IMG/VR virus record: IMGVR_UViG_3300044712_000182
Location: 1-60,011 of that record
Source: a virus
DNA: 60,011 nt
Strand: one strand, 5' to 3'
The notes beneath the pieces are model-generated. The model ran no database searches, was not told the DNA's origin, and worked only from the letters and a program-made list of their open reading frames with translations. Within the stretch, counting starts at the first letter, position 1. Every line of letters begins with the position of its first letter. Below are positions 1 through 60,011 of this stretch, in pieces. The position numbers and the translations under genes are program-made.

Positions 1-279
1 CAACTTTCGGATGTCCTCTGCCTGTGATGCTATCTGTGATTCGAGGGAGGATTCCAGCGGGCGGGTGTTCCATTTCGCAACAGCCTCTTTTTCAGTTTCC
101 CCTAGCGCATTAATCATGCAGCCTGGAGTAACACATTCAACAATGTGTATCCTTCCATTCCCTCCATACTGGATGTTGTAATGCTTGTCGCTGACCGAGT
201 ATTTATATTTGCTCCATACGCCTCCGAGATGATATTTTGCTTCGCCCCCACAGCGCGGGCATTTCTTGAGTTCGCTCAT
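1..279 (-). CDS. Lar-like zinc-ribbon protein (3' end outside window)
   Basis: The N-terminal 93 codons match the complete copy-2 gene at 40540-40974. It begins with a CPRCGG zinc knuckle, has a second cysteine pair (VECVTPGC) and then the GxTxxEAVAKWNTRP signature of the Lar restriction-alleviation family, which phages use to modulate type I restriction. Family assignment is by pattern; anti-restriction activity is inferred. The gene is cut by the left edge. Confidence 0.6.
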   Translation of the reverse strand, partial: MSELKKCPRCGGEAKYHLGGVWSKYKYSVSDKHYNIQYGGNGRIHIVECVTPGCMINALGETEKEAVAKWNTRPLESSLESQIASQAEDIRKL

Positions 280-280
280 C

Positions 281-682
281 TTACCCTCCCTTTATACGGC
301 TGATGAACTCGTTGGCGGCGTGGATGGCTTCGGAGCGGGACGTGTCGTAACTGTATAGGTTCAAATTAAACTCATTAAATCCCGGCATTACTTTCGATGG
401 TTTTTCGTACCTGACGATTAAGCACCTAATTCCAACTTCAATCTTCCCCTTCACCCCATCCAAATCCATCAGTTGTTCTTCGGGGAGGTCGAGGAGAATG
501 TAGCGAGTGGCCGGATTATGCACATACATTATTCTTTCGGCGACCTCTTTTGCAGAGAAATCCTGCGGGAATTGTACGGTGGCACCATCGTTGTGTACGC
601 TTAGTACAATCCGCCCCTCAATCTCCTCTGCCAACAACTTGTGCTCACTTACTGAATACCATTTGTTTGATTCGAGTTTCAT
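281..682 (-). CDS. Conserved early phage protein, function unknown
   Basis: Protein of 133 residues starting MKLESNKWYSV. The frame is open further upstream, but a GAGGAGG ribosome site lies 8 nt before this ATG. The copy-2 gene at 40976-41356 shares the first about 24 residues and the last about 15 (ending AANEFISRIKGG) but has a different middle, so the central part diverges fast or was exchanged. No recognised domain. Confidence 0.7.
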   Translation of the reverse strand: MKLESNKWYSVSEHKLLAEEIEGRIVLSVHNDGATVQFPQDFSAKEVAERIMYVHNPATRYILLDLPEEQLMDLDGVKGKIEVGIRCLIVRYEKPSKVMPGFNEFNLNLYSYDTSRSEAIHAANEFISRIKGG

Positions 683-693
683 GTTATGCCTCC

Positions 694-900
694 TCACCAC
701 CACTTAAATTCATTACACGGCTTATGCCACATCCCAACGGCCTCAGAACACGTCCACACACCACCAGAAAAAAACCTACAATCGTGGCACGCAACTAACT
801 TATTCTTTTCCGCGTCTCTTTCATCCCAATTCTCAGGCTCTTTGAAGTCATGCGCCTTTTCGTCGTCTGGAATTTCATCCGTAAATTTATATGTTGACAT
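694..900 (-). CDS. Small cysteine-rich protein
   Basis: 68 residues, acidic N-terminal half, then CHDCRFF and two further cysteines (TCSEAVG, HKPCNEF), an arrangement able to bind one zinc ion. Found only in copy 1; the same interval in copy 2 holds an HNH endonuclease gene (41358-41981). Function unknown. Confidence 0.6.
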   Translation of the reverse strand: MSTYKFTDEIPDDEKAHDFKEPENWDERDAEKNKLVACHDCRFFSGGVWTCSEAVGMWHKPCNEFKWW

Positions 901-1089
901 TTATCCTCCTGTCTCTGGTAACTCAAAATAGACATAATTCATCCACTTGTAACCTTGTGTCGGCTTTACGCCGTAATAACGCTCGTACATCCTGGCGCAG
1001 TCATCTATAGTTTCCTTGCCAACTAACGCATAGGCTCTCATTGGCTTTGATGGGATGTCCTTCGTGTGGTTGACTTCGATGATGGTCAT
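901..1089 (-). CDS. Conserved small early protein
   Basis: 62 residues, MTIIEVNHTKDIPSKPMRAY at the start and a tyrosine-rich ARMYERYYGVKP segment. The first 49 residues are identical in copy 2 (41978-42169) and the ends differ. Starts by an ATGA overlap with the upstream gene, so it is probably translationally coupled. No known family recognised. Confidence 0.65.
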   Translation of the reverse strand: MTIIEVNHTKDIPSKPMRAYALVGKETIDDCARMYERYYGVKPTQGYKWMNYVYFELPETGG

Positions 1090-1292
1090 GGAATCATCTC
1101 TGCGCGGGTGTTCTGTGCGTCAAGAAAACCATCATCAATTTCTACGACAACTAAATGGTCTTCAAATTGTTTTCTAAGGTCGTTTAAGTCTCCCCGCAGT
1201 CGATCAACTTCCTGCTTCAGCGCAAATACACAGTCTGAATGGTCGCTCCCGTCGTGGGGGAATCCGCATACTTTACAGGTCTCGTGTTCCAT
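1086..1292 (-). CDS. Small zinc-knuckle coiled-coil protein
   Basis: 68 residues from ATG at 1292 (AGAGGAGAG ribosome site just upstream). N-terminus holds CKVCGFPHDGSDHSDC, a CxxC...HxxxxHxxC zinc knuckle, followed by a short leucine-rich coiled coil. The copy-2 counterpart (42166-42513) keeps the knuckle and the last residues NTRAEMIP but has a longer, different middle. First gene after the operator-bearing promoter at 1336-1364. Confidence 0.65.
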   Translation of the reverse strand: MEHETCKVCGFPHDGSDHSDCVFALKQEVDRLRGDLNDLRKQFEDHLVVVEIDDGFLDAQNTRAEMIP

Positions 1293-1335
1293 AGTCTCTC
1301 CTCTTTCTGGCAAACTTTGCCAATCTCTAGTAACT

Positions 1336-1364
1336 ATTTTATCACGATGTAATACAAAGGTCAA
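1336..1364 (-). promoter_or_regulatory. Early promoter with TGTATTACA operator
   Basis: TTGACC, 17-nt spacer, TAAAAT on the minus strand. The palindrome TGTATTACA sits directly after the -35 box, as in five other promoters in the window. It overlaps the 3' end of the upstream HNH-like gene and drives the small genes to its left. Confidence 0.75.
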
Positions 1365-1684
1365 TACCCCATTCCCTGCCTAAGATTAGGGAACCGCTTG
1401 ACCTTCAAGGGGAGCGATTCATACCACCCTATCACGTCGTAGCCTCGCTCGATCTGCCGTCTTGCAAACTCCAGGGCGTGTTCCGTGGTGTCCAACTTGC
1501 CTGATTCATGGCAACACGTCCAGCCTACCAGCTCAATGTTTATGTCCGCGTCTAGAAAATGTTTATGCTTCTGCGTAGGCTCTATGCAGTGGTGACGGGT
1601 AGGCGGATTGTCAAATGAAAACGGCGCACCGCAGTTCTCACACGCATACCCACGTAGAGCAAGGAAGTGAGATACGGGGTTCAA
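1361..1684 (-). CDS. HNH-like zinc-binding protein
   Basis: 107 residues. CENCG near residue 16, RHHCIE near 30, then DADINIELVGWTCCHESGK resembling the histidine/asparagine/cysteine layout of HNH folds, and a C-terminal helix ending GWYESLPLKVKRFPNLRQ. Closely related to the copy-2 protein at 43582-43920. Starts by ATGA overlap with the methyltransferase. Catalytic residues are not clearly intact, so it may be a structural HNH-fold protein rather than a nuclease. Confidence 0.6.
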   Translation of the reverse strand: MNPVSHFLALRGYACENCGAPFSFDNPPTRHHCIEPTQKHKHFLDADINIELVGWTCCHESGKLDTTEHALEFARRQIERGYDVIGWYESLPLKVKRFPNLRQGMGY

Positions 1685-2685
1685 AATAGCCTCATTTGTT
1701 GTTGGGCGTCGTGAATACGCTTTTCAGCGATTGCGAAATATCCGGGGTCAATCTCGATTCCGACAAAGTTTCTACCTGTCTGGACACATGCGACGCCAGT
1801 TGTGCCAGAACCCACGAAGGGGTCAAGGATGGTGTAATTCTCATTACTCGAATGCTTGATAATGTTTTCAAGTAAATCGACTGGCTTTGGTGTAATGTGT
1901 TCGCATCGTGGAGCTATTTCATAATTCCAAACGCTATGATGCATTTTCTGGTTATTAAACGTATAGCGCAAGTCCTCATACTCACGGCGCAAGTCCCCAT
2001 ACTCACGGCGCACGAACTCATTTTTTACTGGTAGTTTTTCCAGTGCTTCGTAAGTTTCTTTTGTTGGCATATCCCATTGACTTGAACCCCATCTGAAACA
2101 ATGGTCTGCTTGTTGTCCTATCTTTTCGAGTATTTCAAGTTTTGTCATCCCCAGCGCTTCTTGATAATCCTTGAAATACTGGCGAAGCGTAGGAAAGTTA
2201 TTCACATCTAGTTTGACGGTTGTCAACCCTGTTTCGTCTTGAAATGTGTAAAACAAAAGATATTCTGCCATTTGTTGATAATTTCGCAATCCTTCGGGAA
2301 CCACAAACCCATCAAGAAAACCTTTGTTACTAGCACCGTCAAATCTCTTATTCCAGACAATAAACTGTTTGAAAACAAACTTTGTATTATTCCTAATCCA
2401 TAACATCAAATTGGCTATCTGTTCCATGTCGTTATGGAAGAAATAAAAAGAGCCATTGTCTTTTAGCGCCCTTTGGCATTCTGTAATCCACAAACCGCAC
2501 CACTCAATATAGTTATCTATCTTGTCCCATTCTGCTTTTCCGATGTTGTACGGCGGGTCAGTAATCACCACGTCAATACTCTTGTCAGGGATAGACTTCA
2601 TCACTTCCAGACAATCTCCGCATATCAATTCTACGCTCACATCATCCTCGCAATCTCTTGTAGATACGGGAATCCCTGCTGCCAT
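1681..2685 (-). CDS. DNA methyltransferase (N4-C/N6-A type)
   Basis: 334 residues. Catalytic motif DPPYN at 43-47 and the AdoMet-binding FVGSGTTG motif near 290 place the catalytic motif before the binding motif, as in beta-class amino-methyltransferases. The middle 230 residues form the target-recognition part. It probably protects phage DNA from host restriction. Residues 1-17 are identical to the start of the Pol X-like protein that occupies this place in copy 2 (43922-44494), so one gene replaced the other behind a shared start. Both ends are near identical to the second methyltransferase at 3522-4145. Confidence 0.9.
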   Translation of the reverse strand: MAAGIPVSTRDCEDDVSVELICGDCLEVMKSIPDKSIDVVITDPPYNIGKAEWDKIDNYIEWCGLWITECQRALKDNGSFYFFHNDMEQIANLMLWIRNNTKFVFKQFIVWNKRFDGASNKGFLDGFVVPEGLRNYQQMAEYLLFYTFQDETGLTTVKLDVNNFPTLRQYFKDYQEALGMTKLEILEKIGQQADHCFRWGSSQWDMPTKETYEALEKLPVKNEFVRREYGDLRREYEDLRYTFNNQKMHHSVWNYEIAPRCEHITPKPVDLLENIIKHSSNENYTILDPFVGSGTTGVACVQTGRNFVGIEIDPGYFAIAEKRIHDAQQQMRLF

Positions 2686-2688
2686 TGA

Positions 2689-3522
2689 TTAAATATCCGT
2701 GTAATCACTTACCACCGGCCTCATGTCAGCACCAGACACTTTGACAACTTTTCCGCCTGTCATCCGAGAAGAAAGATAGTGCAACTCCACGGGATATTCA
2801 AACGGACTCAGGTTGCTTGAAAATACGGTGAGATACTTTTCGCTGTTCCTGTACCGATGATCTACCAACTGGTGAAATGTCTGCAGCGCCCAATCGGTCA
2901 AAGATACTTTGTCAATCTCGTCAATGCACAAAACTCGGATATTCTGATATTGTGACAAGAAGTCGTTTGTCCTGTTCTGGTATCCAGAGCGAATGTCGTC
3001 AAGAATATCAGACGCGAGGGAATAGACCGCCCGAACTCCGATGCTGGTAAATCCATTCACGAGCGACATGAGCAGGTGAGTTTTCCCAACACCAAAAGAG
3101 CCGTGATATGTCAGAATACCCTTGCATGATTCGTTTTCGCTTAGAACAAGTCTCGCGGCGTCCAGGGCGGGTTTCTTCTCTGACAACACACCATTGGTGT
3201 TGAAGTTTTCAAGCGACTTAGATAGACAAGCGCCCGTCAACCCGCAATTGGATTTCAGCCAATCTATGACGCGTCCTTTCGTACACGCTGGACAATTTTC
3301 TACGATAGTCTCACCGGAATACCACCCTGATTTTGAAACGTCATCGAAGTCTAACCACTTACATTTCCCGTTTGGCGATCTATACGGCCCGCCTTGAATC
3401 TTATAAGCGAATACCGTCTTTGCGCCGCGACAGTTGGGACACTCGTTTGTCCCTTCGATGTAAAGCGGGACGGCTTCGTTTCTGCGGATCATCTCTTGAG
3501 TTGCGTTAGTGTATTGGGTCAT
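2689..3522 (-). CDS. DnaC-like replicative helicase loader (AAA+ ATPase)
   Basis: 277 residues. Two cysteine pairs (CPNCRGAK near 28, CPACTKGR near 78) form an N-terminal zinc module; Walker A GSFGVGKTH near 141, Walker B VLCIDEIDK near 198, and sensor-type SSN near 238 follow. This is the DnaC/IstB-like loader architecture, expected to place host or phage helicase at the origin with the initiator protein at 4142. Nearly identical to 44498-45331 in copy 2. Overlaps neighbours by about one base (TAATG-like). Confidence 0.85.
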   Translation of the reverse strand: MTQYTNATQEMIRRNEAVPLYIEGTNECPNCRGAKTVFAYKIQGGPYRSPNGKCKWLDFDDVSKSGWYSGETIVENCPACTKGRVIDWLKSNCGLTGACLSKSLENFNTNGVLSEKKPALDAARLVLSENESCKGILTYHGSFGVGKTHLLMSLVNGFTSIGVRAVYSLASDILDDIRSGYQNRTNDFLSQYQNIRVLCIDEIDKVSLTDWALQTFHQLVDHRYRNSEKYLTVFSSNLSPFEYPVELHYLSSRMTGGKVVKVSGADMRPVVSDYTDI

Positions 3523-4145
3523 TAGAATAGCCTCATCTGCTGTTGTGCATCCTTGATTCTCTTTTCAGCAATTGCGAAATATTCTGGGTCAATCTCTATT
3601 CCGATGAAGTTTCTGCCTGTCTGGACACACGCTACTCCTGTTGTGCCAGAACCCATGAAGGGGTCGAGGATGGTATCACCTTCGCGAGTGTTGTTCAAAA
3701 TTACCCATCTCATAAGAGATGCTGGTTTTTGAGTAGGATGAATGGCGCCATCGGTCATTATTGCCACCCGATTTAATGTGTATATTCTTAGTGCGCCTGA
3801 AAAAGATGTCCACGCTAATTCACCATCGGATTGATTTATTCTTTGCCCTTTATCCCAAACTAGCCATTTTGAAGTTGCGGGCAAATAGTCAGCAAAATAA
3901 TTGCCGCCCCATATAACTTGATTTTGTGAAACTCTTTGGATTTCATCAAACACCTGCTTATCTGGTCTAATACTATCCCATCCCTTAAACTCATATCCCT
4001 TGCGCCCTCCATGAACGCCAGACGATTCTTTTTGTCCATCCTTCCCTATCCCGTAAGGCGGGTCAGTAATCACCACATCAATACTCTTGTCCGGTATCGA
4101 CTTCATCACTTCGAGACAATCACCACAAATCAATTTGACGGTCAT
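3522..4145 (-). CDS. DNA methyltransferase (second, shorter)
   Basis: 207 residues. DPPYGIG catalytic motif at about 28-34 and FMGSGTTG near 164. N-terminal segment LICGDCLEVMKSIPDKSIDV and the last 45 residues match the methyltransferase at 1681-2685 almost exactly, while the middle is unrelated and shorter. A different recognition sequence is therefore likely. Present only in copy 1, inserted between the helicase loader and the replication initiator. Confidence 0.88.
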   Translation of the reverse strand: MTVKLICGDCLEVMKSIPDKSIDVVITDPPYGIGKDGQKESSGVHGGRKGYEFKGWDSIRPDKQVFDEIQRVSQNQVIWGGNYFADYLPATSKWLVWDKGQRINQSDGELAWTSFSGALRIYTLNRVAIMTDGAIHPTQKPASLMRWVILNNTREGDTILDPFMGSGTTGVACVQTGRNFIGIEIDPEYFAIAEKRIKDAQQQMRLF

Positions 4146-4984
4146 TTATTCCCCTTCCTCAATTCCTCACGAAGTTTGTTTATCTCTTCCTGGGATTGCT
4201 GCTTGAAAGTGTCTTTGGATTTCACGGCGGGGATTTCGCCGGTGGCCGCCCATTCGAGTATCCAGAATGTATTAGACTTCTGGTAATTCTGGCCCTGCTT
4301 ATTCTTGCGCTTTATAGACTCTAGGTAGAACGGCCTCAGATGGTCGGCCATTTTTGCGCGGTCATTTATCTTGTGTTTCTCGGACAACATCTTTATTGTT
4401 CGCCTAACTTCGTTTACTCGTTCTGTCGGGTAGAATCCTGTCACTCTCAGAAAGGCGTCGTCACAGAATAGATCATCGGCGGGTTCGTATTGGTTGGGAG
4501 GATTTGATTCGTATTCGCCTGTCAATGGATTTATGGGAGGGATAGAAGCAGCGGATTCTACTTCTTCTCTACTCTTATCTGTTTCTGTTTCTGTTTCTTC
4601 TCTTCTCTCCGTTACCTTTTGTGACATATCCGTGACAGGTTCGTGACGGAACTCCTTTTTGTGTTTTATTTCTCGTGACAATCTTTGTCGTTCTGCTGGT
4701 TCAAGTGCCGCTTGACGTTCTGCAAACTTTCTGATAATCGTTTCGGTTCCATTTGTCACAAGATATTCGATTGACAACAACTCTTCAAAAACTGGTTTCC
4801 ACCATTCAACTGACCTGCGGGTATAAAATGACACATCTTCAATTGAAGGTATCTCGCCGTCCATGTCAACTTTTTTGGCAACTAGCATCAATTCAATCAT
4901 CCCTAATTTCGCCGTGTCAGATAAGCGGTGATACTTAGGGTCTTCAAGAATTTCAGTATACAATTTAAGCCAATACCCGGCCAT
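4142..4984 (-). CDS. Replication initiator / replisome organiser
   Basis: 280 residues. The N-terminal 100 residues look like a winged helix (WLKLYTEILEDPKYHRLSD...LGMIELMLVA...SIEYLVTNG), followed by a charged Glu/Thr-rich linker and a C-terminal domain ending KSNTFWILEWAATGEIPAVKSKDTFKQQ. The last 35 residues are shared with the copy-2 initiator (45328-46161), whose N-terminal domain is unrelated. Such N-terminal swaps usually reflect a change of origin specificity. Adjacent to the DnaC-like loader, as in phage initiator-loader pairs. Confidence 0.65.
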   Translation of the reverse strand: MAGYWLKLYTEILEDPKYHRLSDTAKLGMIELMLVAKKVDMDGEIPSIEDVSFYTRRSVEWWKPVFEELLSIEYLVTNGTETIIRKFAERQAALEPAERQRLSREIKHKKEFRHEPVTDMSQKVTERREETETETDKSREEVESAASIPPINPLTGEYESNPPNQYEPADDLFCDDAFLRVTGFYPTERVNEVRRTIKMLSEKHKINDRAKMADHLRPFYLESIKRKNKQGQNYQKSNTFWILEWAATGEIPAVKSKDTFKQQSQEEINKLREELRKGNK

Positions 4985-5285
4985 ATTTTACTCCTAGTAA
5001 TCTATAACCCTTTGATCTGTTACACTTAGCACAAGCCAAAACTAGATTTTCCTCAACCGTATCTCCCCCATAACAAACGGGAATGATGTGGTCTATCTCG
5101 AAAGGTATAACATCGAGACCGTTATAACTACCATGTTCTGTTTTAGTATTTACATTCTTTGGATTTTCTATTATACATGGTCTTCCATAACGCCTTATCG
5201 GCTGTCCAATTTTCCCACAATACTGGCAAGTGTATTTATCCCTTTCGTAAATTCTTTTTCTTAATTCAATTGGTATGTAGGCCAT
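4965..5285 (-). CDS. HNH homing endonuclease
   Basis: 106 residues from ATG at 5285, behind an AGGAG site. CQYCGK near residue 20, the HNH core EIDHIIPVCYGGDTVEENLVLACAKCN near 65-90. A free-standing HNH nuclease, likely a selfish element; absent from copy 2 at this place. It lies directly downstream of the structured leader at 5299-5392 and of an extended -10 promoter, so it has its own transcription unit. It overlaps the start of the initiator gene by 20 bp. Confidence 0.85.
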   Translation of the reverse strand: MAYIPIELRKRIYERDKYTCQYCGKIGQPIRRYGRPCIIENPKNVNTKTEHGSYNGLDVIPFEIDHIIPVCYGGDTVEENLVLACAKCNRSKGYRLLGVKYGRVLA

Positions 5286-5298
5286 AATTCCGCTCCTA

Positions 5299-5392
5299 GA
5301 TAACAATCAGCCGCTCTCGTCACTGATAACGTTTGCTTAGGACGTATGACGAAAAGCGGCTGGTTGTATGTTATCATTCCGTCCTAAGCAAA
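5299..5392 (-). ncRNA. Triple-interleaved structured leader (type II), copy 1
   Basis: Three pairings in a-b-c-a-b-c order: 5380-5392 with 5332-5344 (13 bp perfect, core GCTTAGGAC), 5370-5375 with 5325-5330 (GATAAC/GTTATC, alternative partner 5299-5304), and 5347-5362 with 5308-5322 (about 14 bp). They can form a pseudoknot or exclusive alternative folds. The 3' strand ends next to the ribosome site of the HNH gene. The same arrangement with different bases occurs at 46362-46454. Confidence 0.7.
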
Positions 5393-5395
5393 TTC

Positions 5396-5407
5396 ATTAT
5401 ACCACAA
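5396..5407 (-). promoter_or_regulatory. Extended -10 promoter
   Basis: TTGTGGTATAAT on the minus strand; the predicted start falls at the first base pairs of the structured leader. Same box as at 23812, 8344, 43581 and 46460. Confidence 0.7.
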
Positions 5408-5424
5408 CTCGATTTTCAAGCTAC

Positions 5425-5757
5425 TCAAAACGGTGTTGTCTCTTGGCGCTGCACCGCTTCAAACGAGTCGCCAGTCATCTCAATATTGGCCTGTGTCTTG
5501 CCGTCTTTCTCCCAAATCCTGACGGGCGTGAACCGCCCGCGCACGATCAACTTCTGGCCTTTGGTAATCGAGTTCGCCTGTTCTGCAACCTCACCCCAAA
5601 ATGACACGCGCACCCAAACGGATACCTTATTATCGTTTTCTTTAGTACCGCTTGAATAGGTTGCAACGGACACAGAGGCGACAGCCTTGCCCTCGGGGGT
5701 AAAACGAAGTTCCGCGTCGCGCCCAGCATTACCGACGATAGTTACAGGTGAGTCCAT
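5425..5757 (-). CDS. ssb: Single-stranded DNA-binding protein
   Basis: 110 residues with the SSB OB-fold pattern: VTIVGNAGRDAELRFTPEGKAVASVSVAT, then VWVRVSFWGEVAEQANSITKGQKLIVRGRF. Shorter than cellular SSB because it lacks the long acidic tail. Partner of the ERF recombinase immediately upstream. Ortholog 46735-47067. Confidence 0.9.
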   Translation of the reverse strand: MDSPVTIVGNAGRDAELRFTPEGKAVASVSVATYSSGTKENDNKVSVWVRVSFWGEVAEQANSITKGQKLIVRGRFTPVRIWEKDGKTQANIEMTGDSFEAVQRQETTPF

Positions 5758-6338
5758 TATTTCGCCTCCGCTTCTTTTTTCGCTTCAACAAACGCCATCT
5801 CAAAGTCACCGCCGCAGCGCTCCAGCAGCGCCTTGCTCTTGGCTTCATCCCACTTCAAGGTAATGCGCACAAGTTTCCAGTAATCGTTTGGGGTCGTCTT
5901 GTCGGGAACAACGATGTTCTCTGGCTTTGGTCTTTCCTGCTTGTGGTTATCGTTGCCGTCTGTGTCCTCGTCGCTATACATCCCCAAAATAGCGGAGTAT
6001 GAATAGCGGCGTAGGTAGGTGATGACCGACCCGGCGACCTGCGCTAACGACTTTCCTTTTTCGTCACCCAGGGGCAGCGATACGGTGGATTCGATGAACT
6101 GGCCCGACTGGTGCATAAGGATCGTTCTCACTCCGAGTTGCCCGCCTTCATTGGTGGGCAACTGCGAGATAGCCAACCCGTTCTTCGCCAGGACAGGTTC
6201 GGCGGTCTGAATCAGCGTTCCCAAGTCTGCATACTTGTTATGCAGGAATGGATTGACCGCGTTCATGGGGGCGGGTTTCATTTCGGCCTGCGCCTTTACA
6301 AGTGCTGATGCTAACAGATCAATTTTTTCGCTTTGCAT
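5757..6338 (-). CDS. erf: ERF-family single-strand annealing recombinase
   Basis: 193 residues. ERF pattern is clear: NPFLHNKYADLGTLIQTAEPVLAKNGLAISQ, HQSGQFIESTVSLPLG, QVAGSVITYLRRYSYSAILGMYSDEDTDGND. ERF proteins anneal single strands in phage recombination and genome circularisation or concatemer formation. The last 55 residues are near identical to copy 2 (47067-47657) while the N-terminal core has diverged strongly, so the two genes are mosaic. Confidence 0.9.
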   Translation of the reverse strand: MQSEKIDLLASALVKAQAEMKPAPMNAVNPFLHNKYADLGTLIQTAEPVLAKNGLAISQLPTNEGGQLGVRTILMHQSGQFIESTVSLPLGDEKGKSLAQVAGSVITYLRRYSYSAILGMYSDEDTDGNDNHKQERPKPENIVVPDKTTPNDYWKLVRITLKWDEAKSKALLERCGGDFEMAFVEAKKEAEAK

Positions 6339-6347
6339 ATTCTCTCC

Positions 6348-6473
6348 TCACTTCTCTAAGTATTCCTTGACCTCTTCCAGATGTTCATCCGGCTGTGTTT
6401 CTTCCTCGATGAACATCCGCTCAAACTGCCTGTCTAACTCGGCCTGTGCGCTGTCGTCTAATTCATCTGCCAT
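6348..6473 (-). CDS. Small acidic protein upstream of erf
   Basis: 41 residues, MADELDDSAQAELDRQFERM followed by a Glu-rich helix. Its stop is followed at once by the GGAGAG ribosome site of erf, and its start overlaps the end of the upstream gene. In copy 2 the 5' end has been lost (47667-47735). Function unknown; perhaps only translational coupling. Confidence 0.6.
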   Translation of the reverse strand: MADELDDSAQAELDRQFERMFIEEETQPDEHLEEVKEYLEK

Positions 6474-6753
6474 ACAACACTACCTTTTCGCGGGAGAGAA
6501 GGGCATAATGCTTATCAAGCGTAGGTCTTGTTTCGCAAGTACATTCATCGTCTTCGCAATCCCATGCAGGACAACCGTCGTAATGTCCTGCGACATTAGC
6601 CAATCGCTCTGTATCTTCAACCAGCTCTCCGACCAGTTTCTTTAGGCGGTGAATCTCACTGATAGCGGTTTCCATTTCATAATTTGAAATAGTCTTGCCA
6701 TTCACGAACTTTTGTTCTACGCTGTCCTCAAATTCCTGATTCCATTCTGTCAT
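6463..6753 (-). CDS. Small coiled-coil protein with cysteine cluster
   Basis: 96 residues; helix-rich N-terminus (MTEWNQEFEDSVEQKF), leucine-rich coiled coil (IHRLKKLVGELVEDTERL), then CPAWDCEDDECTC. The start and the KLVGELV segment recur in the early protein at 38918-39271, so the two are paralogs. Missing from copy 2 through a clean deletion (or inserted in copy 1). Function unknown. Confidence 0.65.
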   Translation of the reverse strand: MTEWNQEFEDSVEQKFVNGKTISNYEMETAISEIHRLKKLVGELVEDTERLANVAGHYDGCPAWDCEDDECTCETRPTLDKHYALLSREKVVLYGR

Positions 6754-6757
6754 TTTG

Positions 6758-7051
6758 TCACCTCTCCGAATTCAGGAGTTCTTGTGTCCATCGCTCCCTC
6801 ATCTCGCGCTCGTGTTGTTCGGCTTTCAATGCCCTGTTGAGCGCGGTGTCCACCTCCATGTTGACCGCAAGATGATCCTCTCGCAGGTCGATGGTCATGT
6901 CGTAATCCCGCCACGCTTGCTCAACTGCTAAGGCCGCATCTGTGACATAGCGCGGCGTCTGCTGACCTTTGAGAGTGTACCGACCAGGTTTCCAGTCGTG
7001 CGTGGTCGGTTGTTCTCGTGTGTAACTGCCTATCGCTAGTGCTACCATCAT
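6758..7051 (-). CDS. Conserved early protein, unknown
   Basis: 97 residues beginning MMVALAIGSYTREQPTTHDW, with a C-terminal helix rich in Arg and Glu. Near identical to 47777-48061 in copy 2 up to the last residues, where the deletion in copy 2 changes the end. No family recognised. Confidence 0.65.
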   Translation of the reverse strand: MMVALAIGSYTREQPTTHDWKPGRYTLKGQQTPRYVTDAALAVEQAWRDYDMTIDLREDHLAVNMEVDTALNRALKAEQHEREMRERWTQELLNSER

Positions 7052-7055
7052 AACC

Positions 7056-7268
7056 TCACTTGTCGTTTTCTGCTGCCCAGTCTACAACGCCGTCCTTGAT
7101 TGTACCGACGACTGGGATTGGTCTTTCGGCTAATACTTCCTGCCGATAAACTTCTTGGATACCAGCCTTGATGACATCCGATTGCTTGTGACCCTTTGAA
7201 ATCAGGTAATCAAGCATTGACCGTTCAAGATCGGTGGTGCGGAATGTTACGATGTTATTTTCTGCCAT
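7056..7268 (-). CDS. Ribbon-helix-helix (CopG/Arc-type) DNA-binding protein
   Basis: 70 residues. A predicted beta strand NIVTFRTT, helix LERSMLDYLISKG and helix KQSDVIKAGIQEVYRQE match the ribbon-helix-helix fold used by small phage repressors. The tail VVGTIKDGVVDWAAENDK is conserved in copy 2 (48314-48523). Being near the start of the early operon and the only clear small repressor candidate, it may recognise the TGTAWTACA operators; that link is inference. Confidence 0.75.
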   Translation of the reverse strand: MAENNIVTFRTTDLERSMLDYLISKGHKQSDVIKAGIQEVYRQEVLAERPIPVVGTIKDGVVDWAAENDK

Positions 7269-7279
7269 AAGTCTCTCCT

Positions 7280-7480
7280 CTAATCTAAAATGTCTTTAAA
7301 TTGAATTTCTAACCAACTGGCAACTTCGCTAAAATTTGTTGCGCGGAATGACCGCTCATAGGCCTCACTATACCTACCAGACTGAGCAACGCGCCTTGCA
7401 AAATCAAGATCGTTTTCGGCGTTTTCTTTTATTTTATTGATTGCCAATTTGATGCGTTCTTTTGCTATTTGTTTATCCAT
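7280..7480 (-). CDS. Small helical early protein
   Basis: 66 residues from ATG at 7480 (AGAGGAGAG ribosome site); MDKQIAKERIKLAINKIKEN followed by a second amphipathic helix. Only in copy 1. Function unknown. Confidence 0.6.
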   Translation of the reverse strand: MDKQIAKERIKLAINKIKENAENDLDFARRVAQSGRYSEAYERSFRATNFSEVASWLEIQFKDILD

Positions 7481-7532
7481 AAGTCTCTCCTCTATTAGAT
7501 TGCGCGTATCTCGTCGCGCCCCGGTTGGTGGA

Positions 7533-7685
7533 TTAGAATAAAAGATTGACCTTGCCGTATTTCCCGTTGCCCAAATCGGCGATTGCGTATCCGTGGCGAC
7601 CTCTGGTGCAATAAAGCCAGACAATTCCATTTTCGAGTTTTCGCTGTTTGACTTCGTATTTGTTGCCGTTGATTGTTAGTGTCAT
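7533..7685 (-). CDS. First gene of the copy-1 early operon
   Basis: 50-residue protein (MTLTINGNKYEVKQRKLENG ... GKYGKVNLLF), beta-rich in appearance. GAGGAG site 9 nt before the ATG and the best promoter in the window (7713-7741) just upstream. Absent from copy 2. Unknown function; its position suggests an early host-takeover or regulatory role. Confidence 0.6.
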   Translation of the reverse strand: MTLTINGNKYEVKQRKLENGIVWLYCTRGRHGYAIADLGNGKYGKVNLLF

Positions 7686-7712
7686 CTTGTCATCTCCTCA
7701 TTTCTTGAATTC

Positions 7713-7741
7713 ATTATACAGACATGTATTACAAATGTCAA
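7713..7741 (-). promoter_or_regulatory. Main early promoter with TGTAATACA operator
   Basis: TTGACA, 17-nt spacer, TATAAT, both boxes consensus, with the palindrome TGTAATACA two bases after the -35 box. Drives the early operon leftwards. Confidence 0.85.
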
Positions 7742-7743
7742 TA

Positions 7744-7795
7744 GGCAATATTGACCAATATCACCCCCTGGTGGACTTCAGAAACGCGCATAGTT
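7744..7795 (-). promoter_or_regulatory. Conserved block upstream of early promoter
   Basis: About 50 bp shared with 48589-48640 in copy 2 although the DNA beyond differs. Contains ATATTGGTCAATAT, a 6-bp inverted repeat in copy 1 (4 bp in copy 2), right behind the -35 box. An activator or repressor site, or part of an origin. The remaining 150 bp up to the terminator hold only two ACTTTACAATC direct repeats and no convincing gene. Confidence 0.4.
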
Positions 7796-7949
7796 TATCA
7801 TAGCGATTGATTGGCGCAGATAGAGAAAACGACGTAATATCATCAATTGAGTATATTTACCTTTAGAAAATTTACGGCGTTCTGGTGGCTTCTAGGGGCG
7901 ACCCTTGACTTTACAATCCGTGGTAATAACTTTACAATCATGCTAAGTT

Positions 7950-7977
7950 AAAGCAAAGACCGCCCCGAAGGACGGTC
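7950..7977 (-). terminator. Intrinsic terminator after small RNA A
   Basis: GACCGTCC, UUCG loop, GGGCGGTC (one G-U pair), then TTTGCTTT on the minus strand. Confidence 0.85.
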
Positions 7978-8337
7978 TCGCTTGTTGTGGACAGTTGTTT
8001 TATGGTTTTGGTCGCTAGGCGGCCAAACCAACCTTGACAAGAGGAGGATCGTGACCCACTGACAGGGCTACGGATTTTTTTGGGGGATGTCAGCCCCGTC
8101 CGTACTTTCCTCAAACACACAACTTAGTTGCTCCGGTAGGGATACGACCCCGTTGCCGTTGGTAAAGTCGCTTGCGACTTCGCCGTTTACCAGGCCTTCC
8201 GTGCCTTTGACACTCGGAGCAGTTCGGTTGGCATTAGCGGTCAGTCGAAACTTTAGGCATGTCCAACCATCGTGATACTTACTATGCAGCCAAGTTGCCT
8301 ACGCAAACGAACCGCTTGATGCAGCCCTCTCGACCAC
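7978..8337 (-). ncRNA. Structured small RNA A
   Basis: A gene-free transcript bounded by a promoter (8344-8372) and a terminator (7950-7977). Core 8129-8268: closing stem 8129-8135 with 8215-8221 around three hairpins (8139-8151; 8161-8191 nested; 8192-8205), a cloverleaf-like layout, preceded by a hairpin with stem 8226-8231/8263-8268. The same plan with compensatory changes occurs at 49003-49133 in copy 2 (for example GGG/CCC becomes TGAGG/CCTCA). The T-arm-like hairpin lacks tRNA loop consensus, so it is not called a tRNA. Function unknown. Confidence 0.6.
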
Positions 8338-8343
8338 GCTTTG

Positions 8344-8372
8344 ATTATACCACAAACAAAACCGCCCTACAA
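8344..8372 (-). promoter_or_regulatory. Promoter of small RNA A
   Basis: TTGTAG, 17-nt spacer, TATAAT with an extended TGTGG before the -10 box. The spacer overlaps the terminator of the lysis operon, so terminator and promoter are fused. Confidence 0.7.
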
Positions 8373-8382
8373 TGAGGGCGGT
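8354..8382 (-). terminator. Terminator of copy-1 late (lysis) operon
   Basis: ACCGCCCT/AGGGCGGT 8-bp stem followed by TTTGTTTG on the minus strand, 16 bp after the holin stop codon. Confidence 0.85.
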
Positions 8383-8398
8383 CTGTTGGTCATGTAGG

Positions 8399-8779
8399 TT
8401 ACTCGATAACTTCTTCCGCTTCTGGTACGCGATAGCGGTTGAACTCTTCCATAACGGCGGCTTCGATCAACACATCCAATTCATCTATGTCAATCGCAAG
8501 TCCCCATCCAGCAAGAGACTGTTGGGCGGCGTTGATAGCGTAATCCTTCTTGTCGAGAAGCGCGTCGGCAAGCCCTACCTGTTCGGCGGCTAACACGGCT
8601 GAAGAAACGGCCTTTTTGATGATGTCAAGCGTGTTGGAATCCAGCACGGCTTCGGCGGCGGCAATCTTGCTCTTCACCCACTTGATAACAAATCCTACGA
8701 TAACAGCCACGAGGGGCGGCAAGACTAACTGCAAAAACAGATTGAGAAAGGTAACTCCAAACTCTTTCAAGACTTCCAT
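8399..8779 (-). CDS. Phage holin, LLH type
   Basis: 126 residues. One N-terminal membrane segment (FLNLFLQLVLPPLVAVIVGFVIKW, about 10-34), then a soluble tail with the LLH pattern AVLAAEQVGLADALLDKKDYAI and DIDELDVLIEAAVMEEFN. It would form membrane lesions that release the GH25 lysin. Last gene before the late terminator. Ortholog 49209-49583. Confidence 0.8.
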   Translation of the reverse strand: MEVLKEFGVTFLNLFLQLVLPPLVAVIVGFVIKWVKSKIAAAEAVLDSNTLDIIKKAVSSAVLAAEQVGLADALLDKKDYAINAAQQSLAGWGLAIDIDELDVLIEAAVMEEFNRYRVPEAEEVIE

Positions 8780-8788
8780 ATATCCTCC

Positions 8789-9028
8789 TTAACTAAACTG
8801 ATAGGTTTCCAACATACCGTGCTTGTTGTAATATTGCTTCAATGCCACGGAAAGTTGGTCATTGTCTTTCTTCGCGACCATCCGCATATCCGGCTCGCCG
8901 AACAACTCATTGTACTTTGCCAGGATACGAAGCGCAACGTCTTTCGGCTTCTCCATTGGAACGCGGATGTCTGCTGGTTCTACCAACTGCAACGCGGCGT
9001 CGATGTCTGAATACACTCGTTTCTTCAT
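8789..9028 (-). CDS. Conserved protein next to holin
   Basis: 79 residues, MKKRVYSDIDAALQLVEPAD; DIRxPMEKPK and RILAKYNELFGEPDMR are conserved in copy 2 (49592-49828) while the C-terminal third has diverged. Soluble, unknown function. Confidence 0.6.
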   Translation of the reverse strand: MKKRVYSDIDAALQLVEPADIRVPMEKPKDVALRILAKYNELFGEPDMRMVAKKDNDQLSVALKQYYNKHGMLETYQFS

Positions 9029-9039
9029 AAGCCTCCTCT

Positions 9040-9312
9040 CTAAAATTGACGCGGCGGAGTATCAATATGCTCCATTGCGTTTACGCACATAGCCGCGATT
9101 TTCCTTACGATTGCCATTGCCTTTGGATTCGCAACGATCCTGTCTTCTCTTGATAGGATATGTTTTGCTTCAAGAAGATAATCCTCCATGTAGACAATCC
9201 ACTCCTCTGGTTTTGAGTGTCGCCATCCAGCCTCCGCGTTTCCTTGTGGCCATTTATTGTTTTGGTAATCGCGCTCACCATCTATCAACTTGTATACTTC
9301 GTTTCTCTCCAT
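9040..9312 (-). CDS. Conserved phage protein, possibly MazG-related
   Basis: 90 residues. ERDYQNNKW near 13, PEEWIVYMEDYLLEAKHIL, and IAAMCVNAMEHIDTPPRQF at the end recall a family of small phage proteins often placed near nucleotide pyrophosphohydrolases. Assignment is tentative. Absent from copy 2. Confidence 0.45.
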   Translation of the reverse strand: MERNEVYKLIDGERDYQNNKWPQGNAEAGWRHSKPEEWIVYMEDYLLEAKHILSREDRIVANPKAMAIVRKIAAMCVNAMEHIDTPPRQF

Positions 9313-9327
9313 ATTACCTCCTCTCTA

Positions 9328-10182
9328 CTAGATTATATCGCTAATGGCTGTAACCCTGATACGGTCATCCTGTAAATAGAATTTCAGCCATATACAACCG
9401 TTTGGTTTTGGAGCCATGCCACTTTCAACTTCAAACCCCTCAGATCCGTTCTGGTATCCGTTCTTGTATCCGGGGGTTCGGACGTGCCATTGTAAATCCT
9501 GGTAGATAACGCCTTTGTCTGATATGCGCTCCCTTGCGATAGGAACGGTATACTCCTCGTGATTGTGGCCGTTCCAGACAATCGTAGCATCAGGAAGGTA
9601 CACCGCCTGTCGGTTCGTCTGGATAACGCCGCGAGTCACAGGAGCCGACCCGCCACCAGCACCGTGGAAGTATTTTAGGTTCGCAGTATACCGCTTCGTT
9701 TTATTCCACGTAAAGTTGAATTTTACCCATCCGCCATATCCACCCACTGAGATATTTGACCCGCACTCTTGGTTGAGTTTATAAGCAAGTCTTTCTATCA
9801 AGTCTGTTGAGTGGTGGCGAAGTACAGACATTTCGTGATTGCCCTTCGCAATCATTACCATGTTCTTGGCGTACTTTTTGTATTTGTCAAAGAGTAGGTT
9901 GATTAGGGAATCAAAGTAGTTGTTTTCTTTCAACAACGGTAGAAGTTCGCGGTATGATGCTCTTGGGTCGCGCTTTCCCTGCATGGCGTCAAATAGATCA
10001 CCGCCTTTTAGGATGATGGCCTTCTTGTCAAGCGCCTCTTCCAGATGTTGCTTTTCTAATTTCGAGTTACAAAATGGACTATCGGAATGTTCATCAGATG
10101 ATAACATCACCCATTGTTCCCAGCCCGCCGCGATGTCGTCAAAACGTAAAGTTACAACATTGTCATAGGATGTTTTCTGCAA
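9328..10182 (-). CDS. Calcineurin-like metallophosphoesterase (type 1)
   Basis: 284 residues, TTG start behind GGAGGAG. Metal-binding motifs in order: SSDEHSD near 28, KGGDLFD near 59, AKGNHE near 112, YFHGAG near 168, NGHNHEE near 204. Hydrolyses phosphoesters with two metal ions; substrate unknown, perhaps nucleic acid. Sits between endolysin and holin genes. The equivalent copy-2 gene (49951-50982) is a different metallophosphoesterase behind the same start codon. Confidence 0.85.
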   Translation of the reverse strand: MQKTSYDNVVTLRFDDIAAGWEQWVMLSSDEHSDSPFCNSKLEKQHLEEALDKKAIILKGGDLFDAMQGKRDPRASYRELLPLLKENNYFDSLINLLFDKYKKYAKNMVMIAKGNHEMSVLRHHSTDLIERLAYKLNQECGSNISVGGYGGWVKFNFTWNKTKRYTANLKYFHGAGGGSAPVTRGVIQTNRQAVYLPDATIVWNGHNHEEYTVPIARERISDKGVIYQDLQWHVRTPGYKNGYQNGSEGFEVESGMAPKPNGCIWLKFYLQDDRIRVTAISDII

Positions 10183-10207
10183 TATCTCCTCCGTTCTCTA
10201 TGTAGTT

Positions 10208-10236
10208 ATTATTGCACATAACAAGAGATATTTCAA
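10208..10236 (-). promoter_or_regulatory. Promoter upstream of metallophosphoesterase
   Basis: TTGAAA, 17-nt spacer, AATAAT. The whole interval up to the TTG start codon is identical in copy 2 (51008-51036). Confidence 0.5.
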
Positions 10237-10238
10237 CC

Positions 10239-10520
10239 CTACTTGACGACGCCAAAGAATCCCATGATTGCGGCAACGGCAGAGACAATGACGGTGGTTA
10301 TACTGAATCCCTTTACCCGGTTGTCAATGTTGTCCACGCGCTCGTAATAGGTGATGTCCTTTTCATCCTTGCATTTCTTCCACTCCCTGACCTCTTTCAT
10401 AAAGTCGGCCAGGGTATCGGTATATTCTGCCTGCGACTCTTCCAGGTTGTCTATCTTTCCAGAAAGGTGCATTAGCCATTCTTTTGTTGATGTCGGGCTT
10501 AGGCTTGGGATGTCGTTCAT
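10239..10520 (-). CDS. XhlA-like membrane-associated lysis protein
   Basis: 93 residues: coiled-coil N-terminus (GKIDNLEESQAEYTDTLADFMKEVREW) and a single C-terminal membrane segment (GFSITTVIVSAVAAIMGFFGVV). This is the layout of XhlA/haemolysin-type proteins that act with holin and lysin. Near identical to 51039-51320, with almost no DNA difference over the 3' two thirds. Confidence 0.7.
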   Translation of the reverse strand: MNDIPSLSPTSTKEWLMHLSGKIDNLEESQAEYTDTLADFMKEVREWKKCKDEKDITYYERVDNIDNRVKGFSITTVIVSAVAAIMGFFGVVK

Positions 10521-10526
10521 AATGAC

Positions 10527-11267
10527 TCACTCCGTTGGGTATGTCTTGCTATGTCTAATGGGTTTTACAATAACGTCTGGTGTTTTTGTAGGCCATGCAA
10601 TCTTAGGTGGTTCGGGTACAACTAGCGGATTTATCAAGAGTAGATCAATCGGCTGGATGGCTTTGTCAAGGTCGATGCTCAGGCTTTCGGTTGTGCCATA
10701 TAATCTGCCATTTCCCTTATCTGTTAATTGTTGAATATACTCTTGCAACCACGGCCCCGTTTCTGGCCGTTCAAGTTTGTCATAGTTGGTAATCCACAAC
10801 GGACAATTCACAAAATTTCGGAAGTAAAACTTATACTTCTGCGTTTCGTTATCCCATTGCATGTGTTCCGCAATCGCGTTGTTAGTGTATATCATCGGCC
10901 ATAAGTTAGTCAGGCGCTTGTACTCTTGTACGAACTCCCATGCTCTGGCAACGGCCTTGTCAAAATACTGCCAGACGTGTTCTTCAATATCCAGACATCC
11001 TATCAGGTTACATGAATCACCGATGGTATCCAGATAGAATCTGCATTGCTCCGCGCCATCTTTGAGTGCGTCAAGAAAATGGTACGAACCGCGATAGATA
11101 AGCGGACACGACTCAATGTTTTCCTTGAAGCGCGGATCAACAAATAACTTATGGGCATCTGTGCAATCAGTTGCCTTCAGGATAGCGAATTGAACACCCT
11201 GATTGACGGCTTTCTGCCAGTCCATTTTGCCTTGCCACAAACTGATGTCTATTCCGTATGTTGGCAT
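10527..11267 (-). CDS. GH25 endolysin (N-acetylmuramidase)
   Basis: 246 residues from ATG at 11267 (AGGAAAAG site). GH25 motifs: YGIDISLWQGKMDWQ at 4-17 with the catalytic-site Asp, FAILKATD, GSYHFLDAL, and GCLDIEE near 105 with the second acidic pair. Cleaves peptidoglycan glycan strands. The last about 40 residues, PEPPKIAWPTKTPDVIVKP, form a Pro-rich tail rather than a known wall-binding repeat. Ortholog 51327-52043. Confidence 0.9.
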   Translation of the reverse strand: MPTYGIDISLWQGKMDWQKAVNQGVQFAILKATDCTDAHKLFVDPRFKENIESCPLIYRGSYHFLDALKDGAEQCRFYLDTIGDSCNLIGCLDIEEHVWQYFDKAVARAWEFVQEYKRLTNLWPMIYTNNAIAEHMQWDNETQKYKFYFRNFVNCPLWITNYDKLERPETGPWLQEYIQQLTDKGNGRLYGTTESLSIDLDKAIQPIDLLLINPLVVPEPPKIAWPTKTPDVIVKPIRHSKTYPTE

Positions 11268-11278
11268 GTCTTTTCCTG

Positions 11279-11989
11279 TCACGAGAACCAAACTACCTGA
11301 TTGCCGCCCACGCCGTATTCATTATTCGGAGGGGTAAAACTTGTTGTCCACCTTGCAACGCCCTTACTAAGTCTAAATTCATCCAGCCAGCCGTTCAAGT
11401 TGTTGCCCGTTGCGTATTGTCCTATGTTTACAGTACCCGTAAAGTTTGGAATGGGACTGTCGTCTAGCGCCGTTCCCCACGCTGAACCGTTCAGATAGAA
11501 CGCATATCCAGCCGTTCCATTCCTGACCACAGCCATATGATACCAAATTCCAGTACCAACCGCCATGCCTCCGGCCTTGTTGGAATATGCGGTAACAATA
11601 TTAGCGCCGCCAGTCCTTACCTGGAAATATAGATCATCAAGAGATGACGCATAATAAAGACCCCAAAATTCACTTGATGATTGATACTGTTCTACGATAC
11701 CCATGGCGGTAGCGTTGGGGTCTGCCGCGAATCTTACCCAAAAGTCAATAGTCCACTTGTTCGATGCAGAACCGTCGTCTAACCACCAATCAGCATGATC
11801 CGCTGTAGTGATGTAATCCCCACTACCATCGAACAAACCGCTGGCAACTCCTAATTTTCTTTGCGCGGTATCAAGTTGCGCGTTACCTTTTGCCGTCCAG
11901 ACTTTCGACGATTCGTCAGTAAAGACAGTCCCACCATCCGCGCCGTTGAAGTGTAATAGTGACTTGGTATAAGAATCATCTACTGCCAT
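11279..11989 (-). CDS. LamG/concanavalin-like virion protein
   Basis: 236 residues forming one LamG-type lectin-like domain: SLLHFNGADGGTVFTDES, GSGDYITTADHADWWL, KWTIDFWVRF, WYHMAVVRNGTAGYAFYLNG, NGWLDEFRLSKGVARW. Such domains at the tail tip bind glycans. Highly conserved with 52054-52764. Probably a receptor-binding or fibre-tip component. Confidence 0.75.
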   Translation of the reverse strand: MAVDDSYTKSLLHFNGADGGTVFTDESSKVWTAKGNAQLDTAQRKLGVASGLFDGSGDYITTADHADWWLDDGSASNKWTIDFWVRFAADPNATAMGIVEQYQSSSEFWGLYYASSLDDLYFQVRTGGANIVTAYSNKAGGMAVGTGIWYHMAVVRNGTAGYAFYLNGSAWGTALDDSPIPNFTGTVNIGQYATGNNLNGWLDEFRLSKGVARWTTSFTPPNNEYGVGGNQVVWFS

Positions 11990-12624
11990 TAACTCACCGC
12001 CGTCTTTTTACCGCTAACTGCGATTGATAGGTTGACGATAGTTCCCGCTCCTGTCACGTAGGGAATGAACCAGTCACCCTTCGAGAATGTTGTAGCCGTC
12101 CAGCCAGTAAATGCCGTCCCCTCGTATCTATTCGTTCCTGCTATTGCTGGTTTTGTTGCTGTGCCAACAATTGAATCCGCAGTACCAGGAGATGAACCGA
12201 GATTAGCATACGTCTGTTTGTAAATGTCAATCGTGCCGTTTCCATTCACCGTGCCAGAATACAGCCTCACCGCTTCAAGCGTGGCATTGAATCCAAACTC
12301 TACGCCGGGATACAATACCGCAGCCGTCGGGTTAGACACAATGTAGGTGAACGAGAAGTCGTCGTCAATCCATGAAACGCCCGCGTTGCTACTGGCATCA
12401 CAGACCAACTTCCTGCCGTCTGTGCTTACAGGGAATAGCGTGCCACCGCTTGCCGCTGTGCCGATTGCGATATTGCCCTTATCAGAGAATATCGCCAAAC
12501 CAACATTCTGCACGGTTGCTTTCTTTGTGATAGGTGCCGCGCCGGGATCGTCTACGATTACGAGAATATCATCATTCTCGATTGCGGTTAGTTCTGTTAA
12601 TGCTGTGATTTTACTGTCTGCCAT
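11989..12624 (-). CDS. Tail fibre/tip protein with N-terminal adaptor
   Basis: 211 residues; MADSKITALTELTAIENDDI at the start is the usual virion-attachment adaptor of fibre proteins, followed by a beta-rich domain. The protein appears identical in copy 2 (52764-53399) although the DNA differs at many synonymous positions. Overlaps the LamG gene start. Confidence 0.7.
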   Translation of the reverse strand: MADSKITALTELTAIENDDILVIVDDPGAAPITKKATVQNVGLAIFSDKGNIAIGTAASGGTLFPVSTDGRKLVCDASSNAGVSWIDDDFSFTYIVSNPTAAVLYPGVEFGFNATLEAVRLYSGTVNGNGTIDIYKQTYANLGSSPGTADSIVGTATKPAIAGTNRYEGTAFTGWTATTFSKGDWFIPYVTGAGTIVNLSIAVSGKKTAVS

Positions 12625-12634
12625 AATTTACCTC

Positions 12635-12663
12635 TTGACTTCTGTAATACGTTGTGCTAAGAT
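12635..12663 (+). promoter_or_regulatory. Plus-strand promoter with TGTAATACG operator
   Basis: TTGACT, 17-nt spacer, TAAGAT on the plus strand, with TGTAATAC after the -35 box. Drives the antisense-oriented gene at 12689. Confidence 0.75.
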
Positions 12664-12688
12664 AAAAGCATAGAAAAGGAGAGTTCAA

Positions 12689-12904
12689 ATGAAAAAGAGT
12701 TTTAGAATCCTATTGGCAACATTGGCTACCCTAGTTGTTTTTTATATTGTGCTTTCGTCGTCAAATTTCTTTTTCCGTGTTCCCGTTTGTAAAAATGGCG
12801 AATTGGCCGAAATAAGGGGAGAAAGCGCTACGCAGCAAGAAGTAAAATATGACGATAAAACAACTGTTTCCGTTATTACCTACACAATTTATGTCTGCCA
12901 TTAA
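12689..12904 (+). CDS. Small exported/membrane protein, opposite strand (moron)
   Basis: 71 residues; Lys-rich start then a hydrophobic segment (residues 6-29) that reads as a signal anchor, and a short outer domain with two cysteines (VPVCKNGELA, TIYVCH) that could form a disulphide. AAAGGAGAG site 7 nt before ATG and its own promoter. The only plus-strand gene of copy 1, between fibre genes; the copy-2 homolog at 53464-53679 keeps start, both cysteines and TYTIY but little else. A lysogenic-conversion or superinfection-exclusion role is possible, not shown. Confidence 0.75.
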   Translation: MKKSFRILLATLATLVVFYIVLSSSNFFFRVPVCKNGELAEIRGESATQQEVKYDDKTTVSVITYTIYVCH

Positions 12905-13476
12905 CTAGTCCTCATAATAAAGCAGAGCGCATAATATGGCGGTAGACTAGACGCACTTGCCGTGTTTCCTACCGAATGAGTATGAGAGCCAGCCGATCCA
13001 GTAGACCCCGAATATGTGTGGGTATGAGATGACGATGCCGCCGCATTAATTCCGCTAGCCGCCGTAGTTGATGCGCTTGGGCCGCTTGTTGTTCCACTAA
13101 ATGAATGTGTATGCGAACCGCCAGAACCAGTAGAACCAACAGAGTGAGAGTGCGTTGCAGAACCGCCAGTATCGCCAGGATTATAAGTATTCCCAGCACC
13201 TATCACAAATTTATCTTGTAGGTTCGGAGTAACAACTGTTCCAACTGTTCCACCATCACACAATGACCAGCCCGTTGGTATATCGCCTTCTGCACCAGAC
13301 CACATTGTAATTACGCCGATAGGAACATTGGTCGGACTGATAATCGTTCCGCCCGTTGCCTCTAATGCTGCTATGCGCGTTTCGTGGTCTTGCAGGTCTT
13401 GTACTAAAACATTCCAGTCGGCATCGGCTTTGATTCCGTATGCGACAGCCCTTTCTGTTGGAACTGTATAGGTCAT
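12901..13476 (-). CDS. Tail collar-type fibre with HxH motifs
   Basis: 191 residues. Central collar-domain signature PIGVITMWSG....PTGWSLCDGG, then Gly/Ser-rich sequence with repeated HTH or HSH pairs (about residues 107-175) and the end LPPYYALCFIMRT. HxH motifs coordinate metal in trimeric fibres such as T4 short tail fibre. Conserved in copy 2 (53676-54251) except for the stretch between the HxH pairs. Confidence 0.75.
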   Translation of the reverse strand: MTYTVPTERAVAYGIKADADWNVLVQDLQDHETRIAALEATGGTIISPTNVPIGVITMWSGAEGDIPTGWSLCDGGTVGTVVTPNLQDKFVIGAGNTYNPGDTGGSATHSHSVGSTGSGGSHTHSFSGTTSGPSASTTAASGINAAASSSHTHTYSGSTGSAGSHTHSVGNTASASSLPPYYALCFIMRTS

Positions 13477-14024
13477 TTTATCCTCATAATAAACTTAACC
13501 GCATTATAGGGCGGTAATCCTGTGTTTGCGTTTCCTGTATCTGGTATAGAATGGTCGTGAGAGCCTCCACTGGAGACGTTTGAATTTACATAATGGTTAT
13601 GAGACTGTGAAATCGCGGTTGAACCAAGTGCTTGGGTATTTGAAGAAGAAGCCGAAGAGGTCGTAAACGATGCAGAATGGTTATGGCTGCTAGATGTACT
13701 TGTGTCACCCATCTCGTGATTATGCGTATTCAACCCGCCCGTTGTTGCTGGTGTATATGTACTCCCCGCCCCAACGATAAAAACATCTCGCAGGTCTGGC
13801 GTTCCACCCATGCCATCGCATAGATGCCACTTGTCTTCCAGCGTTCCTGCGTTCCCCCAAAACATGAATATCATCCCAATCGTCACGTTGGCAACTGTGC
13901 CATTACCAGAGTACAGAGCGTTCAACCTTGTGTTATGGTCAACGATATTCTCAGGGAATTGGTTATACATATCCGCTGTGATAAACGTGCTGGTTTCTAG
14001 TTCGGCCTGTGCTGTATATGTCAT
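13473..14024 (-). CDS. Second tail collar-type fibre with HxH motifs
   Basis: 183 residues, a paralog of the preceding protein: IGMIFMFWGNAGTLEDKWHLCDGMGG, HNH/HDH pairs near 100-160, end LPPYNAVKFIMRIK. Ortholog 54248-54796 differs mostly between the HxH pairs. Overlaps its neighbours by four bases. Confidence 0.75.
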   Translation of the reverse strand: MTYTAQAELETSTFITADMYNQFPENIVDHNTRLNALYSGNGTVANVTIGMIFMFWGNAGTLEDKWHLCDGMGGTPDLRDVFIVGAGSTYTPATTGGLNTHNHEMGDTSTSSSHNHSASFTTSSASSSNTQALGSTAISQSHNHYVNSNVSSGGSHDHSIPDTGNANTGLPPYNAVKFIMRIK

Positions 14025-15682
14025 TAGTACCCCAAATAGGTGGTAACGCCCAACTCAGAGCGCCCCGCCGTTTCCAGTTCCCAGAATTGATAGATGTCAT
14101 CTGCCGCGCGAGAGACATACCACGTGTATTCAGCGACTCGCATGTTGTAAATCTTTGCGCCTAATCCGTTGATGAAATAGTCTTCATCCACGCCGGATAC
14201 AGTTTCTGTTAGGCGTACACGAGTGCCTATGTCACACAACATGAACGCGCCCATCAGACCGAATGATCTGTTGGCGGTGAATGTGACGCTGTTTATCATC
14301 GTTTTTGGGTCGGACTTTCTGGCAACGATAATATTAGTCAATGCCGCCGCGAAGGTCGGGTCATCCTGGTATTTCATATCCAGAGACACAACATAAGAAC
14401 CATATTTCGACTTAGCCGTATCGCTCTCTGCAACGTAGGTAATGGGATCGTAGGTGTAAACACCCTTGCCAATAGCACATAACTTTGTTATGTATCCAGT
14501 TACTGTTCCCGTGTTGGTAATTGTTCCATAGTTGATTGAGTCGGAGCCGATTTCAACCGTCAAGGCCAGTAGACTTGTCATGTCCGTACCTGTGCCTGCG
14601 CTTGCCGCGTTCATAAGGTAGTGAGTTGTGCCTACCGTTGCTACAACGTTTAGGCCCGTAACATAAGTTGCCGCGCCGTCGGGATCGCGGAATCTGCCGC
14701 GCAATCCGCTAATCGTTTCCCCTGCGTCAATCTCGATAACTTTGTCAAGGTTGAATAAAGTTGTGTTCGCTGCCGCGTCAATCTTTCTGGGATAGCAGAC
14801 TGACTTCGCGGTGGTGATGATTTCCTCGCCGTGTGAGATGGTGGCGGTCTTCATTTCGTCTTCAAGGTCAAGCGGGATGGTTTCGTCGAGGATTATCTTG
14901 TCGCCTGTTTCTTGAAGTAAAAATTCTCCCGTTTCCATAAGCAGGAATCCGCACAGGTTTGTTGGCTTTGCGACTTCATCCGTTGGTAAGGTGTTGGAAC
15001 GGGTATTCTTTCCTTCGATGGCTAGAATTTCATCGGAGAATTTATCGTGCTTAATATAGACCCTTCCCTGCTCACTAACAGATGCTTTCTGGAACTCCGA
15101 CATGGCCTTAGTGTGTCCGCCCTTCAAGGTATCAAACACATACGGGAAGGTGAACTCGCAATCTGATAACTCGTAACCCATGGGAGCGATAGGCATGTTG
15201 GCAACAATCAGCGTACCAACCTCTGCCGCCGTCTTGTTCGTGGTGTATTCCGGCAGATCAATCTCGTGGATGGCGGCTTGTTCCATCCAATCCAGAACGG
15301 TTACAAGTGTCTTTCTTTCCCCGTATCTCAGGGGTTGCGGCTTGATTCCATTAGGAGGTATCCTGCCGTAAAATAATGTCTTAGTGTCATTTTCGTAAAC
15401 CGCCACGAGTTTTATCTGCAGCCCTGCGGCGAATCCAGAACGGCAATTCGTATTTCCAGGTGAGTAGTATCCAACCAGGCCAGCAGAATTATTCTCGGAG
15501 TTGTCAAAACACAACGTCATCTCCCCCGTATCCGCAACCCTATCGTTTACGCTATTTCCCCTGATTCCGTAAGTATAAGATATGGGATGAGAGTGGCAGA
15601 TGTCGGAAGAAACATCAGTCCACTCTCCCAAGTTTCCTTGCAACTTGGCGTAAATAGTAATAGAGTTGAAGTCTACTGTCAT
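14024..15682 (-). CDS. Baseplate/tail-tip structural protein
   Basis: 552 residues. No strong motif, but place (between tape measure and fibres), length and beta-rich sequence (TVDFNSITIYAKLQGNLGEW, YVSRAADDIYQFWELETAG) fit the distal tail/tail-tip protein of siphoviruses. Near identical in copy 2 (54796-56454). Confidence 0.6.
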   Translation of the reverse strand: MTVDFNSITIYAKLQGNLGEWTDVSSDICHSHPISYTYGIRGNSVNDRVADTGEMTLCFDNSENNSAGLVGYYSPGNTNCRSGFAAGLQIKLVAVYENDTKTLFYGRIPPNGIKPQPLRYGERKTLVTVLDWMEQAAIHEIDLPEYTTNKTAAEVGTLIVANMPIAPMGYELSDCEFTFPYVFDTLKGGHTKAMSEFQKASVSEQGRVYIKHDKFSDEILAIEGKNTRSNTLPTDEVAKPTNLCGFLLMETGEFLLQETGDKIILDETIPLDLEDEMKTATISHGEEIITTAKSVCYPRKIDAAANTTLFNLDKVIEIDAGETISGLRGRFRDPDGAATYVTGLNVVATVGTTHYLMNAASAGTGTDMTSLLALTVEIGSDSINYGTITNTGTVTGYITKLCAIGKGVYTYDPITYVAESDTAKSKYGSYVVSLDMKYQDDPTFAAALTNIIVARKSDPKTMINSVTFTANRSFGLMGAFMLCDIGTRVRLTETVSGVDEDYFINGLGAKIYNMRVAEYTWYVSRAADDIYQFWELETAGRSELGVTTYLGY

Positions 15683-17157
15683 GCGTTGCCCTGTATAACC
15701 GCGTCTCTGACCGACCTTGCAATCTGATCGGGAAGGGTTGTCAGCATAGCCATAAACTCTTTGACCTCTGGACTTCCGCCGCTATCTCCCCTGCCGATGT
15801 CCACGTTTTCACCAGACGACGCCGCAATCAAGAAGGAATCATTCGGGTATCCTGGGGGAACGACCATATCAAGGCCAGATGCGCCATTAGCACCAGGTAT
15901 AACTGGTCCGGACATTGCGTCTTGCCAATATGAGTCTGTGCTTGCGTGCTTAGATGGACTTCCTTCTGTTTTATAAACCGTTTTAATTGTCGTTGTTATC
16001 TGCGATGGGATATTTCCAAAGGCAGAGATAAGCGCATCGACCTCTGACAGAACGGCGTTAGAACTTGCGATAGCCGCTTCCGAATAAATGCCCCATTGCT
16101 CGCCAAGAGAAAGCAGATAGGCCGTTTCTTTTTCGTCTAATTTGCCATCAGCCGCCAGCCGTTCTTCCAATAAACTTAGAACAATTCTTCGGGTGGCTTC
16201 TTCAACCGCATCAGCGGACTTACCCTGCAAGTCCATGAATTGCTCGACGGTTGGAAGTAAATCCTGATAGGAAGTGTATACATCCGAGTTTGCGCTTGCG
16301 AGTCCGTTTGTGGCTTCGACGTTTGCTAACAGGTCTGGATTCAATGCCATAATCTTATCGGCGAATTTACTTACCAACTCAGACAGGAGATTGAAGCCAA
16401 GTCCAGTTAGCGCGGTTGTTCCCAACTTGAATAAATTTACATCCGCTTTGGATGCTTGGTCTGTTATGTAGGCCAGAACGATGTTGAAGTCCGTCAGGAT
16501 GGGCATAGCGTCTTGACCCATTGTGTAGGCCATGCCCTTTACAGAATCTTCTACCGCATCCACAGACCGCTTGTAAGCGTAGGTTACTTGTTGTGCTTCT
16601 TTAGTTACAACGAGATTATCCGCAATCGCGGCGGTTGCGGCGTCAATCCCGTCCGCGCCGACTTCTAGCAGTTTACCCATCGCCATGCCAGAACGCCCGA
16701 AGTTTTCGGTGAGGAATTTTGCTTTCTCGGCGGCTGTGCCAAGTGAAAGATACTGACGGGATAAATCCTTCAACCCTTCGATTGACGTATCAATGCCCTT
16801 GCGTCCTGCGGCGGTCAAGGCGGTATTCAGTTGCTCTTGTGAGATAAATAGATCGTCAGCCGCTTGAGCCAGGCGCGACATATCCTCAATGTTGATGCCC
16901 GTCATCCTAGACATATCGGTCATGGATGAAACATAAGCATCGGTGGCGTCTACCGAACTTCGTACATAGTCAATGAATTTCTTTACCGCAGTAGCGGCAA
17001 GCATGAATGCTCCAGCCGCGTCAATAGAGATTCCCGTGACCTTCTTGAACTTGTCAGAGAATTGCCCCATCGCGGTTTTAGAGTCAGTCAAACCCTTATT
17101 GAGCTTGCTTGAATCCGCGAATATCTCGTAGAACAAAGAGCCTATCTTCGTCGCCAT
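15679..17157 (-). CDS. Tail tape measure protein
   Basis: 492 residues, short for the family, implying a short tail. IGSLFYEIFADSSKLNKGLTDSKTAMGQFSDKF opens it, followed by long Ala-rich helices and the FAxxAERIxxM-like motif NFGRSGMAMGKLLEVGADGI near 170. Ortholog 56451-57929; the region near residues 330-430 differs most. Confidence 0.85.
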   Translation of the reverse strand: MATKIGSLFYEIFADSSKLNKGLTDSKTAMGQFSDKFKKVTGISIDAAGAFMLAATAVKKFIDYVRSSVDATDAYVSSMTDMSRMTGINIEDMSRLAQAADDLFISQEQLNTALTAAGRKGIDTSIEGLKDLSRQYLSLGTAAEKAKFLTENFGRSGMAMGKLLEVGADGIDAATAAIADNLVVTKEAQQVTYAYKRSVDAVEDSVKGMAYTMGQDAMPILTDFNIVLAYITDQASKADVNLFKLGTTALTGLGFNLLSELVSKFADKIMALNPDLLANVEATNGLASANSDVYTSYQDLLPTVEQFMDLQGKSADAVEEATRRIVLSLLEERLAADGKLDEKETAYLLSLGEQWGIYSEAAIASSNAVLSEVDALISAFGNIPSQITTTIKTVYKTEGSPSKHASTDSYWQDAMSGPVIPGANGASGLDMVVPPGYPNDSFLIAASSGENVDIGRGDSGGSPEVKEFMAMLTTLPDQIARSVRDAVIQGNA

Positions 17158-17339
17158 GACTGCCTCTGCGGTTTGTGCGATTCTTTATACTTGTTTACGG
17201 CGTCGTCTATCTGAAAATGGTTGTGCAAATCTTGTATGCTTAGAGAGCGGACATCTTTTAGTGTCCACCCGAAGCGTTCACACATTGACCATTCCCAGTA
17301 TTCGTGAGGAGCGGGTGCGCCATAAAATGACTGGAACAC
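17142..17339 (-). CDS. Tail assembly chaperone, second part (frameshift product)
   Basis: 65-residue frame (FQSFYGAPAPHEYWEWSMCE) beginning behind the stop of the tail chaperone gene. Reading the CCCAAAC heptamer at 17351-17357 with a -1 shift continues without a stop into this frame, giving the G-T type fusion that coats the tape measure. Independent start at a GTG is possible but has no good ribosome site. Confidence 0.7.
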   Translation of the reverse strand: MFQSFYGAPAPHEYWEWSMCERFGWTLKDVRSLSIQDLHNHFQIDDAVNKYKESHKPQRQSWRRR

Positions 17340-17347
17340 CCGCTTAC

Positions 17348-17587
17348 TCAGTTTGGGTCAGAGAGCGGATTGGCAATCTTTAGGACTAGAGCCTTGAATA
17401 GCATCTTGTACTCGCCCATTTTCATCTTTTTGATTTCAGCCGGGTCGAGGCCAGTAATCCTGCCAATCGTTTCAAACTCGCCTTTTTGGGAGAAGGCGGG
17501 GTTCTTTACCTTCTCCCAATCTTCCACCGTGATCTGATTCAGGTCAAATGTAATTTCATCCCCATTTGCCAGAGTGAAGTCAGCCAT
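17348..17587 (-). CDS. Tail assembly chaperone (G-like)
   Basis: 79 residues, MADFTLANGDEITFDLNQIT followed by a helical C-terminus. Between tail tube and tape measure, the fixed place of gpG-type chaperones. The slippery CCCAAAC lies immediately before the TGA stop. One residue differs from copy 2 (58120-58359). Confidence 0.75.
   Translation of the reverse strand: MADFTLANGDEITFDLNQITVEDWEKVKNPAFSQKGEFETIGRITGLDPAEIKKMKMGEYKMLFKALVLKIANPLSDPN
17351..17357 (-). other. -1 ribosomal frameshift site CCCAAAC
   Basis: Heptamer C CCA AAC in the chaperone reading frame, directly followed by TGA. Fits X XXY YYZ. Identical at 58123-58129 in copy 2. Confidence 0.8.
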
Positions 17588-18003
17588 TAGTTAGTTCCTT
17601 CGGTGCGTGCGCCGTTCTGCTGGAATGAAACCGAGGTGGTAACAGCATCCGAATACGGATAGCCGTAACTCACGCCCAAAGAGATGGCGGGCATGGTATA
17701 TTTCGGTTTGGTCGTGGCGGTTCCTTCAGGACTCCAGACTAGCGTACCCGCGTTTCCTTCGTTCAAAGTTGAATACATAGCCGTGCCGGTCAAAGCCGTC
17801 CCGGTCTGCATGAGTGCTTCAAACTGCGCCTGCCCATCTTTAGGCCCGGAAATGTAATTCTTGTTAGCATCAGCGCCAGCCGTTGTTTCGATCAGGTCGA
17901 TTGACGGCGTATAACTAAACGTGCGCTGATCCCCGGTGAGAGTATAGGTTCCGGTTCCATACTGCCACTTGACATCTAATGCACTACCAGAAAAGTCAGC
18001 CAT
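17587..18003 (-). CDS. Major tail tube protein
   Basis: 138 residues, beta-rich (MADFSGSALDVKWQYGTGTY ... SVSFQQNGARTEGTN). Position directly upstream of the chaperones and size fit the tube subunit. Near identical to 58359-58775. Confidence 0.7.
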   Translation of the reverse strand: MADFSGSALDVKWQYGTGTYTLTGDQRTFSYTPSIDLIETTAGADANKNYISGPKDGQAQFEALMQTGTALTGTAMYSTLNEGNAGTLVWSPEGTATTKPKYTMPAISLGVSYGYPYSDAVTTSVSFQQNGARTEGTN

Positions 18004-18006
18004 TTA

Positions 18007-18432
18007 TTACTCCTTTGATACTCTAATTCGATATACGCCGCCCGCGTTGTAAATCCGTTTTCCGCTTGCGGTTATTTCAGTATTTTCAATCTCTGTTTCC
18101 CGTGCGCTCCAAAAGTTAGTCCATCCGGTTACTGTGATAGTCGCTCCTTGAAATAGATTGTCAATTTGTGTGGCTATGTTGCCAGCAGCCGCCCCGCTTA
18201 CATTTGTGTACCCCCTGATATACATGAGGTCATTCACAGACCTGCGAGGAGTTAGGTTGTCATCCATAGCCGACTGATAACTAAACACGACATAAGGCAG
18301 GGTCGCTTCATCCGGCGCGATGTTGAAATAGACTGACGCTGTGCCATTTAGTAAAGCGGTGAGAGCCGTACCCTGCGATAGTTTTGAAAACACGGCGCTT
18401 GATAATGCGTTCATAAGATTATTGACTCCCAT
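18007..18432 (-). CDS. Tail terminator/completion protein
   Basis: 141 residues; LSSAVFSKLSQGTALTALLNG near the start and LPYVVFSYQSAM near 45 fit the DUF3168-like tail terminator fold that caps the tube. Ortholog 58779-59204. Confidence 0.65.
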   Translation of the reverse strand: MGVNNLMNALSSAVFSKLSQGTALTALLNGTASVYFNIAPDEATLPYVVFSYQSAMDDNLTPRRSVNDLMYIRGYTNVSGAAAGNIATQIDNLFQGATITVTGWTNFWSARETEIENTEITASGKRIYNAGGVYRIRVSKE

Positions 18433-18830
18433 TCCTTGCCGGAGTTATATCGTTTGGAAACTTCCTCGGCAGCAGGGGTTAGGTAGGGTCGCTCCCCACC
18501 TTTCCTAACGGCACCAGGATATTCGACATAGACCGCATAATTCACGCACGCACCCACGTTGGCATATCCTTCCTTCTCTGGAATTGGGAACGGTTCAGTT
18601 TCCACTCCTGGTTGCTTGCTGTTCGCTTCACCAGCCGCCTTTGAATAACCATCCTCTTTCGATGTCGCGGTGTAGATCGAGTTCTTGAGTGCGGTTGTGT
18701 CCCACGGTGCTTTATTCTTTGCGAGTTCTTCAATCTGAAATGCGGCGCGTCTAATCACAGCATCCACGTTTGTACCCAACTTGGCTGCTATTCTGTCACA
18801 CTCTCTGGTGTCTAATCTAACTTGATTCAC
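18411..18830 (-). CDS. HK97 gp10-like head-tail protein
   Basis: About 140 residues from a GTG (VNQVRLDTRE), the start used by the copy-2 gene. Features of the gp10 family: AAFQIEELAKNKAPWDTTALKNSIYT, YAVYVEYP, RPYLTPAAEE. Overlaps both neighbours. Ortholog 59183-59602. Confidence 0.75.
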   Translation of the reverse strand: MNQVRLDTRECDRIAAKLGTNVDAVIRRAAFQIEELAKNKAPWDTTALKNSIYTATSKEDGYSKAAGEANSKQPGVETEPFPIPEKEGYANVGACVNYAVYVEYPGAVRKGGERPYLTPAAEEVSKRYNSGKEWESIIL

Positions 18831-19183
18831 ACTCGCTCCAACATGCACCTAGTAGTGGCGTGCCAACTTCTATCGTCGTAGACTGTAACCACGTTGTAAG
18901 TATCATCATCAAACTTGACTTGATTCTTTGTGGTGATTACTGTGTCATAAGGCAGGGTAAGAATTACTTGTGTAAACGGGATATAACCACCTCCTGCCTG
19001 CATTTCCTTGCCGCCTTTTATATCTAGTCTACAAATAGATGTGCCTACCGTTCCCCATGAGGTAGAGAATCCGCCTTGCCCGTCTGACGTGTTCGTTCCA
19101 GACAGAATGTAGCAAGTCCCCGGCATGGTCAATTCCAGGGTGTCGCGCATCCAAGTCAAATCGCTGTCAGAAAGTAAACTCAT
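18827..19183 (-). CDS. Head closure / head-tail joining protein
   Basis: 118 residues: MRDTLELTMPGTCYI, LPYDTVITTKNQVKFDDDTYNVVTVYDDRSW match the SPP1 gp16/HK97 gp9-like head closure pattern. Residues 30-45 differ from copy 2 (59599-59961). Confidence 0.7.
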   Translation of the reverse strand: MSLLSDSDLTWMRDTLELTMPGTCYILSGTNTSDGQGGFSTSWGTVGTSICRLDIKGGKEMQAGGGYIPFTQVILTLPYDTVITTKNQVKFDDDTYNVVTVYDDRSWHATTRCMLERV

Positions 19184-19740
19184 GTATCACCGCGATAGAT
19201 CGTGACCGATTGGATAGGCTTTAGCCCGTTGTAGTAATTCGCCTGCGCCATATACTGCGCTCGAAGTTGGCTGGCCTTGATTGAATGATTGTCAGTCGAG
19301 AAGTCAAACCGTTGTGCTACCTGCGCGGCCTTGTTCTGCCAGACTTCGGCAGCCGCCCCGTAGAGGTCATAGGTTCTGGTGGTGATGTAATAAGCCGTGC
19401 CGACCTGGTTTGCGGTGAAGGTTACAATGCCACGCGCATAATCCACAGAGTAGCCACTCGTACCAACAGACGACCCCGCCGATGTTTGCAGATAGGTGAC
19501 AGTCCCTTGCTCGATGTCCTGTAATCCAGAATGATACTCGCGGTATGTCACAGACCCAGCCATCTGCCACGGGGTAACGGTGAGCGGGTAGAATTGCACA
19601 TCCGCTCTGTGATTGTCAAGAACGGTTTGCAGTTGGTCGTCTGACCAATACGTAACCGTGCCGATTGTATAATCAGCCGTTCCAGTTACTGTCATTGTTC
19701 TCAATGACGTTATTAAATCTGACATTCCTGTTCTGCTCAT
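19180..19740 (-). CDS. Head-tail adaptor
   Basis: 186 residues; helical N-terminus (SDLITSLRTMT, YWSDDQLQTVLDNHRAD) and C-terminus with a beta domain between. Place after capsid genes and before head closure fits the gp6/gp15-like adaptor. Copy 2 has only its 3' end within the window. Confidence 0.55.
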   Translation of the reverse strand: MSRTGMSDLITSLRTMTVTGTADYTIGTVTYWSDDQLQTVLDNHRADVQFYPLTVTPWQMAGSVTYREYHSGLQDIEQGTVTYLQTSAGSSVGTSGYSVDYARGIVTFTANQVGTAYYITTRTYDLYGAAAEVWQNKAAQVAQRFDFSTDNHSIKASQLRAQYMAQANYYNGLKPIQSVTIYRGDT

Positions 19741-20378
19741 ACTCTAAACCTTATATGGTCGTCTAGTAATTTCTTTTTCATCATGGCAATCCTGTTCTTT
19801 GCGTTCAATCCATGCCATCCGATGATTACGGGGTTATCAACCATATTCACGTTCACGGTTGCGTTGTACCTGTCGTCCATTTTGAAAACCAACTCAGGAT
19901 ACTTCTTTGTTAGGTCGTTGAACGCTCCCTGCTCCATCCACCTTTTGTCACCAGGAAACGCATCCCACCATTCACGCATAAACTCTTTTACGCCATCTCC
20001 GTTTCTCACAAAAGTAACTCCGACATTCAGGTGGGCGGCGATGTTATTGGCGTTATGCTCACAACAACCGATAAACTTATCTGTAAATGCTTCTCGTAAA
20101 TCTTCCTCGAAGTCAACCACGGCGGCGTCCGTGTCAATCCAGAAAACGTACTCATATCCTCTTTCCAGACAGTCGAGGATCATTTTTATCTTGTGCCAGC
20201 CGCCAGTCGTCAATCCTTTTTCGTTGCAATAATCACCAAAATAAGCGACGTAATCCATTTGATGCGCTCTGGCATAGGCGGCGTGTCTCTGCATGGTCAG
20301 TCGTAGCATGTCCGAGAATAAACCGCTAACGTCTGTGTCCGGCGTGTATGCCTGTTGCAAAATAATTGCGTTTCTCAT
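19737..20378 (-). CDS. GT-A type glycosyltransferase (GT34-like)
   Basis: 213 residues. AYARAHQMDYVAYFGDY, then YEYVFWIDTDAAVVDFEEDL with the DxD metal motif, MEQGAFNDL and VIIGWHGLNAKNR near the end, the pattern of galactosyl-transferase-like GT34 enzymes. Likely transfers a sugar to virion or host glycan. Lies in the head module and is coupled to the adaptor gene by overlap. Confidence 0.75.
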   Translation of the reverse strand: MRNAIILQQAYTPDTDVSGLFSDMLRLTMQRHAAYARAHQMDYVAYFGDYCNEKGLTTGGWHKIKMILDCLERGYEYVFWIDTDAAVVDFEEDLREAFTDKFIGCCEHNANNIAAHLNVGVTFVRNGDGVKEFMREWWDAFPGDKRWMEQGAFNDLTKKYPELVFKMDDRYNATVNVNMVDNPVIIGWHGLNAKNRIAMMKKKLLDDHIRFRV

Positions 20379-20689
20379 TTTGTATTCCAGTCTGTCGAAA
20401 ATAACGTGTTATAAATTTGATACGCTAAAATATCGACTGTATTTTCCTCATCCTCTAACGCTATATGTGCCGTCGTTACCCATCCATGAACCAACTCGTG
20501 AATAAAAACTTGCCACCTCATTTGCGCTAATAAGTCTGGGTTTAGATTTATTACTTCTCTCGAATAACTTATTTCACCATCAAGCGCTTCGTTTTTTTGA
20601 TTCTTAAGGTCTTTCACCTTTTTTACTTCGTATAATAGTCCGCTGATGTTTACCCTTTGTGGCAATTGTGTTTTTGGATCTATTCTCAT
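20375..20689 (-). CDS. Small zinc metallopeptidase-like protein
   Basis: 104 residues. FIHELVHGW (HExxH) near 65 and a downstream acidic segment (LEDEENTVDILAYQIYNTLF) fit a minimal ImmA/IrrE-like or phage metallopeptidase. Lies between two glycosyltransferase genes with four-base overlaps; substrate unknown. Confidence 0.65.
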   Translation of the reverse strand: MRIDPKTQLPQRVNISGLLYEVKKVKDLKNQKNEALDGEISYSREVINLNPDLLAQMRWQVFIHELVHGWVTTAHIALEDEENTVDILAYQIYNTLFSTDWNTK

Positions 20690-21828
20690 TTCAAACTCTC
20701 CTCAATGTCTTTCAGCACAGGCTTCCAGTCGCGTTCATAAACCAGATCGGCGTCATAATCTAGTGCGCCTTTACGCGCCTTTTCTCTGCTTGACGGGTGC
20801 GCCTTTTCGAGTTGTAACTTGCGCTCGATTGCCTTGACATCAGGGAAGTATTGATATGCGCCTTGTGCCGTGTAAAACGGGTGGGTATCTACAACGTCTA
20901 TCTTGTGACCACTAAAGCACAACTCGCTCATAGCCGTCCAATCGCCAACGATAACGGGAGTGCCGCACGCCTGCGCTTCGAGAATGGGAATCCCGAATCC
21001 CTCACCCATCGAGGTTAGTAAGAACACGTCCATAGTAGAATACAGGTTCGCCATAAACTCAGGCGGTGCGCCAACGAATGAATAATATGGGTCGGTGAAG
21101 ACAATATCCTTACCTATCTGCAACCCGTTTTGAGCGCACAACTCTTTGAAGTGAACCACGCTGCCATCCATGCCCTCACCTGTTGAGGTGTGCAACAAAT
21201 ACAGTGCGTTCTTGTGCGTCTGCTTGAATAGGGTAAAGGCTTCAATCATTTCCACAAAGGCTTTGCGGGAAGGACTCGCGCCTTTATTCATGCCAACCGT
21301 GCCTACAATGTATGCGTCCTTTGGGAGTTTTAGGTATTCGCGTGCTTCTTGCTTGTCTATCGGATGGTATTGCTTTGTGTCTACTCCATGAGGAACATAG
21401 TAGCAATCCATTCCGGCTTCATGCGTTTTTTGTACCCCATACTTGCTCATTGCGATTCTGCGGTATGCGTGTGATAAACGATCTCGCACAGCAGGGGGCA
21501 TGGGGTTATGGTCTACGGGATACCAGGGAATCCAATGGAATCCATAGGGTATCGTTTGTGTTTCTATCACCCATGAGTCGGTCAGCGAGAACATAATGTC
21601 CGCGCCGAACCTTCTCGTATGTTCTCCCCATATATCCTGACCATAAGGGTGAAGACCGGCAGGAAATACAGGAATCCCGTTGTAATTGATAACGTTCCCA
21701 GACAGTCCAGCGTATCCGATAATTGCGGGGTCGTGACCGTCTGCTTTCATCCTGGGTACAAACATATTAGTCTGTACGCCATAACCGCTCGACCACCACG
21801 GACAATTTGATAACCACGAAAACTTCAT
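20686..21828 (-). CDS. GT-B glycosyltransferase (GT4-like)
   Basis: 380 residues from ATG at 21828 (AAAGGG site). VGTVGMNKGASPSRK near 190, then FLLTSMGEGFGIPILEAQACGTPVIVGD with the E-x7-E donor-binding motif near 290. Uses an NDP-sugar donor. With the GT-A enzyme it could attach the sugar made by the 24.9-31.6 kb cassette. Confidence 0.85.
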   Translation of the reverse strand: MKFSWLSNCPWWSSGYGVQTNMFVPRMKADGHDPAIIGYAGLSGNVINYNGIPVFPAGLHPYGQDIWGEHTRRFGADIMFSLTDSWVIETQTIPYGFHWIPWYPVDHNPMPPAVRDRLSHAYRRIAMSKYGVQKTHEAGMDCYYVPHGVDTKQYHPIDKQEAREYLKLPKDAYIVGTVGMNKGASPSRKAFVEMIEAFTLFKQTHKNALYLLHTSTGEGMDGSVVHFKELCAQNGLQIGKDIVFTDPYYSFVGAPPEFMANLYSTMDVFLLTSMGEGFGIPILEAQACGTPVIVGDWTAMSELCFSGHKIDVVDTHPFYTAQGAYQYFPDVKAIERKLQLEKAHPSSREKARKGALDYDADLVYERDWKPVLKDIEESLK

Positions 21829-21855
21829 ACGATTTCCCTTTCGTAATCCCGTTTG

Positions 21856-21919
21856 CCGGACGGCAAGGTGGGATATGCCTTTTGTCAACCAGGGGGCTAC
21901 CCTGATTCAAGCCGTCCGG
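21856..21919. promoter_or_regulatory. Long intercistronic hairpin
   Basis: A 9-bp inverted repeat (CCGGACGGC/GCCGTCCGG) encloses an inner CAGGG/CCCTG hairpin, between the decoration protein and the glycosyltransferase. A TTTTT run follows on the plus strand only, so it would terminate plus-strand transcription; on the minus strand it may slow polymerase or protect the upstream mRNA. Confidence 0.45.
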
Positions 21920-21929
21920 TTTTTAGTCG

Positions 21930-22319
21930 TTACCGACCCATTACAGCGTTGAAGAACACAGTCAGACCGTGAGAGTCGCCATTGACGGCGGTTCCGATAA
22001 GACGCGCTCCAACATATTCACCGCCATCCACCCAGCCATCAGAGATGGTGATGGAGCGGACGGTGCCAGCAGTCCACGCGGAGCCAGCGGCAAGAGTGCC
22101 AACGGTTCCATTGAGCGCGGCCTGTGCTCCACTCGACATGGTGACGAGTTCAAAGTTCCACGCAGAACCAGCGGCGAGTGCGGTGGTTGAAACTGCAAAC
22201 GCCTCTGTAATGGTAATGCCGCCACCCTTTGCATCAGCGGGTGCTTTGTAGAACGGGTGAATGGCAGTACCAACTGCGATAGTACCAACGTACTTGTAGG
22301 TGCTATTGATATGATCCAT
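21930..22319 (-). CDS. Probable capsid decoration protein
   Basis: 129 residues, Gly/Ala/Thr-rich and beta-rich (YKYVGTIAVGTAIHPFYKAP). Directly downstream of the major capsid gene with its own ribosome site, the usual place for head decoration proteins. No specific motif. Confidence 0.5.
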   Translation of the reverse strand: MDHINSTYKYVGTIAVGTAIHPFYKAPADAKGGGITITEAFAVSTTALAAGSAWNFELVTMSSGAQAALNGTVGTLAAGSAWTAGTVRSITISDGWVDGGEYVGARLIGTAVNGDSHGLTVFFNAVMGR

Positions 22320-22328
22320 TATTTACTC

Positions 22329-23192
22329 CTATCCAGCGGGCGCAGTAGCATCAGCAAGAATCTGCACACCCAATTCAGGGCGCCACACGCCTTTGGCGTA
22401 AATAGCAGACATCACGAAGTCATAACCCCTGCGTTTCACATTGCGGTCAGGTTCGATGCGGATAGGCTGGCGCCAGTCAAGCGCGAAAGCATTACGCGGG
22501 AACACGCCACCATAGAAGTCATCGGTTGAATTAGGGGATGCGAAGACCTGATAGATGGGAACGCCCATGAAGTTAGCGACATAGCCGCTGCGGGTCATTT
22601 CATCGGTGTAACTCGGAGCCTGTGCAAGCGAGGAACCAGCGACAGATGCAGCCTTAGCCAGAACTGCATACTGATAACCATGAAGCACACAAGCGAGAGG
22701 AACACGAGAGTTTTTGTTGGCGTTGCGTGCCTGCGCGATTGCAGCGGCCACCCAAGCCCAGGTAATGGCGGTGTTGGCAGTACCAACGGTTCCACCAGTC
22801 AGGCTTGAGAACAAACCAACCAGATCACCTTCAACCTTATCAGACGCGGCGAGGCCGAGTTCTGACGCAACATCGGTGATGATATTTTCGGGCAGCATGG
22901 AGGCTGCGCGGGCATCGGAAACGAAGGCGCCAAGACCAATTTGTGCGGGGGTCAAGTCCTGGTCAGCCGACGGGGTGAAGGTGCTTGACGTGATCTCGTC
23001 AGCGTCACTCACTTCAACCGCGGTCAGTTGATTGTACTTATACCCACGGCGCACATTCATTCCGGTCTGATCGCGGAAGACCGTGACCAAGTTTTGCATG
23101 GTCGCGGTTTCACGGACGACGAAATGGGCGTCTTCTTCGATGCGCTGGGCGATGCTTGAGACATCACTCCAAACGTTATATCCAGCAGTCAT
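22329..23192 (-). CDS. Major capsid protein (HK97 fold)
   Basis: 287 residues. N-terminal helix (SSIAQRIEEDAHFVVRETATMQNLV), then YNQLTAVEVSDADEIT, central HGYQYAVLAKAA and C-terminal IRIEPDRNVKRRGYDFVMSAIYAKGVWRPELGVQI, typical of HK97-fold capsids. Follows the scaffold gene. Confidence 0.85.
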   Translation of the reverse strand: MTAGYNVWSDVSSIAQRIEEDAHFVVRETATMQNLVTVFRDQTGMNVRRGYKYNQLTAVEVSDADEITSSTFTPSADQDLTPAQIGLGAFVSDARAASMLPENIITDVASELGLAASDKVEGDLVGLFSSLTGGTVGTANTAITWAWVAAAIAQARNANKNSRVPLACVLHGYQYAVLAKAASVAGSSLAQAPSYTDEMTRSGYVANFMGVPIYQVFASPNSTDDFYGGVFPRNAFALDWRQPIRIEPDRNVKRRGYDFVMSAIYAKGVWRPELGVQILADATAPAG

Positions 23193-23202
23193 TTATTACT
23201 CC

Positions 23203-23700
23203 TTAGAGTCCCAACCTTTTCCGCTTTTCAGCATCAGTTTCTGTTCGCTGTTGTCCACCGTTGGGATTAGTGGCGTCAAGTTGCGGAGCGTTCTTTTTCG
23301 GTAAAGTTTCCAGTATTGCCTTTGCGTCTGCTTCGATTTCTTCTTTGGTTTCACCTTGCAGGCGCAAAGCGAGCGATTCAGGTAAACCAACTTTCACAGC
23401 GACGGATTGTTTCAACGAGTCTACTTTTAGCCTGTGATTCTCGGCTTCCAAGTCAGCGGCTTTCTTCTGTGCTTTTTCAAGGTCAGACATGGCGGCTTCT
23501 TGCCGTTTCTTTTCTTCTTCCTCGAACTTCGATAACTTCTTGTAGTGCCGTTCCGCTTCCTCAGTTTTGTTTTGCGCTTTCCGTTCTGCATCTGCCAGTT
23601 TTGCCTTCAACGATTCAACCGTCTCAGGGGTTGTCTCAACAACCTTTTCCTCTGGTTTTGATTCTTCGACCATCTCGGTCTTTTCGGTTTCTTCTGCCAT
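23203..23700 (-). CDS. Capsid scaffolding protein
   Basis: 165 residues, Glu/Lys-rich coiled coil (residues 28-108) with a conserved C-terminal block KVGLPESLALRLQGETKEEIEADAKAI. Standard internal scaffold that is removed before DNA packaging. Confidence 0.8.
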   Translation of the reverse strand: MAEETEKTEMVEESKPEEKVVETTPETVESLKAKLADAERKAQNKTEEAERHYKKLSKFEEEEKKRQEAAMSDLEKAQKKAADLEAENHRLKVDSLKQSVAVKVGLPESLALRLQGETKEEIEADAKAILETLPKKNAPQLDATNPNGGQQRTETDAEKRKRLGL

Positions 23701-23811
23701 CTCGGCTATCCCTTTCTTGACTTAAATGCAAAATACCAGCCTTGCGGTTGGTTTGATACGTTTATTTAGCGTTGGCTATTTACGTTGGAATGGCGTCACG
23801 CCACTAGATAG

Positions 23812-23823
23812 ATTATACCACAA
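23812..23823 (-). promoter_or_regulatory. Extended -10 promoter of capsid genes
   Basis: TTGTGGTATAAT, about 110 bp upstream of the scaffold start. The leader between contains two short hairpins (TGGCG/CGCCA and a GCAA-capped one). Confidence 0.65.
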
Positions 23824-23842
23824 ACGTTCTACAAAGGTTATA

Positions 23843-23974
23843 TTAGCGCTTCTTTTTCTTCGGCTTCTTGGCAACATCGAGGGCGATTGCGACGGCCTGC
23901 GCGTGGCTCTTGCCCTCTTTTTCGAGTTTCTCTATATTCTTACCGACGTTCTTCTTGCCTTTTCCTAGTGGCAT
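23843..23974 (-). CDS. Small basic phage protein
   Basis: 43 residues from ATG at 23974: MPLGKGKKNVGKNIEKLEKE, then AQAVAIALDVAKKPKKKKR. Lys-rich; resembles small basic proteins found beside minor head genes in many phages. May bind DNA. Start overlaps the end of the minor head gene. Confidence 0.6.
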   Translation of the reverse strand: MPLGKGKKNVGKNIEKLEKEGKSHAQAVAIALDVAKKPKKKKR

Positions 23975-23975
23975 G

Positions 23976-24956
23976 TCATAAATCCTTATATGGCGTAACT
24001 GATACCATCGAGCCGTATACTTCATCTTCCCGATGGTTGACTAACTGATTGAAACTAATGTCCCCGTTATTCAACAACTCCCATGTGTTATTGCCGACGA
24101 CGTTCTTCTGCTCCGCCTCCGACAGGGAATTGAAGTAAACCTCGCCTTGTCCGGCGTAATCATTCCCGCCGCCGATCACCTTTGGAACGGCGTAGCATTC
24201 CCCGTTGTAATGGTCGTCTAGCGTTTCATCGTTGCTGTGTTCTGTGCCGTGTAAGGCCATGCAAGCCGCGCAGGTCTCAGGAGCGAGAACAGATACCCAA
24301 ATCCAGCCTTGTACAACGTCGGAATTGGCAACGTATGAAGCCCTGTTCGCCTCACGGTAACTGTATATCTGAACGGTTCGCGTCATGCGGAGCGAGTCGG
24401 TCAAGCCTATCCCCAACTCTTTAGTAATCATCCCGGCGATAGTCTTTGGGTTCGCTCCGAAGGCCACCTGGTCGAGGATGGTATTAGCCACAGCCTGCGC
24501 TCGTGTTGGCGCGAGTAACTCAATCCGCTTCATCAGTGGCGAACCTTCTTGCATGTATCCTATCAATGCTTCGATAGCGCGTGGATTCAATGTCTTCCAG
24601 GTTGCAGCGAGTCCAGGGTTCTGTACCAGCACCATAGACTTGGCGTCCACGATCCCGTATTTGATAGCGGTTGTGCTTGTCTGTCTCATCACCGTTTCAG
24701 CGTATCCGCTAAACGTGTTTAGTTCACGTTGTATCTCAGAGATAAGCGTCTTGTATCTTGTGAGTTTGGCAATCTGTGAACGAGTAGGATTCTCAATGGT
24801 AGATATTTCTAAGGCTAATGCGTCAATGCGCGGCAAGAGACGTTTATACATATCGCCATACGCGGTGATGATCTGATTCAGCGCCTTTTCGTCTGCTCTT
24901 GATAGGGCATCTCGTAGCGCCTTGACTAAATCCACAATTGTCTCAGGCTTTGGCAT
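23976..24956 (-). CDS. Mu F-like minor head protein
   Basis: 326 residues. Long helical N-terminal half, then YSYREANRASYVANSDVVQGWIWVSVLAPETCAACMALHGTEHS and HYNGEC, the cysteine/histidine signature of the Mu gpF/SPP1 gp7 domain. Normally adjacent to the portal gene; here the sugar cassette separates them. Start overlaps the stop of the thiamine-enzyme gene (TAATG). Confidence 0.8.
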   Translation of the reverse strand: MPKPETIVDLVKALRDALSRADEKALNQIITAYGDMYKRLLPRIDALALEISTIENPTRSQIAKLTRYKTLISEIQRELNTFSGYAETVMRQTSTTAIKYGIVDAKSMVLVQNPGLAATWKTLNPRAIEALIGYMQEGSPLMKRIELLAPTRAQAVANTILDQVAFGANPKTIAGMITKELGIGLTDSLRMTRTVQIYSYREANRASYVANSDVVQGWIWVSVLAPETCAACMALHGTEHSNDETLDDHYNGECYAVPKVIGGGNDYAGQGEVYFNSLSEAEQKNVVGNNTWELLNNGDISFNQLVNHREDEVYGSMVSVTPYKDL

Positions 24957-25612
24957 TAGACTTCCTCGAATTTCATACTGACTGGTTTCCCGTCAACCAT
25001 CTTAGTTCCAATCCTCATCGCCGTTTCCTGCTCGTTTGATTCAATGACCTCTACCAGACAGGGAAGGTTATCCGATAGCGCCTGTTTGACGACCTTCTCA
25101 ATCTCGTTGTCATTCTCGATCAAGTAAGTCTTTATGCCGTATGCTTCGGCAACCTTGCGAATATCAGGCAGGGTGAAATCAGGCTCGTTGCACCCAACAT
25201 AGTGGCTATCAAAATACTTGCGCTGTGTATTCATAATCGCGGCATAACCGCCGTTTGACAGTACGAAAAACTTGATTGGAAGTTGCAACCTTTTGACGAC
25301 TTCTAGCTCTTGGATATTCAACTGGAAACCGCCATCACCATTGACACAAATAGTCCTGCGCCTGCCAGAGCCTAGACATGCGCCGATGGCGCCCGGAAGT
25401 CCAGTCCCCATAGCGCCCATAGCGCCCGCGTATGAAAAACGCTGCCCGTATTTGACCTTCCATGCCTGCCAGATATGGTTGGCACAAGTTGACGACATGC
25501 CCGGTGAGATTACGTCATCCTTTGTGCATTGGTCGGATAATACTTCAACTAGACGGTAGTTGTTTATCAATATTCGTTTTCCTTTTGCATTGCCTTGCAC
25601 TCTTTCAGCCAC
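24956..25612 (-). CDS. ThDP-dependent enzyme, C-terminal half
   Basis: 218 residues, GTG start. Contains the thiamine-diphosphate binding motif GDGGFQLNIQELEVV...FVLSNGGY near 92-123 and the preceding GAMGAMGTGLPGAIGA. Its frame is -1 relative to the upstream ORF, which it overlaps by 46 bp, and the homologous full-length enzyme would cross from one frame to the other near 25575-25590. Either two subunits, a programmed frameshift or a recent frameshift mutation. Confidence 0.8.
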   Translation of the reverse strand: MAERVQGNAKGKRILINNYRLVEVLSDQCTKDDVISPGMSSTCANHIWQAWKVKYGQRFSYAGAMGAMGTGLPGAIGACLGSGRRRTICVNGDGGFQLNIQELEVVKRLQLPIKFFVLSNGGYAAIMNTQRKYFDSHYVGCNEPDFTLPDIRKVAEAYGIKTYLIENDNEIEKVVKQALSDNLPCLVEVIESNEQETAMRIGTKMVDGKPVSMKFEEV

Positions 25613-26640
25613 GCCATGTACTCGCCGTCAACTTTCAGCGCAATTAGGAAGTCTTTTACGTCCGCGTTTACCTTCACCCATGAGTCGTCAAACTTCGCCA
25701 ACTCTGCCGGGTCGATGTCCACGACGATCTTCTTTGCCAACGGTGCGAAGGTTGACAACTGGTAGGCGGTCTGGTCGAAGTCTAGTTTAGTGCCGAGTAC
25801 TAGGATGAAGTCACACATCTGCTGTATCTTGTTGGCTGCTCTCTGACCGATAGCGCCCGGCCTGCCACAATATAGCGGATTATTGTCTGATAATAGTCCT
25901 AATGACTTCCACGTTGTCAGGATGGGGCATTTGAGACTATCCAGAAGCGCGTAGAACTGTTTTTCTGCGTTACCTGATATAATCCCGTATCCTGCGAATA
26001 TAACAGGCTTAGAAGCCTTCCTGATGGCTTCTTTTACCGCGTTGCATCCAAACTTGACCGCCTCTTCCTTCTGGTAGGTCTGCCACTCATTCTCTACGCG
26101 CGTAAACTCTGGAATCTGTGACGGTTCGATATTGGCGGCTTGAATATCGAGTGGAATATCAACCCACGTTGGCCCCTTCCTTCCAGACGTTGCCGCGTAG
26201 ATTGCTGCGCCCAGGATTATCTTTATCTTGTGAGGATTGGTGACGGTCGCGGCGTACTTCGTTATCGGAGCGACCATTGAGATAATGTCGCACTCCTGCG
26301 AGCCGACATACCTGCGTCCCGATGTGCCTATCATCTGTGAAGTCTGTACCTGCCCGCTTATAAATAACACGGGGGTCGAGTCCATCCACGCCGCTAAACA
26401 TCCCGTAATCGCGTTTGTCGCGCCCGGCCCAGTTGTTGTCATGCACACGCCTAACTGGTTAGTAATATGACCGTATGCCTGCGCGGCTAGACTCGCTCCC
26501 TGCTCGTGCATCATGCAGGTATATTCCAGTTTGGATTTCCCAAGCGAGTCGTTGAGGTGCATACTCCCTCCACCCACAACAAGAAATACTCGTTTGGTGT
26601 AATGAGATATGTACTCGATCACGAAGTCTGATAACCTCAC
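25567..26640 (-). CDS. ThDP-dependent enzyme, N-terminal and middle domains
   Basis: 357 residues of an acetolactate synthase-like enzyme. Catalytic glutamate in MMHEQGAS (E46), TTTGPGATNAITGCLAAWMDSTPVLFISGQV, and the middle domain with AGYGIISGNAEKQF and LGTKLDFDQT. In a cluster with RfbG- and RfbH-like enzymes the closest known role is YerE, which adds a two-carbon unit from pyruvate to C4 of a CDP-4-keto-3,6-dideoxyhexose. The role is inferred from context. Coupled by ATGA to the radical SAM gene. Confidence 0.8.
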   Translation of the reverse strand: MRLSDFVIEYISHYTKRVFLVVGGGSMHLNDSLGKSKLEYTCMMHEQGASLAAQAYGHITNQLGVCMTTTGPGATNAITGCLAAWMDSTPVLFISGQVQTSQMIGTSGRRYVGSQECDIISMVAPITKYAATVTNPHKIKIILGAAIYAATSGRKGPTWVDIPLDIQAANIEPSQIPEFTRVENEWQTYQKEEAVKFGCNAVKEAIRKASKPVIFAGYGIISGNAEKQFYALLDSLKCPILTTWKSLGLLSDNNPLYCGRPGAIGQRAANKIQQMCDFILVLGTKLDFDQTAYQLSTFAPLAKKIVVDIDPAELAKFDDSWVKVNADVKDFLIALKVDGEYMAWLKECKAMQKENEY

Positions 26641-27620
26641 ATCACCTCTTCAATCCTCGGCAACAAGTCATTCATCTTTGACCCATAAGTATCTGCAAAC
26701 CCCCTATCCTCTGACATCCTGCATACCGCGCTTTTTTCTCCAAAGTATCTCATGCCCCTTTCTAGTATAACAGATAGCGGTTCGTCATAGAGATTACCCA
26801 GCGATGTATACATCCACGGGCATGGCAGAACGTCACCGAATCTGGTTATGCTAATAATGCGTTTCACAGCAAGGCATCCCAAGTCCCTATTGTGCTGAAT
26901 GGAAGTGTGGTCATACCCGCCGTATTTTGCGAGCAGTAGTTTGACCTTCGCAATATCCTCGGCGTTACACAGCAGATCGTAGCGTCCAGCCCACTCACCG
27001 ACAGGTTTAGCATACACGACACTAGGAGCGCCGCCGTTGTCAGCACAGAACTGGAAGAACCTTTCGAGTTCCTCAGAATTGGCGCGTTCATGGTCTACCA
27101 CCGTGGCAATCTGTAACTGCATCCCGGCGTTTCTCACATGGTCCATAGCCTGTATAGCCCTAGCGTGAGAACCAGGCTTATTCCTGAATGAGTCGTGCTG
27201 TCCTGCGTCCATGCCGTCCAGACTGATTTGTACCTTGTCCACGCCGTAATTCTTCAGCCATAACGCGGCGTGTTTGGTCATCAGCCATCCATTTGTATCA
27301 AGTTGGATGTGAAATCGATCCGGCATCATGGCTTCTATAAGACGCGGCAACTCAGGGAAGGTAAGCGGTTCGCCACCAGATAATCCCCATTGAGCGAGTC
27401 CATATTCGTCTGCTTGTTTGGCAATCTCAGCAACTTTGGCAACGTCTAACTTTCTTCCCCGCTGTTTCCTGAATCCCGCAATCGAACAATGCGAGCAGTA
27501 GAAGTTACATTGGTAGTTGTATTGTAGTTGCATGATGGCGATTGACTTGCCCTCTTTGAGCATGTCGTCAAACTTCTGCATCTTTGCATAAGCGAGCGGT
27601 TTGTCAGTTTGGAAGGTCAT
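26637..27620 (-). CDS. Radical SAM enzyme
   Basis: 327 residues. CxxxCxxC [4Fe-4S] motif at C38, C42, C45; GLSGGEPLTFPEL (GGE motif) near 80; KVQISLDGMDAGQHD near 128; C-terminal SPASM-like cysteines (CLAVKRIISITRFGDVLPCPW). May rearrange or dehydrate the sugar, or modify a peptide; context favours the sugar. Substrate cannot be read from sequence. Confidence 0.85.
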   Translation of the reverse strand: MTFQTDKPLAYAKMQKFDDMLKEGKSIAIMQLQYNYQCNFYCSHCSIAGFRKQRGRKLDVAKVAEIAKQADEYGLAQWGLSGGEPLTFPELPRLIEAMMPDRFHIQLDTNGWLMTKHAALWLKNYGVDKVQISLDGMDAGQHDSFRNKPGSHARAIQAMDHVRNAGMQLQIATVVDHERANSEELERFFQFCADNGGAPSVVYAKPVGEWAGRYDLLCNAEDIAKVKLLLAKYGGYDHTSIQHNRDLGCLAVKRIISITRFGDVLPCPWMYTSLGNLYDEPLSVILERGMRYFGEKSAVCRMSEDRGFADTYGSKMNDLLPRIEEVM

Positions 27621-28630
27621 ATCTCGATTACCTCATTGGTCAATCCCAGCCCTCGAATCCGGTCAATCAACCTGCTGCGCTGCCCCTGCGCCACGATTAC
27701 GATAGGCGCGTCATTGGACGGCAATTCCACGATAGGCTTGCCGTCAAACGTAGAACCACGCATGGCGGGGTCATTGTCGATGTAATCCAGAATATCTAAC
27801 TTGACCTGCGATAACAGCACCCATGCAATATCTCCAATGCCCCAGATGTTTACAGGGAAGGCGATCTGTTTCAATTTCTCGACACGCTCCTCGATGTTTC
27901 CAGTCACGTGGAGCATGGATGCCTTTGCGGTATCAAGATGCTTGAAGTACATGCGATAGCACGGCGCTTTGTGTGAGGAACGAATATCCCGATAGGTCAC
28001 AATATCCACCAACTCAAAGCCGTACCTGTCCATGAGTTTCAGATAATCCAATAGCCGGAAGTGGTTTAGATGCTTCGTGTGGAAATCAAGCATTGGCATA
28101 CCCCACTCATTGACAAGCCCAGTCGAATCCGGCCCGTCTACGATGAATAGGCCATCTTGTGCCAAAGCCTCTGTAATCTCTGCCATGGTTTCGTCAAGCG
28201 AGTATACATGCTCCAACACGTGCGAAGCCAACAGGACATCGCAAGGAGGGATAGGGTCGCCCGCGTTCAAGTTATGCGCTTCTGTGAATCCGATTGATTT
28301 GAGCCGTTCAACACAGAGGGATTTACCGTCATCGCCAGACCCACCGAAGTCAACAAACCTGGTGGTCGTCGGGTATCTTGCGCCAATCTGTGCAGCGATT
28401 CCCGAAAGTCTTTCTTCTACGTCTTTCGAGTTGATCCCGTAGCCATAATACTTGACATAATACTCGTTCATCATCTCTTGTGTAAGGTCGCCGTCACCGT
28501 AGAACATCCCGCAGTCGGAGCAGACATACCAATCGATGTGCGTTGGTAGAGGCCAGCCGTCTGGCGTTTTGAATGTGCTTGTAAACGACAACTCTCTTTT
28601 GGAACTCGTGCATACAGGGCAATTTCTCAT
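27617..28630 (-). CDS. NDP-sugar C-methyltransferase-like protein
   Basis: 337 residues from ATG at 28630 (GAGGAG site). N-terminal zinc site CPVC....CSDCGMFY, AdoMet-binding RFVDFGGSGDDGKSLCV near 95, DVLLASHVLEHVYSLDETM near 138, and a C-terminal Rossmann-like part (INIWGIGDIAWVLLSQ, DNDPAMRGSTFDG). This three-part layout is that of NDP-4-keto-sugar C-methyltransferases such as TylC3 and NovU. Confidence 0.75.
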   Translation of the reverse strand: MRNCPVCTSSKRELSFTSTFKTPDGWPLPTHIDWYVCSDCGMFYGDGDLTQEMMNEYYVKYYGYGINSKDVEERLSGIAAQIGARYPTTTRFVDFGGSGDDGKSLCVERLKSIGFTEAHNLNAGDPIPPCDVLLASHVLEHVYSLDETMAEITEALAQDGLFIVDGPDSTGLVNEWGMPMLDFHTKHLNHFRLLDYLKLMDRYGFELVDIVTYRDIRSSHKAPCYRMYFKHLDTAKASMLHVTGNIEERVEKLKQIAFPVNIWGIGDIAWVLLSQVKLDILDYIDNDPAMRGSTFDGKPIVELPSNDAPIVIVAQGQRSRLIDRIRGLGLTNEVIEI

Positions 28631-29430
28631 ACTATCATTCTCCTCAGTCCATATTCCAAAGTATAGTTTTGTGCCAATCCCAACTCGTGCGCCTTTTGGC
28701 AATTTGGCAGATAATACGGCGCAGGTTCAATAAAATCATCTTTTACATATTCTATTTTAGCACCTGTCTGCTCAGATACAAGACGCGCCAGAGATTTTAT
28801 AGAAGTTGGTATCTCAGAACCAACGTTGTATATTCCCGTTCCTTTGTCCATTAGTCCGAGAAACCAGATAGCCGCATCCACGCCGTAGAGATACGACCTC
28901 ACCGCCTTACCCTTGTTGAATACCTGCAACGGCTTATTGTGTACCGCCGCTTCTACGAAGTGGGTAATAGCAAAGTAGTTTCTCAACCCCCTGCCACAAA
29001 AGGCGAATGGTCGGGCAATCACGAAGTTATCATAATCTCGTTGCAGGGTGTTTTCCTGTACCAACTTATTTCCGCCGTATAAAGTCTTAGGATTACATTC
29101 ATCAGTCTCTTTGACCCGATGCTCTACTCCACCATATACAGCCCCAGATGAAGTGTACAGAATCTTTGCGTAATTCCTGCGGGCGCACTCAATGACAGGC
29201 GCAACGTCTACTGGTGCGAAGTGGAATATCATATCGTAGTTGTTATTGAGTGCTAGGCTATAAGTCTCGCTGTTGCAGATCGTTAGGTTCGCCACGTCTG
29301 ATAGTATCTCTCTGACATAACTACCAAAGAATCCAGTCGCTCCGGTTATCAGAATATCCGCGCCAAAGAAGCGGGATAGGTTGACGCTATTCAGTACGTG
29401 CTGTTTCTCGGTTGCCGTTAACAAAGTCAT
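28627..29430 (-). CDS. SDR-family sugar reductase/epimerase
   Basis: 267 residues. NAD(P)-binding GATGFFGS near 30, ILYTSSGAVYGG near 91, YxxxK (YGGNK) near 118, GTGIYNVGSEIPTS. Extended SDR, shorter than RmlB-like dehydratases. Likely reduces or epimerises the 4-keto sugar made upstream (YerF- or Abe-like step). Overlaps both neighbours. Confidence 0.75.
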   Translation of the reverse strand: MTLLTATEKQHVLNSVNLSRFFGADILITGATGFFGSYVREILSDVANLTICNSETYSLALNNNYDMIFHFAPVDVAPVIECARRNYAKILYTSSGAVYGGVEHRVKETDECNPKTLYGGNKLVQENTLQRDYDNFVIARPFAFCGRGLRNYFAITHFVEAAVHNKPLQVFNKGKAVRSYLYGVDAAIWFLGLMDKGTGIYNVGSEIPTSIKSLARLVSEQTGAKIEYVKDDFIEPAPYYLPNCQKAHELGLAQNYTLEYGLRRMIV

Positions 29431-30496
29431 AAATAGTCTCTATTGTGTAATCCAATTGGTCTTGATTCAACCCGTGCCAACACCCAAACCAAAAACCATC
29501 CTTCATCACCTTGTCACAATTCGGAAGCGGGTCATGGTAGAGTTTCAGCGCATGATAGGCTGGTTGTCTGGTGATATTTCCGCCGAACATCAGTCTGGTG
29601 GCGATCCCCTGCGATTCCAGGTACATGGTTATTTCCCTGCGCGTAAATGTGCAATTGTCACGAAGGGTTAGCGGGAATCCAAACCACGGGGTATTCACTC
29701 GCGTAGACTTGGGCATGATAAAGAAGTCTTCCAGTTTCAACAATGCAGCATAAAGATAGTTGAAGTTGATAATGCGCTGTTCGATAAAAGCGGGTAGTTT
29801 AGACAACTGGACCAATCCCATAGCCGCTTGCAGCTCAGTTGCCTTCAGGTTGTAGCCAATCCTAGCATAAGTATATTTGTGGTCATATTCAATGCCGTCT
29901 ACCTGGTGGTCAAACCGATGTCCGCAGGTATCATCCACTCCAGGTTCACACCAGCACGCGCGCCCCCAATCCCTCAGAGATTTATATTTCATGTACTCAT
30001 TAGAACTGTTGGTGCATATCATCCCGCCCTCGCAGGTCGTCATAAAGTGAGCGGGGTAGAACGAGAACGAGCAGGAGCGAATATCTTTACCCGGGAACAT
30101 CCCATCGCAAGAATCCAACACGTCGCCGGAATAGCAGAAATTCCCTAAGAAATGACAGGCCACGTCTACCTGTTTAGGTAGATATGTACCCAACTCAATA
30201 TCAACCAGATACGGCCTGTGTCCTGATTGAATGAGCGGATTGATCGTTGTTGGGAATGAGCAACCAGATACCAATGGCGGTGAGTCGAAGTCTCTGCTGC
30301 CCAACAGCAGCAGGTTAGCAGACGAACCGCTATTCACGAATACGCCGTACTTATACCCCATGAACTTGGCAAAGGCGCGTTCAAACTCAGGCACGACAGA
30401 TGACCCGAACATATCCACGTTGGCTACCGCTTCTTTCTCGCGGTGGTCTACGAGTTGCCCGCTTACGGGCACTTTGAGCGTTATCCCTGAGCGCAT
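29387..30496 (-). CDS. CDP-4-keto-6-deoxyglucose 3-dehydratase (E1, RfbH-like)
   Basis: 369 residues from ATG at 30496 (AAGGA site). Aminotransferase-fold enzyme in which the cofactor lysine is replaced by histidine: SFYPAHFMTTCEGG, H150. Four cysteines of the E1 iron-sulphur cluster are present (C130, C181, C183, C191; CWC-x7-C) and HKYTYARIGYNLKATELQAAMG matches the family closely. Removes the C3 hydroxyl with PMP and a [2Fe-2S] cluster, normally with an E3 reductase partner that is not visible here. Confidence 0.88.
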   Translation of the reverse strand: MRSGITLKVPVSGQLVDHREKEAVANVDMFGSSVVPEFERAFAKFMGYKYGVFVNSGSSANLLLLGSRDFDSPPLVSGCSFPTTINPLIQSGHRPYLVDIELGTYLPKQVDVACHFLGNFCYSGDVLDSCDGMFPGKDIRSCSFSFYPAHFMTTCEGGMICTNSSNEYMKYKSLRDWGRACWCEPGVDDTCGHRFDHQVDGIEYDHKYTYARIGYNLKATELQAAMGLVQLSKLPAFIEQRIINFNYLYAALLKLEDFFIMPKSTRVNTPWFGFPLTLRDNCTFTRREITMYLESQGIATRLMFGGNITRQPAYHALKLYHDPLPNCDKVMKDGFWFGCWHGLNQDQLDYTIETIYDFVNGNRETARTE

Positions 30497-31431
30497 AAGA
30501 AATCCTTGTACCACTCGATAGTCTTTACTAACCCGTCTGCCAATTTGTACTTTGGCAGGAATCCCAATTCTTTCTTAGCCTTCGTAATGTCCAGCCATTG
30601 CGAATCAATCTCGTTGCGAGTACCCATGAAGTCCGCGCTAAACTCAGTACCCATGAGGTCGCATATCATCGTCACAATCTCTTTGACGCTGACAGGTTGC
30701 TCACCGCTGAAGTTGTACGCGCCCACATTTCCTGATTCACCTAACAACATGTAAGCGTCAACGCAATCATCAATATACAGGTAATCTCTGACCATGCCCC
30801 CATCACCGTAAATCTCAGGCTTCTTACCCCTGATGATATTACGGATTGTCTTTGGAATCAGGCGCGAGAAATTCAGATCACCCGCGCCGTAGATGTTCCC
30901 ACACCTCGCAACCGAAATCGACATATCAAAAGACTTGCCATAAGAACGGCCTATCATGTCCTCGCAAGACTTAGACACCTCGTAGGGATGAATCCCATTC
31001 AGCGCCATGTCCTCTGTGTAAATCCTGCCAGCGTCACCGTAAGCCTTATCGCTTGACGACACGACCATGCGCCTGACACCCGCGTTCCTGCACGCCTCTA
31101 AGACTGACACAGCGCCCATGATGTTAGTATTCAGCGTTCCATAAGGGGATTTGTTTGCAACGTAAACTTGTGTTTGAGCGGCAAGGTGAAAGACTGTATC
31201 AACCTCGTATTCACACACGATCCGCTCTGTAATGTCGCGGTCTACGATGTCGCCCAGCACGCGCCGAATTTTGTTGTAATAGCCATTTCTAACTAAGTGG
31301 GAGTTTGGCACAAAATCGCGCACGAGCGCCACGACATCAGCGCCCTCATCCACCAATCTCTTGACAAGGTGAGAGCCAACCAGTCCAGTAGCGCCCGTGA
31401 CAAATACGTTGCGGTCAGTCCAATATGCCAT
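30481..31431 (-). CDS. CDP-glucose 4,6-dehydratase-like (RfbG-like) SDR
   Basis: 316 residues. GATGLVGSHLV near 12, FHLAAQTQVYVANKSP, VVSSSDKAYGD near 123, HPYEVSKSCEDMI with the YxxxK pair near 150, CGNIYGAGDLNFSRLIPKTI. The SSDKAYG and LNFSR patterns fit CDP-glucose 4,6-dehydratases, supplying the 4-keto substrate for the E1-like enzyme. No glucose-1-phosphate cytidylyltransferase is seen, so CDP-glucose must come from the host. Confidence 0.8.
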   Translation of the reverse strand: MAYWTDRNVFVTGATGLVGSHLVKRLVDEGADVVALVRDFVPNSHLVRNGYYNKIRRVLGDIVDRDITERIVCEYEVDTVFHLAAQTQVYVANKSPYGTLNTNIMGAVSVLEACRNAGVRRMVVSSSDKAYGDAGRIYTEDMALNGIHPYEVSKSCEDMIGRSYGKSFDMSISVARCGNIYGAGDLNFSRLIPKTIRNIIRGKKPEIYGDGGMVRDYLYIDDCVDAYMLLGESGNVGAYNFSGEQPVSVKEIVTMICDLMGTEFSADFMGTRNEIDSQWLDITKAKKELGFLPKYKLADGLVKTIEWYKDFLCAQG

Positions 31432-31624
31432 TATTGTCCTCTAGTGGTGCGCCACAGCGAGAGCAACAACCATAATCGTTTTCAGATATGGTGTGGCAAT
31501 ATTGGCAGGTTAGATATTTATCTTTTGTTCTTTCTGATACTAAGTCTATAACAGAATAAGTCTCATCACAACACAAATATTCTGTTTGCGTAGAAAGAGC
31601 ATGCGTTACATCTATCCATGTCAT
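31415..31624 (-). CDS. Zinc-ribbon protein heading the sugar cassette
   Basis: 69 residues, CQYCHTISENDYGCCSRCGAP C-terminal zinc ribbon. GGGAGG site 8-12 nt upstream of ATG. First gene behind the promoter at 31657. Unknown function. Confidence 0.65.
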   Translation of the reverse strand: MTWIDVTHALSTQTEYLCCDETYSVIDLVSERTKDKYLTCQYCHTISENDYGCCSRCGAPLEDNNGILD

Positions 31625-31656
31625 AGAAGCGCCTCCCTAGCGCGTTATCCCATATC

Positions 31657-31665
31657 AGTATACCA
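31657..31665 (-). promoter_or_regulatory. Candidate promoter of sugar cassette
   Basis: Extended -10 TGGTATACT on the minus strand, about 33 bp upstream of the first cassette gene, with no good -35 box. Would let the cassette be expressed apart from the terminase-portal transcript. Confidence 0.5.
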
Positions 31666-31674
31666 TAACGGAAA

Positions 31675-32544
31675 CTAAGTTTCTAGCCATCCTCGCAGGG
31701 AAACGGATGCCGCCCCAGTAAACCCCGCCATCACACTAACCTTTATATCCACTTTCTCTACAAGTTTTGTAGGCACGTCAAAGTGAATAGGAGCGACAGA
31801 GTTGGCGCAGATCACCTCTGTATAAGGGTAGAATATCCCAGGAGTTCTAACGCCATCGTTCTGTGTTGCCCTAGTGTAAAGACGCGCGTAGTATGTTTGG
31901 TTGGCGGCATACCCGAAACTAAACGTGGCCTGGGTGACATAAAGCGTTTTTCCTGCTGGAACAGTATAAGCGGAGTTTCTCGCCCTCGTGTACCCAGCAG
32001 AGATATAGGAATACGTCACCGCTCCAGCCGTATTTGTAAGAGAAAGATTTCCAGCAGGCTTTCCTGTCGTTCCTGCGGATTCAACTCTAAACCCATTGAC
32101 GCGGTAGATGTTAGTTGCAACCGTGTTTACCAGCGCCGTACCATTCAGCGTGCCAACTTCTGTGTGTTCTGCCCATGCGTCATCAAGATAGTAAATCTTT
32201 ACTGTCAAAGCGCCATTACCGCCAGCCTTGTCACTCGTATTGTCGCTTGAAAAGAATGTCATCTGCTGTGCGGTTCCAGGAAATACATAAACACCAGTCT
32301 TGCTCCAGACGTCCGCTTCTGCGGTTCCAGTTGCCCCATTATGGCCTATCTTCATCCATGATTCATGTCCACTGATATTCTCTTCTGCTATGTCGTAGGT
32401 ATACGGCATAGCAGAAACACGAGGCTTGCCGTCTACAAACTTCACTCCTTGAGCCGTACCACCGTTGTCTGTTATCCTGGTACTCAGATCGTCAAGGTCA
32501 ATCCATTCGCTTGCTATTTGTTGTTTGGGAAAATTGTTTGGCAT
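31675..32544 (-). CDS. Probable virion fibre/decoration protein
   Basis: 289 residues; N-terminal adaptor-like FPKQQIASEWIDLDDLSTRI, then Gly/Thr-rich beta sequence ending VSVMAGFTGAASVSLRGWLET. Start overlaps the stop of the portal gene. Probably a head fibre or capsid-attached protein; no specific family recognised. Confidence 0.5.
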   Translation of the reverse strand: MPNNFPKQQIASEWIDLDDLSTRITDNGGTAQGVKFVDGKPRVSAMPYTYDIAEENISGHESWMKIGHNGATGTAEADVWSKTGVYVFPGTAQQMTFFSSDNTSDKAGGNGALTVKIYYLDDAWAEHTEVGTLNGTALVNTVATNIYRVNGFRVESAGTTGKPAGNLSLTNTAGAVTYSYISAGYTRARNSAYTVPAGKTLYVTQATFSFGYAANQTYYARLYTRATQNDGVRTPGIFYPYTEVICANSVAPIHFDVPTKLVEKVDIKVSVMAGFTGAASVSLRGWLET

Positions 32545-33860
32545 TAGCCACCTCTGTTAAAGTTTTGTAGCAACATTTCCCCAATGTTGTCTCCCTGTGA
32601 TTTTTCATTGCCAATCTTTTCTTGCTCTTGCTCGAAGTTGCGGCGCCTTTCTGTTGCAGCGGTTTCCTTCGACACAAGACCCAATTCCAGTTCGGCTTTC
32701 AATGCGTTCATTTGACCTACGTCATCGACTGGCAACACATCAGGCCAGATAATTTCACCATGTTCTTCTGGCATGTTATTGAGAATGAGCAATCTCCTAA
32801 ACAACTCTTCCAACACCTCCCCATATAACGCCTGTTTAGTGTTGTTCTTTGCGATAGCGTCTTGATATAAGACCTTCAAACCGAAGTTAGTCAGCGCCCC
32901 TAGTTTATCTGACATGCTAGATATATCGACTGTTCGGGTAACGTCAAACAATGCCTGGCGCATGGTTGTAAGATACTGCTGGGATGAAGCGAGGTCTGAT
33001 TGCATCTCGACAGAATAGACATCCTGTTCAGCGGTTGTCTTCAGCAACTTACCCGGTTCAATGTCCACCGAATTATTAGACCCGCCCGCCATTCCCTTGC
33101 CAATCAGGATTGGGTGAGCATGCAAGCGCAGAATCTTTGAGATGTTAGATGACGTGAGATTTAGTCTATCCTGCAACTCTACAACATCCTGCGTTACGTC
33201 GGGATCGCCGTAGACGCTTTCGATGTTAGGCAGGTTCTGACCGTGAATGATTGGCGGGAATGGATACAGCCAGTCGGTTGTTTTCTCGATAGCAAATTTA
33301 TCATTCTCGATTATGCCCGATTCAACCACCCACTTCTCACCGTCTAGTCTGGTAAGTTCTTGCCTAATAACCTCTTTGCCATTCTCTTTGACGATGTAGA
33401 CAATGCGGTAAGCGGTTACCTTCTCTTTGTCATTCGGCTCTGTGTCAATCGTAATCAGCATTGGGTCTAGCACAATCAGACGCGGATACACAACGCCCTT
33501 GTAGGTCAGTCCTTCGGGGACTATCTTGACGTAGAACGTTCCAGCCTCGCTACCAGTAAGCGCCATGTTGTGCAGAAGCAACTCCTCGCGGTTCGCCTCT
33601 AATACCATGTCGATATACTCTTGAGCTGTCTCTGTGTCGAATTGTGTATCAATCCCTTTACCAAATAGCATAGACACAGACCTGTCGATAACAAGCCCGG
33701 TGAAGTTCATCACGATATTATCATCCGGCTGGAATGGAACGATCTTTAACTGTCGCTTCTGTTTTCCAGTACGATAATTGCGCTGTTGTGTCACCTCTTT
33801 GACCTGATGCCACACTTCCGCCGGAAGTAGCCAGCCTTGCAATATTTCACGTAAGCCCAT
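32544..33860 (-). CDS. Portal protein (SPP1 gp6-like)
   Basis: 438 residues. QRNYRTGKQKRQLKIVPFQPDDNIVMNFTGLVIDRSVSMLFGKGI near 25-70, YPFPPIIHGQNLPNIESVYGDPDV near 210, SKILRLHAHPILIGKGM near 250, and the tunnel helix region SDLASSQQYLTTMRQALF near 300. Forms the DNA entry ring with the terminase. Confidence 0.88.
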   Translation of the reverse strand: MGLREILQGWLLPAEVWHQVKEVTQQRNYRTGKQKRQLKIVPFQPDDNIVMNFTGLVIDRSVSMLFGKGIDTQFDTETAQEYIDMVLEANREELLLHNMALTGSEAGTFYVKIVPEGLTYKGVVYPRLIVLDPMLITIDTEPNDKEKVTAYRIVYIVKENGKEVIRQELTRLDGEKWVVESGIIENDKFAIEKTTDWLYPFPPIIHGQNLPNIESVYGDPDVTQDVVELQDRLNLTSSNISKILRLHAHPILIGKGMAGGSNNSVDIEPGKLLKTTAEQDVYSVEMQSDLASSQQYLTTMRQALFDVTRTVDISSMSDKLGALTNFGLKVLYQDAIAKNNTKQALYGEVLEELFRRLLILNNMPEEHGEIIWPDVLPVDDVGQMNALKAELELGLVSKETAATERRRNFEQEQEKIGNEKSQGDNIGEMLLQNFNRGG

Positions 33861-33868
33861 AGTGTCTC

Positions 33869-35212
33869 CTATAAATCCAAGTCTATCATTTCGATTTCTG
33901 GATTCAGCGCTTCATCTTCGTAGGCGTATCTTCCAGCGTCAATCAAGTGGTTGTTTCTGTCCTGCGGAATTGGCAAGGCGTTCCCACCAGCGTCCTCTTT
34001 CCATTGGTACGTCATCAACTCATTACGGGCATTGATACAATGTGTGTCTACAATAATTGTCTGCTGTTGTAACCATTGAAGTCCGTATAAAACAGAGTCC
34101 TTGCCCTTCCTTGCGGATAATGCGTTTACTCCGAATGAACGCAACTCTGCTATGCTCTTTGGTTCGGCGCTGTCGCAGGTTACGGGTTGTGTGCCGTCGA
34201 ATACTATGCTGTCAATCGGTTTGCCAATGTCGTCATAGGTTGTAACTTTCTTAGTCCTGCCAACTTTGCATTTTATCGACTCTGCTAAAACGTCATTGGT
34301 CAGCCCAACCTCATACAATTCATCATACAAGTAAATCGTCTTGTGCGCCCTGTCGTAGTGACTGATCCACAGAGCAGCCGGGTCGCTCGAATACCCGAAG
34401 TCTAAGCCGTGCTTATGGTTGGTAAATTGGTCGCGCATTGACGATAAATCTTTGACATACCAACCGGGCGCGGGGTCTGATTCATCCTTGTGTCTAAATA
34501 TCGTCTTGCCAAGCACACCCCAATTGCCAAGGGTGTAGACATCGTAATAATATTTGTCCTTCTCGTTTTCGAGTTTATGCACATCCTGTTTGGTAAGAAA
34601 CTTATTGTCTTTGTAAGTCGTTTTCAGTATGAGCAGGTTATCGCTTTTGTACTCCTGTTGGTTGTCCGACCAACTGATGCTCTCGAAGTACTCCTTATAT
34701 ATCCAATGGCTCTGTGTAATAGGGTTGAATAACAACGTCATGCGCTTGTTTATCTTTTCGTCACCACCACGCAAACGCTTGTCCAGTTGCTTGACAGCGT
34801 CATAATCTGTTTCTGTCGCTTCTTCCGCTACAACGTCTGTTATGACGCCTTTCGCCGGTGTGATTGATTTCAACTTCTCTACGTCATCCAGTCCACAGAA
34901 CAATATCTGATAGCCATTAGAACACGTTATCACCATGTCCGATTTGTTGATGTTAAAGAGCGCCTGCAATCCCCAGGTGTTGATCGTTTTCACAACCTCG
35001 TTGAATACAGAGTTTCTAATCGTTCTGCCTACCTGCCGGGTTATCAGGTAGTTTCTGCCTCCATTCAGCAGGTCGTAGACAGGCCGTTGCCCAATTGCAA
35101 AGAACGACTTACCGCTAGACGATCCCCCGTAAATGATTTGTAACTGGGTTTCGTCAAGCAGATGGTCGTAGTAAACCTTGTTGAATACCTCTTCATGGAT
35201 TTCAACTTCCAT
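33869..35212 (-). CDS. terL: Terminase large subunit (PBSX type)
   Basis: 447 residues. Walker A GGSSSGKSFFAIGQR near 28, Walker B-like VVAEEATETDYDAV near 125, FNPITQSHWIY, and nuclease-domain aspartates (HGLDFGYSSDPAALW near 268, VTCDSAEP, NNHLIDAGRYAYED). ATPase and nuclease that packages concatemeric DNA. Confidence 0.92.
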   Translation of the reverse strand: MEVEIHEEVFNKVYYDHLLDETQLQIIYGGSSSGKSFFAIGQRPVYDLLNGGRNYLITRQVGRTIRNSVFNEVVKTINTWGLQALFNINKSDMVITCSNGYQILFCGLDDVEKLKSITPAKGVITDVVAEEATETDYDAVKQLDKRLRGGDEKINKRMTLLFNPITQSHWIYKEYFESISWSDNQQEYKSDNLLILKTTYKDNKFLTKQDVHKLENEKDKYYYDVYTLGNWGVLGKTIFRHKDESDPAPGWYVKDLSSMRDQFTNHKHGLDFGYSSDPAALWISHYDRAHKTIYLYDELYEVGLTNDVLAESIKCKVGRTKKVTTYDDIGKPIDSIVFDGTQPVTCDSAEPKSIAELRSFGVNALSARKGKDSVLYGLQWLQQQTIIVDTHCINARNELMTYQWKEDAGGNALPIPQDRNNHLIDAGRYAYEDEALNPEIEMIDLDL

Positions 35213-35543
35213 CGTCGCTCTTCAAAGTCACGACTATCTTTTCCCCTCCGCTAGTGAGGTCAACCTCTGACTTTGGCGGGCCGTCTACGTGCTTATATAA
35301 GAACTGGACTGCATCCCACCAGTCATCCGAGCCGACCTTCATTTCGGTAATTCCATCAGGCATTGTCACCTTTGCCTCAGTTAGTGCTTGCCAGATAGCA
35401 TCCGCTAGAAATTGATTGCGGGCAATTTCCTTACCACCAACAATCACTTTTTTCTTCCCTGCCTTTTCTAGCAGGTTAGTTAGCGCTCTCTCTTTCGGGG
35501 GTCTCCCCGTTGGATTGCCACTCCGACCTTTTTGAAACGGCAT
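35202..35543 (-). CDS. terS: Terminase small subunit
   Basis: 113 residues from ATG at 35543 (GAGG site). Starts FQKGRSGNPTGRPPKERALTN, the arm common to DUF5681-type small terminases, then a helical DNA-binding region. Overlaps terL by about 10 bp. Confidence 0.7.
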   Translation of the reverse strand: MPFQKGRSGNPTGRPPKERALTNLLEKAGKKKVIVGGKEIARNQFLADAIWQALTEAKVTMPDGITEMKVGSDDWWDAVQFLYKHVDGPPKSEVDLTSGGEKIVVTLKSDDGS

Positions 35544-35742
35544 TTGATACCTCGTTGTTATGCAATAATTCTGTATTGACCGCAAGACAGGCACACTCTA
35601 ACATGATTCCGGGTTGCTTCGCCTGAATAAGCGCCGTCATCGTATTCGGGTCTGTGTTTAGATCGAGCGTGAGACGAATCCCGCCGTCAATCGTTGTCTG
35701 TACCTTGAATACTTGCGCTGAAAATCTGATAGCATTATCCAC
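35476..35742 (-). CDS. First gene of late operon, possibly leaderless
   Basis: About 88 residues from a GTG at 35742 (VDNAIRFSAQVFKVQTTIDG). The GTG lies 7 nt after the -10 box TATAAT, where the transcript should begin, and no ribosome site precedes it, so the mRNA may be leaderless. The 3' part overlaps terS by 68 bp in another frame. Function unknown. Confidence 0.55.
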   Translation of the reverse strand: MDNAIRFSAQVFKVQTTIDGGIRLTLDLNTDPNTMTALIQAKQPGIMLECACLAVNTELLHNNEVSNAVSKRSEWQSNGETPERESAN

Positions 35743-35748
35743 GAGTTT

Positions 35749-35757
35749 ATTATAACA
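35749..35757 (-). promoter_or_regulatory. Late promoter, extended -10
   Basis: TGTTATAAT directly before the terminase operon. A second -10-like TATAGT and a TTGTACAA palindrome lie 10-30 bp upstream (35763-35781). Confidence 0.6.
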
Positions 35758-35780
35758 CAAACACTATACAGACGTTGTAC

Positions 35781-35813
35781 AAAAGCAAGACACCCCGGAG
35801 GGATTGGGGTGTC
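35781..35813 (-). terminator. Terminator after small RNA C
   Basis: GACACCCC/GGGGTGTC perfect 8-bp stem with a 9-nt loop, followed by TTGCTTTT on the minus strand. Confidence 0.85.
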
Positions 35814-35999
35814 TGCCTGTTGCTACAAACGTACTTAGGTTGACGGGACTCGAACCCGCACGCGCTTGACTGTGACATTTCGTGCCGCGCTTCACATTTT
35901 AGATGGCTGGCCTTATTCCGTTTTGCCTCGTTTCCTCGCTACTTATTCCATCCAGCAACCATATACATTTGTCGATCATGAAGCCATGATCCATTGTTC
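35814..35999 (-). ncRNA. Small RNA C with tRNA-like 3' end
   Basis: Gene-free transcript between a promoter (36006-36014) and a terminator. Its 3' part has a perfect-looking T-arm (GCGGG, loop TTCGAGT, CCCGT; 35844-35860) directly followed by CAACC, which pairs with GGTTG at 35957-35961. The 120 nt between do not fold into ordinary D and anticodon arms, so it is not a normal tRNA. A 7-bp hairpin (GATCATG/CATGATC) lies at its 5' end. Possibly a tRNA-like regulatory RNA or a relic. Confidence 0.5.
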
Positions 36000-36005
36000 G
36001 TATTT

Positions 36006-36014
36006 ATTATATCA
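36006..36014 (-). promoter_or_regulatory. Promoter of small RNA C
   Basis: Extended -10 TGATATAAT on the minus strand, no clear -35. A TGGTATACT box also occurs on the plus strand at about 36029-36037; no plus-strand gene follows it. Confidence 0.5.
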
Positions 36015-36059
36015 TGCGATTTTCAATTATGGTATACTATAAGTGATCTCCCCTCTCAA

Positions 36060-36097
36060 TCGGCTCTCCGTCGCATATCAAAATGGCGGGGAGCCGA
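36060..36097 (-). terminator. Hairpin ending the copy-2 early operon
   Basis: TCGGCTC/GAGCCGA 7-bp stem with three further pairs inside, 4 bp after the last early stop codon. No U-run on the minus strand, a T-rich stretch on the plus strand; terminator function is likely but weak. Confidence 0.5.
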
Positions 36098-36101
36098 CGA
36101 G

Positions 36102-36275
36102 TTAATATTTTACTGTTTCTTCGATAACGGCCTCGATGATGCCACTAGAAATACACTCCATAAACCCTCCACGCAAATACACGGATAGGCCCGCCTTGTT
36201 CGCCTCTTTCAAGGCCTTATTTAATTCATCAACCGTATCTCTAATATTCTTTGCTAATTCCTTTTTATCTTTCAT
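36102..36275 (-). CDS. Small helical protein, last early gene
   Basis: 57 residues (MKDKKELAKNIRDTVDELNK..., ending AVIEETVKY) from ATG at 36275 with a GGAGAG site. Amphipathic N-terminal helix, short Gly-rich middle. Unknown function. Confidence 0.6.
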   Translation of the reverse strand: MKDKKELAKNIRDTVDELNKALKEANKAGLSVYLRGGFMECISSGIIEAVIEETVKY

Positions 36276-36286
36276 ATCTCACTCTC

Positions 36287-36463
36287 CTAATCAACTGTCT
36301 GGTGCCATCTGGTATCCGGCCCCACTTTCGGCGGTGTAACGTAACTCTTGACCTCGTACCACCTGCCGAGTAGTTTCTTCATAACGACAGTCTCACATGA
36401 TTCATCGTCTATCGTCTTTACTTCCTTGCAGAACTTTAGTAGTAGTTGGATGATGACGCTCAT
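36287..36463 (-). CDS. Small early protein
   Basis: 58 residues from ATG at 36463 (GGGAGGGG site): MSVIIQLLLKFCKEVKTIDD, then a basic C-terminal half ending TRWHQTVD. ATGA overlap with the membrane protein upstream. Unknown. Confidence 0.5.
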   Translation of the reverse strand: MSVIIQLLLKFCKEVKTIDDESCETVVMKKLLGRWYEVKSYVTPPKVGPDTRWHQTVD

Positions 36464-36570
36464 GGTATAACCCCTCCCAGCCATCCCCATAGAATCAGGA
36501 CAGTCAGCGCAACGTAGACAACGGCGATTACCTTCATAACGTGACGCACAAATTCATCATCGGGTTTCAT
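36460..36570 (-). CDS. Single-span small membrane protein
   Basis: 36 residues: MKPDDEFVRHVMKVIAVVYV followed by ALTVLILWGWLGGVI, one membrane segment. GAGGAGA site before the ATG. Perhaps an accessory holin or a host-membrane modulator. Confidence 0.55.
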   Translation of the reverse strand: MKPDDEFVRHVMKVIAVVYVALTVLILWGWLGGVIP

Positions 36571-36989
36571 ATCTCCTCCTCTTTGTAATAACCATCAGCC
36601 GCCTCGTTTATCATCCGGCGCAATGGTAATGATACCTCAATTCCTGTGAAGTGTATCCAGTCGTCTATACCGCCTTCCAGTAGAAAATACCTTGCTTCGA
36701 TGCGCTCTTGATTAGTCCCATGCTTTACGCACGATCCCGCCTCGTTTATCATGGCGTTTATGAGTCGACCAACTTTTTCCATAAATTCACCGTCGGATAA
36801 ATCTCTCTTTGGCGGCATCTTTGACAGCGGGAGTTCCTTGCCACGATCTGGAATGATTCTGCCTATCGTGTCATCTGATAGATTGAACCGCTGCGACAGG
36901 TAGCAGATAGGAGCGCCCTCTTTTGACAACGCAACCATCCTGTCGTTTCTGTCTCTGTACCACTTGGCTTGTTGCTTCACTTTGTGCAT
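36567..36989 (-). CDS. HTH DNA-binding protein
   Basis: 140 residues from ATG at 36989 (AGAGGA site). Helix-turn-helix KEGAPICYLSQRFNLSDDTIGRIIPDRGKE near 22-50, then a helical C-terminal domain with RYFLLEGGIDDWIHFTGIEV. Candidate late regulator, since it lies in the last part of the early operon. Confidence 0.55.
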   Translation of the reverse strand: MHKVKQQAKWYRDRNDRMVALSKEGAPICYLSQRFNLSDDTIGRIIPDRGKELPLSKMPPKRDLSDGEFMEKVGRLINAMINEAGSCVKHGTNQERIEARYFLLEGGIDDWIHFTGIEVSLPLRRMINEAADGYYKEEEI

Positions 36990-37231
36990 GAGTCCTCTGC
37001 TGGTTCCGGGTATATCTCGCCATCCCGTGTGACTATCTTTATAAGACGGCAGGAGTCGGAACACAGACTGTATTTGAACGAATCTACGCTCCTACCATTT
37101 AGCCGCCACGTCGATATGTGCTTTGATAGAAACGCTTTAATCTCATATCCATTGTTGCAGATATTAACGTTGCCCCTCTTGGTTGTGCTTCTATTCAAGC
37201 ACGGGCAATCATCACACTTTACTCTCGGCAT
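36977..37231 (-). CDS. Cysteine-rich small protein
   Basis: 84 residues; CDDCPC near 6-11, NICNNG near 24 and SLCSDSC near 57 could bind zinc. Unknown function. Confidence 0.55.
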   Translation of the reverse strand: MPRVKCDDCPCLNRSTTKRGNVNICNNGYEIKAFLSKHISTWRLNGRSVDSFKYSLCSDSCRLIKIVTRDGEIYPEPAEDSCTK

Positions 37232-37494
37232 GGCGGAGCCTCAAAATAAATATCAGTCTCAAATGGGATGTTTAGCCCAATGTTTATGTGGGGGCCGAAT
37301 TTTTCAAACAATCCCCAAAGTTGCACCCTTGAATATCCACCTAAATCAACTTCTGGTTGTTCCCATTTCCCAATAGACGGACATAATCTTCTGATGTTTT
37401 CATGTTCCGTCTTTAGAATGGCCAATCCTCTCTCCGTGAATTTAACGTATACATACGAATTCATATTGATTTTTATGAATTTTTGTTTACTCAT
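37219..37494 (-). CDS. Conserved phage protein, QLW family
   Basis: 91 residues. VKFTERGLAIL, then LGGYSRVQLWGLFEKFGPHINIG and IPFETDIYFEAP. A paralog with the same skeleton is at 42510-42773. Small beta/alpha protein common in phages of Gram-positive-type hosts; function unknown. Confidence 0.65.
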   Translation of the reverse strand: MSKQKFIKINMNSYVYVKFTERGLAILKTEHENIRRLCPSIGKWEQPEVDLGGYSRVQLWGLFEKFGPHINIGLNIPFETDIYFEAPPCRE

Positions 37495-37509
37495 TCTTTC
37501 CTCCTCTCA

Positions 37510-37710
37510 CTAACTCCTACCCGCTGTTTTTGGGATATTAGAAACGTTACTCCCATCGGAATCATAAAGAAGTTTACTACACCACGGGCAATAGCGGAAA
37601 ACAACAAACTCTGGGCCAAGACTATATCCGTGAAAATGAGCAACATCGGTTGCCGTATCTATCTTTTTCATGTTGTTTACAAATTCCTTGCAATCGCAAA
37701 CCATGTTCAT
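37510..37710 (-). CDS. Small zinc-ribbon-like protein
   Basis: 66 residues; CDCKEF near 5-7 and YCPWCSKLLYD near 41-44. Resembles phage zinc-ribbon proteins of unknown role. Confidence 0.5.
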   Translation of the reverse strand: MNMVCDCKEFVNNMKKIDTATDVAHFHGYSLGPEFVVFRYCPWCSKLLYDSDGSNVSNIPKTAGRS

Positions 37711-37991
37711 TTTGACCTCACTAACTCCTCTATGTGTCCAGAATAGGTTAGACGATATTCGATGTAATCATCGAACTCGACGGGGGCGATAAGTTCTGCT
37801 TTCAGTAGGGTGCGGATGTTCATCCTGGAAACAGTCGTCGGCGCATTGAAGACGCAAACGTGTAGATAATATGAAAATCCACCCGTTCTGATTGTTGCGC
37901 CATCTTCCATGAAGTGGATTATCTCCATCAGCGCCGGGGATTCCAGCACCTTCATTCTCGCCATATCTCGTTTGTTGTAGGTGAGGTTCAT
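37707..37991 (-). CDS. Early protein, possible winged helix
   Basis: 94 residues; ALMEIIHFMEDGATIRTG, SRMNIRTLLKAELIAPVEF and a final strand EYRLTYSGHIEELV suggest a winged helix. Overlaps both neighbours by four bases. Confidence 0.5.
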   Translation of the reverse strand: MNLTYNKRDMARMKVLESPALMEIIHFMEDGATIRTGGFSYYLHVCVFNAPTTVSRMNIRTLLKAELIAPVEFDDYIEYRLTYSGHIEELVRSK

Positions 37992-38197
37992 GTCGGATGA
38001 TTCTCCTGATAAATTTCGCGCATTTTTTCAACTTGAAGACGGGCGATATTCAGGCAACCAAGCGCCCTATCTATTTCGCTTGTCACCCAAGAATCGTTGA
38101 AATCGTAACAACGCTTCAACGCCTTTTCTGCTTTTGCAATCCTGGCGAACCTGATTTCAAAATTCTCTTGCATCGTTTCTGGAAGTCCGTGTTTCAT
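37988..38197 (-). CDS. Small helical protein
   Basis: 69 residues, two predicted helices (QENFEIRFARIAKAEKALKRC; LGCLNIARLQVEKMREIYQ). Unknown. Confidence 0.5.
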   Translation of the reverse strand: MKHGLPETMQENFEIRFARIAKAEKALKRCYDFNDSWVTSEIDRALGCLNIARLQVEKMREIYQENHPT

Positions 38198-38577
38198 TCG
38201 ACCCCCTTCCAGATCGCGTAAGCCTCAGTCTTTTGACGGGCGGTGGCGTGGGCAACATTCCAGGCTTCTGCAAGGTTTATCAAACCGCCATATCTGCCAT
38301 TACTGCACCCAACAATTTCTTCAAGAATAGCCGTGTATTTTGACCTCTCCCCTTCCGGCACACTATCCTCTAACTTGTATGCCTCTCTGATGTCGTTGGG
38401 GTAGTCGGGGACGGCACACAGACTTAGGCCGGTCTCAATATCATATCCGCGATAATATCCGCCAGTCGGGTCATGTATTTCGTATCCGCCAGTTTCCATG
38501 TGAAAGAACTTCCAACCAATCCCCTTCGCAATCGCTATCCGTAACTCTGAATCGGTCATCTGTCGTGGGGAGGTCAT
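38194..38577 (-). CDS. Early protein, unknown
   Basis: 127 residues starting MTSPRQMTDSELRIAIAKGI, with GGYEIHDPTGGYYRGYD and a C-terminal AEAWNVAHATARQKTEAYA. Its SELRIAIAKGIGWK start is typical of phage ABA-sandwich-like proteins. Function unknown. Confidence 0.5.
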   Translation of the reverse strand: MTSPRQMTDSELRIAIAKGIGWKFFHMETGGYEIHDPTGGYYRGYDIETGLSLCAVPDYPNDIREAYKLEDSVPEGERSKYTAILEEIVGCSNGRYGGLINLAEAWNVAHATARQKTEAYAIWKGVE

Positions 38578-38921
38578 TAGAATTCCTTTCCGCCGTGCTT
38601 ATACGGTCTTTGGTCGTTGAAGTTTATCTTTGCGATAATGGCCTCCGGCGTTCTTAGGTCATTCATTTTTGAGTAATCCATGATTCTGATAATCACGTCT
38701 GCGAACTCCTCCTCCACTCCAGAGAATTCTGCGATATGGTCGCTGGGCGGATTTCCGTGCCTCATGTATTCAAGTGCTTCTGACAACTCGGAGTGCATCA
38801 GCGCAATCCAAGTCCCACCCTCTTGTTCCTTTTCGTGCCATCCATGATTGTCATTTATGGTCTTTATCTGCGAACTTAGATCATCCCACGCCCGCATAAA
38901 TTCTTCGTTTGCATCGCTCAT
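38577..38921 (-). CDS. MazG-like nucleotide pyrophosphohydrolase
   Basis: About 114 residues starting MSDANEEFMRAWDD. MHSELSEALEYMRHG near 54 and GVEEEFADVIIRIMDYS near 75 give the ExxE and EExxD metal sites of all-alpha NTP pyrophosphatases. May cleanse nucleotide pools or lower (p)ppGpp. Confidence 0.75.
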   Translation of the reverse strand: MSDANEEFMRAWDDLSSQIKTINDNHGWHEKEQEGGTWIALMHSELSEALEYMRHGNPPSDHIAEFSGVEEEFADVIIRIMDYSKMNDLRTPEAIIAKINFNDQRPYKHGGKEF

Positions 38922-39271
38922 TTCACACACTCCTTTGCGCGGGACGAAACAACATCCCATTCGCCCAGCAAAGCGTTGTTGTCTTCGGACGAGAATGAAC
39001 TGCCATAATTTCCGCAGTCTCTTATTTCGTCACCCACCCTCACCAACTCCCCCACCAGTTTGCGGAGGGAGGTGTTCTGGCTATTCAGACCCTCGTTTTC
39101 GCATAAGGTCGCTTCTAGCCATTCCTCGTTGCTACCGAGTTTTATCAACTTGTGACAATGCTCTATCTCGGTGAGGGCGGAAAGATATGCAGCATCAGAC
39201 CGTCCGAAGGTCTTTATGGCGTTCATCCTTTTGCGTTCTGATTCGATGTATTCCTGATTCCATTCTGTCAT
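38918..39271 (-). CDS. Coiled-coil early protein
   Basis: 117 residues; MTEWNQEYIESERKR start and SLRKLVGELVRVGDEI repeat features of the copy-1 protein at 6463-6753, so both derive from one family. Unknown function. Confidence 0.55.
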   Translation of the reverse strand: MTEWNQEYIESERKRMNAIKTFGRSDAAYLSALTEIEHCHKLIKLGSNEEWLEATLCENEGLNSQNTSLRKLVGELVRVGDEIRDCGNYGSSFSSEDNNALLGEWDVVSSRAKECVK

Positions 39272-39648
39272 TTCATCACCTCGTAGTATGCTAAACAGAT
39301 GGCTGACTCAGCAGTCGGCTGTCCATCAACAATCAATATCTCTTGCTTTTGAGGGTATTCATTCAATAGCCTTATTGGATAATCGCATTCAACCGTGTAT
39401 TCTTTTTTGCCATCAACGTTAGTAGCCGTAATCGAACACTCAAGATAGTTTAGCAACAGTTCATCAAAAAGCCTCATGGCGTGTTCGGGGAGGCGCCAGT
39501 TGATGGCAATCCATTCATAATCATTTCCCCCAACCCATCGTAATGTCCAATTCCCTTTACTGGATAAATCGCCAAACGCGGGAAATTCTTCCGGCTTCGG
39601 CTCCCTCAGTGTGCTGATAGCGGTACAGAGTTCAGTGTCGGTTAGCAT
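39268..39648 (-). CDS. Early protein, unknown
   Basis: 126 residues beginning MLTDTELCTAISTLREPKPE, with WVGGNDYEWIAINWRLPEHAMRLFDELL. Similar phage ABA-sandwich-like character to the gene at 38194. Overlaps neighbours. Confidence 0.5.
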   Translation of the reverse strand: MLTDTELCTAISTLREPKPEEFPAFGDLSSKGNWTLRWVGGNDYEWIAINWRLPEHAMRLFDELLLNYLECSITATNVDGKKEYTVECDYPIRLLNEYPQKQEILIVDGQPTAESAICLAYYEVMK

Positions 39649-39841
39649 CAGGCGCCTCGATTTCTTCCGGCATATACTCAGAGTGTAATGAATAAGAAAA
39701 ATATGATTTTGCCTTTGGGCAAACTAGTCTTCTATACCACTTCGGCTTTCCGGTAAAAACATCGAAACCACATTTTGTTATTTCTGCTTTTAATTTTCTT
39801 CCGCAATATTTGCAGAATTTTGGTTCCTCGAATGTAATCAT
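39632..39841 (-). CDS. Zinc-ribbon protein
   Basis: 69 residues; KFCKYCGRKL near 7-16 and a second cysteine region RRLVCPKAKSYF. Unknown role. Confidence 0.5.
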   Translation of the reverse strand: MITFEEPKFCKYCGRKLKAEITKCGFDVFTGKPKWYRRLVCPKAKSYFSYSLHSEYMPEEIEAPDANRH

Positions 39842-39851
39842 CCTTCACCTC

Positions 39852-40175
39852 CTACACAATCCGAAAGTCTCTTACAGAATCGACCACGTCCAACTTTTCA
39901 TTCATTTCTTCTGCGCTCCTGGCTACGATGTATAAACCGCCAGCATGAATGACCGCCACACTAAACTTGACCTGCGCCTGGCTAAGTTTGCCATTGGTGT
40001 CTTTTACCTCGATTGCCAGAAACCTTCCGTGATAGCAAGCAATTATGTCTGCCGTTCCCTTTGGCGCTCCCTTGACATAATGAGATACGTTACCAGAGTT
40101 GACACGAAGCGGAAGTCCACCGCGTAAGCGGATCAGTTCAAGTATTTCAGTTTGGATCTCGTGCTCAGTCATCAC
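39852..40175 (-). CDS. VRR-NUC nuclease
   Basis: 107 residues. EIQTEILELIRLRGG, GAPKGTADIIACYHGRFLAIEVKDTNGKLSQAQVKF with the D...ExK catalytic core of the PD-(D/E)xK VRR-NUC family near 42-60. Likely a structure-specific nuclease in replication or recombination. Confidence 0.85.
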   Translation of the reverse strand: MMTEHEIQTEILELIRLRGGLPLRVNSGNVSHYVKGAPKGTADIIACYHGRFLAIEVKDTNGKLSQAQVKFSVAVIHAGGLYIVARSAEEMNEKLDVVDSVRDFRIV

Positions 40176-40543
40176 TTCTCGCTTTCGGGAGACGGGGGAA
40201 GGGGTAGCCAGTGGGTGGGAAGCATGTGCTTTGAAATTTCACACCCATCGTCGTCATACCAAACACCGCAAGCGCAATAGCCTGGATACGGCTGGTCTTT
40301 TGGATTATTCTCATTCCATACAGTTACCCAATTGGGAAGTTCCGGCAACCTCGTCGTAACAGGTATCCACTCCACCATAGCCTTGTAGCGGGAGAGTTCG
40401 GCAAGCAAGCACTCAGCACATACGCCATCAATGATTACCGTTCCCCACTTCGCATCGTGGCAAACTTTGCAATCTTGCGGGTCGGCGGATGTTGATTGTG
40501 AATAATTGCCAACTTTGATAATGCTCAATTTTGTTTCACTCAT
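40172..40543 (-). CDS. DUF551-containing protein
   Basis: 123 residues. CKVCHDAKW and CAECLL give an N-terminal zinc site; WIPVTTRLPELPNWVTVWN and THWLPLPPSPE are the DUF551 signature. Function unknown. Confidence 0.7.
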   Translation of the reverse strand: MSETKLSIIKVGNYSQSTSADPQDCKVCHDAKWGTVIIDGVCAECLLAELSRYKAMVEWIPVTTRLPELPNWVTVWNENNPKDQPYPGYCACGVWYDDDGCEISKHMLPTHWLPLPPSPESEK

Positions 40544-40974
40544 TCCCCATCTCCTTTCAAGGTGGACATGAGATAATCCAATTCTCCACTTACGCGAATC
40601 AACTTGTGGTTAATCCAATCCTCTTGTGTCATCCCTAGTGCGTCGGGCGCCAATCCAGTCCGCGCCAAATCAAGCGCGTTTCTAATCCCCTCTGTCAACT
40701 TTCGGATGTCCTCTGCCTGTGATGCTATCTGTGATTCGAGGGAGGATTCCAGCGGGCGGGTGTTCCATTTCGCAACAGCCTCTTTTTCAGTTTCCCCTAG
40801 CGCATTAATCATGCAGCCCGGAGTAACACATTCAACAATGTGTATCCTTCCATTCCCTCCATACTGGATGTTGTAATGCTTGTCGCTGACCGTGTATTTA
40901 TATTTGCTCCATACGCCTCCGAGATGATATTTTGCTTCGCCCCCACAGCGCGGGCATTTCTTGAGTTCGCTCAT
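40540..40974 (-). CDS. Lar-like zinc-ribbon protein
   Basis: 144 residues: CPRCGGEAKYH at 8-18, VECVTPGC near 50, GETEKEAVAKWNTRPLE near 60-76 (Lar signature), then a coiled coil and ALGMTQEDWINHKL. Possibly modulates type I restriction. Its first 93 codons recur at the left edge. Confidence 0.6.
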   Translation of the reverse strand: MSELKKCPRCGGEAKYHLGGVWSKYKYTVSDKHYNIQYGGNGRIHIVECVTPGCMINALGETEKEAVAKWNTRPLESSLESQIASQAEDIRKLTEGIRNALDLARTGLAPDALGMTQEDWINHKLIRVSGELDYLMSTLKGDGE

Positions 40975-40975
40975 C

Positions 40976-41356
40976 TCACCCTCCCTTTATACGGCTGATG
41001 AACTCGTTGGCGGCGTGGATGGCTTCGGAGCGGGTATGGTAGTTCCTTTTGCTTTGGATTTTCATATTTCCAAACTCTAAATAAATTTCATGTTCGTCTT
41101 TCGCTGTGTTGTATAAGATAGTTCCCTTCACCCCATCCAACTCCATCAACTGTTCTTCGGGGAGGTCGACAAAACAATAGCGAACAACTTCTGGAACGAA
41201 CAGCCATTGATATGTTTGGCGAAATTCGCAACCATCAATTACTGCCACTTGAAATGAACCATCATAAAGTTCGCGCAACATAATCCTCCCCTCGATCTCC
41301 TCTGCCAACAACTTGTGCTCACTTACTGAATACCATTTGTTTGATTCGAGTTTCAT
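40976..41356 (-). CDS. Conserved early phage protein, unknown
   Basis: 126 residues from ATG at 41356; counterpart of 281-682. N- and C-terminal segments are shared, the centre (LRELYDGSFQVAVIDGCEFR) is unrelated. Confidence 0.65.
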   Translation of the reverse strand: MKLESNKWYSVSEHKLLAEEIEGRIMLRELYDGSFQVAVIDGCEFRQTYQWLFVPEVVRYCFVDLPEEQLMELDGVKGTILYNTAKDEHEIYLEFGNMKIQSKRNYHTRSEAIHAANEFISRIKGG

Positions 41357-41357
41357 C

Positions 41358-41981
41358 TCATCCTCCTTCAGGTAACTCAAAATTTGTATGGTAAGATAAG
41401 TATTCAAAGATTTTCTTTGCTTTTTCTGGACTATCATCAATTAATCCAATGGCGACATTACACCTAGAACAAAGCAATCCGCGAATTTTTCCACTTTCAT
41501 GGTCGTGATCAACACAAAGACTTCTAATTAATCCGGTTTTTTTATCTGTAACTGTTTCAAGGTTTCCACAAATCGCGCAAACTCCATTTTGATTTTTGAG
41601 CATGTGTAAATACTGCTCTTGAGTTATTCCGTATTTTCTTTTCCTGAATTCAGAAATGTAAGATTCTCTATTTTTGCTTCTCCAATCCTTTGCATTTTTG
41701 GAAATCTTGTCCTTGTTGATAGTCCTATAATTTATTTGATATTCTTTATTTTCTCGATGCCATTTTTTACTCATGGCATCTTTCGTTTTTTTATTGTCCT
41801 GGTAATATGCTTTTCCATACGCAACAATTTTTTCTTTGTTGTCCTTTAGATAATTTTTTGCCATTTCTATCCTGCATTTTTTACACGTTCCCTCATGGCC
41901 ATCCGCGCAATTTTTATGGGGATAATAATCCTCTAATATTTTTTCGATTCCGCACTTTCTACATAATTTTTTCATAATCAT
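41358..41981 (-). CDS. Recombination endonuclease VII-like HNH nuclease
   Basis: 207 residues. CRKCGIEKILEDYYPHKNCADG, CKKCRIEMAKNYL zinc finger, then CAICGNLETV, LCVDHDHESGKIRGLLCSRCNVAIGLIDDSPEKAKKIFEYL, the endonuclease VII-type HNH domain. Very A/T-rich and Lys-rich compared with neighbours, a sign of recent arrival. Copy 1 has a different gene here (694-900), so it is probably a homing endonuclease. Confidence 0.85.
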   Translation of the reverse strand: MIMKKLCRKCGIEKILEDYYPHKNCADGHEGTCKKCRIEMAKNYLKDNKEKIVAYGKAYYQDNKKTKDAMSKKWHRENKEYQINYRTINKDKISKNAKDWRSKNRESYISEFRKRKYGITQEQYLHMLKNQNGVCAICGNLETVTDKKTGLIRSLCVDHDHESGKIRGLLCSRCNVAIGLIDDSPEKAKKIFEYLSYHTNFELPEGG

Positions 41982-42169
41982 TCTTCAATGTCACTTGGGA
42001 GACAAAAGTATATGTATGCTCCCCACTTGTAACCTTGTGTCGGCTTCACGCCGTAATAACGCTCGTACATCCTGGCGCAGTCATCTATGGTTTCCTTGCC
42101 AACTAACGCATAGGCTCTCATTGGCTTTGACGGGATGTCCTTCGTGTGGTTGACTTCGATGATGGTCAT
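41978..42169 (-). CDS. Conserved small early protein
   Basis: 63 residues; counterpart of 901-1089, with a different last 13 residues next to the inserted endonuclease gene. Confidence 0.65.
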   Translation of the reverse strand: MTIIEVNHTKDIPSKPMRAYALVGKETIDDCARMYERYYGVKPTQGYKWGAYIYFCLPSDIEE

Positions 42170-42513
42170 GGAATCATCTCTGCGCGGGTGTTGGATGGCT
42201 GTTCGGAAGACAGCGATTCTTTGTGGTTTGCCATAGATAAGAGGGAATCAATTATCGCATTGATTTTATCCGCGCCACAGTTGCAGTCTTCGCCTTCTGA
42301 TTCATTAGCGCAGCCGCCATCCGCCTTCGGGCATGAATACCAGCTATCTTCACAATAGTAATGGCCTCTGCGTAATCCTTCAATTCCCTTCGCCAATCCA
42401 ATAATGATTTCGGACTTTCGATCAACTTCCTGCTTCAGCGCAAAGACACAGTCTGAATGGTCGCTACCGTCGTGGGGGAATCCGCATACTTTACAGGTTT
42501 CGTGTTCGGTCAT
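42166..42513 (-). CDS. Small zinc-knuckle protein
   Basis: 115 residues: CKVCGFPHDGSDHSDC as in the copy-1 protein at 1086-1292, then an added segment with CPKADGGCANESEGEDCNCG, a second cysteine cluster. Unknown function. Confidence 0.6.
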   Translation of the reverse strand: MTEHETCKVCGFPHDGSDHSDCVFALKQEVDRKSEIIIGLAKGIEGLRRGHYYCEDSWYSCPKADGGCANESEGEDCNCGADKINAIIDSLLSMANHKESLSSEQPSNTRAEMIP

Positions 42514-42773
42514 TCTATCACCTCAAAATAGATATTTGTTTCAAATGGGAGCCGTTTTCCAATTCCGATATATTCTCCGAGATCTTCCATTAGCTCCCAT
42601 AATTGAAATGAAGAGTACCCATTAAAATCCGTTTGTGGTATCTTGAACTCACCAATACCAGGAGCAACCGCTCTTATTTTGTCGTGCTTTTCTTTCAGTT
42701 TTTCAATTCCAAACGTGGTTAGTTTTACCTTCACGAATTGGCTTATATTGAAATATATTAATTTCTCTTTCAT
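42510..42773 (-). CDS. Conserved phage protein, QLW family
   Basis: 87 residues; FNGYSSFQLWELMEDLGEYIGIG and LPFETNIYFEV match the paralog at 37219-37494. No counterpart in copy 1 at the equivalent place. Confidence 0.65.
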   Translation of the reverse strand: MKEKLIYFNISQFVKVKLTTFGIEKLKEKHDKIRAVAPGIGEFKIPQTDFNGYSSFQLWELMEDLGEYIGIGKRLPFETNIYFEVIE

Positions 42774-42775
42774 AA

Positions 42776-43045
42776 TTATCCTTGTCCTCCCCTTGATTCA
42801 ATAGAAGCCAGGACCTCTATTGCGAATTTGTAATTGGGGATATTGTTCTCGGCGCTCTGCGAAGCGTTATGGACCTTGCAGAACAGGTAGGCCATGCGCG
42901 GAGAAAACGACATCTTGCCGGAATTTACGAGGCTTTCAAAATTCTCTCTGGCGTCTTTGATATGCTCATGGTTTTGCTTCGCCCATTCTTCAATGTCCTC
43001 CTGAATTTGTATGTTATTCCAGTATTGGCGGTCTTTGGTTTTCAT
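42776..43045 (-). CDS. First gene behind the 43.1 kb early promoter
   Basis: 89 residues, helical (MKTKDRQYWNNIQIQEDIEE ... AIEVLASIESRGGQG). GAGGAG site 9 nt before ATG, same leader sequence as the first gene of the copy-1 early operon (7533-7685), suggesting the promoter-leader unit was duplicated. Unknown function. Confidence 0.55.
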   Translation of the reverse strand: MKTKDRQYWNNIQIQEDIEEWAKQNHEHIKDARENFESLVNSGKMSFSPRMAYLFCKVHNASQSAENNIPNYKFAIEVLASIESRGGQG

Positions 43046-43071
43046 CTTGTCATCTCCTCATTTGTAACTAC

Positions 43072-43099
43072 ATTATACTCATTTGTAATACAATGTCAA
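43072..43099 (-). promoter_or_regulatory. Early promoter with TGTATTACA operator
   Basis: TTGACA, 16-nt spacer, TATAAT; palindrome TGTATTACA one base after the -35 box. Confidence 0.8.
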
Positions 43100-43476
43100 T
43101 ACCCTAGATGAGGCAATTTCTTTCTCGCGTGTAGTTTCATATGGCAAGACCTACATAGCCAAATTATTTCAAACGGTTTTGAGTAATCCTCGTGATGGGC
43201 GTTCCCAAATTCATTTCCACAAATAGCGCACGGTTGCCTAATTAATTCGCCACGTCTAATCGCGTGGTTTACAATATTGCGAGCGAGTGGTTTTTCTGGG
43301 CACTTAGAATTGCGCTCTCGTTGTTTTTGAATACGCTCATCTTGATTATTGTAGTAATCTTCGGATTTCTCTTTATTTATTTTATCTCTATTTTTTTCGA
43401 CATACCGCGCGTGGGTATCCTTATATTGTTGTTTGTGATCCTGATAGTATTTTTGTAAATATTCTTTTCTATCCAT
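43096..43476 (-). CDS. HNH homing endonuclease
   Basis: 126 residues. Highly charged N-terminal DNA-binding region with KYYQDHKQQYKDTHARY, then CAICGNEFGNAHHEDYSKPFEIIWLCRSCHMKLH, a complete HNH core. With its leader and promoter it forms a unit of about 0.49 kb that copy 1 lacks at the matching point (near 1366). Confidence 0.85.
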   Translation of the reverse strand: MDRKEYLQKYYQDHKQQYKDTHARYVEKNRDKINKEKSEDYYNNQDERIQKQRERNSKCPEKPLARNIVNHAIRRGELIRQPCAICGNEFGNAHHEDYSKPFEIIWLCRSCHMKLHARKKLPHLGY

Positions 43477-43494
43477 TTTGTCCTCAAATATAAA

Positions 43495-43569
43495 CCACCC
43501 CTTCCTCGGTGTTCAGCCCGAAAAAGAGGTGGCGGTGTTACCTATATTTTAGCACTGCTGAACCAATGC
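43495..43569 (-). ncRNA. Kissing-hairpin leader (type I), first example
   Basis: Hairpin P1 43552-43569 (6-bp stem, loop exactly 6 nt, GTTCAG) and hairpin P2 43495-43532, whose loop holds CTGAAC at 43511-43516, complementary to the whole P1 loop. Between them is the conserved single strand TAAAATATAGGTAACACC. P2 ends 19 nt before the HNH start codon. A second example with compensated loop bases is at 48847-48919. Confidence 0.75.
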
Positions 43570-43580
43570 GTCGATAGTTA

Positions 43581-43592
43581 ATTATACCACAA
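43581..43592 (-). promoter_or_regulatory. Extended -10 promoter
   Basis: TTGTGGTATAAT on the minus strand, about 12 bp before the kissing-hairpin leader. Confidence 0.7.
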
Positions 43593-43920
43593 TTTCAATC
43601 CCCAATTCCTGCCTAAGATTAGGGAACCGCTTGACCTTCAACGGCAGCGACTCCACCCACCCTATCACGTCGTAGCCTCTCTCGATCTGTCGTCTCGCAA
43701 ACTCCAAGGCGTGTTCGGTGGTGTCCAGCTTGCCTGATTCATGGCAACATCGTTTTCCGACAATCTCAATATTGATGTCTGCATCCAAACACTGGTATCT
43801 TTTCTGGCGAGGTTCAATACAATGATGCCTTTCTGGCGGATTGTCAAATGAAAACGGCGCACCACAGTTCTCGCACGCATACCCACGTAGAGCAAGGAAG
43901 TAAGATACGGGGTTCATCAT
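43582..43920 (-). CDS. HNH-like zinc-binding protein
   Basis: 112 residues; counterpart of 1361-1684 with the same CENCG, RHHCIE and CCHESG features. Its 3' end carries the promoter of the inserted endonuclease unit. Confidence 0.6.
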   Translation of the reverse strand: MMNPVSYFLALRGYACENCGAPFSFDNPPERHHCIEPRQKRYQCLDADINIEIVGKRCCHESGKLDTTEHALEFARRQIERGYDVIGWVESLPLKVKRFPNLRQELGIEIVV

Positions 43921-43921
43921 G

Positions 43922-44494
43922 TTACATTCTATCCTTTGGCTCTACCCACATTCTACAAAGGTCGAATAAATCTTTCTCTTCCGGCGTGTAGAGAGCCTCA
44001 CTGCCATTCCATACCCTGCCATCTTTGACATTTAGGTTTGACGGAAGGTATCCGCCATATTTTCTTTGGGTGACAAGTTTATGCGAAAACTCAGCCGATC
44101 CCGTGCGGATTGTAAATATCACTCCCCAGCATTCCGGGGTGGTTATAAACAAGTCACACTTCAAGCCATCAGCAACAAAAAACTGTTTGAAGTGTTCGCC
44201 GTCTTTTAGCAATTTATATCCGGATGTTTTTAGCGCAGACGAAATCTGCTCTGCATTCCTAACTGCTTCTCCGAGCAGATTTACTGATTCGCGTGGGATA
44301 CAAACTATCTCAATATCCCCAACATCATCTTTCCCTCTACGTAAACTTCCGGCTATTTCAATCCTGCTAATAGCGGGCACCAAATTCCCAATAACCCTTG
44401 CCGCATATTTTAACGCCTCTTCTTTTTCAAATCTTTTACCTTCGCTCACATCATCCTCGCAATCTCTTGTAGATACGGGAATCCCTGCTGCCAT
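43922..44494 (-). CDS. Pol X-like nucleotidyltransferase
   Basis: 190 residues. After the 17 residues shared with the copy-1 methyltransferase it has EIAGSLRRGKDDVGDIEIVCIP (GS..RRG and two acidic residues, near 46-67), RTGSAEFSHKLVTQRKYGG and a C-terminal YTPEEKDLFDL...EPKDR, the palm and thumb of family X polymerases. Lacks the N-terminal lyase and fingers domains of full Pol X. A gap-filling or terminal transferase role is possible. Confidence 0.75.
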   Translation of the reverse strand: MAAGIPVSTRDCEDDVSEGKRFEKEEALKYAARVIGNLVPAISRIEIAGSLRRGKDDVGDIEIVCIPRESVNLLGEAVRNAEQISSALKTSGYKLLKDGEHFKQFFVADGLKCDLFITTPECWGVIFTIRTGSAEFSHKLVTQRKYGGYLPSNLNVKDGRVWNGSEALYTPEEKDLFDLCRMWVEPKDRM

Positions 44495-44497
44495 TGA

Positions 44498-45331
44498 TTA
44501 AATATCCGTGTAATCACTTACCACCGGCCTCATGTCAGCGCCCGATACTTTGACAACCCTACCGCCTGTCATCCGAGAAGAAAGATAGTGCAATTCGACA
44601 GGATATTCAAATGGACTCAGGTTGCTTGAAAATACGGTAAGATACTTTTCGCTGTTCCTGTACCGATGATCTACCAACTGATGAAACGTCTGTAGCGCCC
44701 AATCGGTCAAAGATACTTTGTCAATTTCATCGATGCACAAAACCCTGATATTCTGGTATTGTGATAAAAAGTCGTTTGTCCTGTTCTGGTATCCAGAGCG
44801 AATGTCGTCAAGAATATCGGACGCCAGGGAGTAGACCGCCCGAACTCCTATGCTCGTAAATCCATTCACAAGAGACATGAGAAGGTGAGTTTTCCCGACA
44901 CCGAAAGAGCCGTGATATGTCAGAATACCTTTGCATGATTCGTTTTCGCTTAGAACAAGTCTCGTGGCGTCCAGGGCGGGTTTCTTTTCTGACAACGCCC
45001 CATTGATGTTGAAGTTTTCGAGAGACTTAGATAGACAAGCACCCGTTAATCCACAATTGGATTTTAGCCAATCTATGACGCGGCCTTTCGTGCATACTGG
45101 GCAATTCTCCTCGATGGTCTCGCCGGAATACCAGCCTGATTTTGTAGCGTCATCGAAGTCTAACCACTTGCATTTACCGTTTGGCGATCTATACGGCCCG
45201 CCTTGAATCTTATAAGCGAATACCGTCTTTGCGCCGCGACAGTTAGGACACTCGTTTGTGCCTTCGATGTAAAGAGGTACGGCTTCGTTCCTGCGGATCA
45301 TCTCTTGAGTTGAATTAGTGTATTGTGTCAT
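44498..45331 (-). CDS. DnaC-like helicase loader (AAA+ ATPase)
   Basis: 277 residues, nearly identical to 2689-3522, same zinc module, Walker A GSFGVGKTH and Walker B CIDEID. Here it is followed directly by the initiator gene; no second methyltransferase intervenes. Confidence 0.85.
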   Translation of the reverse strand: MTQYTNSTQEMIRRNEAVPLYIEGTNECPNCRGAKTVFAYKIQGGPYRSPNGKCKWLDFDDATKSGWYSGETIEENCPVCTKGRVIDWLKSNCGLTGACLSKSLENFNINGALSEKKPALDATRLVLSENESCKGILTYHGSFGVGKTHLLMSLVNGFTSIGVRAVYSLASDILDDIRSGYQNRTNDFLSQYQNIRVLCIDEIDKVSLTDWALQTFHQLVDHRYRNSEKYLTVFSSNLSPFEYPVELHYLSSRMTGGRVVKVSGADMRPVVSDYTDI

Positions 45332-46161
45332 TTGCTTTTCCTCAATTCCTCACGAAGTTTATTTATCTCTTCCTGGGATTGCTGCTTGAAAGTGTCTTTG
45401 GATTTCACGGCGGGGATTTCTCCGGTCATAGCCCAGTCTGTCAACCAAACGCAGTTGCTCTTGGAATAGAAAGACCCATCTGATCTCCGCCGTGTTTTCC
45501 AGGAATCATAGAAAGGTCGTAGGTAGTCAACTAATTCCTTGCGAGTGCGATATTTCTTTGAAAGAAGGTTTAGAGAATCTATGACCGCATCGGTTTGGCT
45601 TCCTGGAATACCAATGGATTGCGTTACGTCCGTAAAGACTTGGATAAAATACATCCCATCATTAGGCGAAGCAATTGGCGGTGGCTCTGCTTCTACTTTT
45701 GATTTATGATTTTTGATTTGTGATTTTTGACTATATGAAGGAGCATCAGTTTCTTCGGGGGGATTAAAACTTGGGGTATCACTTGGGGTATCACTTGGGG
45801 TATCACTTGGGGTATCACTTGGGGTATCACTTGGGGTATCACTTGGAACTTTGACGTTGTATTTTTTACCCGTATATTCTTTTGGATTAGTCCAATTATG
45901 CACGATTATTTTTATTCCGTGCTGCTTTGATTCGCAAGTAATGTATCCCTTCTCCTCTAGTTTTCTGCGCTGATCCCTCAAGGTTGCTAACGGCATTTCC
46001 AATTCTTCCGCCGCCCCACGGTCTAGCCAGTCGCTAATTATGCCCTCTTCCCAATTCGTTATATCGAGGATATACATAAAAAGCCAAATCAACTCGCCTA
46101 AAGCGAATCTATGTTTTGGCTCAAGTATTCCACGCTTTACTGTAATCCAGGTTCGCTTCAT
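45328..46161 (-). CDS. Replication initiator with SDTP repeat linker
   Basis: 277 residues from ATG at 46161 (coupled by ATGA). N-terminal winged-helix region KRGILEPKHRFALGELIWLFMYILD...WLDRGAAEELEMPLATLRDQRRKLEEKGYIT, a linker of tandem SDTP units, and the C-terminal domain shared with copy 1 (4142-4984). N-terminal domains of the two initiators are unrelated, suggesting different origins. Confidence 0.65.
   Translation of the reverse strand: MKRTWITVKRGILEPKHRFALGELIWLFMYILDITNWEEGIISDWLDRGAAEELEMPLATLRDQRRKLEEKGYITCESKQHGIKIIVHNWTNPKEYTGKKYNVKVPSDTPSDTPSDTPSDTPSDTPSDTPSFNPPEETDAPSYSQKSQIKNHKSKVEAEPPPIASPNDGMYFIQVFTDVTQSIGIPGSQTDAVIDSLNLLSKKYRTRKELVDYLRPFYDSWKTRRRSDGSFYSKSNCVWLTDWAMTGEIPAVKSKDTFKQQSQEEINKLREELRKSK
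45772..45845 (-). repeat. Tandem 12-bp coding repeat
   Basis: Six consecutive units of GGGGTATCACTT (plus strand) encode (SDTP)n in the initiator linker. Units are identical or nearly so, pointing to recent slippage; they might also serve as iterons bound by the initiator itself. Confidence 0.85.
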
Positions 46162-46346
46162 TTCTTTGCTCGCTCTAATATTTCTTCCATTGCGCTTATC
46201 AATTCTTTTAGTTGTTCTGGGTTGCAAGAAAATACGGCGGTTGATTCTTCTCTTCCGAGTACGCCGGATTCCAAGAAGATTAAACCGTCTTCGCAAGAAA
46301 TTTCAAAATAAGAACCATCCAAAACATACTCTATTCTTTTTTCCAT
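46158..46346 (-). CDS. Small protein behind type II leader
   Basis: 62 residues: MEKRIEYVLDGSYFEISCED, a beta-rich first half, then helix CNPEQLKELISAMEEILERAKK. Directly follows the leader at 46362-46454, in the place held by an HNH gene in copy 1. Unknown function. Confidence 0.6.
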   Translation of the reverse strand: MEKRIEYVLDGSYFEISCEDGLIFLESGVLGREESTAVFSCNPEQLKELISAMEEILERAKK

Positions 46347-46361
46347 TTTATCTCCTAGATA

Positions 46362-46454
46362 AATAAAGCCCCGCCTTCCGAGTTAGTGTGATTGCTTAGG
46401 TCACGCCTGGAAGAGCGGGGTTTTATTCACTAATTCATGAGCATGACCTAAGCA
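46362..46454 (-). ncRNA. Triple-interleaved structured leader (type II), copy 2
   Basis: Pairs 46441-46454 with 46393-46406 (core GCTTAGG), 46428-46435 with 46381-46388 (TTAGTG/CACTAA) and 46409-46427 with 46362-46379 (about 17 bp, GC-rich), in a-b-c-a-b-c order as at 5299-5392. The GCTTAGG core is kept while the other stems differ and still pair. The 3' strand abuts TATCTAGGAG, the ribosome site, also conserved with copy 1. Confidence 0.7.
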
Positions 46455-46459
46455 TATAC

Positions 46460-46471
46460 ATTATACCACAA
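46460..46471 (-). promoter_or_regulatory. Extended -10 promoter
   Basis: TTGTGGTATAAT variant (ATTGTGGTATAAT) just before the type II leader. Confidence 0.7.
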
Positions 46472-46478
46472 TCCACTT

Positions 46479-46688
46479 TTACAAGTCCTCATCCGGTATC
46501 TCGCGTCCATTCTCATTCCACCAGAACGCGCCATCCTTCACGATGATAGCCTTGTTTCCAGGATCTTCAAACTTGCAGTCGATTGTGTCGCCGTCGTTGA
46601 ACTCGGCATCAGGCGATAACTGGTTGACGGTCTCGATGCAGCAGCGGAACATACCGCCGTACATGATAGTCATTTCGTATGCTTTCAT
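46479..46688 (-). CDS. Small early protein downstream of ssb
   Basis: 69 residues from ATG at 46688 (GAGGAGAGA site): MKAYEMTIMYGGMFRCCIET ... WWNENGREIPDEDL. Only in copy 2. Beta-rich, unknown. Confidence 0.55.
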   Translation of the reverse strand: MKAYEMTIMYGGMFRCCIETVNQLSPDAEFNDGDTIDCKFEDPGNKAIIVKDGAFWWNENGREIPDEDL

Positions 46689-46734
46689 TCTCTCCTCATT
46701 CCCGGTCATTAGGCAGGCCGGGATGCCGGATAAA

Positions 46735-47067
46735 CTAAAACGGTGTCGTCTCTTGACGCTGGACAACCTCAAACGAGTCGCCAGTCATCTCAATGTTGGC
46801 CTGTGGCTTGCTGTCTTTCTCCCAAATCCTGACGGGAGTGAAGCGCCCGCGCACGATCAACTTCTGGCCTTTAGTAATCGAGTTCGCCTGTTCCGCAACC
46901 TCGCCCCAAAAGGACACGCGTACCCAAACGGATACCTGGTTGTTGTTGGCCTTAGTGCCGCTTGAATAGGTCGCAACGGACACAGAGGTGACGGCCTTTC
47001 CTTCGGTAGTGAAACGCATTTCTGCATTTTTCCCGGCATTACCAATGACGGTCACGGGTGATTCCAT
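46735..47067 (-). CDS. ssb: Single-stranded DNA-binding protein
   Basis: 110 residues, ortholog of 5425-5757; same OB-fold residues (WVRVSFWGEVAEQANSITKG). Confidence 0.9.
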   Translation of the reverse strand: MESPVTVIGNAGKNAEMRFTTEGKAVTSVSVATYSSGTKANNNQVSVWVRVSFWGEVAEQANSITKGQKLIVRGRFTPVRIWEKDSKPQANIEMTGDSFEVVQRQETTPF

Positions 47068-47657
47068 TATTTCGCCTCCGCTTCTTTTTTGGCTTCAACA
47101 AACGCCATCTCGAAGTCACCGCCGCAGCGCTCCAACAGCGCCTTGCTCTTGGCCTCATCCCATTTCAAGGTAATGCGCACAAGTTTCCAGTAATCGTTTG
47201 GGGTGGTTTTGTCGGGAACAACGATGCTTGATGCGTCAACTTTGGCAGGTTCGTGTTTAGCAGGTTTGTGATCCGTTTCCGCGTCGGCATCTTCATCGGC
47301 GTACAACCCTAAGATTGACGCGAGGGAATAGCGGCGCAGGTAGGTAATCGCCTTACCTGCTTCTTGTGCCACGTTCTGACCAACGACGGGGATAACCACA
47401 TGGGATGAAATAAACTCGCCGGATTCATGTAGAAGAACGGTGGTTACTCCAACCTGGCTATTTTCACCTTCCACTAACTGGCTTACTGCTAGGCCGTTCT
47501 TTTTTAAGATAGGCTTGCAGGTTTCAATCACATCTCCCAAGTTGGCATACTTCGACTTGAAAAACGGATTGGTTGACTTCATCGGTACTGCAGCGAACTC
47601 CGACTGCGCTGATACAAGTGCTTTTGATAACGCTGAAATTGATGTTGATTGGTTCAT
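47067..47657 (-). CDS. erf: ERF-family recombinase
   Basis: 196 residues; NPFFKSKYANLGDVIETCKPILKKNGLAVSQ and AGKAITYLRRYSLASILGLYADEDAD identify ERF. The N-terminal 140 residues differ widely from copy 1 while the last 55 are the same, a recombination boundary inside the gene. Confidence 0.9.
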   Translation of the reverse strand: MNQSTSISALSKALVSAQSEFAAVPMKSTNPFFKSKYANLGDVIETCKPILKKNGLAVSQLVEGENSQVGVTTVLLHESGEFISSHVVIPVVGQNVAQEAGKAITYLRRYSLASILGLYADEDADAETDHKPAKHEPAKVDASSIVVPDKTTPNDYWKLVRITLKWDEAKSKALLERCGGDFEMAFVEAKKEAEAK

Positions 47658-47666
47658 ATTCTCTCC

Positions 47667-47735
47667 TCACTTATCTAAGTATTCCTTGACCTCTTCCAGA
47701 TGTTCATCCGGCTGTGTTTCTTCCTCGATGAACAT
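47667..47735 (-). pseudogene. 5'-truncated remnant of small acidic gene
   Basis: Keeps only the last about 22 codons with an in-frame ATG of the 41-residue gene seen at 6348-6473; its original start was lost in the deletion that fused this region to the end of the gene at 47777. May survive as a leader peptide for erf. Confidence 0.55.
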
Positions 47736-47776
47736 CCGCTCAAACTGCCTGTCTAACTCGGCCTGTGCGCTGTCGT

Positions 47777-48061
47777 CTAAGCATTCAGGAGTTCTTGTGT
47801 CCATCGCTCCCTCATTTCGCGCTCGTGTTGTTCGGCTTTCAACGCCTTATTGAGAGCGGCTTCGACTTCCATATCAACCGCAAGATGATCTTCTCGCAGG
47901 TCGATGGTCATGTCGTAATCCTTCCACGCTTGCTCAACTGCTAAGGCTGCATCTGTGACATAGCGCGGCTTCTGCTGACCTTTGAGAGTGTACCGACCAG
48001 GTTTCCAGTCGTGAGTGGTCGGTTGTTCTCGTGTGTAACTGCCTATCGCTAGTGCTACCAT
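47777..48061 (-). CDS. Conserved early protein, unknown
   Basis: 94 residues; counterpart of 6758-7051. Ends RWTQELLNA instead of RWTQELLNSER because of the deletion junction. Confidence 0.65.
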   Translation of the reverse strand: MVALAIGSYTREQPTTHDWKPGRYTLKGQQKPRYVTDAALAVEQAWKDYDMTIDLREDHLAVDMEVEAALNKALKAEQHEREMRERWTQELLNA

Positions 48062-48064
48062 AGT

Positions 48065-48307
48065 TTATCCTTCCTCGTTTGGCTCGTCGTTTTCTAAATC
48101 TTCTTCGTCGTTCCAAGTCCAGTCGTGGGATATTTTTAGAGTATAGCAAACCCAATTCGCGGATTTTCGGCTTCCGCTGGGTAGCGTCATAAGTTCTTCG
48201 CCACGCCCATCGGCGCATAATTCAAGCGCCCCCCTACCAATTACTCGGCTGGGTTTATAAACCCTTGAAAGTTGCTTGCGCGTGAGCCGTTCATCCAAAG
48301 TCGCCAT
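48065..48307 (-). CDS. Early protein unique to copy 2
   Basis: 80 residues; basic N-terminal half (DERLTRKQLSRVYKPSRVIG), acidic tail DEEDLENDEPNEEG. No family recognised. Confidence 0.5.
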   Translation of the reverse strand: MATLDERLTRKQLSRVYKPSRVIGRGALELCADGRGEELMTLPSGSRKSANWVCYTLKISHDWTWNDEEDLENDEPNEEG

Positions 48308-48313
48308 AATTCC

Positions 48314-48523
48314 TCACTTGTCATTTTCTGCCGCCCAGTCTACAACGCCATCCTTGATTGTTCCGACGACTGGAACGTCTGATTTTGATGTTTCTTCAAG
48401 GTAAACCTTGCGGATACCAGCCTTGATGACATCCGATTGCTTGTGACCCTTCGAGATTAGGTAATCAAGCATTGACCGTTCTAGATCGGTGGTGCGGAAT
48501 GTTACGATGTTATTTTCTGCCAT
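48314..48523 (-). CDS. Ribbon-helix-helix DNA-binding protein
   Basis: 69 residues; first 38 identical to 7056-7268 (DNA-binding part), variable after that, conserved tail. First gene of the copy-2 early operon, directly behind the operator-bearing promoter, as expected for an autoregulator. Confidence 0.75.
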   Translation of the reverse strand: MAENNIVTFRTTDLERSMLDYLISKGHKQSDVIKAGIRKVYLEETSKSDVPVVGTIKDGVVDWAAENDK

Positions 48524-48559
48524 AAGTCTCTCCTCTGATTGATTTCATTCGATGACTAG

Positions 48560-48588
48560 ATTTTATCACAAATGTATTACAATGTCAA
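48560..48588 (-). promoter_or_regulatory. Main early promoter of copy 2 with TGTAATACA
   Basis: TTGACA, 17-nt spacer, TAAAAT; palindrome TGTAATACA one base after the -35 box. The conserved block 48589-48640 lies behind it. Confidence 0.8.
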
Positions 48589-48769
48589 CAAGCAATATTG
48601 ACCAATCTCACCCATGGTGGACTTCGGAAACGCGCATAGAATACCCGTAGAATGGCACAGGACGGCCTACAAACGATTTAACTGCGTGGAGTGTATGGAA
48701 TTGGACTAATATCCAATTTGTTACCAGTTATGTGAATATTTCGGGGATTAAAGGTAATTTGTTGCCACT

Positions 48770-48829
48770 TTATAATCCGTCGTCAACAAGAGCCACAAAT
48801 CCTTGGGTTAATATTAATTCTTTTGTCAT
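48770..48829 (-). pseudogene. Remnant of an HNH/AP2 homing endonuclease
   Basis: A good ribosome site and ATG open a 19-codon frame MTKELILTQGFVALVDDGL, the typical beginning of phage HNH-AP2 endonucleases, which then meets a stop. The 180 bp beyond hold no further intact frame. It sits directly behind the kissing-hairpin leader at 48847-48919. Confidence 0.55.
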
Positions 48830-48846
48830 TTATTCCTCTTATAAAA

Positions 48847-48919
48847 ACTACCCGCTATTGAGCGGTCAGACCCAATAACGAGTAGTGGTGTTACCTATTT
48901 TTAGCAAGCTGACCCTTGC
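48847..48919 (-). ncRNA. Kissing-hairpin leader (type I), second example
   Basis: P1 48904-48919 (GCAAG/CTTGC, 6-nt loop GGTCAG) and P2 48847-48886 (14-bp stem ACTACTCGTTATTG with two G-U pairs) whose loop has CTGACC at 48864-48869, complementary to the P1 loop. Linker CTAAAAATAGGTAACACC matches the leader at 43495-43569. Loop pair changed from GTTCAG/CTGAAC to GGTCAG/CTGACC, a compensatory change. Confidence 0.75.
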
Positions 48920-48932
48920 GTTTGATAGTCTT

Positions 48933-48941
48933 ATTATATCA
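48933..48941 (-). promoter_or_regulatory. Promoter of second kissing-hairpin leader
   Basis: Extended -10 TGATATAAT, overlapping the T-tract of the terminator after small RNA B. Confidence 0.6.
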
Positions 48942-48943
48942 TA

Positions 48944-48976
48944 AACAAAAGAGCGCCGTCTTATGACAGCGCCCTC
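48944..48976 (-). terminator. Terminator after small RNA B
   Basis: AGAGGGCGCTGTC/GACGGCGCTCT stem (two bulges), ATAA loop, then TTTGTTT on the minus strand. Confidence 0.8.
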
Positions 48977-49140
48977 TTGCCGTGCCAGAGCTGTACTCCA
49001 GTTGCTCCGGTGAGGAAACGATCCTCATTCGTGACTCGCCTTATGTCACTTCATACCAGCTTGTTAGAGCTACGACTTGACGCTCGGAGCAGTTCGGTTG
49101 GCAATTGCGGTCAGTCGAAACGCTAGTCCAACCATCGTGA
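48977..49140 (-). ncRNA. Structured small RNA B
   Basis: Counterpart of small RNA A. Closing stem 49003-49009/49085-49091 (TGCTCCG), three hairpins (49011-49027 with 5-bp stem and 7-nt loop, 49031-49049, 49058-49071) and the hairpin 49096-49101/49128-49133 with a conserved GCGGTCAGTCGAAAC loop. Flanked by its own promoter and terminator. Shorter than RNA A, which has an extra 3' segment. Confidence 0.6.
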
Positions 49141-49146
49141 TAACTT

Positions 49147-49155
49147 AGTATACCA
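49147..49155 (-). promoter_or_regulatory. Promoter of small RNA B
   Basis: Extended -10 TGTGGTATACT, immediately after the late terminator, as for RNA A. Confidence 0.6.
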
Positions 49156-49161
49156 CAGAAT

Positions 49162-49190
49162 AACAAAGACCGCCCTGCAAGAGAGCGGTC
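49162..49190 (-). terminator. Terminator of copy-2 late operon
   Basis: GACCGCTCT/AGGGCGGTC stem followed by TTTGTTATT on the minus strand, after the holin gene. Confidence 0.8.
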
Positions 49191-49208
49191 TGTTTGGTCA
49201 TGTTGGGG

Positions 49209-49583
49209 CTACTCAGTCGTAGATACGTACGGCTTGCCCTTGTTGAATTCCTGCATAACGGCGGCCTCGATCAAAACATCAAGTTCGCTTAGGCTGATTG
49301 AAATACCCCAGCCATCAAGTGCTTCCTGAGCGGCTTCAATGGCATATTCCTTTTTGTCGTCAAGCTCGCCAGCAAGCCCAACCTGCTCAGCGGCTAACAC
49401 GGCAGACTTGACGGCGCTCTCAATCATCCACTTGGTGCCGGCGTCAAGGTTTGCTTCAGCAGATGCAATCTTGGTCTTTACCCACTTGATGACAAAGCCC
49501 GCAAGAACGGCTGCGAGTGTGGGGAGAATAAGCTGCAAAAATGCGTTTAGAAACACAACTGCAAAATCTTTCAATACTTCCAT
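49209..49583 (-). CDS. Phage holin, LLH type
   Basis: 124 residues; N-terminal membrane segment (FLNAFLQLILPTLAAVLAGFVIKW) and the LLH tail (AVLAAEQVGLAGELDDKKEYAIEAA, ISLSELDVLIEAAVMQEF). Ortholog of 8399-8779 with a different C-terminus. Confidence 0.8.
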   Translation of the reverse strand: MEVLKDFAVVFLNAFLQLILPTLAAVLAGFVIKWVKTKIASAEANLDAGTKWMIESAVKSAVLAAEQVGLAGELDDKKEYAIEAAQEALDGWGISISLSELDVLIEAAVMQEFNKGKPYVSTTE

Positions 49584-49591
49584 AGTACCTC

Positions 49592-49828
49592 CTAATTGAA
49601 CTGGAATGAACTCAATTGACCGTATGAGTGATATGCGTGGGTTAGTAGCGTGGCAACGCCCACGTCGTTTACCCTTGACACAATCCTCATGTCGGGGCCG
49701 CCAAAAAGTTCATTATACTTCGCAAGAATCCGCAGGGCAACCATTTTCGGCTTCTCCATTGGGATGCGGATGTCTGCTGGTTCTGCCAACTGCAACGCGG
49801 CGTCAATGTCGGTGTATACTTTCTTCAT
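49592..49828 (-). CDS. Conserved protein next to holin
   Basis: 78 residues; counterpart of 8789-9028, conserved to residue 52, divergent after. Confidence 0.6.
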   Translation of the reverse strand: MKKVYTDIDAALQLAEPADIRIPMEKPKMVALRILAKYNELFGGPDMRIVSRVNDVGVATLLTHAYHSYGQLSSFQFN

Positions 49829-49842
49829 AAGCCTCCTCTCTA

Positions 49843-49938
49843 TTAGATTTCGTCTCTCAATTTTTCATACACCCAAACAAATCCAACGAATAAAATAACC
49901 GCGCCAATAAACGCCAAACATGCCTGAAAAAATGTCAT
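49843..49938 (-). CDS. 31-residue single-span membrane protein
   Basis: MTFFQACLAFIGAVILFVGF then VWVYEKLRDEI; one membrane segment, GGAGAGGAG site. Lies in the lysis module where copy 1 has a different gene (9040-9312); may be an accessory holin or antiholin. Confidence 0.6.
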   Translation of the reverse strand: MTFFQACLAFIGAVILFVGFVWVYEKLRDEI

Positions 49939-49950
49939 TTTACTCCTCTC

Positions 49951-50982
49951 CTAAAGTTTCTTCCACAACTCCCACGGCGTCTCTGGTGAAACGTCGTATG
50001 GATAACCACCTCTGACAATCGTTGCGCCGATGCTGTGCTTTTCTCGGCCTCGTGTCCTCTGGCCTACGTAAGCCATGCGGTCTTCGTCACAGCACATGCC
50101 CATTTGAATAGCCCAAAACTTTCCTGATACGTCGTGTGTTCTGCTGTACCTGTGCGAGTGACCCATCAGGACGTGACACAATTTTTGACTGGCGATGTTC
50201 TGCGCGGTTGTTGCAGACGCGCTCACGGGATGTTCGATTGAGTAATCCCCGGCGTCGGTGTGAAGGATTGAATAGTAGTATTCGGCAATGCGGTATTTGG
50301 GATTATCGCCAACAACGAACCTCTTTAGATCATCTGCGAACATTGGGCTATTCAGGGCAGACAGGAATCGACCATCGTGATTACCTATCACGTAAACCAC
50401 GTCGTCAAACGCATCCCCGATATTCTCCAATGCCTTTTTGGCGTGGCAGGACTCAGAACCAACATCGTTATCCGCTATCCCGCCAAGTTCTGCAACGACC
50501 TTCATCAATTCATCCTGGTACTTGCCCGGAAGTTTCATAATGTGATTCATCAACGTAGTTTCTGCGGTTTCTGAAATTCCCTTATCCTTCGAGGTTTTCC
50601 AGTTCGCCTCCCACTTACTGATGCTGTTAAAGTGCAGCGCGTCCCCGGCGATACAACATTGTCTTACTCCCCAGGATAGAGCCAGGTCAATACACCGATT
50701 GATGAAGTCCGCATTGTGATAGGGGAACTCGGTATCTGGAAGTACAAGGCAGTCACCGGATTGCTCCAGCGGTTTATCAAATTTCGGATACGGGGATTCT
50801 TTGATTTTAGCGAAGGCATAACTGCCTCCGAAATTACCTACAAGATTCCTGTACTGCGACCTTGCCTGTTCACCCGTAACCCCTAATTCCTTACCTGCCT
50901 CGTCCCAAGACATATCGGCCTTTTCAACAAGACCGATCAACTTTGCTTTCTCGTCATCAGTCCACCGTTTTGCTTTCGGCAA
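49951..50982 (-). CDS. HTH-metallophosphoesterase fusion (type 2)
   Basis: 343 residues, TTG start. N-terminal SANT/Myb- or HTH-like part (KRWTDDEKAKLIGLVEKADMSWDEAGKELGVTGEQARSQYRNL), then calcineurin-like motifs LVLPDTEFPYHN near 85, IAGDALHFN near 115, YVIGNHDGR near 197, LMGHSHRY near 272. A DNA-linked phosphoesterase. Not homologous along its length to the copy-1 enzyme at the same locus. Confidence 0.8.
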   Translation of the reverse strand: MPKAKRWTDDEKAKLIGLVEKADMSWDEAGKELGVTGEQARSQYRNLVGNFGGSYAFAKIKESPYPKFDKPLEQSGDCLVLPDTEFPYHNADFINRCIDLALSWGVRQCCIAGDALHFNSISKWEANWKTSKDKGISETAETTLMNHIMKLPGKYQDELMKVVAELGGIADNDVGSESCHAKKALENIGDAFDDVVYVIGNHDGRFLSALNSPMFADDLKRFVVGDNPKYRIAEYYYSILHTDAGDYSIEHPVSASATTAQNIASQKLCHVLMGHSHRYSRTHDVSGKFWAIQMGMCCDEDRMAYVGQRTRGREKHSIGATIVRGGYPYDVSPETPWELWKKL

Positions 50983-51007
50983 TATCTCCTCCGTTCTCTA
51001 TGTAGTT

Positions 51008-51036
51008 ATTATTGCACATAACAAGAGATATTTCAA
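51008..51036 (-). promoter_or_regulatory. Promoter upstream of metallophosphoesterase
   Basis: TTGAAA, 17-nt spacer, AATAAT; same sequence as 10208-10236. Confidence 0.5.
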
Positions 51037-51038
51037 CC

Positions 51039-51320
51039 CTACTTGACGACGCCAAAGAATCCCATGATTGCGGCAACGGCAGAGACAATGACGGTGGTTA
51101 TACTGAATCCCTTTACCCGGTTGTCAATGTTGTCCACGCGCTCGTAATAGGTGATGTCCTTTTCATCCTTGCATTTCTTCCACTCCCTGACCTCTTTCAT
51201 AAAGTCGGCCAGGGTGTCGGTGTAATCAGCCTGCGCTTCTTCCAGGTTGTCTATCTTGCCCGAAAGGTGCATCATCCATTCTTTAGTCGTTGTTGGGTTT
51301 AGGGTAGGTATGCTTTCCAT
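51039..51320 (-). CDS. XhlA-like lysis protein
   Basis: 93 residues, ortholog of 10239-10520; differences are confined to the N-terminal third. Confidence 0.7.
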   Translation of the reverse strand: MESIPTLNPTTTKEWMMHLSGKIDNLEEAQADYTDTLADFMKEVREWKKCKDEKDITYYERVDNIDNRVKGFSITTVIVSAVAAIMGFFGVVK

Positions 51321-51326
51321 AATGCC

Positions 51327-52043
51327 TCACTCCGTTGGGTATGTCTTTCTGTGTCTAATGGGTTTTACGATAACGTCTGGTGTTTTGGTAGGCCATTCTA
51401 TTTTCGGTGGTTCTGGTACAACAAGCGGATTTATCAAGAGTAGATCAATCGGCATGATGGCTTTGTCAATGTCCAACCCCTTGCTTTCGGCTCCGAACAA
51501 CTCCCCATGTCCCCTGTCGGTAATCTGCTGCAGATGTTCTTGAAGCCACGGCCCTGTGACGGGTCTTTCAACCTGGTCGTAGTTGGTAATCCACAGCGGG
51601 CAATTTACGAAGTTTCGGAAGTAGAATTTATACTTCTTTTCTTTGGCGTCCCATTGCATGTGATCAGCGATAGAACTATTCGTGTAAAGGATAGGCCAGA
51701 GATTTGTCAGTCTCTTATATTCCTGCACGAACTCCCATGCAGTTTGTACGGCTTCGCTAAAGTAATCCCAAATACACTCGACATCAAGAGCGCCTACCAA
51801 AGTACAGGAATCTCCAACGGTATCAAGAAAGAATTGCGCTTGTTCCTTACCACTGCTTCTAGTTAGAAAATGATACGCCCCCCTGTATGCAAGTGGGCAC
51901 GAGGCCATATTCTCTTTGAAGCGCGGGTCAATGGATAGACCCTGACTGGCCTTCAGGATAGCGAATTGAGCGCCCTGGTGAACGGCTTTCTGCCAGTCCA
52001 TTTTTCCTTGCCACAAACTGATGTCTATTCCGTATGTTGGCAT
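51327..52043 (-). CDS. GH25 endolysin
   Basis: 238 residues; YGIDISLWQGKMDWQ, GAYHFLTR, GALDVECIW. Shorter than copy 1 through a small deletion after FAILKAS. Same Pro-rich C-terminal tail. Confidence 0.9.
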   Translation of the reverse strand: MPTYGIDISLWQGKMDWQKAVHQGAQFAILKASQGLSIDPRFKENMASCPLAYRGAYHFLTRSSGKEQAQFFLDTVGDSCTLVGALDVECIWDYFSEAVQTAWEFVQEYKRLTNLWPILYTNSSIADHMQWDAKEKKYKFYFRNFVNCPLWITNYDQVERPVTGPWLQEHLQQITDRGHGELFGAESKGLDIDKAIMPIDLLLINPLVVPEPPKIEWPTKTPDVIVKPIRHRKTYPTE

Positions 52044-52053
52044 TATTATCCTG

Positions 52054-52764
52054 TCACGAGAACCAGATTACCTGATTGCCGCCCACGCCGTATTCATTGT
52101 TCGGCGGGGTGAAACTGGTTGTCCACCTTGCCACGCCCTTGCTGACCCTAAACTCATCCAGCCAGCCGTTCAAGTTATTACCCGTTGCGAATTGTCCTAT
52201 GTTTACCGTTCCTGTAAAGTTAGGCATGGGACTGTCGTCCAGCGCCGTTCCCCATGCCGACCCGTTCAAGTAGAACGCATATCCAGCCGTTCCATTTCTG
52301 ACAACAGCCATATGGTACCAAATTCCAGTTCCAACCGCCATGCCTCCGGCCTTGTTGGAATATGCGGTGACAATATTGGCTCCGCCAGTCCTTATTTGGA
52401 AATATAGATCGTCAAGCGAAGAAGCATAATAAAGACCCCAAAATTCACTTGACGACTGGTACTGTTCTACGATACCCATAGCGGTAGCGTTGGGGTCTGC
52501 CGCGAATCTTACCCAAAAGTCAATAGTCCACTTGTTCGATGCGGAGCCGTCGTCCAACCACCAATCAGCATGATCCGCCGTGGTGATGTAATCCCCGCTA
52601 CCATCGAACAAACCGCTGGCAACGCCTAACTTTCGCTGTGCGGTATCAAGTTGCGCGTTACCTTTTGCCGTCCAGACTTTCGCCGATTCGTCAGTAAAGA
52701 CGGTCCCGCCATCCGCGCCGTTGAAGTGTAATAGTGACTTGGTATAAGAATCATCTACTGCCAT
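52054..52764 (-). CDS. LamG/concanavalin-like virion protein
   Basis: 236 residues, only a few substitutions from 11279-11989. Confidence 0.75.
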   Translation of the reverse strand: MAVDDSYTKSLLHFNGADGGTVFTDESAKVWTAKGNAQLDTAQRKLGVASGLFDGSGDYITTADHADWWLDDGSASNKWTIDFWVRFAADPNATAMGIVEQYQSSSEFWGLYYASSLDDLYFQIRTGGANIVTAYSNKAGGMAVGTGIWYHMAVVRNGTAGYAFYLNGSAWGTALDDSPMPNFTGTVNIGQFATGNNLNGWLDEFRVSKGVARWTTSFTPPNNEYGVGGNQVIWFS

Positions 52765-53399
52765 TAACTCACCGCCGTCTTTTTACCACTAACCGCGATT
52801 GACAGGTTGACGATAGTTCCTGCGCCTGTCACGTAAGGAATGAACCAGTCACCCTTCGAGAATGTTGTAGCCGTCCACCCGGTGAACGCCGTCCCCTCGT
52901 ATCTGTTCGTTCCTGCTATCGCTGGTTTAGTTGCCGTTCCAACGATTGAATCCGCAGTACCTGGGGATGATCCGAGATTAGCATACGTCTGTTTGTAAAT
53001 GTCAATCGTGCCGTTCCCGTTCACCGTGCCGGAATAAAGCCTCACCGCTTCGAGAGTGGCATTGAAGCCAAACTCTACGCCGGGATACAGAACCGCAGCC
53101 GTCGGGTTAGACACAATGTAGGTGAATGAGAAGTCATCGTCTATCCATGATACCCCCGCATTGCTACTCGCATCACAAACTAACTTCCTGCCGTCTGTGC
53201 TGACAGGGAATAACGTACCGCCACTTGCCGCCGTGCCGATTGCAATATTGCCTTTGTCAGAGAATATCGCCAGCCCGACGTTTTGCACGGTTGCCTTCTT
53301 TGTGATAGGCGCCGCGCCAGGATCGTCTACGATTACGAGAATATCATCGTTCTCGATTGCGGTTAGTTCTGTTAATGCTGTGATTTTACTGTCTGCCAT
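52764..53399 (-). CDS. Tail fibre/tip protein with adaptor
   Basis: 211 residues; appears identical in amino acids to 11989-12624 despite many synonymous DNA differences. Confidence 0.7.
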   Translation of the reverse strand: MADSKITALTELTAIENDDILVIVDDPGAAPITKKATVQNVGLAIFSDKGNIAIGTAASGGTLFPVSTDGRKLVCDASSNAGVSWIDDDFSFTYIVSNPTAAVLYPGVEFGFNATLEAVRLYSGTVNGNGTIDIYKQTYANLGSSPGTADSIVGTATKPAIAGTNRYEGTAFTGWTATTFSKGDWFIPYVTGAGTIVNLSIAVSGKKTAVS

Positions 53400-53409
53400 A
53401 ATTTACCTC

Positions 53410-53438
53410 TTGACTTCTGTAATACATTATGCTAAGAT
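53410..53438 (+). promoter_or_regulatory. Plus-strand promoter with TGTAATACA operator
   Basis: TTGACT, 17-nt spacer, TAAGAT; operator palindrome complete here. Confidence 0.75.
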
Positions 53439-53463
53439 AGAAGCATAGAAAAGGAGAGTACAA

Positions 53464-53679
53464 ATGAAAAAAAGTTATCGCGTTTTATTAATCACATTTT
53501 TAATCATGGTTTCCATATCAATAATCGTCATTTCTGGAAGTTTTTTCACATTTGCGCCAGTTTGTAATGATGGAAGTTTGGCAAATATGGAAGAAACAAG
53601 AATTGAAACAACTGAAAGTATATCTCCAAACGGAAACCAGTTTTTAATAATCTCATATACAATATATTCATGTGATTAA
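53464..53679 (+). CDS. Small exported/membrane protein, opposite strand
   Basis: 71 residues; homolog of 12689-12904 with MKKSYRVLL start, signal-anchor segment (residues 7-28), APVCNDGSLAN and SYTIYSC. Much more diverged than flanking genes. AAGGAGAG site before ATG. Confidence 0.75.
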   Translation: MKKSYRVLLITFLIMVSISIIVISGSFFTFAPVCNDGSLANMEETRIETTESISPNGNQFLIISYTIYSCD

Positions 53680-54251
53680 CTAGTTCTCATAATAAAACAT
53701 AAAGCATAATATGGCGGAAGACTTGACGAACTCGCAGTATTTCCTATTGAGTGTGTATGTGAACCAGCCGATCCCGTTGATCCAGAATAAGAATGTGTAT
53801 GCCCTATTGAGGAAACGGATGTTGCGCCCGTGGCTATTGTAACCGCAGCAGATGACGTTCCGGTGCTTCCACTAAACGTATGTGTATGAGAACCACCAGA
53901 ACCAGTTGAACCAACAGAATGAGAGTGCGTTGCCGCGCCCCCCGTATCTCCCGGATTATAAGTATTTCCAGCCCCTATGATAAATTTATCCTGAAGGTTT
54001 GGAGTAACAACTGTTCCAACTGTACCTCCATCACATAAAGACCACCCAGTAGGAATATCGCCCTCTGCCCCAGACCACATTGTGATAACGCCAATGGGAA
54101 CATTGGTAGGACTAATAATAGTTCCGCCAGTCGCTTCTAGTGCCGCGATGCGTGTCTCGTGGTCTTGTAAATCTTGAACTAAAACATTCCAGTCGGCGTC
54201 GGCCTTAATGCCGTATGCAACCGCTCTTTCTGTGGGTACTGTATAAGTCAT
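53676..54251 (-). CDS. Tail collar-type fibre with HxH motifs
   Basis: 191 residues; ortholog of 12901-13476, divergent only between the HxH pairs (TFSGSTGTSSAAVTIATGA in place of the copy-1 segment). Confidence 0.75.
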   Translation of the reverse strand: MTYTVPTERAVAYGIKADADWNVLVQDLQDHETRIAALEATGGTIISPTNVPIGVITMWSGAEGDIPTGWSLCDGGTVGTVVTPNLQDKFIIGAGNTYNPGDTGGAATHSHSVGSTGSGGSHTHTFSGSTGTSSAAVTIATGATSVSSIGHTHSYSGSTGSAGSHTHSIGNTASSSSLPPYYALCFIMRTS

Positions 54252-54796
54252 TTTATCCTCATAATAAATTTGACCGCATTATATGGCGGCAAACCCGCGC
54301 TTGCGTTTCCCGTGTTTGGTATAGAATGGTCGTGAGAACCACCATCTCCAGTACTTGTATTAATGGAATGTGTGTGTCTTCCAACTGCTATTATTCCACT
54401 TGCTAGCCCGCTAATAACCTGAGAATATCCTGTTGTAAACGACATCGAATGATCGTGGCTGTTCGCCGTACTCGTATCTCCGGTATCATGATTATGTGTA
54501 TTCAATCCGCCCGTTGTTGCTGGCGTGTATGTACTACCAGCCCCAACGATGAATATATCTCTCAAATCAGGCGTACCGCCCGTACCATCACATAGATGCC
54601 ACTTGTCTTCCAGCGTTCCTACATTCCCCCAAAACATGAATATCATCCCAATGGTTACGTTGGCAACCGTTCCGTTACCAGAGTACAGAGCGTTCAACCT
54701 TGTGTTATGGTCAACGATATTCTCAGGGAATTGGTTATACATATCCGCTGTGATAAACGTGCTGGTTTCTAATTCGGCCTGTGCTGTATATGTCAT
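54248..54796 (-). CDS. Second tail collar-type fibre with HxH motifs
   Basis: 182 residues; ortholog of 13473-14024 with a different segment between the HDH/HTH pairs (SFTTGYSQVISGLASG). Confidence 0.75.
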   Translation of the reverse strand: MTYTAQAELETSTFITADMYNQFPENIVDHNTRLNALYSGNGTVANVTIGMIFMFWGNVGTLEDKWHLCDGTGGTPDLRDIFIVGAGSTYTPATTGGLNTHNHDTGDTSTANSHDHSMSFTTGYSQVISGLASGIIAVGRHTHSINTSTGDGGSHDHSIPNTGNASAGLPPYNAVKFIMRIK

Positions 54797-56454
54797 TAGT
54801 ACCCCAAATAGGTTGTGACGCCCAGCTCAGAGCGCCCCGCCGTTTCCAGTTCCCAAAATTGATAGATGTCATCCGCCGCTCGTGAGACATACCACGTATA
54901 TTCAGCGACCCGCATGTTGTAAATCTTTGCGCCCAGTCCGTTTATGAAATAGTCTTCATCCACGCCGGACACGGTTTCTGTCAGGCGAACACGGGTGCCT
55001 ATGTCACACAACATAAATGCGCCCATCAGACCGAATGACCTATTGGCTGTAAAGGTGACGCTGTTTATCATTGTCTTTGGGTCGGACTTTCTGGCAACGA
55101 TAATATTAGTCAATGCCGCCGCAAAGGTCGGGTCATCCTGATATTTCATATCCAGAGACACAACGTAAGAGCCATATTTCGACTTAGCTGTATCGCTCTC
55201 TGCGACGTAGGTAATGGGGTCGTAGGTGTAAACACCCTTGCCGATAGCACACAACTTCGTGATGTAACCCGTTACCGTTCCCGTATTGGTAATCGTTCCG
55301 TAATTGATCGAGTCAGAGCCGATTTCCACCGTCAAGGCGAGTGAGGCGGTAAGGTCTGTTCCAGTTCCCGCGCTAGCGGCGTTCATCAGGTAATGGGTTG
55401 TTCCTACCGTCGCTACAACATCCAAACCAGTAACGTAGGTCGCCGCACCGTCGGGATCGCGGAATCTACCGCGTAGACCATTAATCGTTTCCCCTGCGTC
55501 AATCTCTATAATTTTATCCAAGTTGAATAAAGTTGTGTTCGCTGCCGCGTCAATCCTTCGTGGGTAGCAGACAGACTTTGCGGTGGTGACGATTTCTTCT
55601 CCATGCGAGATCGTGGCGGTCTTCATTTCGTCTTCAAGGTCAAGCGGGATTGTTTCATCAAGGATTATCTTGTCGCCTGTTTCTTGAAGCAAAAACTCTC
55701 CTGTTTCCATAAGCAAGAATCCGCACAGGTTTGTTGGCTTTGCGACTTCATCCGTTGGCAAGGTGTTGGAGCGGGTATTCTTTCCTTCGATGGCTAGAAT
55801 TTCATCGGAGAATTTATCATGCTTGATGTAGACTCTTCCCTGCTCGCTAACAGCAGACTTTTGAAACTCGGACATAGCCTTAGTGTGTCCACCCTTCAAG
55901 GTATCAAACACATACGGGAAGGTGAACTCGCAATCTGACAACTCGTAACTCATGGGAGCGATGGGCATGTTGGCAACAATAAGCGTGCCTACCTCTGCCG
56001 CCGTTTTGTTAGTGGTGTATTCCGGCAAGTCAATCTCATGGATGGCGGCTTGCTCCATCCAGTCTAGAACGGTTACGAGTGTCTTTCTTTCCCCATATCT
56101 CAATGGTTGCGGCTTGATTCCATTGGGCGGTATCCTGCCATAGAACAGCGTCTTTGTGTCATTCTCGTAAACCGCAACAAGTTTTATCTGCAAACCTGCG
56201 GAGAATCCAGAACGGCAATTCGTGTTTCCTGGTGAGTAATATCCAACCAGCCCAGCAGAATTATTCTCGGAGTTATCAAAGCACAGCGTCATCTCCCCCG
56301 TGTCTGCAACCCTGTCGTTTACGCTATTTCCCCTGATTCCGTATGTATAGGATATGGGGTGAGAGTGGCAGATGTCAGAAGAAACATCAGTCCACTCTCC
56401 CAAGTTTCCTTGCAACTTGGCGTAAACAGCGATTGAGTTGAAATCTACTGTCAT
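54796..56454 (-). CDS. Baseplate/tail-tip structural protein
   Basis: 552 residues, ortholog of 14024-15682 with scattered substitutions only. Confidence 0.6.
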   Translation of the reverse strand: MTVDFNSIAVYAKLQGNLGEWTDVSSDICHSHPISYTYGIRGNSVNDRVADTGEMTLCFDNSENNSAGLVGYYSPGNTNCRSGFSAGLQIKLVAVYENDTKTLFYGRIPPNGIKPQPLRYGERKTLVTVLDWMEQAAIHEIDLPEYTTNKTAAEVGTLIVANMPIAPMSYELSDCEFTFPYVFDTLKGGHTKAMSEFQKSAVSEQGRVYIKHDKFSDEILAIEGKNTRSNTLPTDEVAKPTNLCGFLLMETGEFLLQETGDKIILDETIPLDLEDEMKTATISHGEEIVTTAKSVCYPRRIDAAANTTLFNLDKIIEIDAGETINGLRGRFRDPDGAATYVTGLDVVATVGTTHYLMNAASAGTGTDLTASLALTVEIGSDSINYGTITNTGTVTGYITKLCAIGKGVYTYDPITYVAESDTAKSKYGSYVVSLDMKYQDDPTFAAALTNIIVARKSDPKTMINSVTFTANRSFGLMGAFMLCDIGTRVRLTETVSGVDEDYFINGLGAKIYNMRVAEYTWYVSRAADDIYQFWELETAGRSELGVTTYLGY

Positions 56455-57929
56455 GCGTTGCCCTGTATAACTGCGTCTCTGACAGACCTTGCAATCTGAT
56501 CAGGAAGGGTCGTCAGCATAGCCATAAACTCTTTGACCTCTGGACTACCGCCGCTGTCTCCCCTGCCAATGTCTACATTCTCCCCAGACGACGCCGCGAT
56601 CAAGAAGGAATCATTCGGGTATCCTGGGGGAACGACCATATCAAGGCCAGATGCGCCGCCCTGAAAGCCGGGGGATGTTAGTTTTATCTGGTCTTGTGTT
56701 GATGTATTTTTCAATTGGGTATTCTCTGGCTTCCCAATTGTTTTATAAATCGTTGTAATGGTTGTGGTTACTTGTGACGGGATGCTGCTATATGCCTCTG
56801 CTAACGCATCAACCTCAGACAAAACAGCCTGCGCGTCTGCTACGGCCTGCTCTGAATAGATACCCCACTGTTCGCCAAGTTGTAGCAAGTAATTTATTTC
56901 GGCGGTTGTCAATTCCCCGTCAGCCGCGAGTCTTTCTTCCAACAAACTCAGAACGATCCTGCGCGTGGCTTCTTCAACGGCATCGGCAGATTGTCCCTGT
57001 AAGTCCATGAATTGTTCGACGGTGGGCAAAAGGTTCTGGTAGGAATCGTATACTTCGCTATTTGCTCCTGCCAAACTGTTTGACGCATCCACGTTTGCCA
57101 GAAGGTCGGGGTTCAATTCCATAATCTTGTCAGCGAATTTGCTTACCAATTCAGACAGGAGATTGAAGCCAAGTCCAGTTAGCGCAGTCGTTCCCAACTT
57201 GAATAAATTTACGTCTGCTTTGGATGCCTGATCTGTTATGTAGGCCAGAACGATGTTGAAGTCTGTCAAGATAGGCATAGCGTCTTGACCCATTGTGTAG
57301 GCCATGCCCTTTACAGAGTCTTCAACAGCATCCACAGACCGCTTATAAGCGTAGGTTACTTGTTGTGCTTCTTTAGTTACAACGAGATTATCCGCAATCG
57401 CGGCGGTTGCGGCGTCAATCCCGTCCGCGCCCACCTCCAGCAACTTACCCATCGCCATTCCAGAGCGCCCGAAGTTTTCAGCGAGAAACTTCGCCTTCTC
57501 GGAGGCAGAACCTAGCGCAAGATACTGGCGCGATAAATCCTTCAATCCTTCGATTGATGTATCAATACCCTTGCGTCCTGCGGCGGTCAAGGCGGTATTC
57601 AGTTGCTCTTGTGAGATAAACAGATCGTCAGCCGCTTGTGCTAAGCGCGACATGTCCTCAATGTTGATACCCGTCATCCTGGACATATCGGTCATGGATG
57701 AAACGTAAGCGTCGGTGGCGTCGACCGAACTCCGCACATAGTCAATAAACTTTTTTACCGCAGTAGCGGCAAGCATGAACGCACCAGCCGCGTCAATAGA
57801 TATTCCCGTGACCTTCTTGAACTTGTCAGAGAATTGCCCCATCGTGGATTTAGAATCAGTCAAACCTTTATTGAGTTTGCTGGAGTCCGCGTATATCTCG
57901 TAGAACAAAGAGCCTATCTTCGTCGCCAT
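56451..57929 (-). CDS. Tail tape measure protein
   Basis: 492 residues, same length as copy 1 (15679-17157); divergence is concentrated in residues 285-430. Confidence 0.85.
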   Translation of the reverse strand: MATKIGSLFYEIYADSSKLNKGLTDSKSTMGQFSDKFKKVTGISIDAAGAFMLAATAVKKFIDYVRSSVDATDAYVSSMTDMSRMTGINIEDMSRLAQAADDLFISQEQLNTALTAAGRKGIDTSIEGLKDLSRQYLALGSASEKAKFLAENFGRSGMAMGKLLEVGADGIDAATAAIADNLVVTKEAQQVTYAYKRSVDAVEDSVKGMAYTMGQDAMPILTDFNIVLAYITDQASKADVNLFKLGTTALTGLGFNLLSELVSKFADKIMELNPDLLANVDASNSLAGANSEVYDSYQNLLPTVEQFMDLQGQSADAVEEATRRIVLSLLEERLAADGELTTAEINYLLQLGEQWGIYSEQAVADAQAVLSEVDALAEAYSSIPSQVTTTITTIYKTIGKPENTQLKNTSTQDQIKLTSPGFQGGASGLDMVVPPGYPNDSFLIAASSGENVDIGRGDSGGSPEVKEFMAMLTTLPDQIARSVRDAVIQGNA

Positions 57930-58111
57930 GACTGCCTCTGCGGTTTGTGCGATTCTTTATACTTGTTTACGGCGTCGTCTATCTGAAAGTGGTTGTGTAA
58001 ATCTTGTATGCTTAGAGAGCGGACATCATTCAGTGTCCACCCGAAGCGTTCACACATTGACCATTCCCAGTATTCGTGAGGAGCGGGTGCGCCATAAAAT
58101 GACTGGAACAC
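57914..58111 (-). CDS. Tail assembly chaperone, second part (frameshift product)
   Basis: 65-residue frame as at 17142-17339, entered by the -1 site at 58123-58129. Confidence 0.7.
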   Translation of the reverse strand: MFQSFYGAPAPHEYWEWSMCERFGWTLNDVRSLSIQDLHNHFQIDDAVNKYKESHKPQRQSWRRR

Positions 58112-58119
58112 CCGCTTAC

Positions 58120-58359
58120 TCAGTTTGGGTCAGAGAGCGGATTGGCAATCTTTAGGACTAAAGCCTTGAATAGCATCTTGTACTCGCCCATTTTCATCTT
58201 TTTGATTTCTGCCGGGTCGAGTCCCGCAATCCTACCAATCGTTTCAAACTCGCCTTTTTGGGAGAAGGCGGGGTTCTTTACCTTCTCCCAGTCTTCCACC
58301 GTGATCTGATTCAGGTCAAATGTAATTTCATCCCCATTTGCCAGAGTGAAGTCAGCCAT
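58120..58359 (-). CDS. Tail assembly chaperone (G-like)
   Basis: 79 residues; one Thr-to-Ala change from 17348-17587. Confidence 0.75.
   Translation of the reverse strand: MADFTLANGDEITFDLNQITVEDWEKVKNPAFSQKGEFETIGRIAGLDPAEIKKMKMGEYKMLFKALVLKIANPLSDPN
58123..58129 (-). other. -1 ribosomal frameshift site CCCAAAC
   Basis: Same heptamer and stop context as in copy 1. Confidence 0.8.
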
Positions 58360-58775
58360 TAGTTAGTCCCTTCGGTGCGTGCGCCGTTCTGCTGGAAGGA
58401 TACCGAAGTAGTAACAGCATCCGAATAAGGATAGCCGTAACTCACGCCCAAAGAGATAGCGGGCATGGTATATTTCGGTTTGGTCGTGGCGGTTCCTTCA
58501 GGACTCCAGACTAGCGTACCCGCGTTTCCTTCGTTCAAAGTTGAATACATCGCCGTACCGGTCAAAGCCGTCCCGGTCTGCATGAGTGCTTCAAACTGCG
58601 CTTGCCCATCTTTAGGCCCGGAAATGTAATTCTTGTTTGCATCAGCGCCTGCCGTTGTTTCGATTAAATCGATTGACGGCGTATAACTAAACGTGCGCTG
58701 ATCGCCCGTTAGAACGTAGGTTCCGGTTCCATACGTCCACCTGACATCTAATGCACTACCAGAAAAGTCAGCCAT
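58359..58775 (-). CDS. Major tail tube protein
   Basis: 138 residues; differs from 17587-18003 only near residues 11-22. Confidence 0.7.
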   Translation of the reverse strand: MADFSGSALDVRWTYGTGTYVLTGDQRTFSYTPSIDLIETTAGADANKNYISGPKDGQAQFEALMQTGTALTGTAMYSTLNEGNAGTLVWSPEGTATTKPKYTMPAISLGVSYGYPYSDAVTTSVSFQQNGARTEGTN

Positions 58776-58778
58776 TTA

Positions 58779-59204
58779 TTACTCCTTTGATACTCTAATT
58801 CGATATACGCCGCCAGCGTTGTAGATCCGTTTTCCGCTTGCGGTTATTTCAGTGTTTTCAATCTCTGTTTCCCGTGCGCTCCAAAAGTTAGTCCATCCGG
58901 TTACTGTGATAGTCGCTCCTTGAAATAGATTGTCAATTTGTGTGGCTATGTTGCCAGCCGCCGCCCCGCTAACATCCGTGTACCCCCTGATATACATGAG
59001 GTCATTCACAGACCTGCGCGGGGTGAGGTTCTCATCCATAGCCGATTGATAACTAAACACGACGTAAGGCAGGGTCGCTTCATCCGGCGCGATATTGAAG
59101 TAGACCGATGAAGTTCCTGCGAGTAAAGCTGTGAGAGCCGTTCCCTGCGATAGTTTTGAAAACACCGCGCTTGATAATGAGTTCATAAGATTATTGACTC
59201 CCAT
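58779..59204 (-). CDS. Tail terminator/completion protein
   Basis: 141 residues, ortholog of 18007-18432. Confidence 0.65.
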   Translation of the reverse strand: MGVNNLMNSLSSAVFSKLSQGTALTALLAGTSSVYFNIAPDEATLPYVVFSYQSAMDENLTPRRSVNDLMYIRGYTDVSGAAAGNIATQIDNLFQGATITVTGWTNFWSARETEIENTEITASGKRIYNAGGVYRIRVSKE

Positions 59205-59602
59205 TCCTTGCCGGAGTTATAACGTTTGGCAACCTCTTCGGCCGCCGGGGTTAGGTAGGGCCGCTCCCCGCCCTTTCTCACGGCGCCAGGATATTCAACA
59301 TAGACCGCATAATTCACGCACGCGCCTACGTTGGCATATCCTTCCTTCTCTGGAATTGGGAATGGTTCTGTCTCTACGCCAGGTTGTTTATTGTTCGCCT
59401 CGCTAGCCGCTTTTGAATAACCATCCTCCTTCGAGGTCGCGGTATAGATCGAGTTCTTGAGCGCGGTTGTGTCCCACGGTGCTTTATTCTTTGCGAGTTC
59501 TTCAATCTGAAATGCGGCGCGTCTAATCACAGCATCCACGTTTGTACCCAACTTGGCTGCTATTCTGTCGCACTCTCTGGTATCTAATCTAACTTGATTC
59601 AT
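59183..59602 (-). CDS. HK97 gp10-like head-tail protein
   Basis: 139 residues beginning MNQVRLDTRE; supports the GTG start chosen for the copy-1 gene. Confidence 0.75.
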   Translation of the reverse strand: MNQVRLDTRECDRIAAKLGTNVDAVIRRAAFQIEELAKNKAPWDTTALKNSIYTATSKEDGYSKAASEANNKQPGVETEPFPIPEKEGYANVGACVNYAVYVEYPGAVRKGGERPYLTPAAEEVAKRYNSGKEWESIIL

Positions 59603-59961
59603 ACCTTTTCCAATTCACAGCGAATGGACGCCTGCCAACTTCTATCATCGTATACCGTAACCACGTTGTAGGTATCATCATCAAACTTGACCTGGTTCTT
59701 TGTGGTGATTACTGTGTCATAAGGCAAGGTAAGAATTACTTGTGTGAACGGGATATAACCACCGCTCGCCTGCATCTCTTTACCGCCTTTTATGTCAAGT
59801 CTGCAAATAGACGTGCCTACCGTTCCTGGCGTATTTGTGAATCCACCCATGCCATCGGATACACTCGTTCCTGCCGGGTTGATGATGTAGCAAGTCCCCG
59901 GCATGGTCAATTCCAGGGTGTCGCGCATCCAAGTCAAATCGCTGTCAGAAAGTAAACTCAT
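59599..59961 (-). CDS. Head closure / head-tail joining protein
   Basis: 120 residues, ortholog of 18827-19183; the loop at residues 27-45 differs (NPAGTSVSDGMGGFTNTPG). Confidence 0.7.
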   Translation of the reverse strand: MSLLSDSDLTWMRDTLELTMPGTCYIINPAGTSVSDGMGGFTNTPGTVGTSICRLDIKGGKEMQASGGYIPFTQVILTLPYDTVITTKNQVKFDDDTYNVVTVYDDRSWQASIRCELEKV

Positions 59962-60011
59962 GTATCACCGCGATAGATCGTGACCGATTGGATAGGCTTT
60001 AGCCCGTTGTA
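59958..60011 (-). CDS. Head-tail adaptor (only 3' end in window)
   Basis: The last about 17 codons match the end of 19180-19740 (YNGLKPIQSVTIYRGDT). The rest is beyond the right edge. Confidence 0.7.
   Translation of the reverse strand, partial: YNGLKPIQSVTIYRGDT

What the first reader, a model, noticed from the sequence alone, without database searches (positions are those of the whole stretch)
43100..43592. Mobile unit: promoter + structured leader + HNH nuclease
Copy 1 has no sequence between the early promoter and the HNH-like gene (near 1366), whereas copy 2 has about 0.49 kb comprising an HNH gene, its kissing-hairpin leader and its promoter. Three of four structured leaders in the window precede an HNH gene or stub. 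This looks like a homing endonuclease family that travels with its own structured RNA, outside introns or inteins. HEARO/IscB RNAs are a known RNA-HNH association, but these proteins are far smaller and lack IscB domains.
Basis: partly seen in the sequence, partly recalled or inferred. Interest (0 to 1): 0.9.

Follow-up and report, generated by a model that had tools for sequence, protein, structure and literature searches.

The report
Shared RNA leaders before phage nucleases
In a group of uncultured phages, selfish DNA-cutting genes of several unrelated kinds sit directly behind their own small promoter and an intricately folded RNA leader that looks like an on/off gate (a terminator whose loop pairs with an upstream hairpin), so the leader is a shared expression module rather than an RNA partner private to the HNH nuclease.

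Summary
Window 43592-43100 (- strand) carries an extended -10 promoter, a two-hairpin leader with complementary loops, and a 126-aa HNH gene (phrog_2340, E=5e-25; relatives include I-KsaII). The sister copy at 1361 lacks it. Left flank homology is clean. The right flank is anchored only by ~40 bp of early promoter, and the unit is bracketed by an imperfect ~15-bp repeat. The leader lies inside the insert. The four window leaders are two classes. Class A (43.5k, 48.9k) was found nowhere else. Class B (5.4k, 46.4k) recurs: I found 25 copies in IMG/VR contigs with a -10 box at +1, then P1-X1-X2-P1'-X1'-X2', ending just before the gene start. Of these, 11 precede Pfam-supported mobile-type endonucleases of four folds (HNH, LAGLIDADG, GIY-YIG, TnpB), one an HNH-like gene and one an HNH remnant; the rest precede other genes. 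Free-standing relatives of this HNH lack room for a leader. So the leader is not an HNH-specific RNA. In both classes the last hairpin looks like an intrinsic terminator between promoter and start codon. My best model is a promoter-plus-attenuator cassette used by mobile nucleases and other accessory genes. No Rfam family matches. Function is inferred.

The parts
43589..43603 (-). left flank repeat GGGG-ATTGAAATTGT; last sequence shared with the empty site of copy 1
   Evidence: three-way alignment with copy 1 (1375-1350) and the right flank
43581..43589 (-). extended -10 promoter TGGTATAAT (no clear -35)
   Evidence: TTRTGRTATAAT-type boxes 10 in the window against 1.3 expected
43552..43569 (-). 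leader hairpin 1 (GCAUUG-GUUCAG-CAGUGC), loop X1 = GUUCAG
   Evidence: fold; structural scan
43534..43551 (-). conserved linker TAAAATATAGGTAACACC (identical in the second copy apart from one T)
   Evidence: exact motif not found elsewhere in a real leader
43494..43533 (-). leader hairpin 2, 16 bp, terminator-like, loop contains X1' = CUGAAC (43516-43511)
   Evidence: terminator-like call with T-rich tail; fold
43486..43493 (-). U-rich tail TTATATTT after hairpin 2
43481..43485 (-). Shine-Dalgarno GAGGA, 4 nt before the ATG; not sequestered in the predicted fold
43096..43476 (-). HNH-type endonuclease, 126 aa (CAIC...HHEDY...CRSCH)
   Evidence: phrog_2340 E=5e-25; relatives in 485 phage records incl. 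I-KsaII
43090..43104 (-). right flank repeat GGGTATTGACATTGT; holds the HNH stop codon (43098-43096) and the -35 of the next early promoter
43072..43099 (-). early promoter TTGACA...TATAAT downstream of the unit (repeated element; similar copies near 1366, 7743 and 48588)
1348..1375 (-). empty site in copy 1: end of the HNH-like gene running straight into the early promoter
48847..48944 (-). second copy of leader class A (promoter, hairpin 1 loop GGUCAG, hairpin 2 48886-48847, terminator-like with T tail)
48770..48829 (-). 19-codon ORF MTKELILTQGFVALVDDGL* behind it; possible HNH stub, unproven
   Evidence: no match
5303..5401 (-). leader class B, copy 1 (TATAAT, P1 at 5392, X1, X2, P1', X1', X2')
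4965..5285 (-). HNH endonuclease (PF01844) behind the class-B leader
46358..46465 (-). leader class B, copy 2
46158..46346 (-). 62-aa ORF of unknown function behind the class-B leader

Best explanation
The 0.49-kb segment is a free-standing mobile HNH endonuclease cassette: its own extended -10 promoter, a ~90-nt structured leader, and the HNH gene. It came in (or was exchanged) as one piece between an HNH-like gene and an early promoter, reusing GGGTATTGA(C) as its own stop codon and the next promoter's -35. The leader is most likely an attenuator. A short 5' hairpin forms first; the last element before the Shine-Dalgarno is a terminator-type hairpin (GC-rich stem plus U-rich tail) whose loop carries the complement of the first hairpin's loop. 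Pairing between the loops would change how often the terminator forms, and so how much nuclease mRNA is made. The same design, in an interleaved form (class B), stands before mobile nucleases of four different folds and before some other accessory genes in related and unrelated phages. The leader is therefore a shared, exchangeable expression module, not an RNA cofactor of HNH. Shown by sequence: the parts, their order, the presence/absence, the class-B recurrence and the association with nucleases. Inferred: mobility of the cassette, termination, and the regulatory role of the loop pairing.
For: Presence/absence including the leader; leader and gene replaced together at the ssb locus, where only 25 nt of promoter and P1 remain alike between 76-98% flanks. 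Both class-A leaders have complementary loops with a two-sided change; 2 real against 0 shuffled hits in 448 kb. Their hairpin 2 is called terminator-like with a T tail. Class B: 25 copies; structural scan 22 real hits against 3 shuffled; own X2 pairing beats every swapped partner in 19 of 22 members; a held-out member was recovered by the covariance model at E=2e-8; 20 of 25 X2 arms end in or are followed by TTT or longer. Nuclease association: 11 Pfam-supported of 25 (P=5e-11 at a 3% and 1e-5 at a 10% assumed background); a second scan with an unrelated P1 sequence gave 4 nucleases in 7 new sites; 6 of 7 PF01844/PF13392 genes in these contigs lie behind a leader. Leader kept while the gene decays or changes: G004 against G005.
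Against: No expression, termination or mobility data. The right boundary is soft. Class A has only two members, both in one phage. X1 pairing in class B is only moderately above swapped controls (12 of 22 best), and X1 is geometrically hard to reconcile with full-length P1 and X2 at once. Five of 25 class-B leaders lack a T run. About half of the class-B leaders precede genes that are not recognisable nucleases. Contigs were chosen because they carry a leader. The 3-10% background frequency and ~480 genes are my assumptions.
Confidence: 0.55

Rival explanations
1. HNH-specific RNA partner: the leader RNA is bound or used by the HNH protein (guide, cofactor or autoregulator), as in HEARO/IscB, and the pair moves together.
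For: The leader lies inside the insert; two class-A copies, one before an HNH gene and one before a possible HNH stub.
Against: Class-B leaders precede LAGLIDADG, GIY-YIG, TnpB and non-nuclease genes as well. Free-standing relatives of this HNH have no room for a leader. No guide-like conserved segment; helix sequences change freely. No Rfam match.
Confidence: 0.07
2. Recombination cassette (PeSL/moron type): promoter-plus-terminator leaders are landing and shuffling points for accessory genes; RNA structure matters only as a terminator that insulates neighbours.
For: Leaders stand before varied accessory genes; several per phage; the gene behind a conserved leader changes (G004/G005); the insert is flanked by promoter-derived repeats. 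PeSL promoter/stem-loop modules are described as mediating gene shuffling in T4-like phages (PMC4503421, citing Arbiol 2010 and Comeau 2014).
Against: The terminator-like hairpin lies between promoter and gene, not behind the gene. A pure insulator would not need the loop-loop/pseudoknot pairing seen in nearly every copy.
Confidence: 0.22
3. Translation or mRNA-stability element: the knotted 5' leader protects the mRNA 5' end or sets ribosome access at the adjacent Shine-Dalgarno, as hairpins do for T4 homing endonucleases.
For: RNA starts at P1/hairpin 1 (near-constant -10 spacing) and ends close to the SD in most copies. T4 endonucleases I-TevI, segB, mobE and seg43(25) have RNA hairpins at or next to the RBS (PMC2988022).
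Against: The SD is left open in the predicted class-A folds; U tails after the hairpin argue for transcription termination.
Confidence: 0.14

Closest known systems
Free-standing HNH/GIY-YIG homing endonuclease genes of T4-like phages (mob, seg; I-TevI family) with regulatory RNA hairpins (PMC2988022)
   Same: Intergenic mobile endonuclease genes, some with their own promoter and an RNA hairpin at the start of the gene that limits expression.
   Different: There the hairpin mostly sequesters the RBS; each is a simple stem-loop found for single genes. Here a two-hairpin/pseudoknot leader of recurring architecture starts at +1, leaves the SD open and serves nucleases of four folds.
PeSL promoter/stem-loop cassettes of T4-like phages (Arbiol 2010, Comeau 2014, known here through PMC4503421)
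   Same: A promoter joined to a terminator-type stem-loop, many per genome, next to shuffled accessory genes.
   Different: Here the order is promoter, leader with terminator-like hairpin, gene; the leader has a conserved loop-pairing architecture; it is strongly linked to mobile nucleases. The primary PeSL papers could not be read here.
HEARO/IscB and IStron/TnpB RNA-nuclease pairs
   Same: Structured RNA beside an HNH or RuvC mobile nuclease; one leader here precedes a full-length TnpB gene (L122).
   Different: Proteins lack IscB domains; the RNA is 5' of the gene with its own promoter, no conserved guide end, and the nuclease fold varies.
I-KsaII and other phrog_2340-type HNH endonucleases (Staphylococcus phage A5W polA intron)
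   Same: Homologous HNH protein (about 41-43% identity over 79%).
   Different: I-KsaII is annotated as intron-encoded; the window copy is intergenic with a promoter-leader.
DUF3800-type cis-regulatory RNAs in Rfam (RF02915 DUF3800-VI)
   Same: A copy with a similar promoter lies in the same window (8336-8287) and in the sister phage.
   Different: Unrelated sequence and structure; neither leader class matches any Rfam family.

Membership tests
Free-standing homing endonuclease gene | homing-type nuclease domain | tested here: met
   phrog_2340 E=5e-25, homologous to I-KsaII; Pfam gives no HNH hit above cut-off
Free-standing homing endonuclease gene | not inside an intron or intein | tested here: met
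   intergenic; neighbouring ORFs intact; no intron in the Rfam scan
Free-standing homing endonuclease gene | occupied and empty alleles in related phages | tested here: met
   right boundary soft
Free-standing homing endonuclease gene | cleavage of the empty allele and biased inheritance | not testable with these tools
   needs enzyme assay and mixed infection
HEARO/IscB (OMEGA) RNA-guided HNH | IscB architecture (RuvC-like domains, bridge helix, PLMP) | tested here: not met
   126-aa protein, no such domain
HEARO/IscB (OMEGA) RNA-guided HNH | HEARO RNA (Rfam) | tested here: not met
   no Rfam hit at the leaders
Intrinsic-terminator attenuator | GC-rich hairpin plus U tract between promoter and start codon | tested here: met
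   (class A); 20 of 25 class B with TTT or longer
Intrinsic-terminator attenuator | competing or regulating upstream structure | tested here: inconclusive
   loop pairing X1/X1' present in most copies; effect on termination not tested
PeSL cassette | conserved early promoter followed by stem-loop, repeated in hyperplastic regions | tested here: inconclusive
   several copies per phage, but structure and order differ; primary papers not held
Moron | single gene with its own promoter and terminator behind it | tested here: inconclusive
   own promoter yes; terminator is before the gene; none sought behind it

The most novel reading that the evidence does not exclude
The interleaved leader (P1-X1-X2-P1'-X1'-X2') is a new class of regulatory or catalytic RNA that is itself the mobile, conserved unit, colonised repeatedly by HNH, LAGLIDADG, GIY-YIG and TnpB nucleases much as group I introns are, with an RNA activity of its own (switching, processing or dimerising) that lets the nuclease genes settle harmlessly.
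Probability: 0.15. Interest if true: 0.9.

Novelty: new variant of a known kind. Interest (0 to 1): 0.72.

Why it matters
Homing endonucleases are known to live inside introns and inteins or as bare genes. A small non-splicing RNA module that recurs in front of HNH, LAGLIDADG, GIY-YIG and TnpB genes would be a third kind of home for them, would suggest how such costly genes are kept quiet, and gives a structural signature for finding more of them. The interleaved three-helix order is unusual for RNA and raises a directly testable folding question. The covariation can be checked in any large phage set.

Tried and rejected
Class-A core motif in IMG/VR and in 85,000 genomes: the 2 and 21 hits were all chance. 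Direct relatives of the HNH in IMG/VR: five distant hits, none with a recognisable leader. Kissing-hairpin scan of about 1 Mb of other loci: one weak hit that looks like an ordinary hairpin. Leader-B covariance model in 240 genomes of one phylum: nothing; host remains unknown. One search hits L071, L072 and L074 (no P1 extension, no X2) and many one search hits rejected as chance or coding. Rfam: no family for either class; the sR36 match at 2649-2583 is chance. The '48.9k HNH stub' could not be confirmed. Group I intron, HDV-like and pistol-like ribozyme folds considered from memory and dropped for lack of matching order or motifs. TnpB-type guide reading of the leader dropped because the leader is 5' of the gene and varies freely. 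No structure prediction was run.

Full report
What is there. On the minus strand, 43592-43096 reads: TTGTGGTATAAT (extended -10), ~12 nt, hairpin 1 (GCAUUG-GUUCAG-CAGUGC), an A-rich linker ending in TAGGTAACACC, hairpin 2 (16 bp, loop GCUGAACA), TTATATTT, GAGGA, and an ATG opening a 126-aa ORF. The ORF matches phrog_2340 (endonuclease, E=5e-25) and has relatives in 485 GenBank phage records, among them I-KsaII in the polA gene of Staphylococcus phage A5W, annotated as intron-encoded. Pfam alone does not recognise it. The loops of the two hairpins are complementary over six bases. In the second copy at 48944-48829 the loops are GGUCAG and CUGACC, so one pair changed on both sides while pairing was kept; overall identity is 72%. 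Both leaders fold far better than shuffled sequence (z -4.9 and -4.2). A scan for promoter plus kissing hairpins over 448 kb of phage sequence found these two and no others, and none in shuffled sequence.

Is it an insertion? Copy 1 runs from the HNH-like gene straight into the early promoter (GGAATGGGG-TATTGACC). Copy 2 has the cassette between GGAATTGGGG-ATTGAAATTGT and GGG-TATTGACATTGT. Both flanks of the cassette therefore carry a version of the same ~15 bp, and the HNH stop codon (TGA, 43098-43096) overlaps the -35 of the early promoter exactly as the neighbouring gene's stop does in copy 1. The left boundary is clean. The right one is anchored by the early promoter only; that element is repeated in these phages, and copy 2 carries two more genes before homology resumes at 42507. 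The cassette therefore includes the leader, but the full event may have been larger. The two copies belong to two related phages: IMG/VR contig 3300042876_000083 is identical to window 1-13522, matches window 1-26022 at 97-100%, and matches window 25.8-41 kb at roughly 90% over its long stretches.

The other leaders. Those at 5.4 kb and 46.4 kb have a different build: a 5' strand P1, then X1 and X2, then P1', X1', X2' in the same order. A pattern scan for one P1 sequence found the same build in unrelated IMG/VR contigs. A covariance model recovered the one member left out of it (E=2e-8) and further copies with other P1 sequences. A structural scan of 389 kb gave 22 hits, 17 of them strong, against 3 in shuffled sequence. 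A second scan with an unrelated P1 gave further new sites. In the 25 copies tabulated a -10 box precedes P1 at nearly constant spacing, although the two P1 scans that brought most of them in did not ask for it. X2 is 12-26 bp in 24 of 25 (9 bp in the other), and own X2 pairing beats all swapped partners in 19 of 22. X1 is 5-10 bp in 23 of 25 and sits between P1' and X2', but its excess over swapped controls is moderate (12 of 22).

What lies behind the leaders. Eleven of 25 class-B leaders are followed by Pfam-supported mobile-type nucleases: HNH (W 5.4k, L040/L056, L063, G010, L130), HNH_3 (L037, G005), HNH_repeat (L052), LAGLIDADG (L128), GIY-YIG (T5orf172/MUG113, L126) and a full-length TnpB (L122). 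One more (L124) looks HNH-like but no HMM confirms it. One leader (G004) precedes an HNH remnant whose intact homologue stands behind the homologous leader in G005, with 514 bp against 50 bp between the same flanks. At another site the leader is 89% identical in G004 and G005, but only G004 has the nuclease. The remaining leaders precede DUF5131, a Dam methylase, a helicase, a zinc-finger protein, small unknown ORFs or nothing clear. Looked at from the nucleases, 6 of the 7 distinct PF01844/PF13392 genes in the eleven records sit directly behind a leader. Against assumed backgrounds of 3% and 10% nuclease genes, 11 of 25 has P=5e-11 and 1e-5.

The RNA is not private to HNH: the same leader class serves four nuclease folds and other genes. 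Free-standing relatives of the window HNH in Vibrio phages K366 and D96a and Escherichia phage Sortsne have only 66, 83 and 47 nt between them and the preceding gene. The leader does travel with the gene at the one site where presence and absence can be compared, and at the ssb locus leader and gene differ together between phages whose flanks are 76-98% alike, sharing only 25 nt of promoter and P1.

How it probably works. In both classes the last helix before the Shine-Dalgarno is terminator-like: both class-A hairpins were called with U-rich tails, and 20 of 25 class-B X2 arms end in or are followed by three or more T. In both classes the loop closed by that helix contains X1', the complement of X1 in the loop of the 5' hairpin. 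By position and order of synthesis this is an attenuator: hairpin 1/P1 forms first, X1 meets X1' before the terminator arm is complete, and the outcome decides whether RNA polymerase reads into the nuclease gene. Most leaders have their own X1/X1' sequence, so regulation would be in cis. In class B the gap from P1' to X1' is usually 1-7 nt while P1 is 10-18 bp, so X1 cannot easily coexist with full P1; alternative folds are likely. This step is inference. Rivals are translation or stability control, as for T4 endonuclease hairpins that act on the RBS (PMC2988022), and a PeSL-like recombination cassette (PMC4503421).

Novelty. Neither class matches Rfam 15. Full-text searches found no description of such leaders before mobile endonucleases, but the library holds only openly licensed papers; the main RNA-motif survey I looked for and the PeSL papers are not in it. 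I rate it a new variant of known kinds (regulated free-standing endonuclease genes; promoter-terminator cassettes), with an unusual RNA architecture. Association and architecture are well supported, mobility moderately, mechanism only by inference.

Noticed in passing
8336-7950 (-) and 49157-49000 (-): Non-coding, apparently structured stretch behind a promoter and before a terminator-like hairpin; copy 1 starts with a DUF3800-VI RNA (RF02915, 50 bits) but no DUF3800 gene is next to it. A second DUF3800-VI-like copy lies in the sister phage (L114:10025-10095).
   Followed up: partly
window 1-60011: The record joins two related phages: contig IMGVR_UViG_3300042876_000083 is identical to window 1-13522 and 97-100% alike to 26022, while 41-60 kb is a second copy at about 86%. 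Likely an assembly join or a concatemer of two strains.
   Followed up: partly
L122:3395 (-) onwards: A full-length TnpB gene (OrfB_IS605, PF01385) stands directly behind a class-B leader with its own promoter.
   Followed up: partly
L100:251 (+), L109:13963 (+): Class-B leaders in front of a DUF5131 gene and a gene with a Dam methylase domain: the leader also serves accessory genes that are not nucleases.
   Followed up: no
1348-1366, 7725-7743, 43084-43101, 48573-48588 (-): A repeated early promoter TATTGAC(A)TTTGTAATACA...TATAAT, a likely substrate for recombination between loci.
   Followed up: partly
1361-1684 and 43582-43920 (-): The neighbouring 107/112-aa gene has a CxxC...HHC...CCH pattern and looks HNH-like, but no Pfam or PHROG model matches; the insertion replaces its last residues.
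   Followed up: partly
23822-23700 (-): Another TTGTGGTATAAT promoter with a leader of about 120 nt in front of a 165-aa ORF; not analysed.
   Followed up: no
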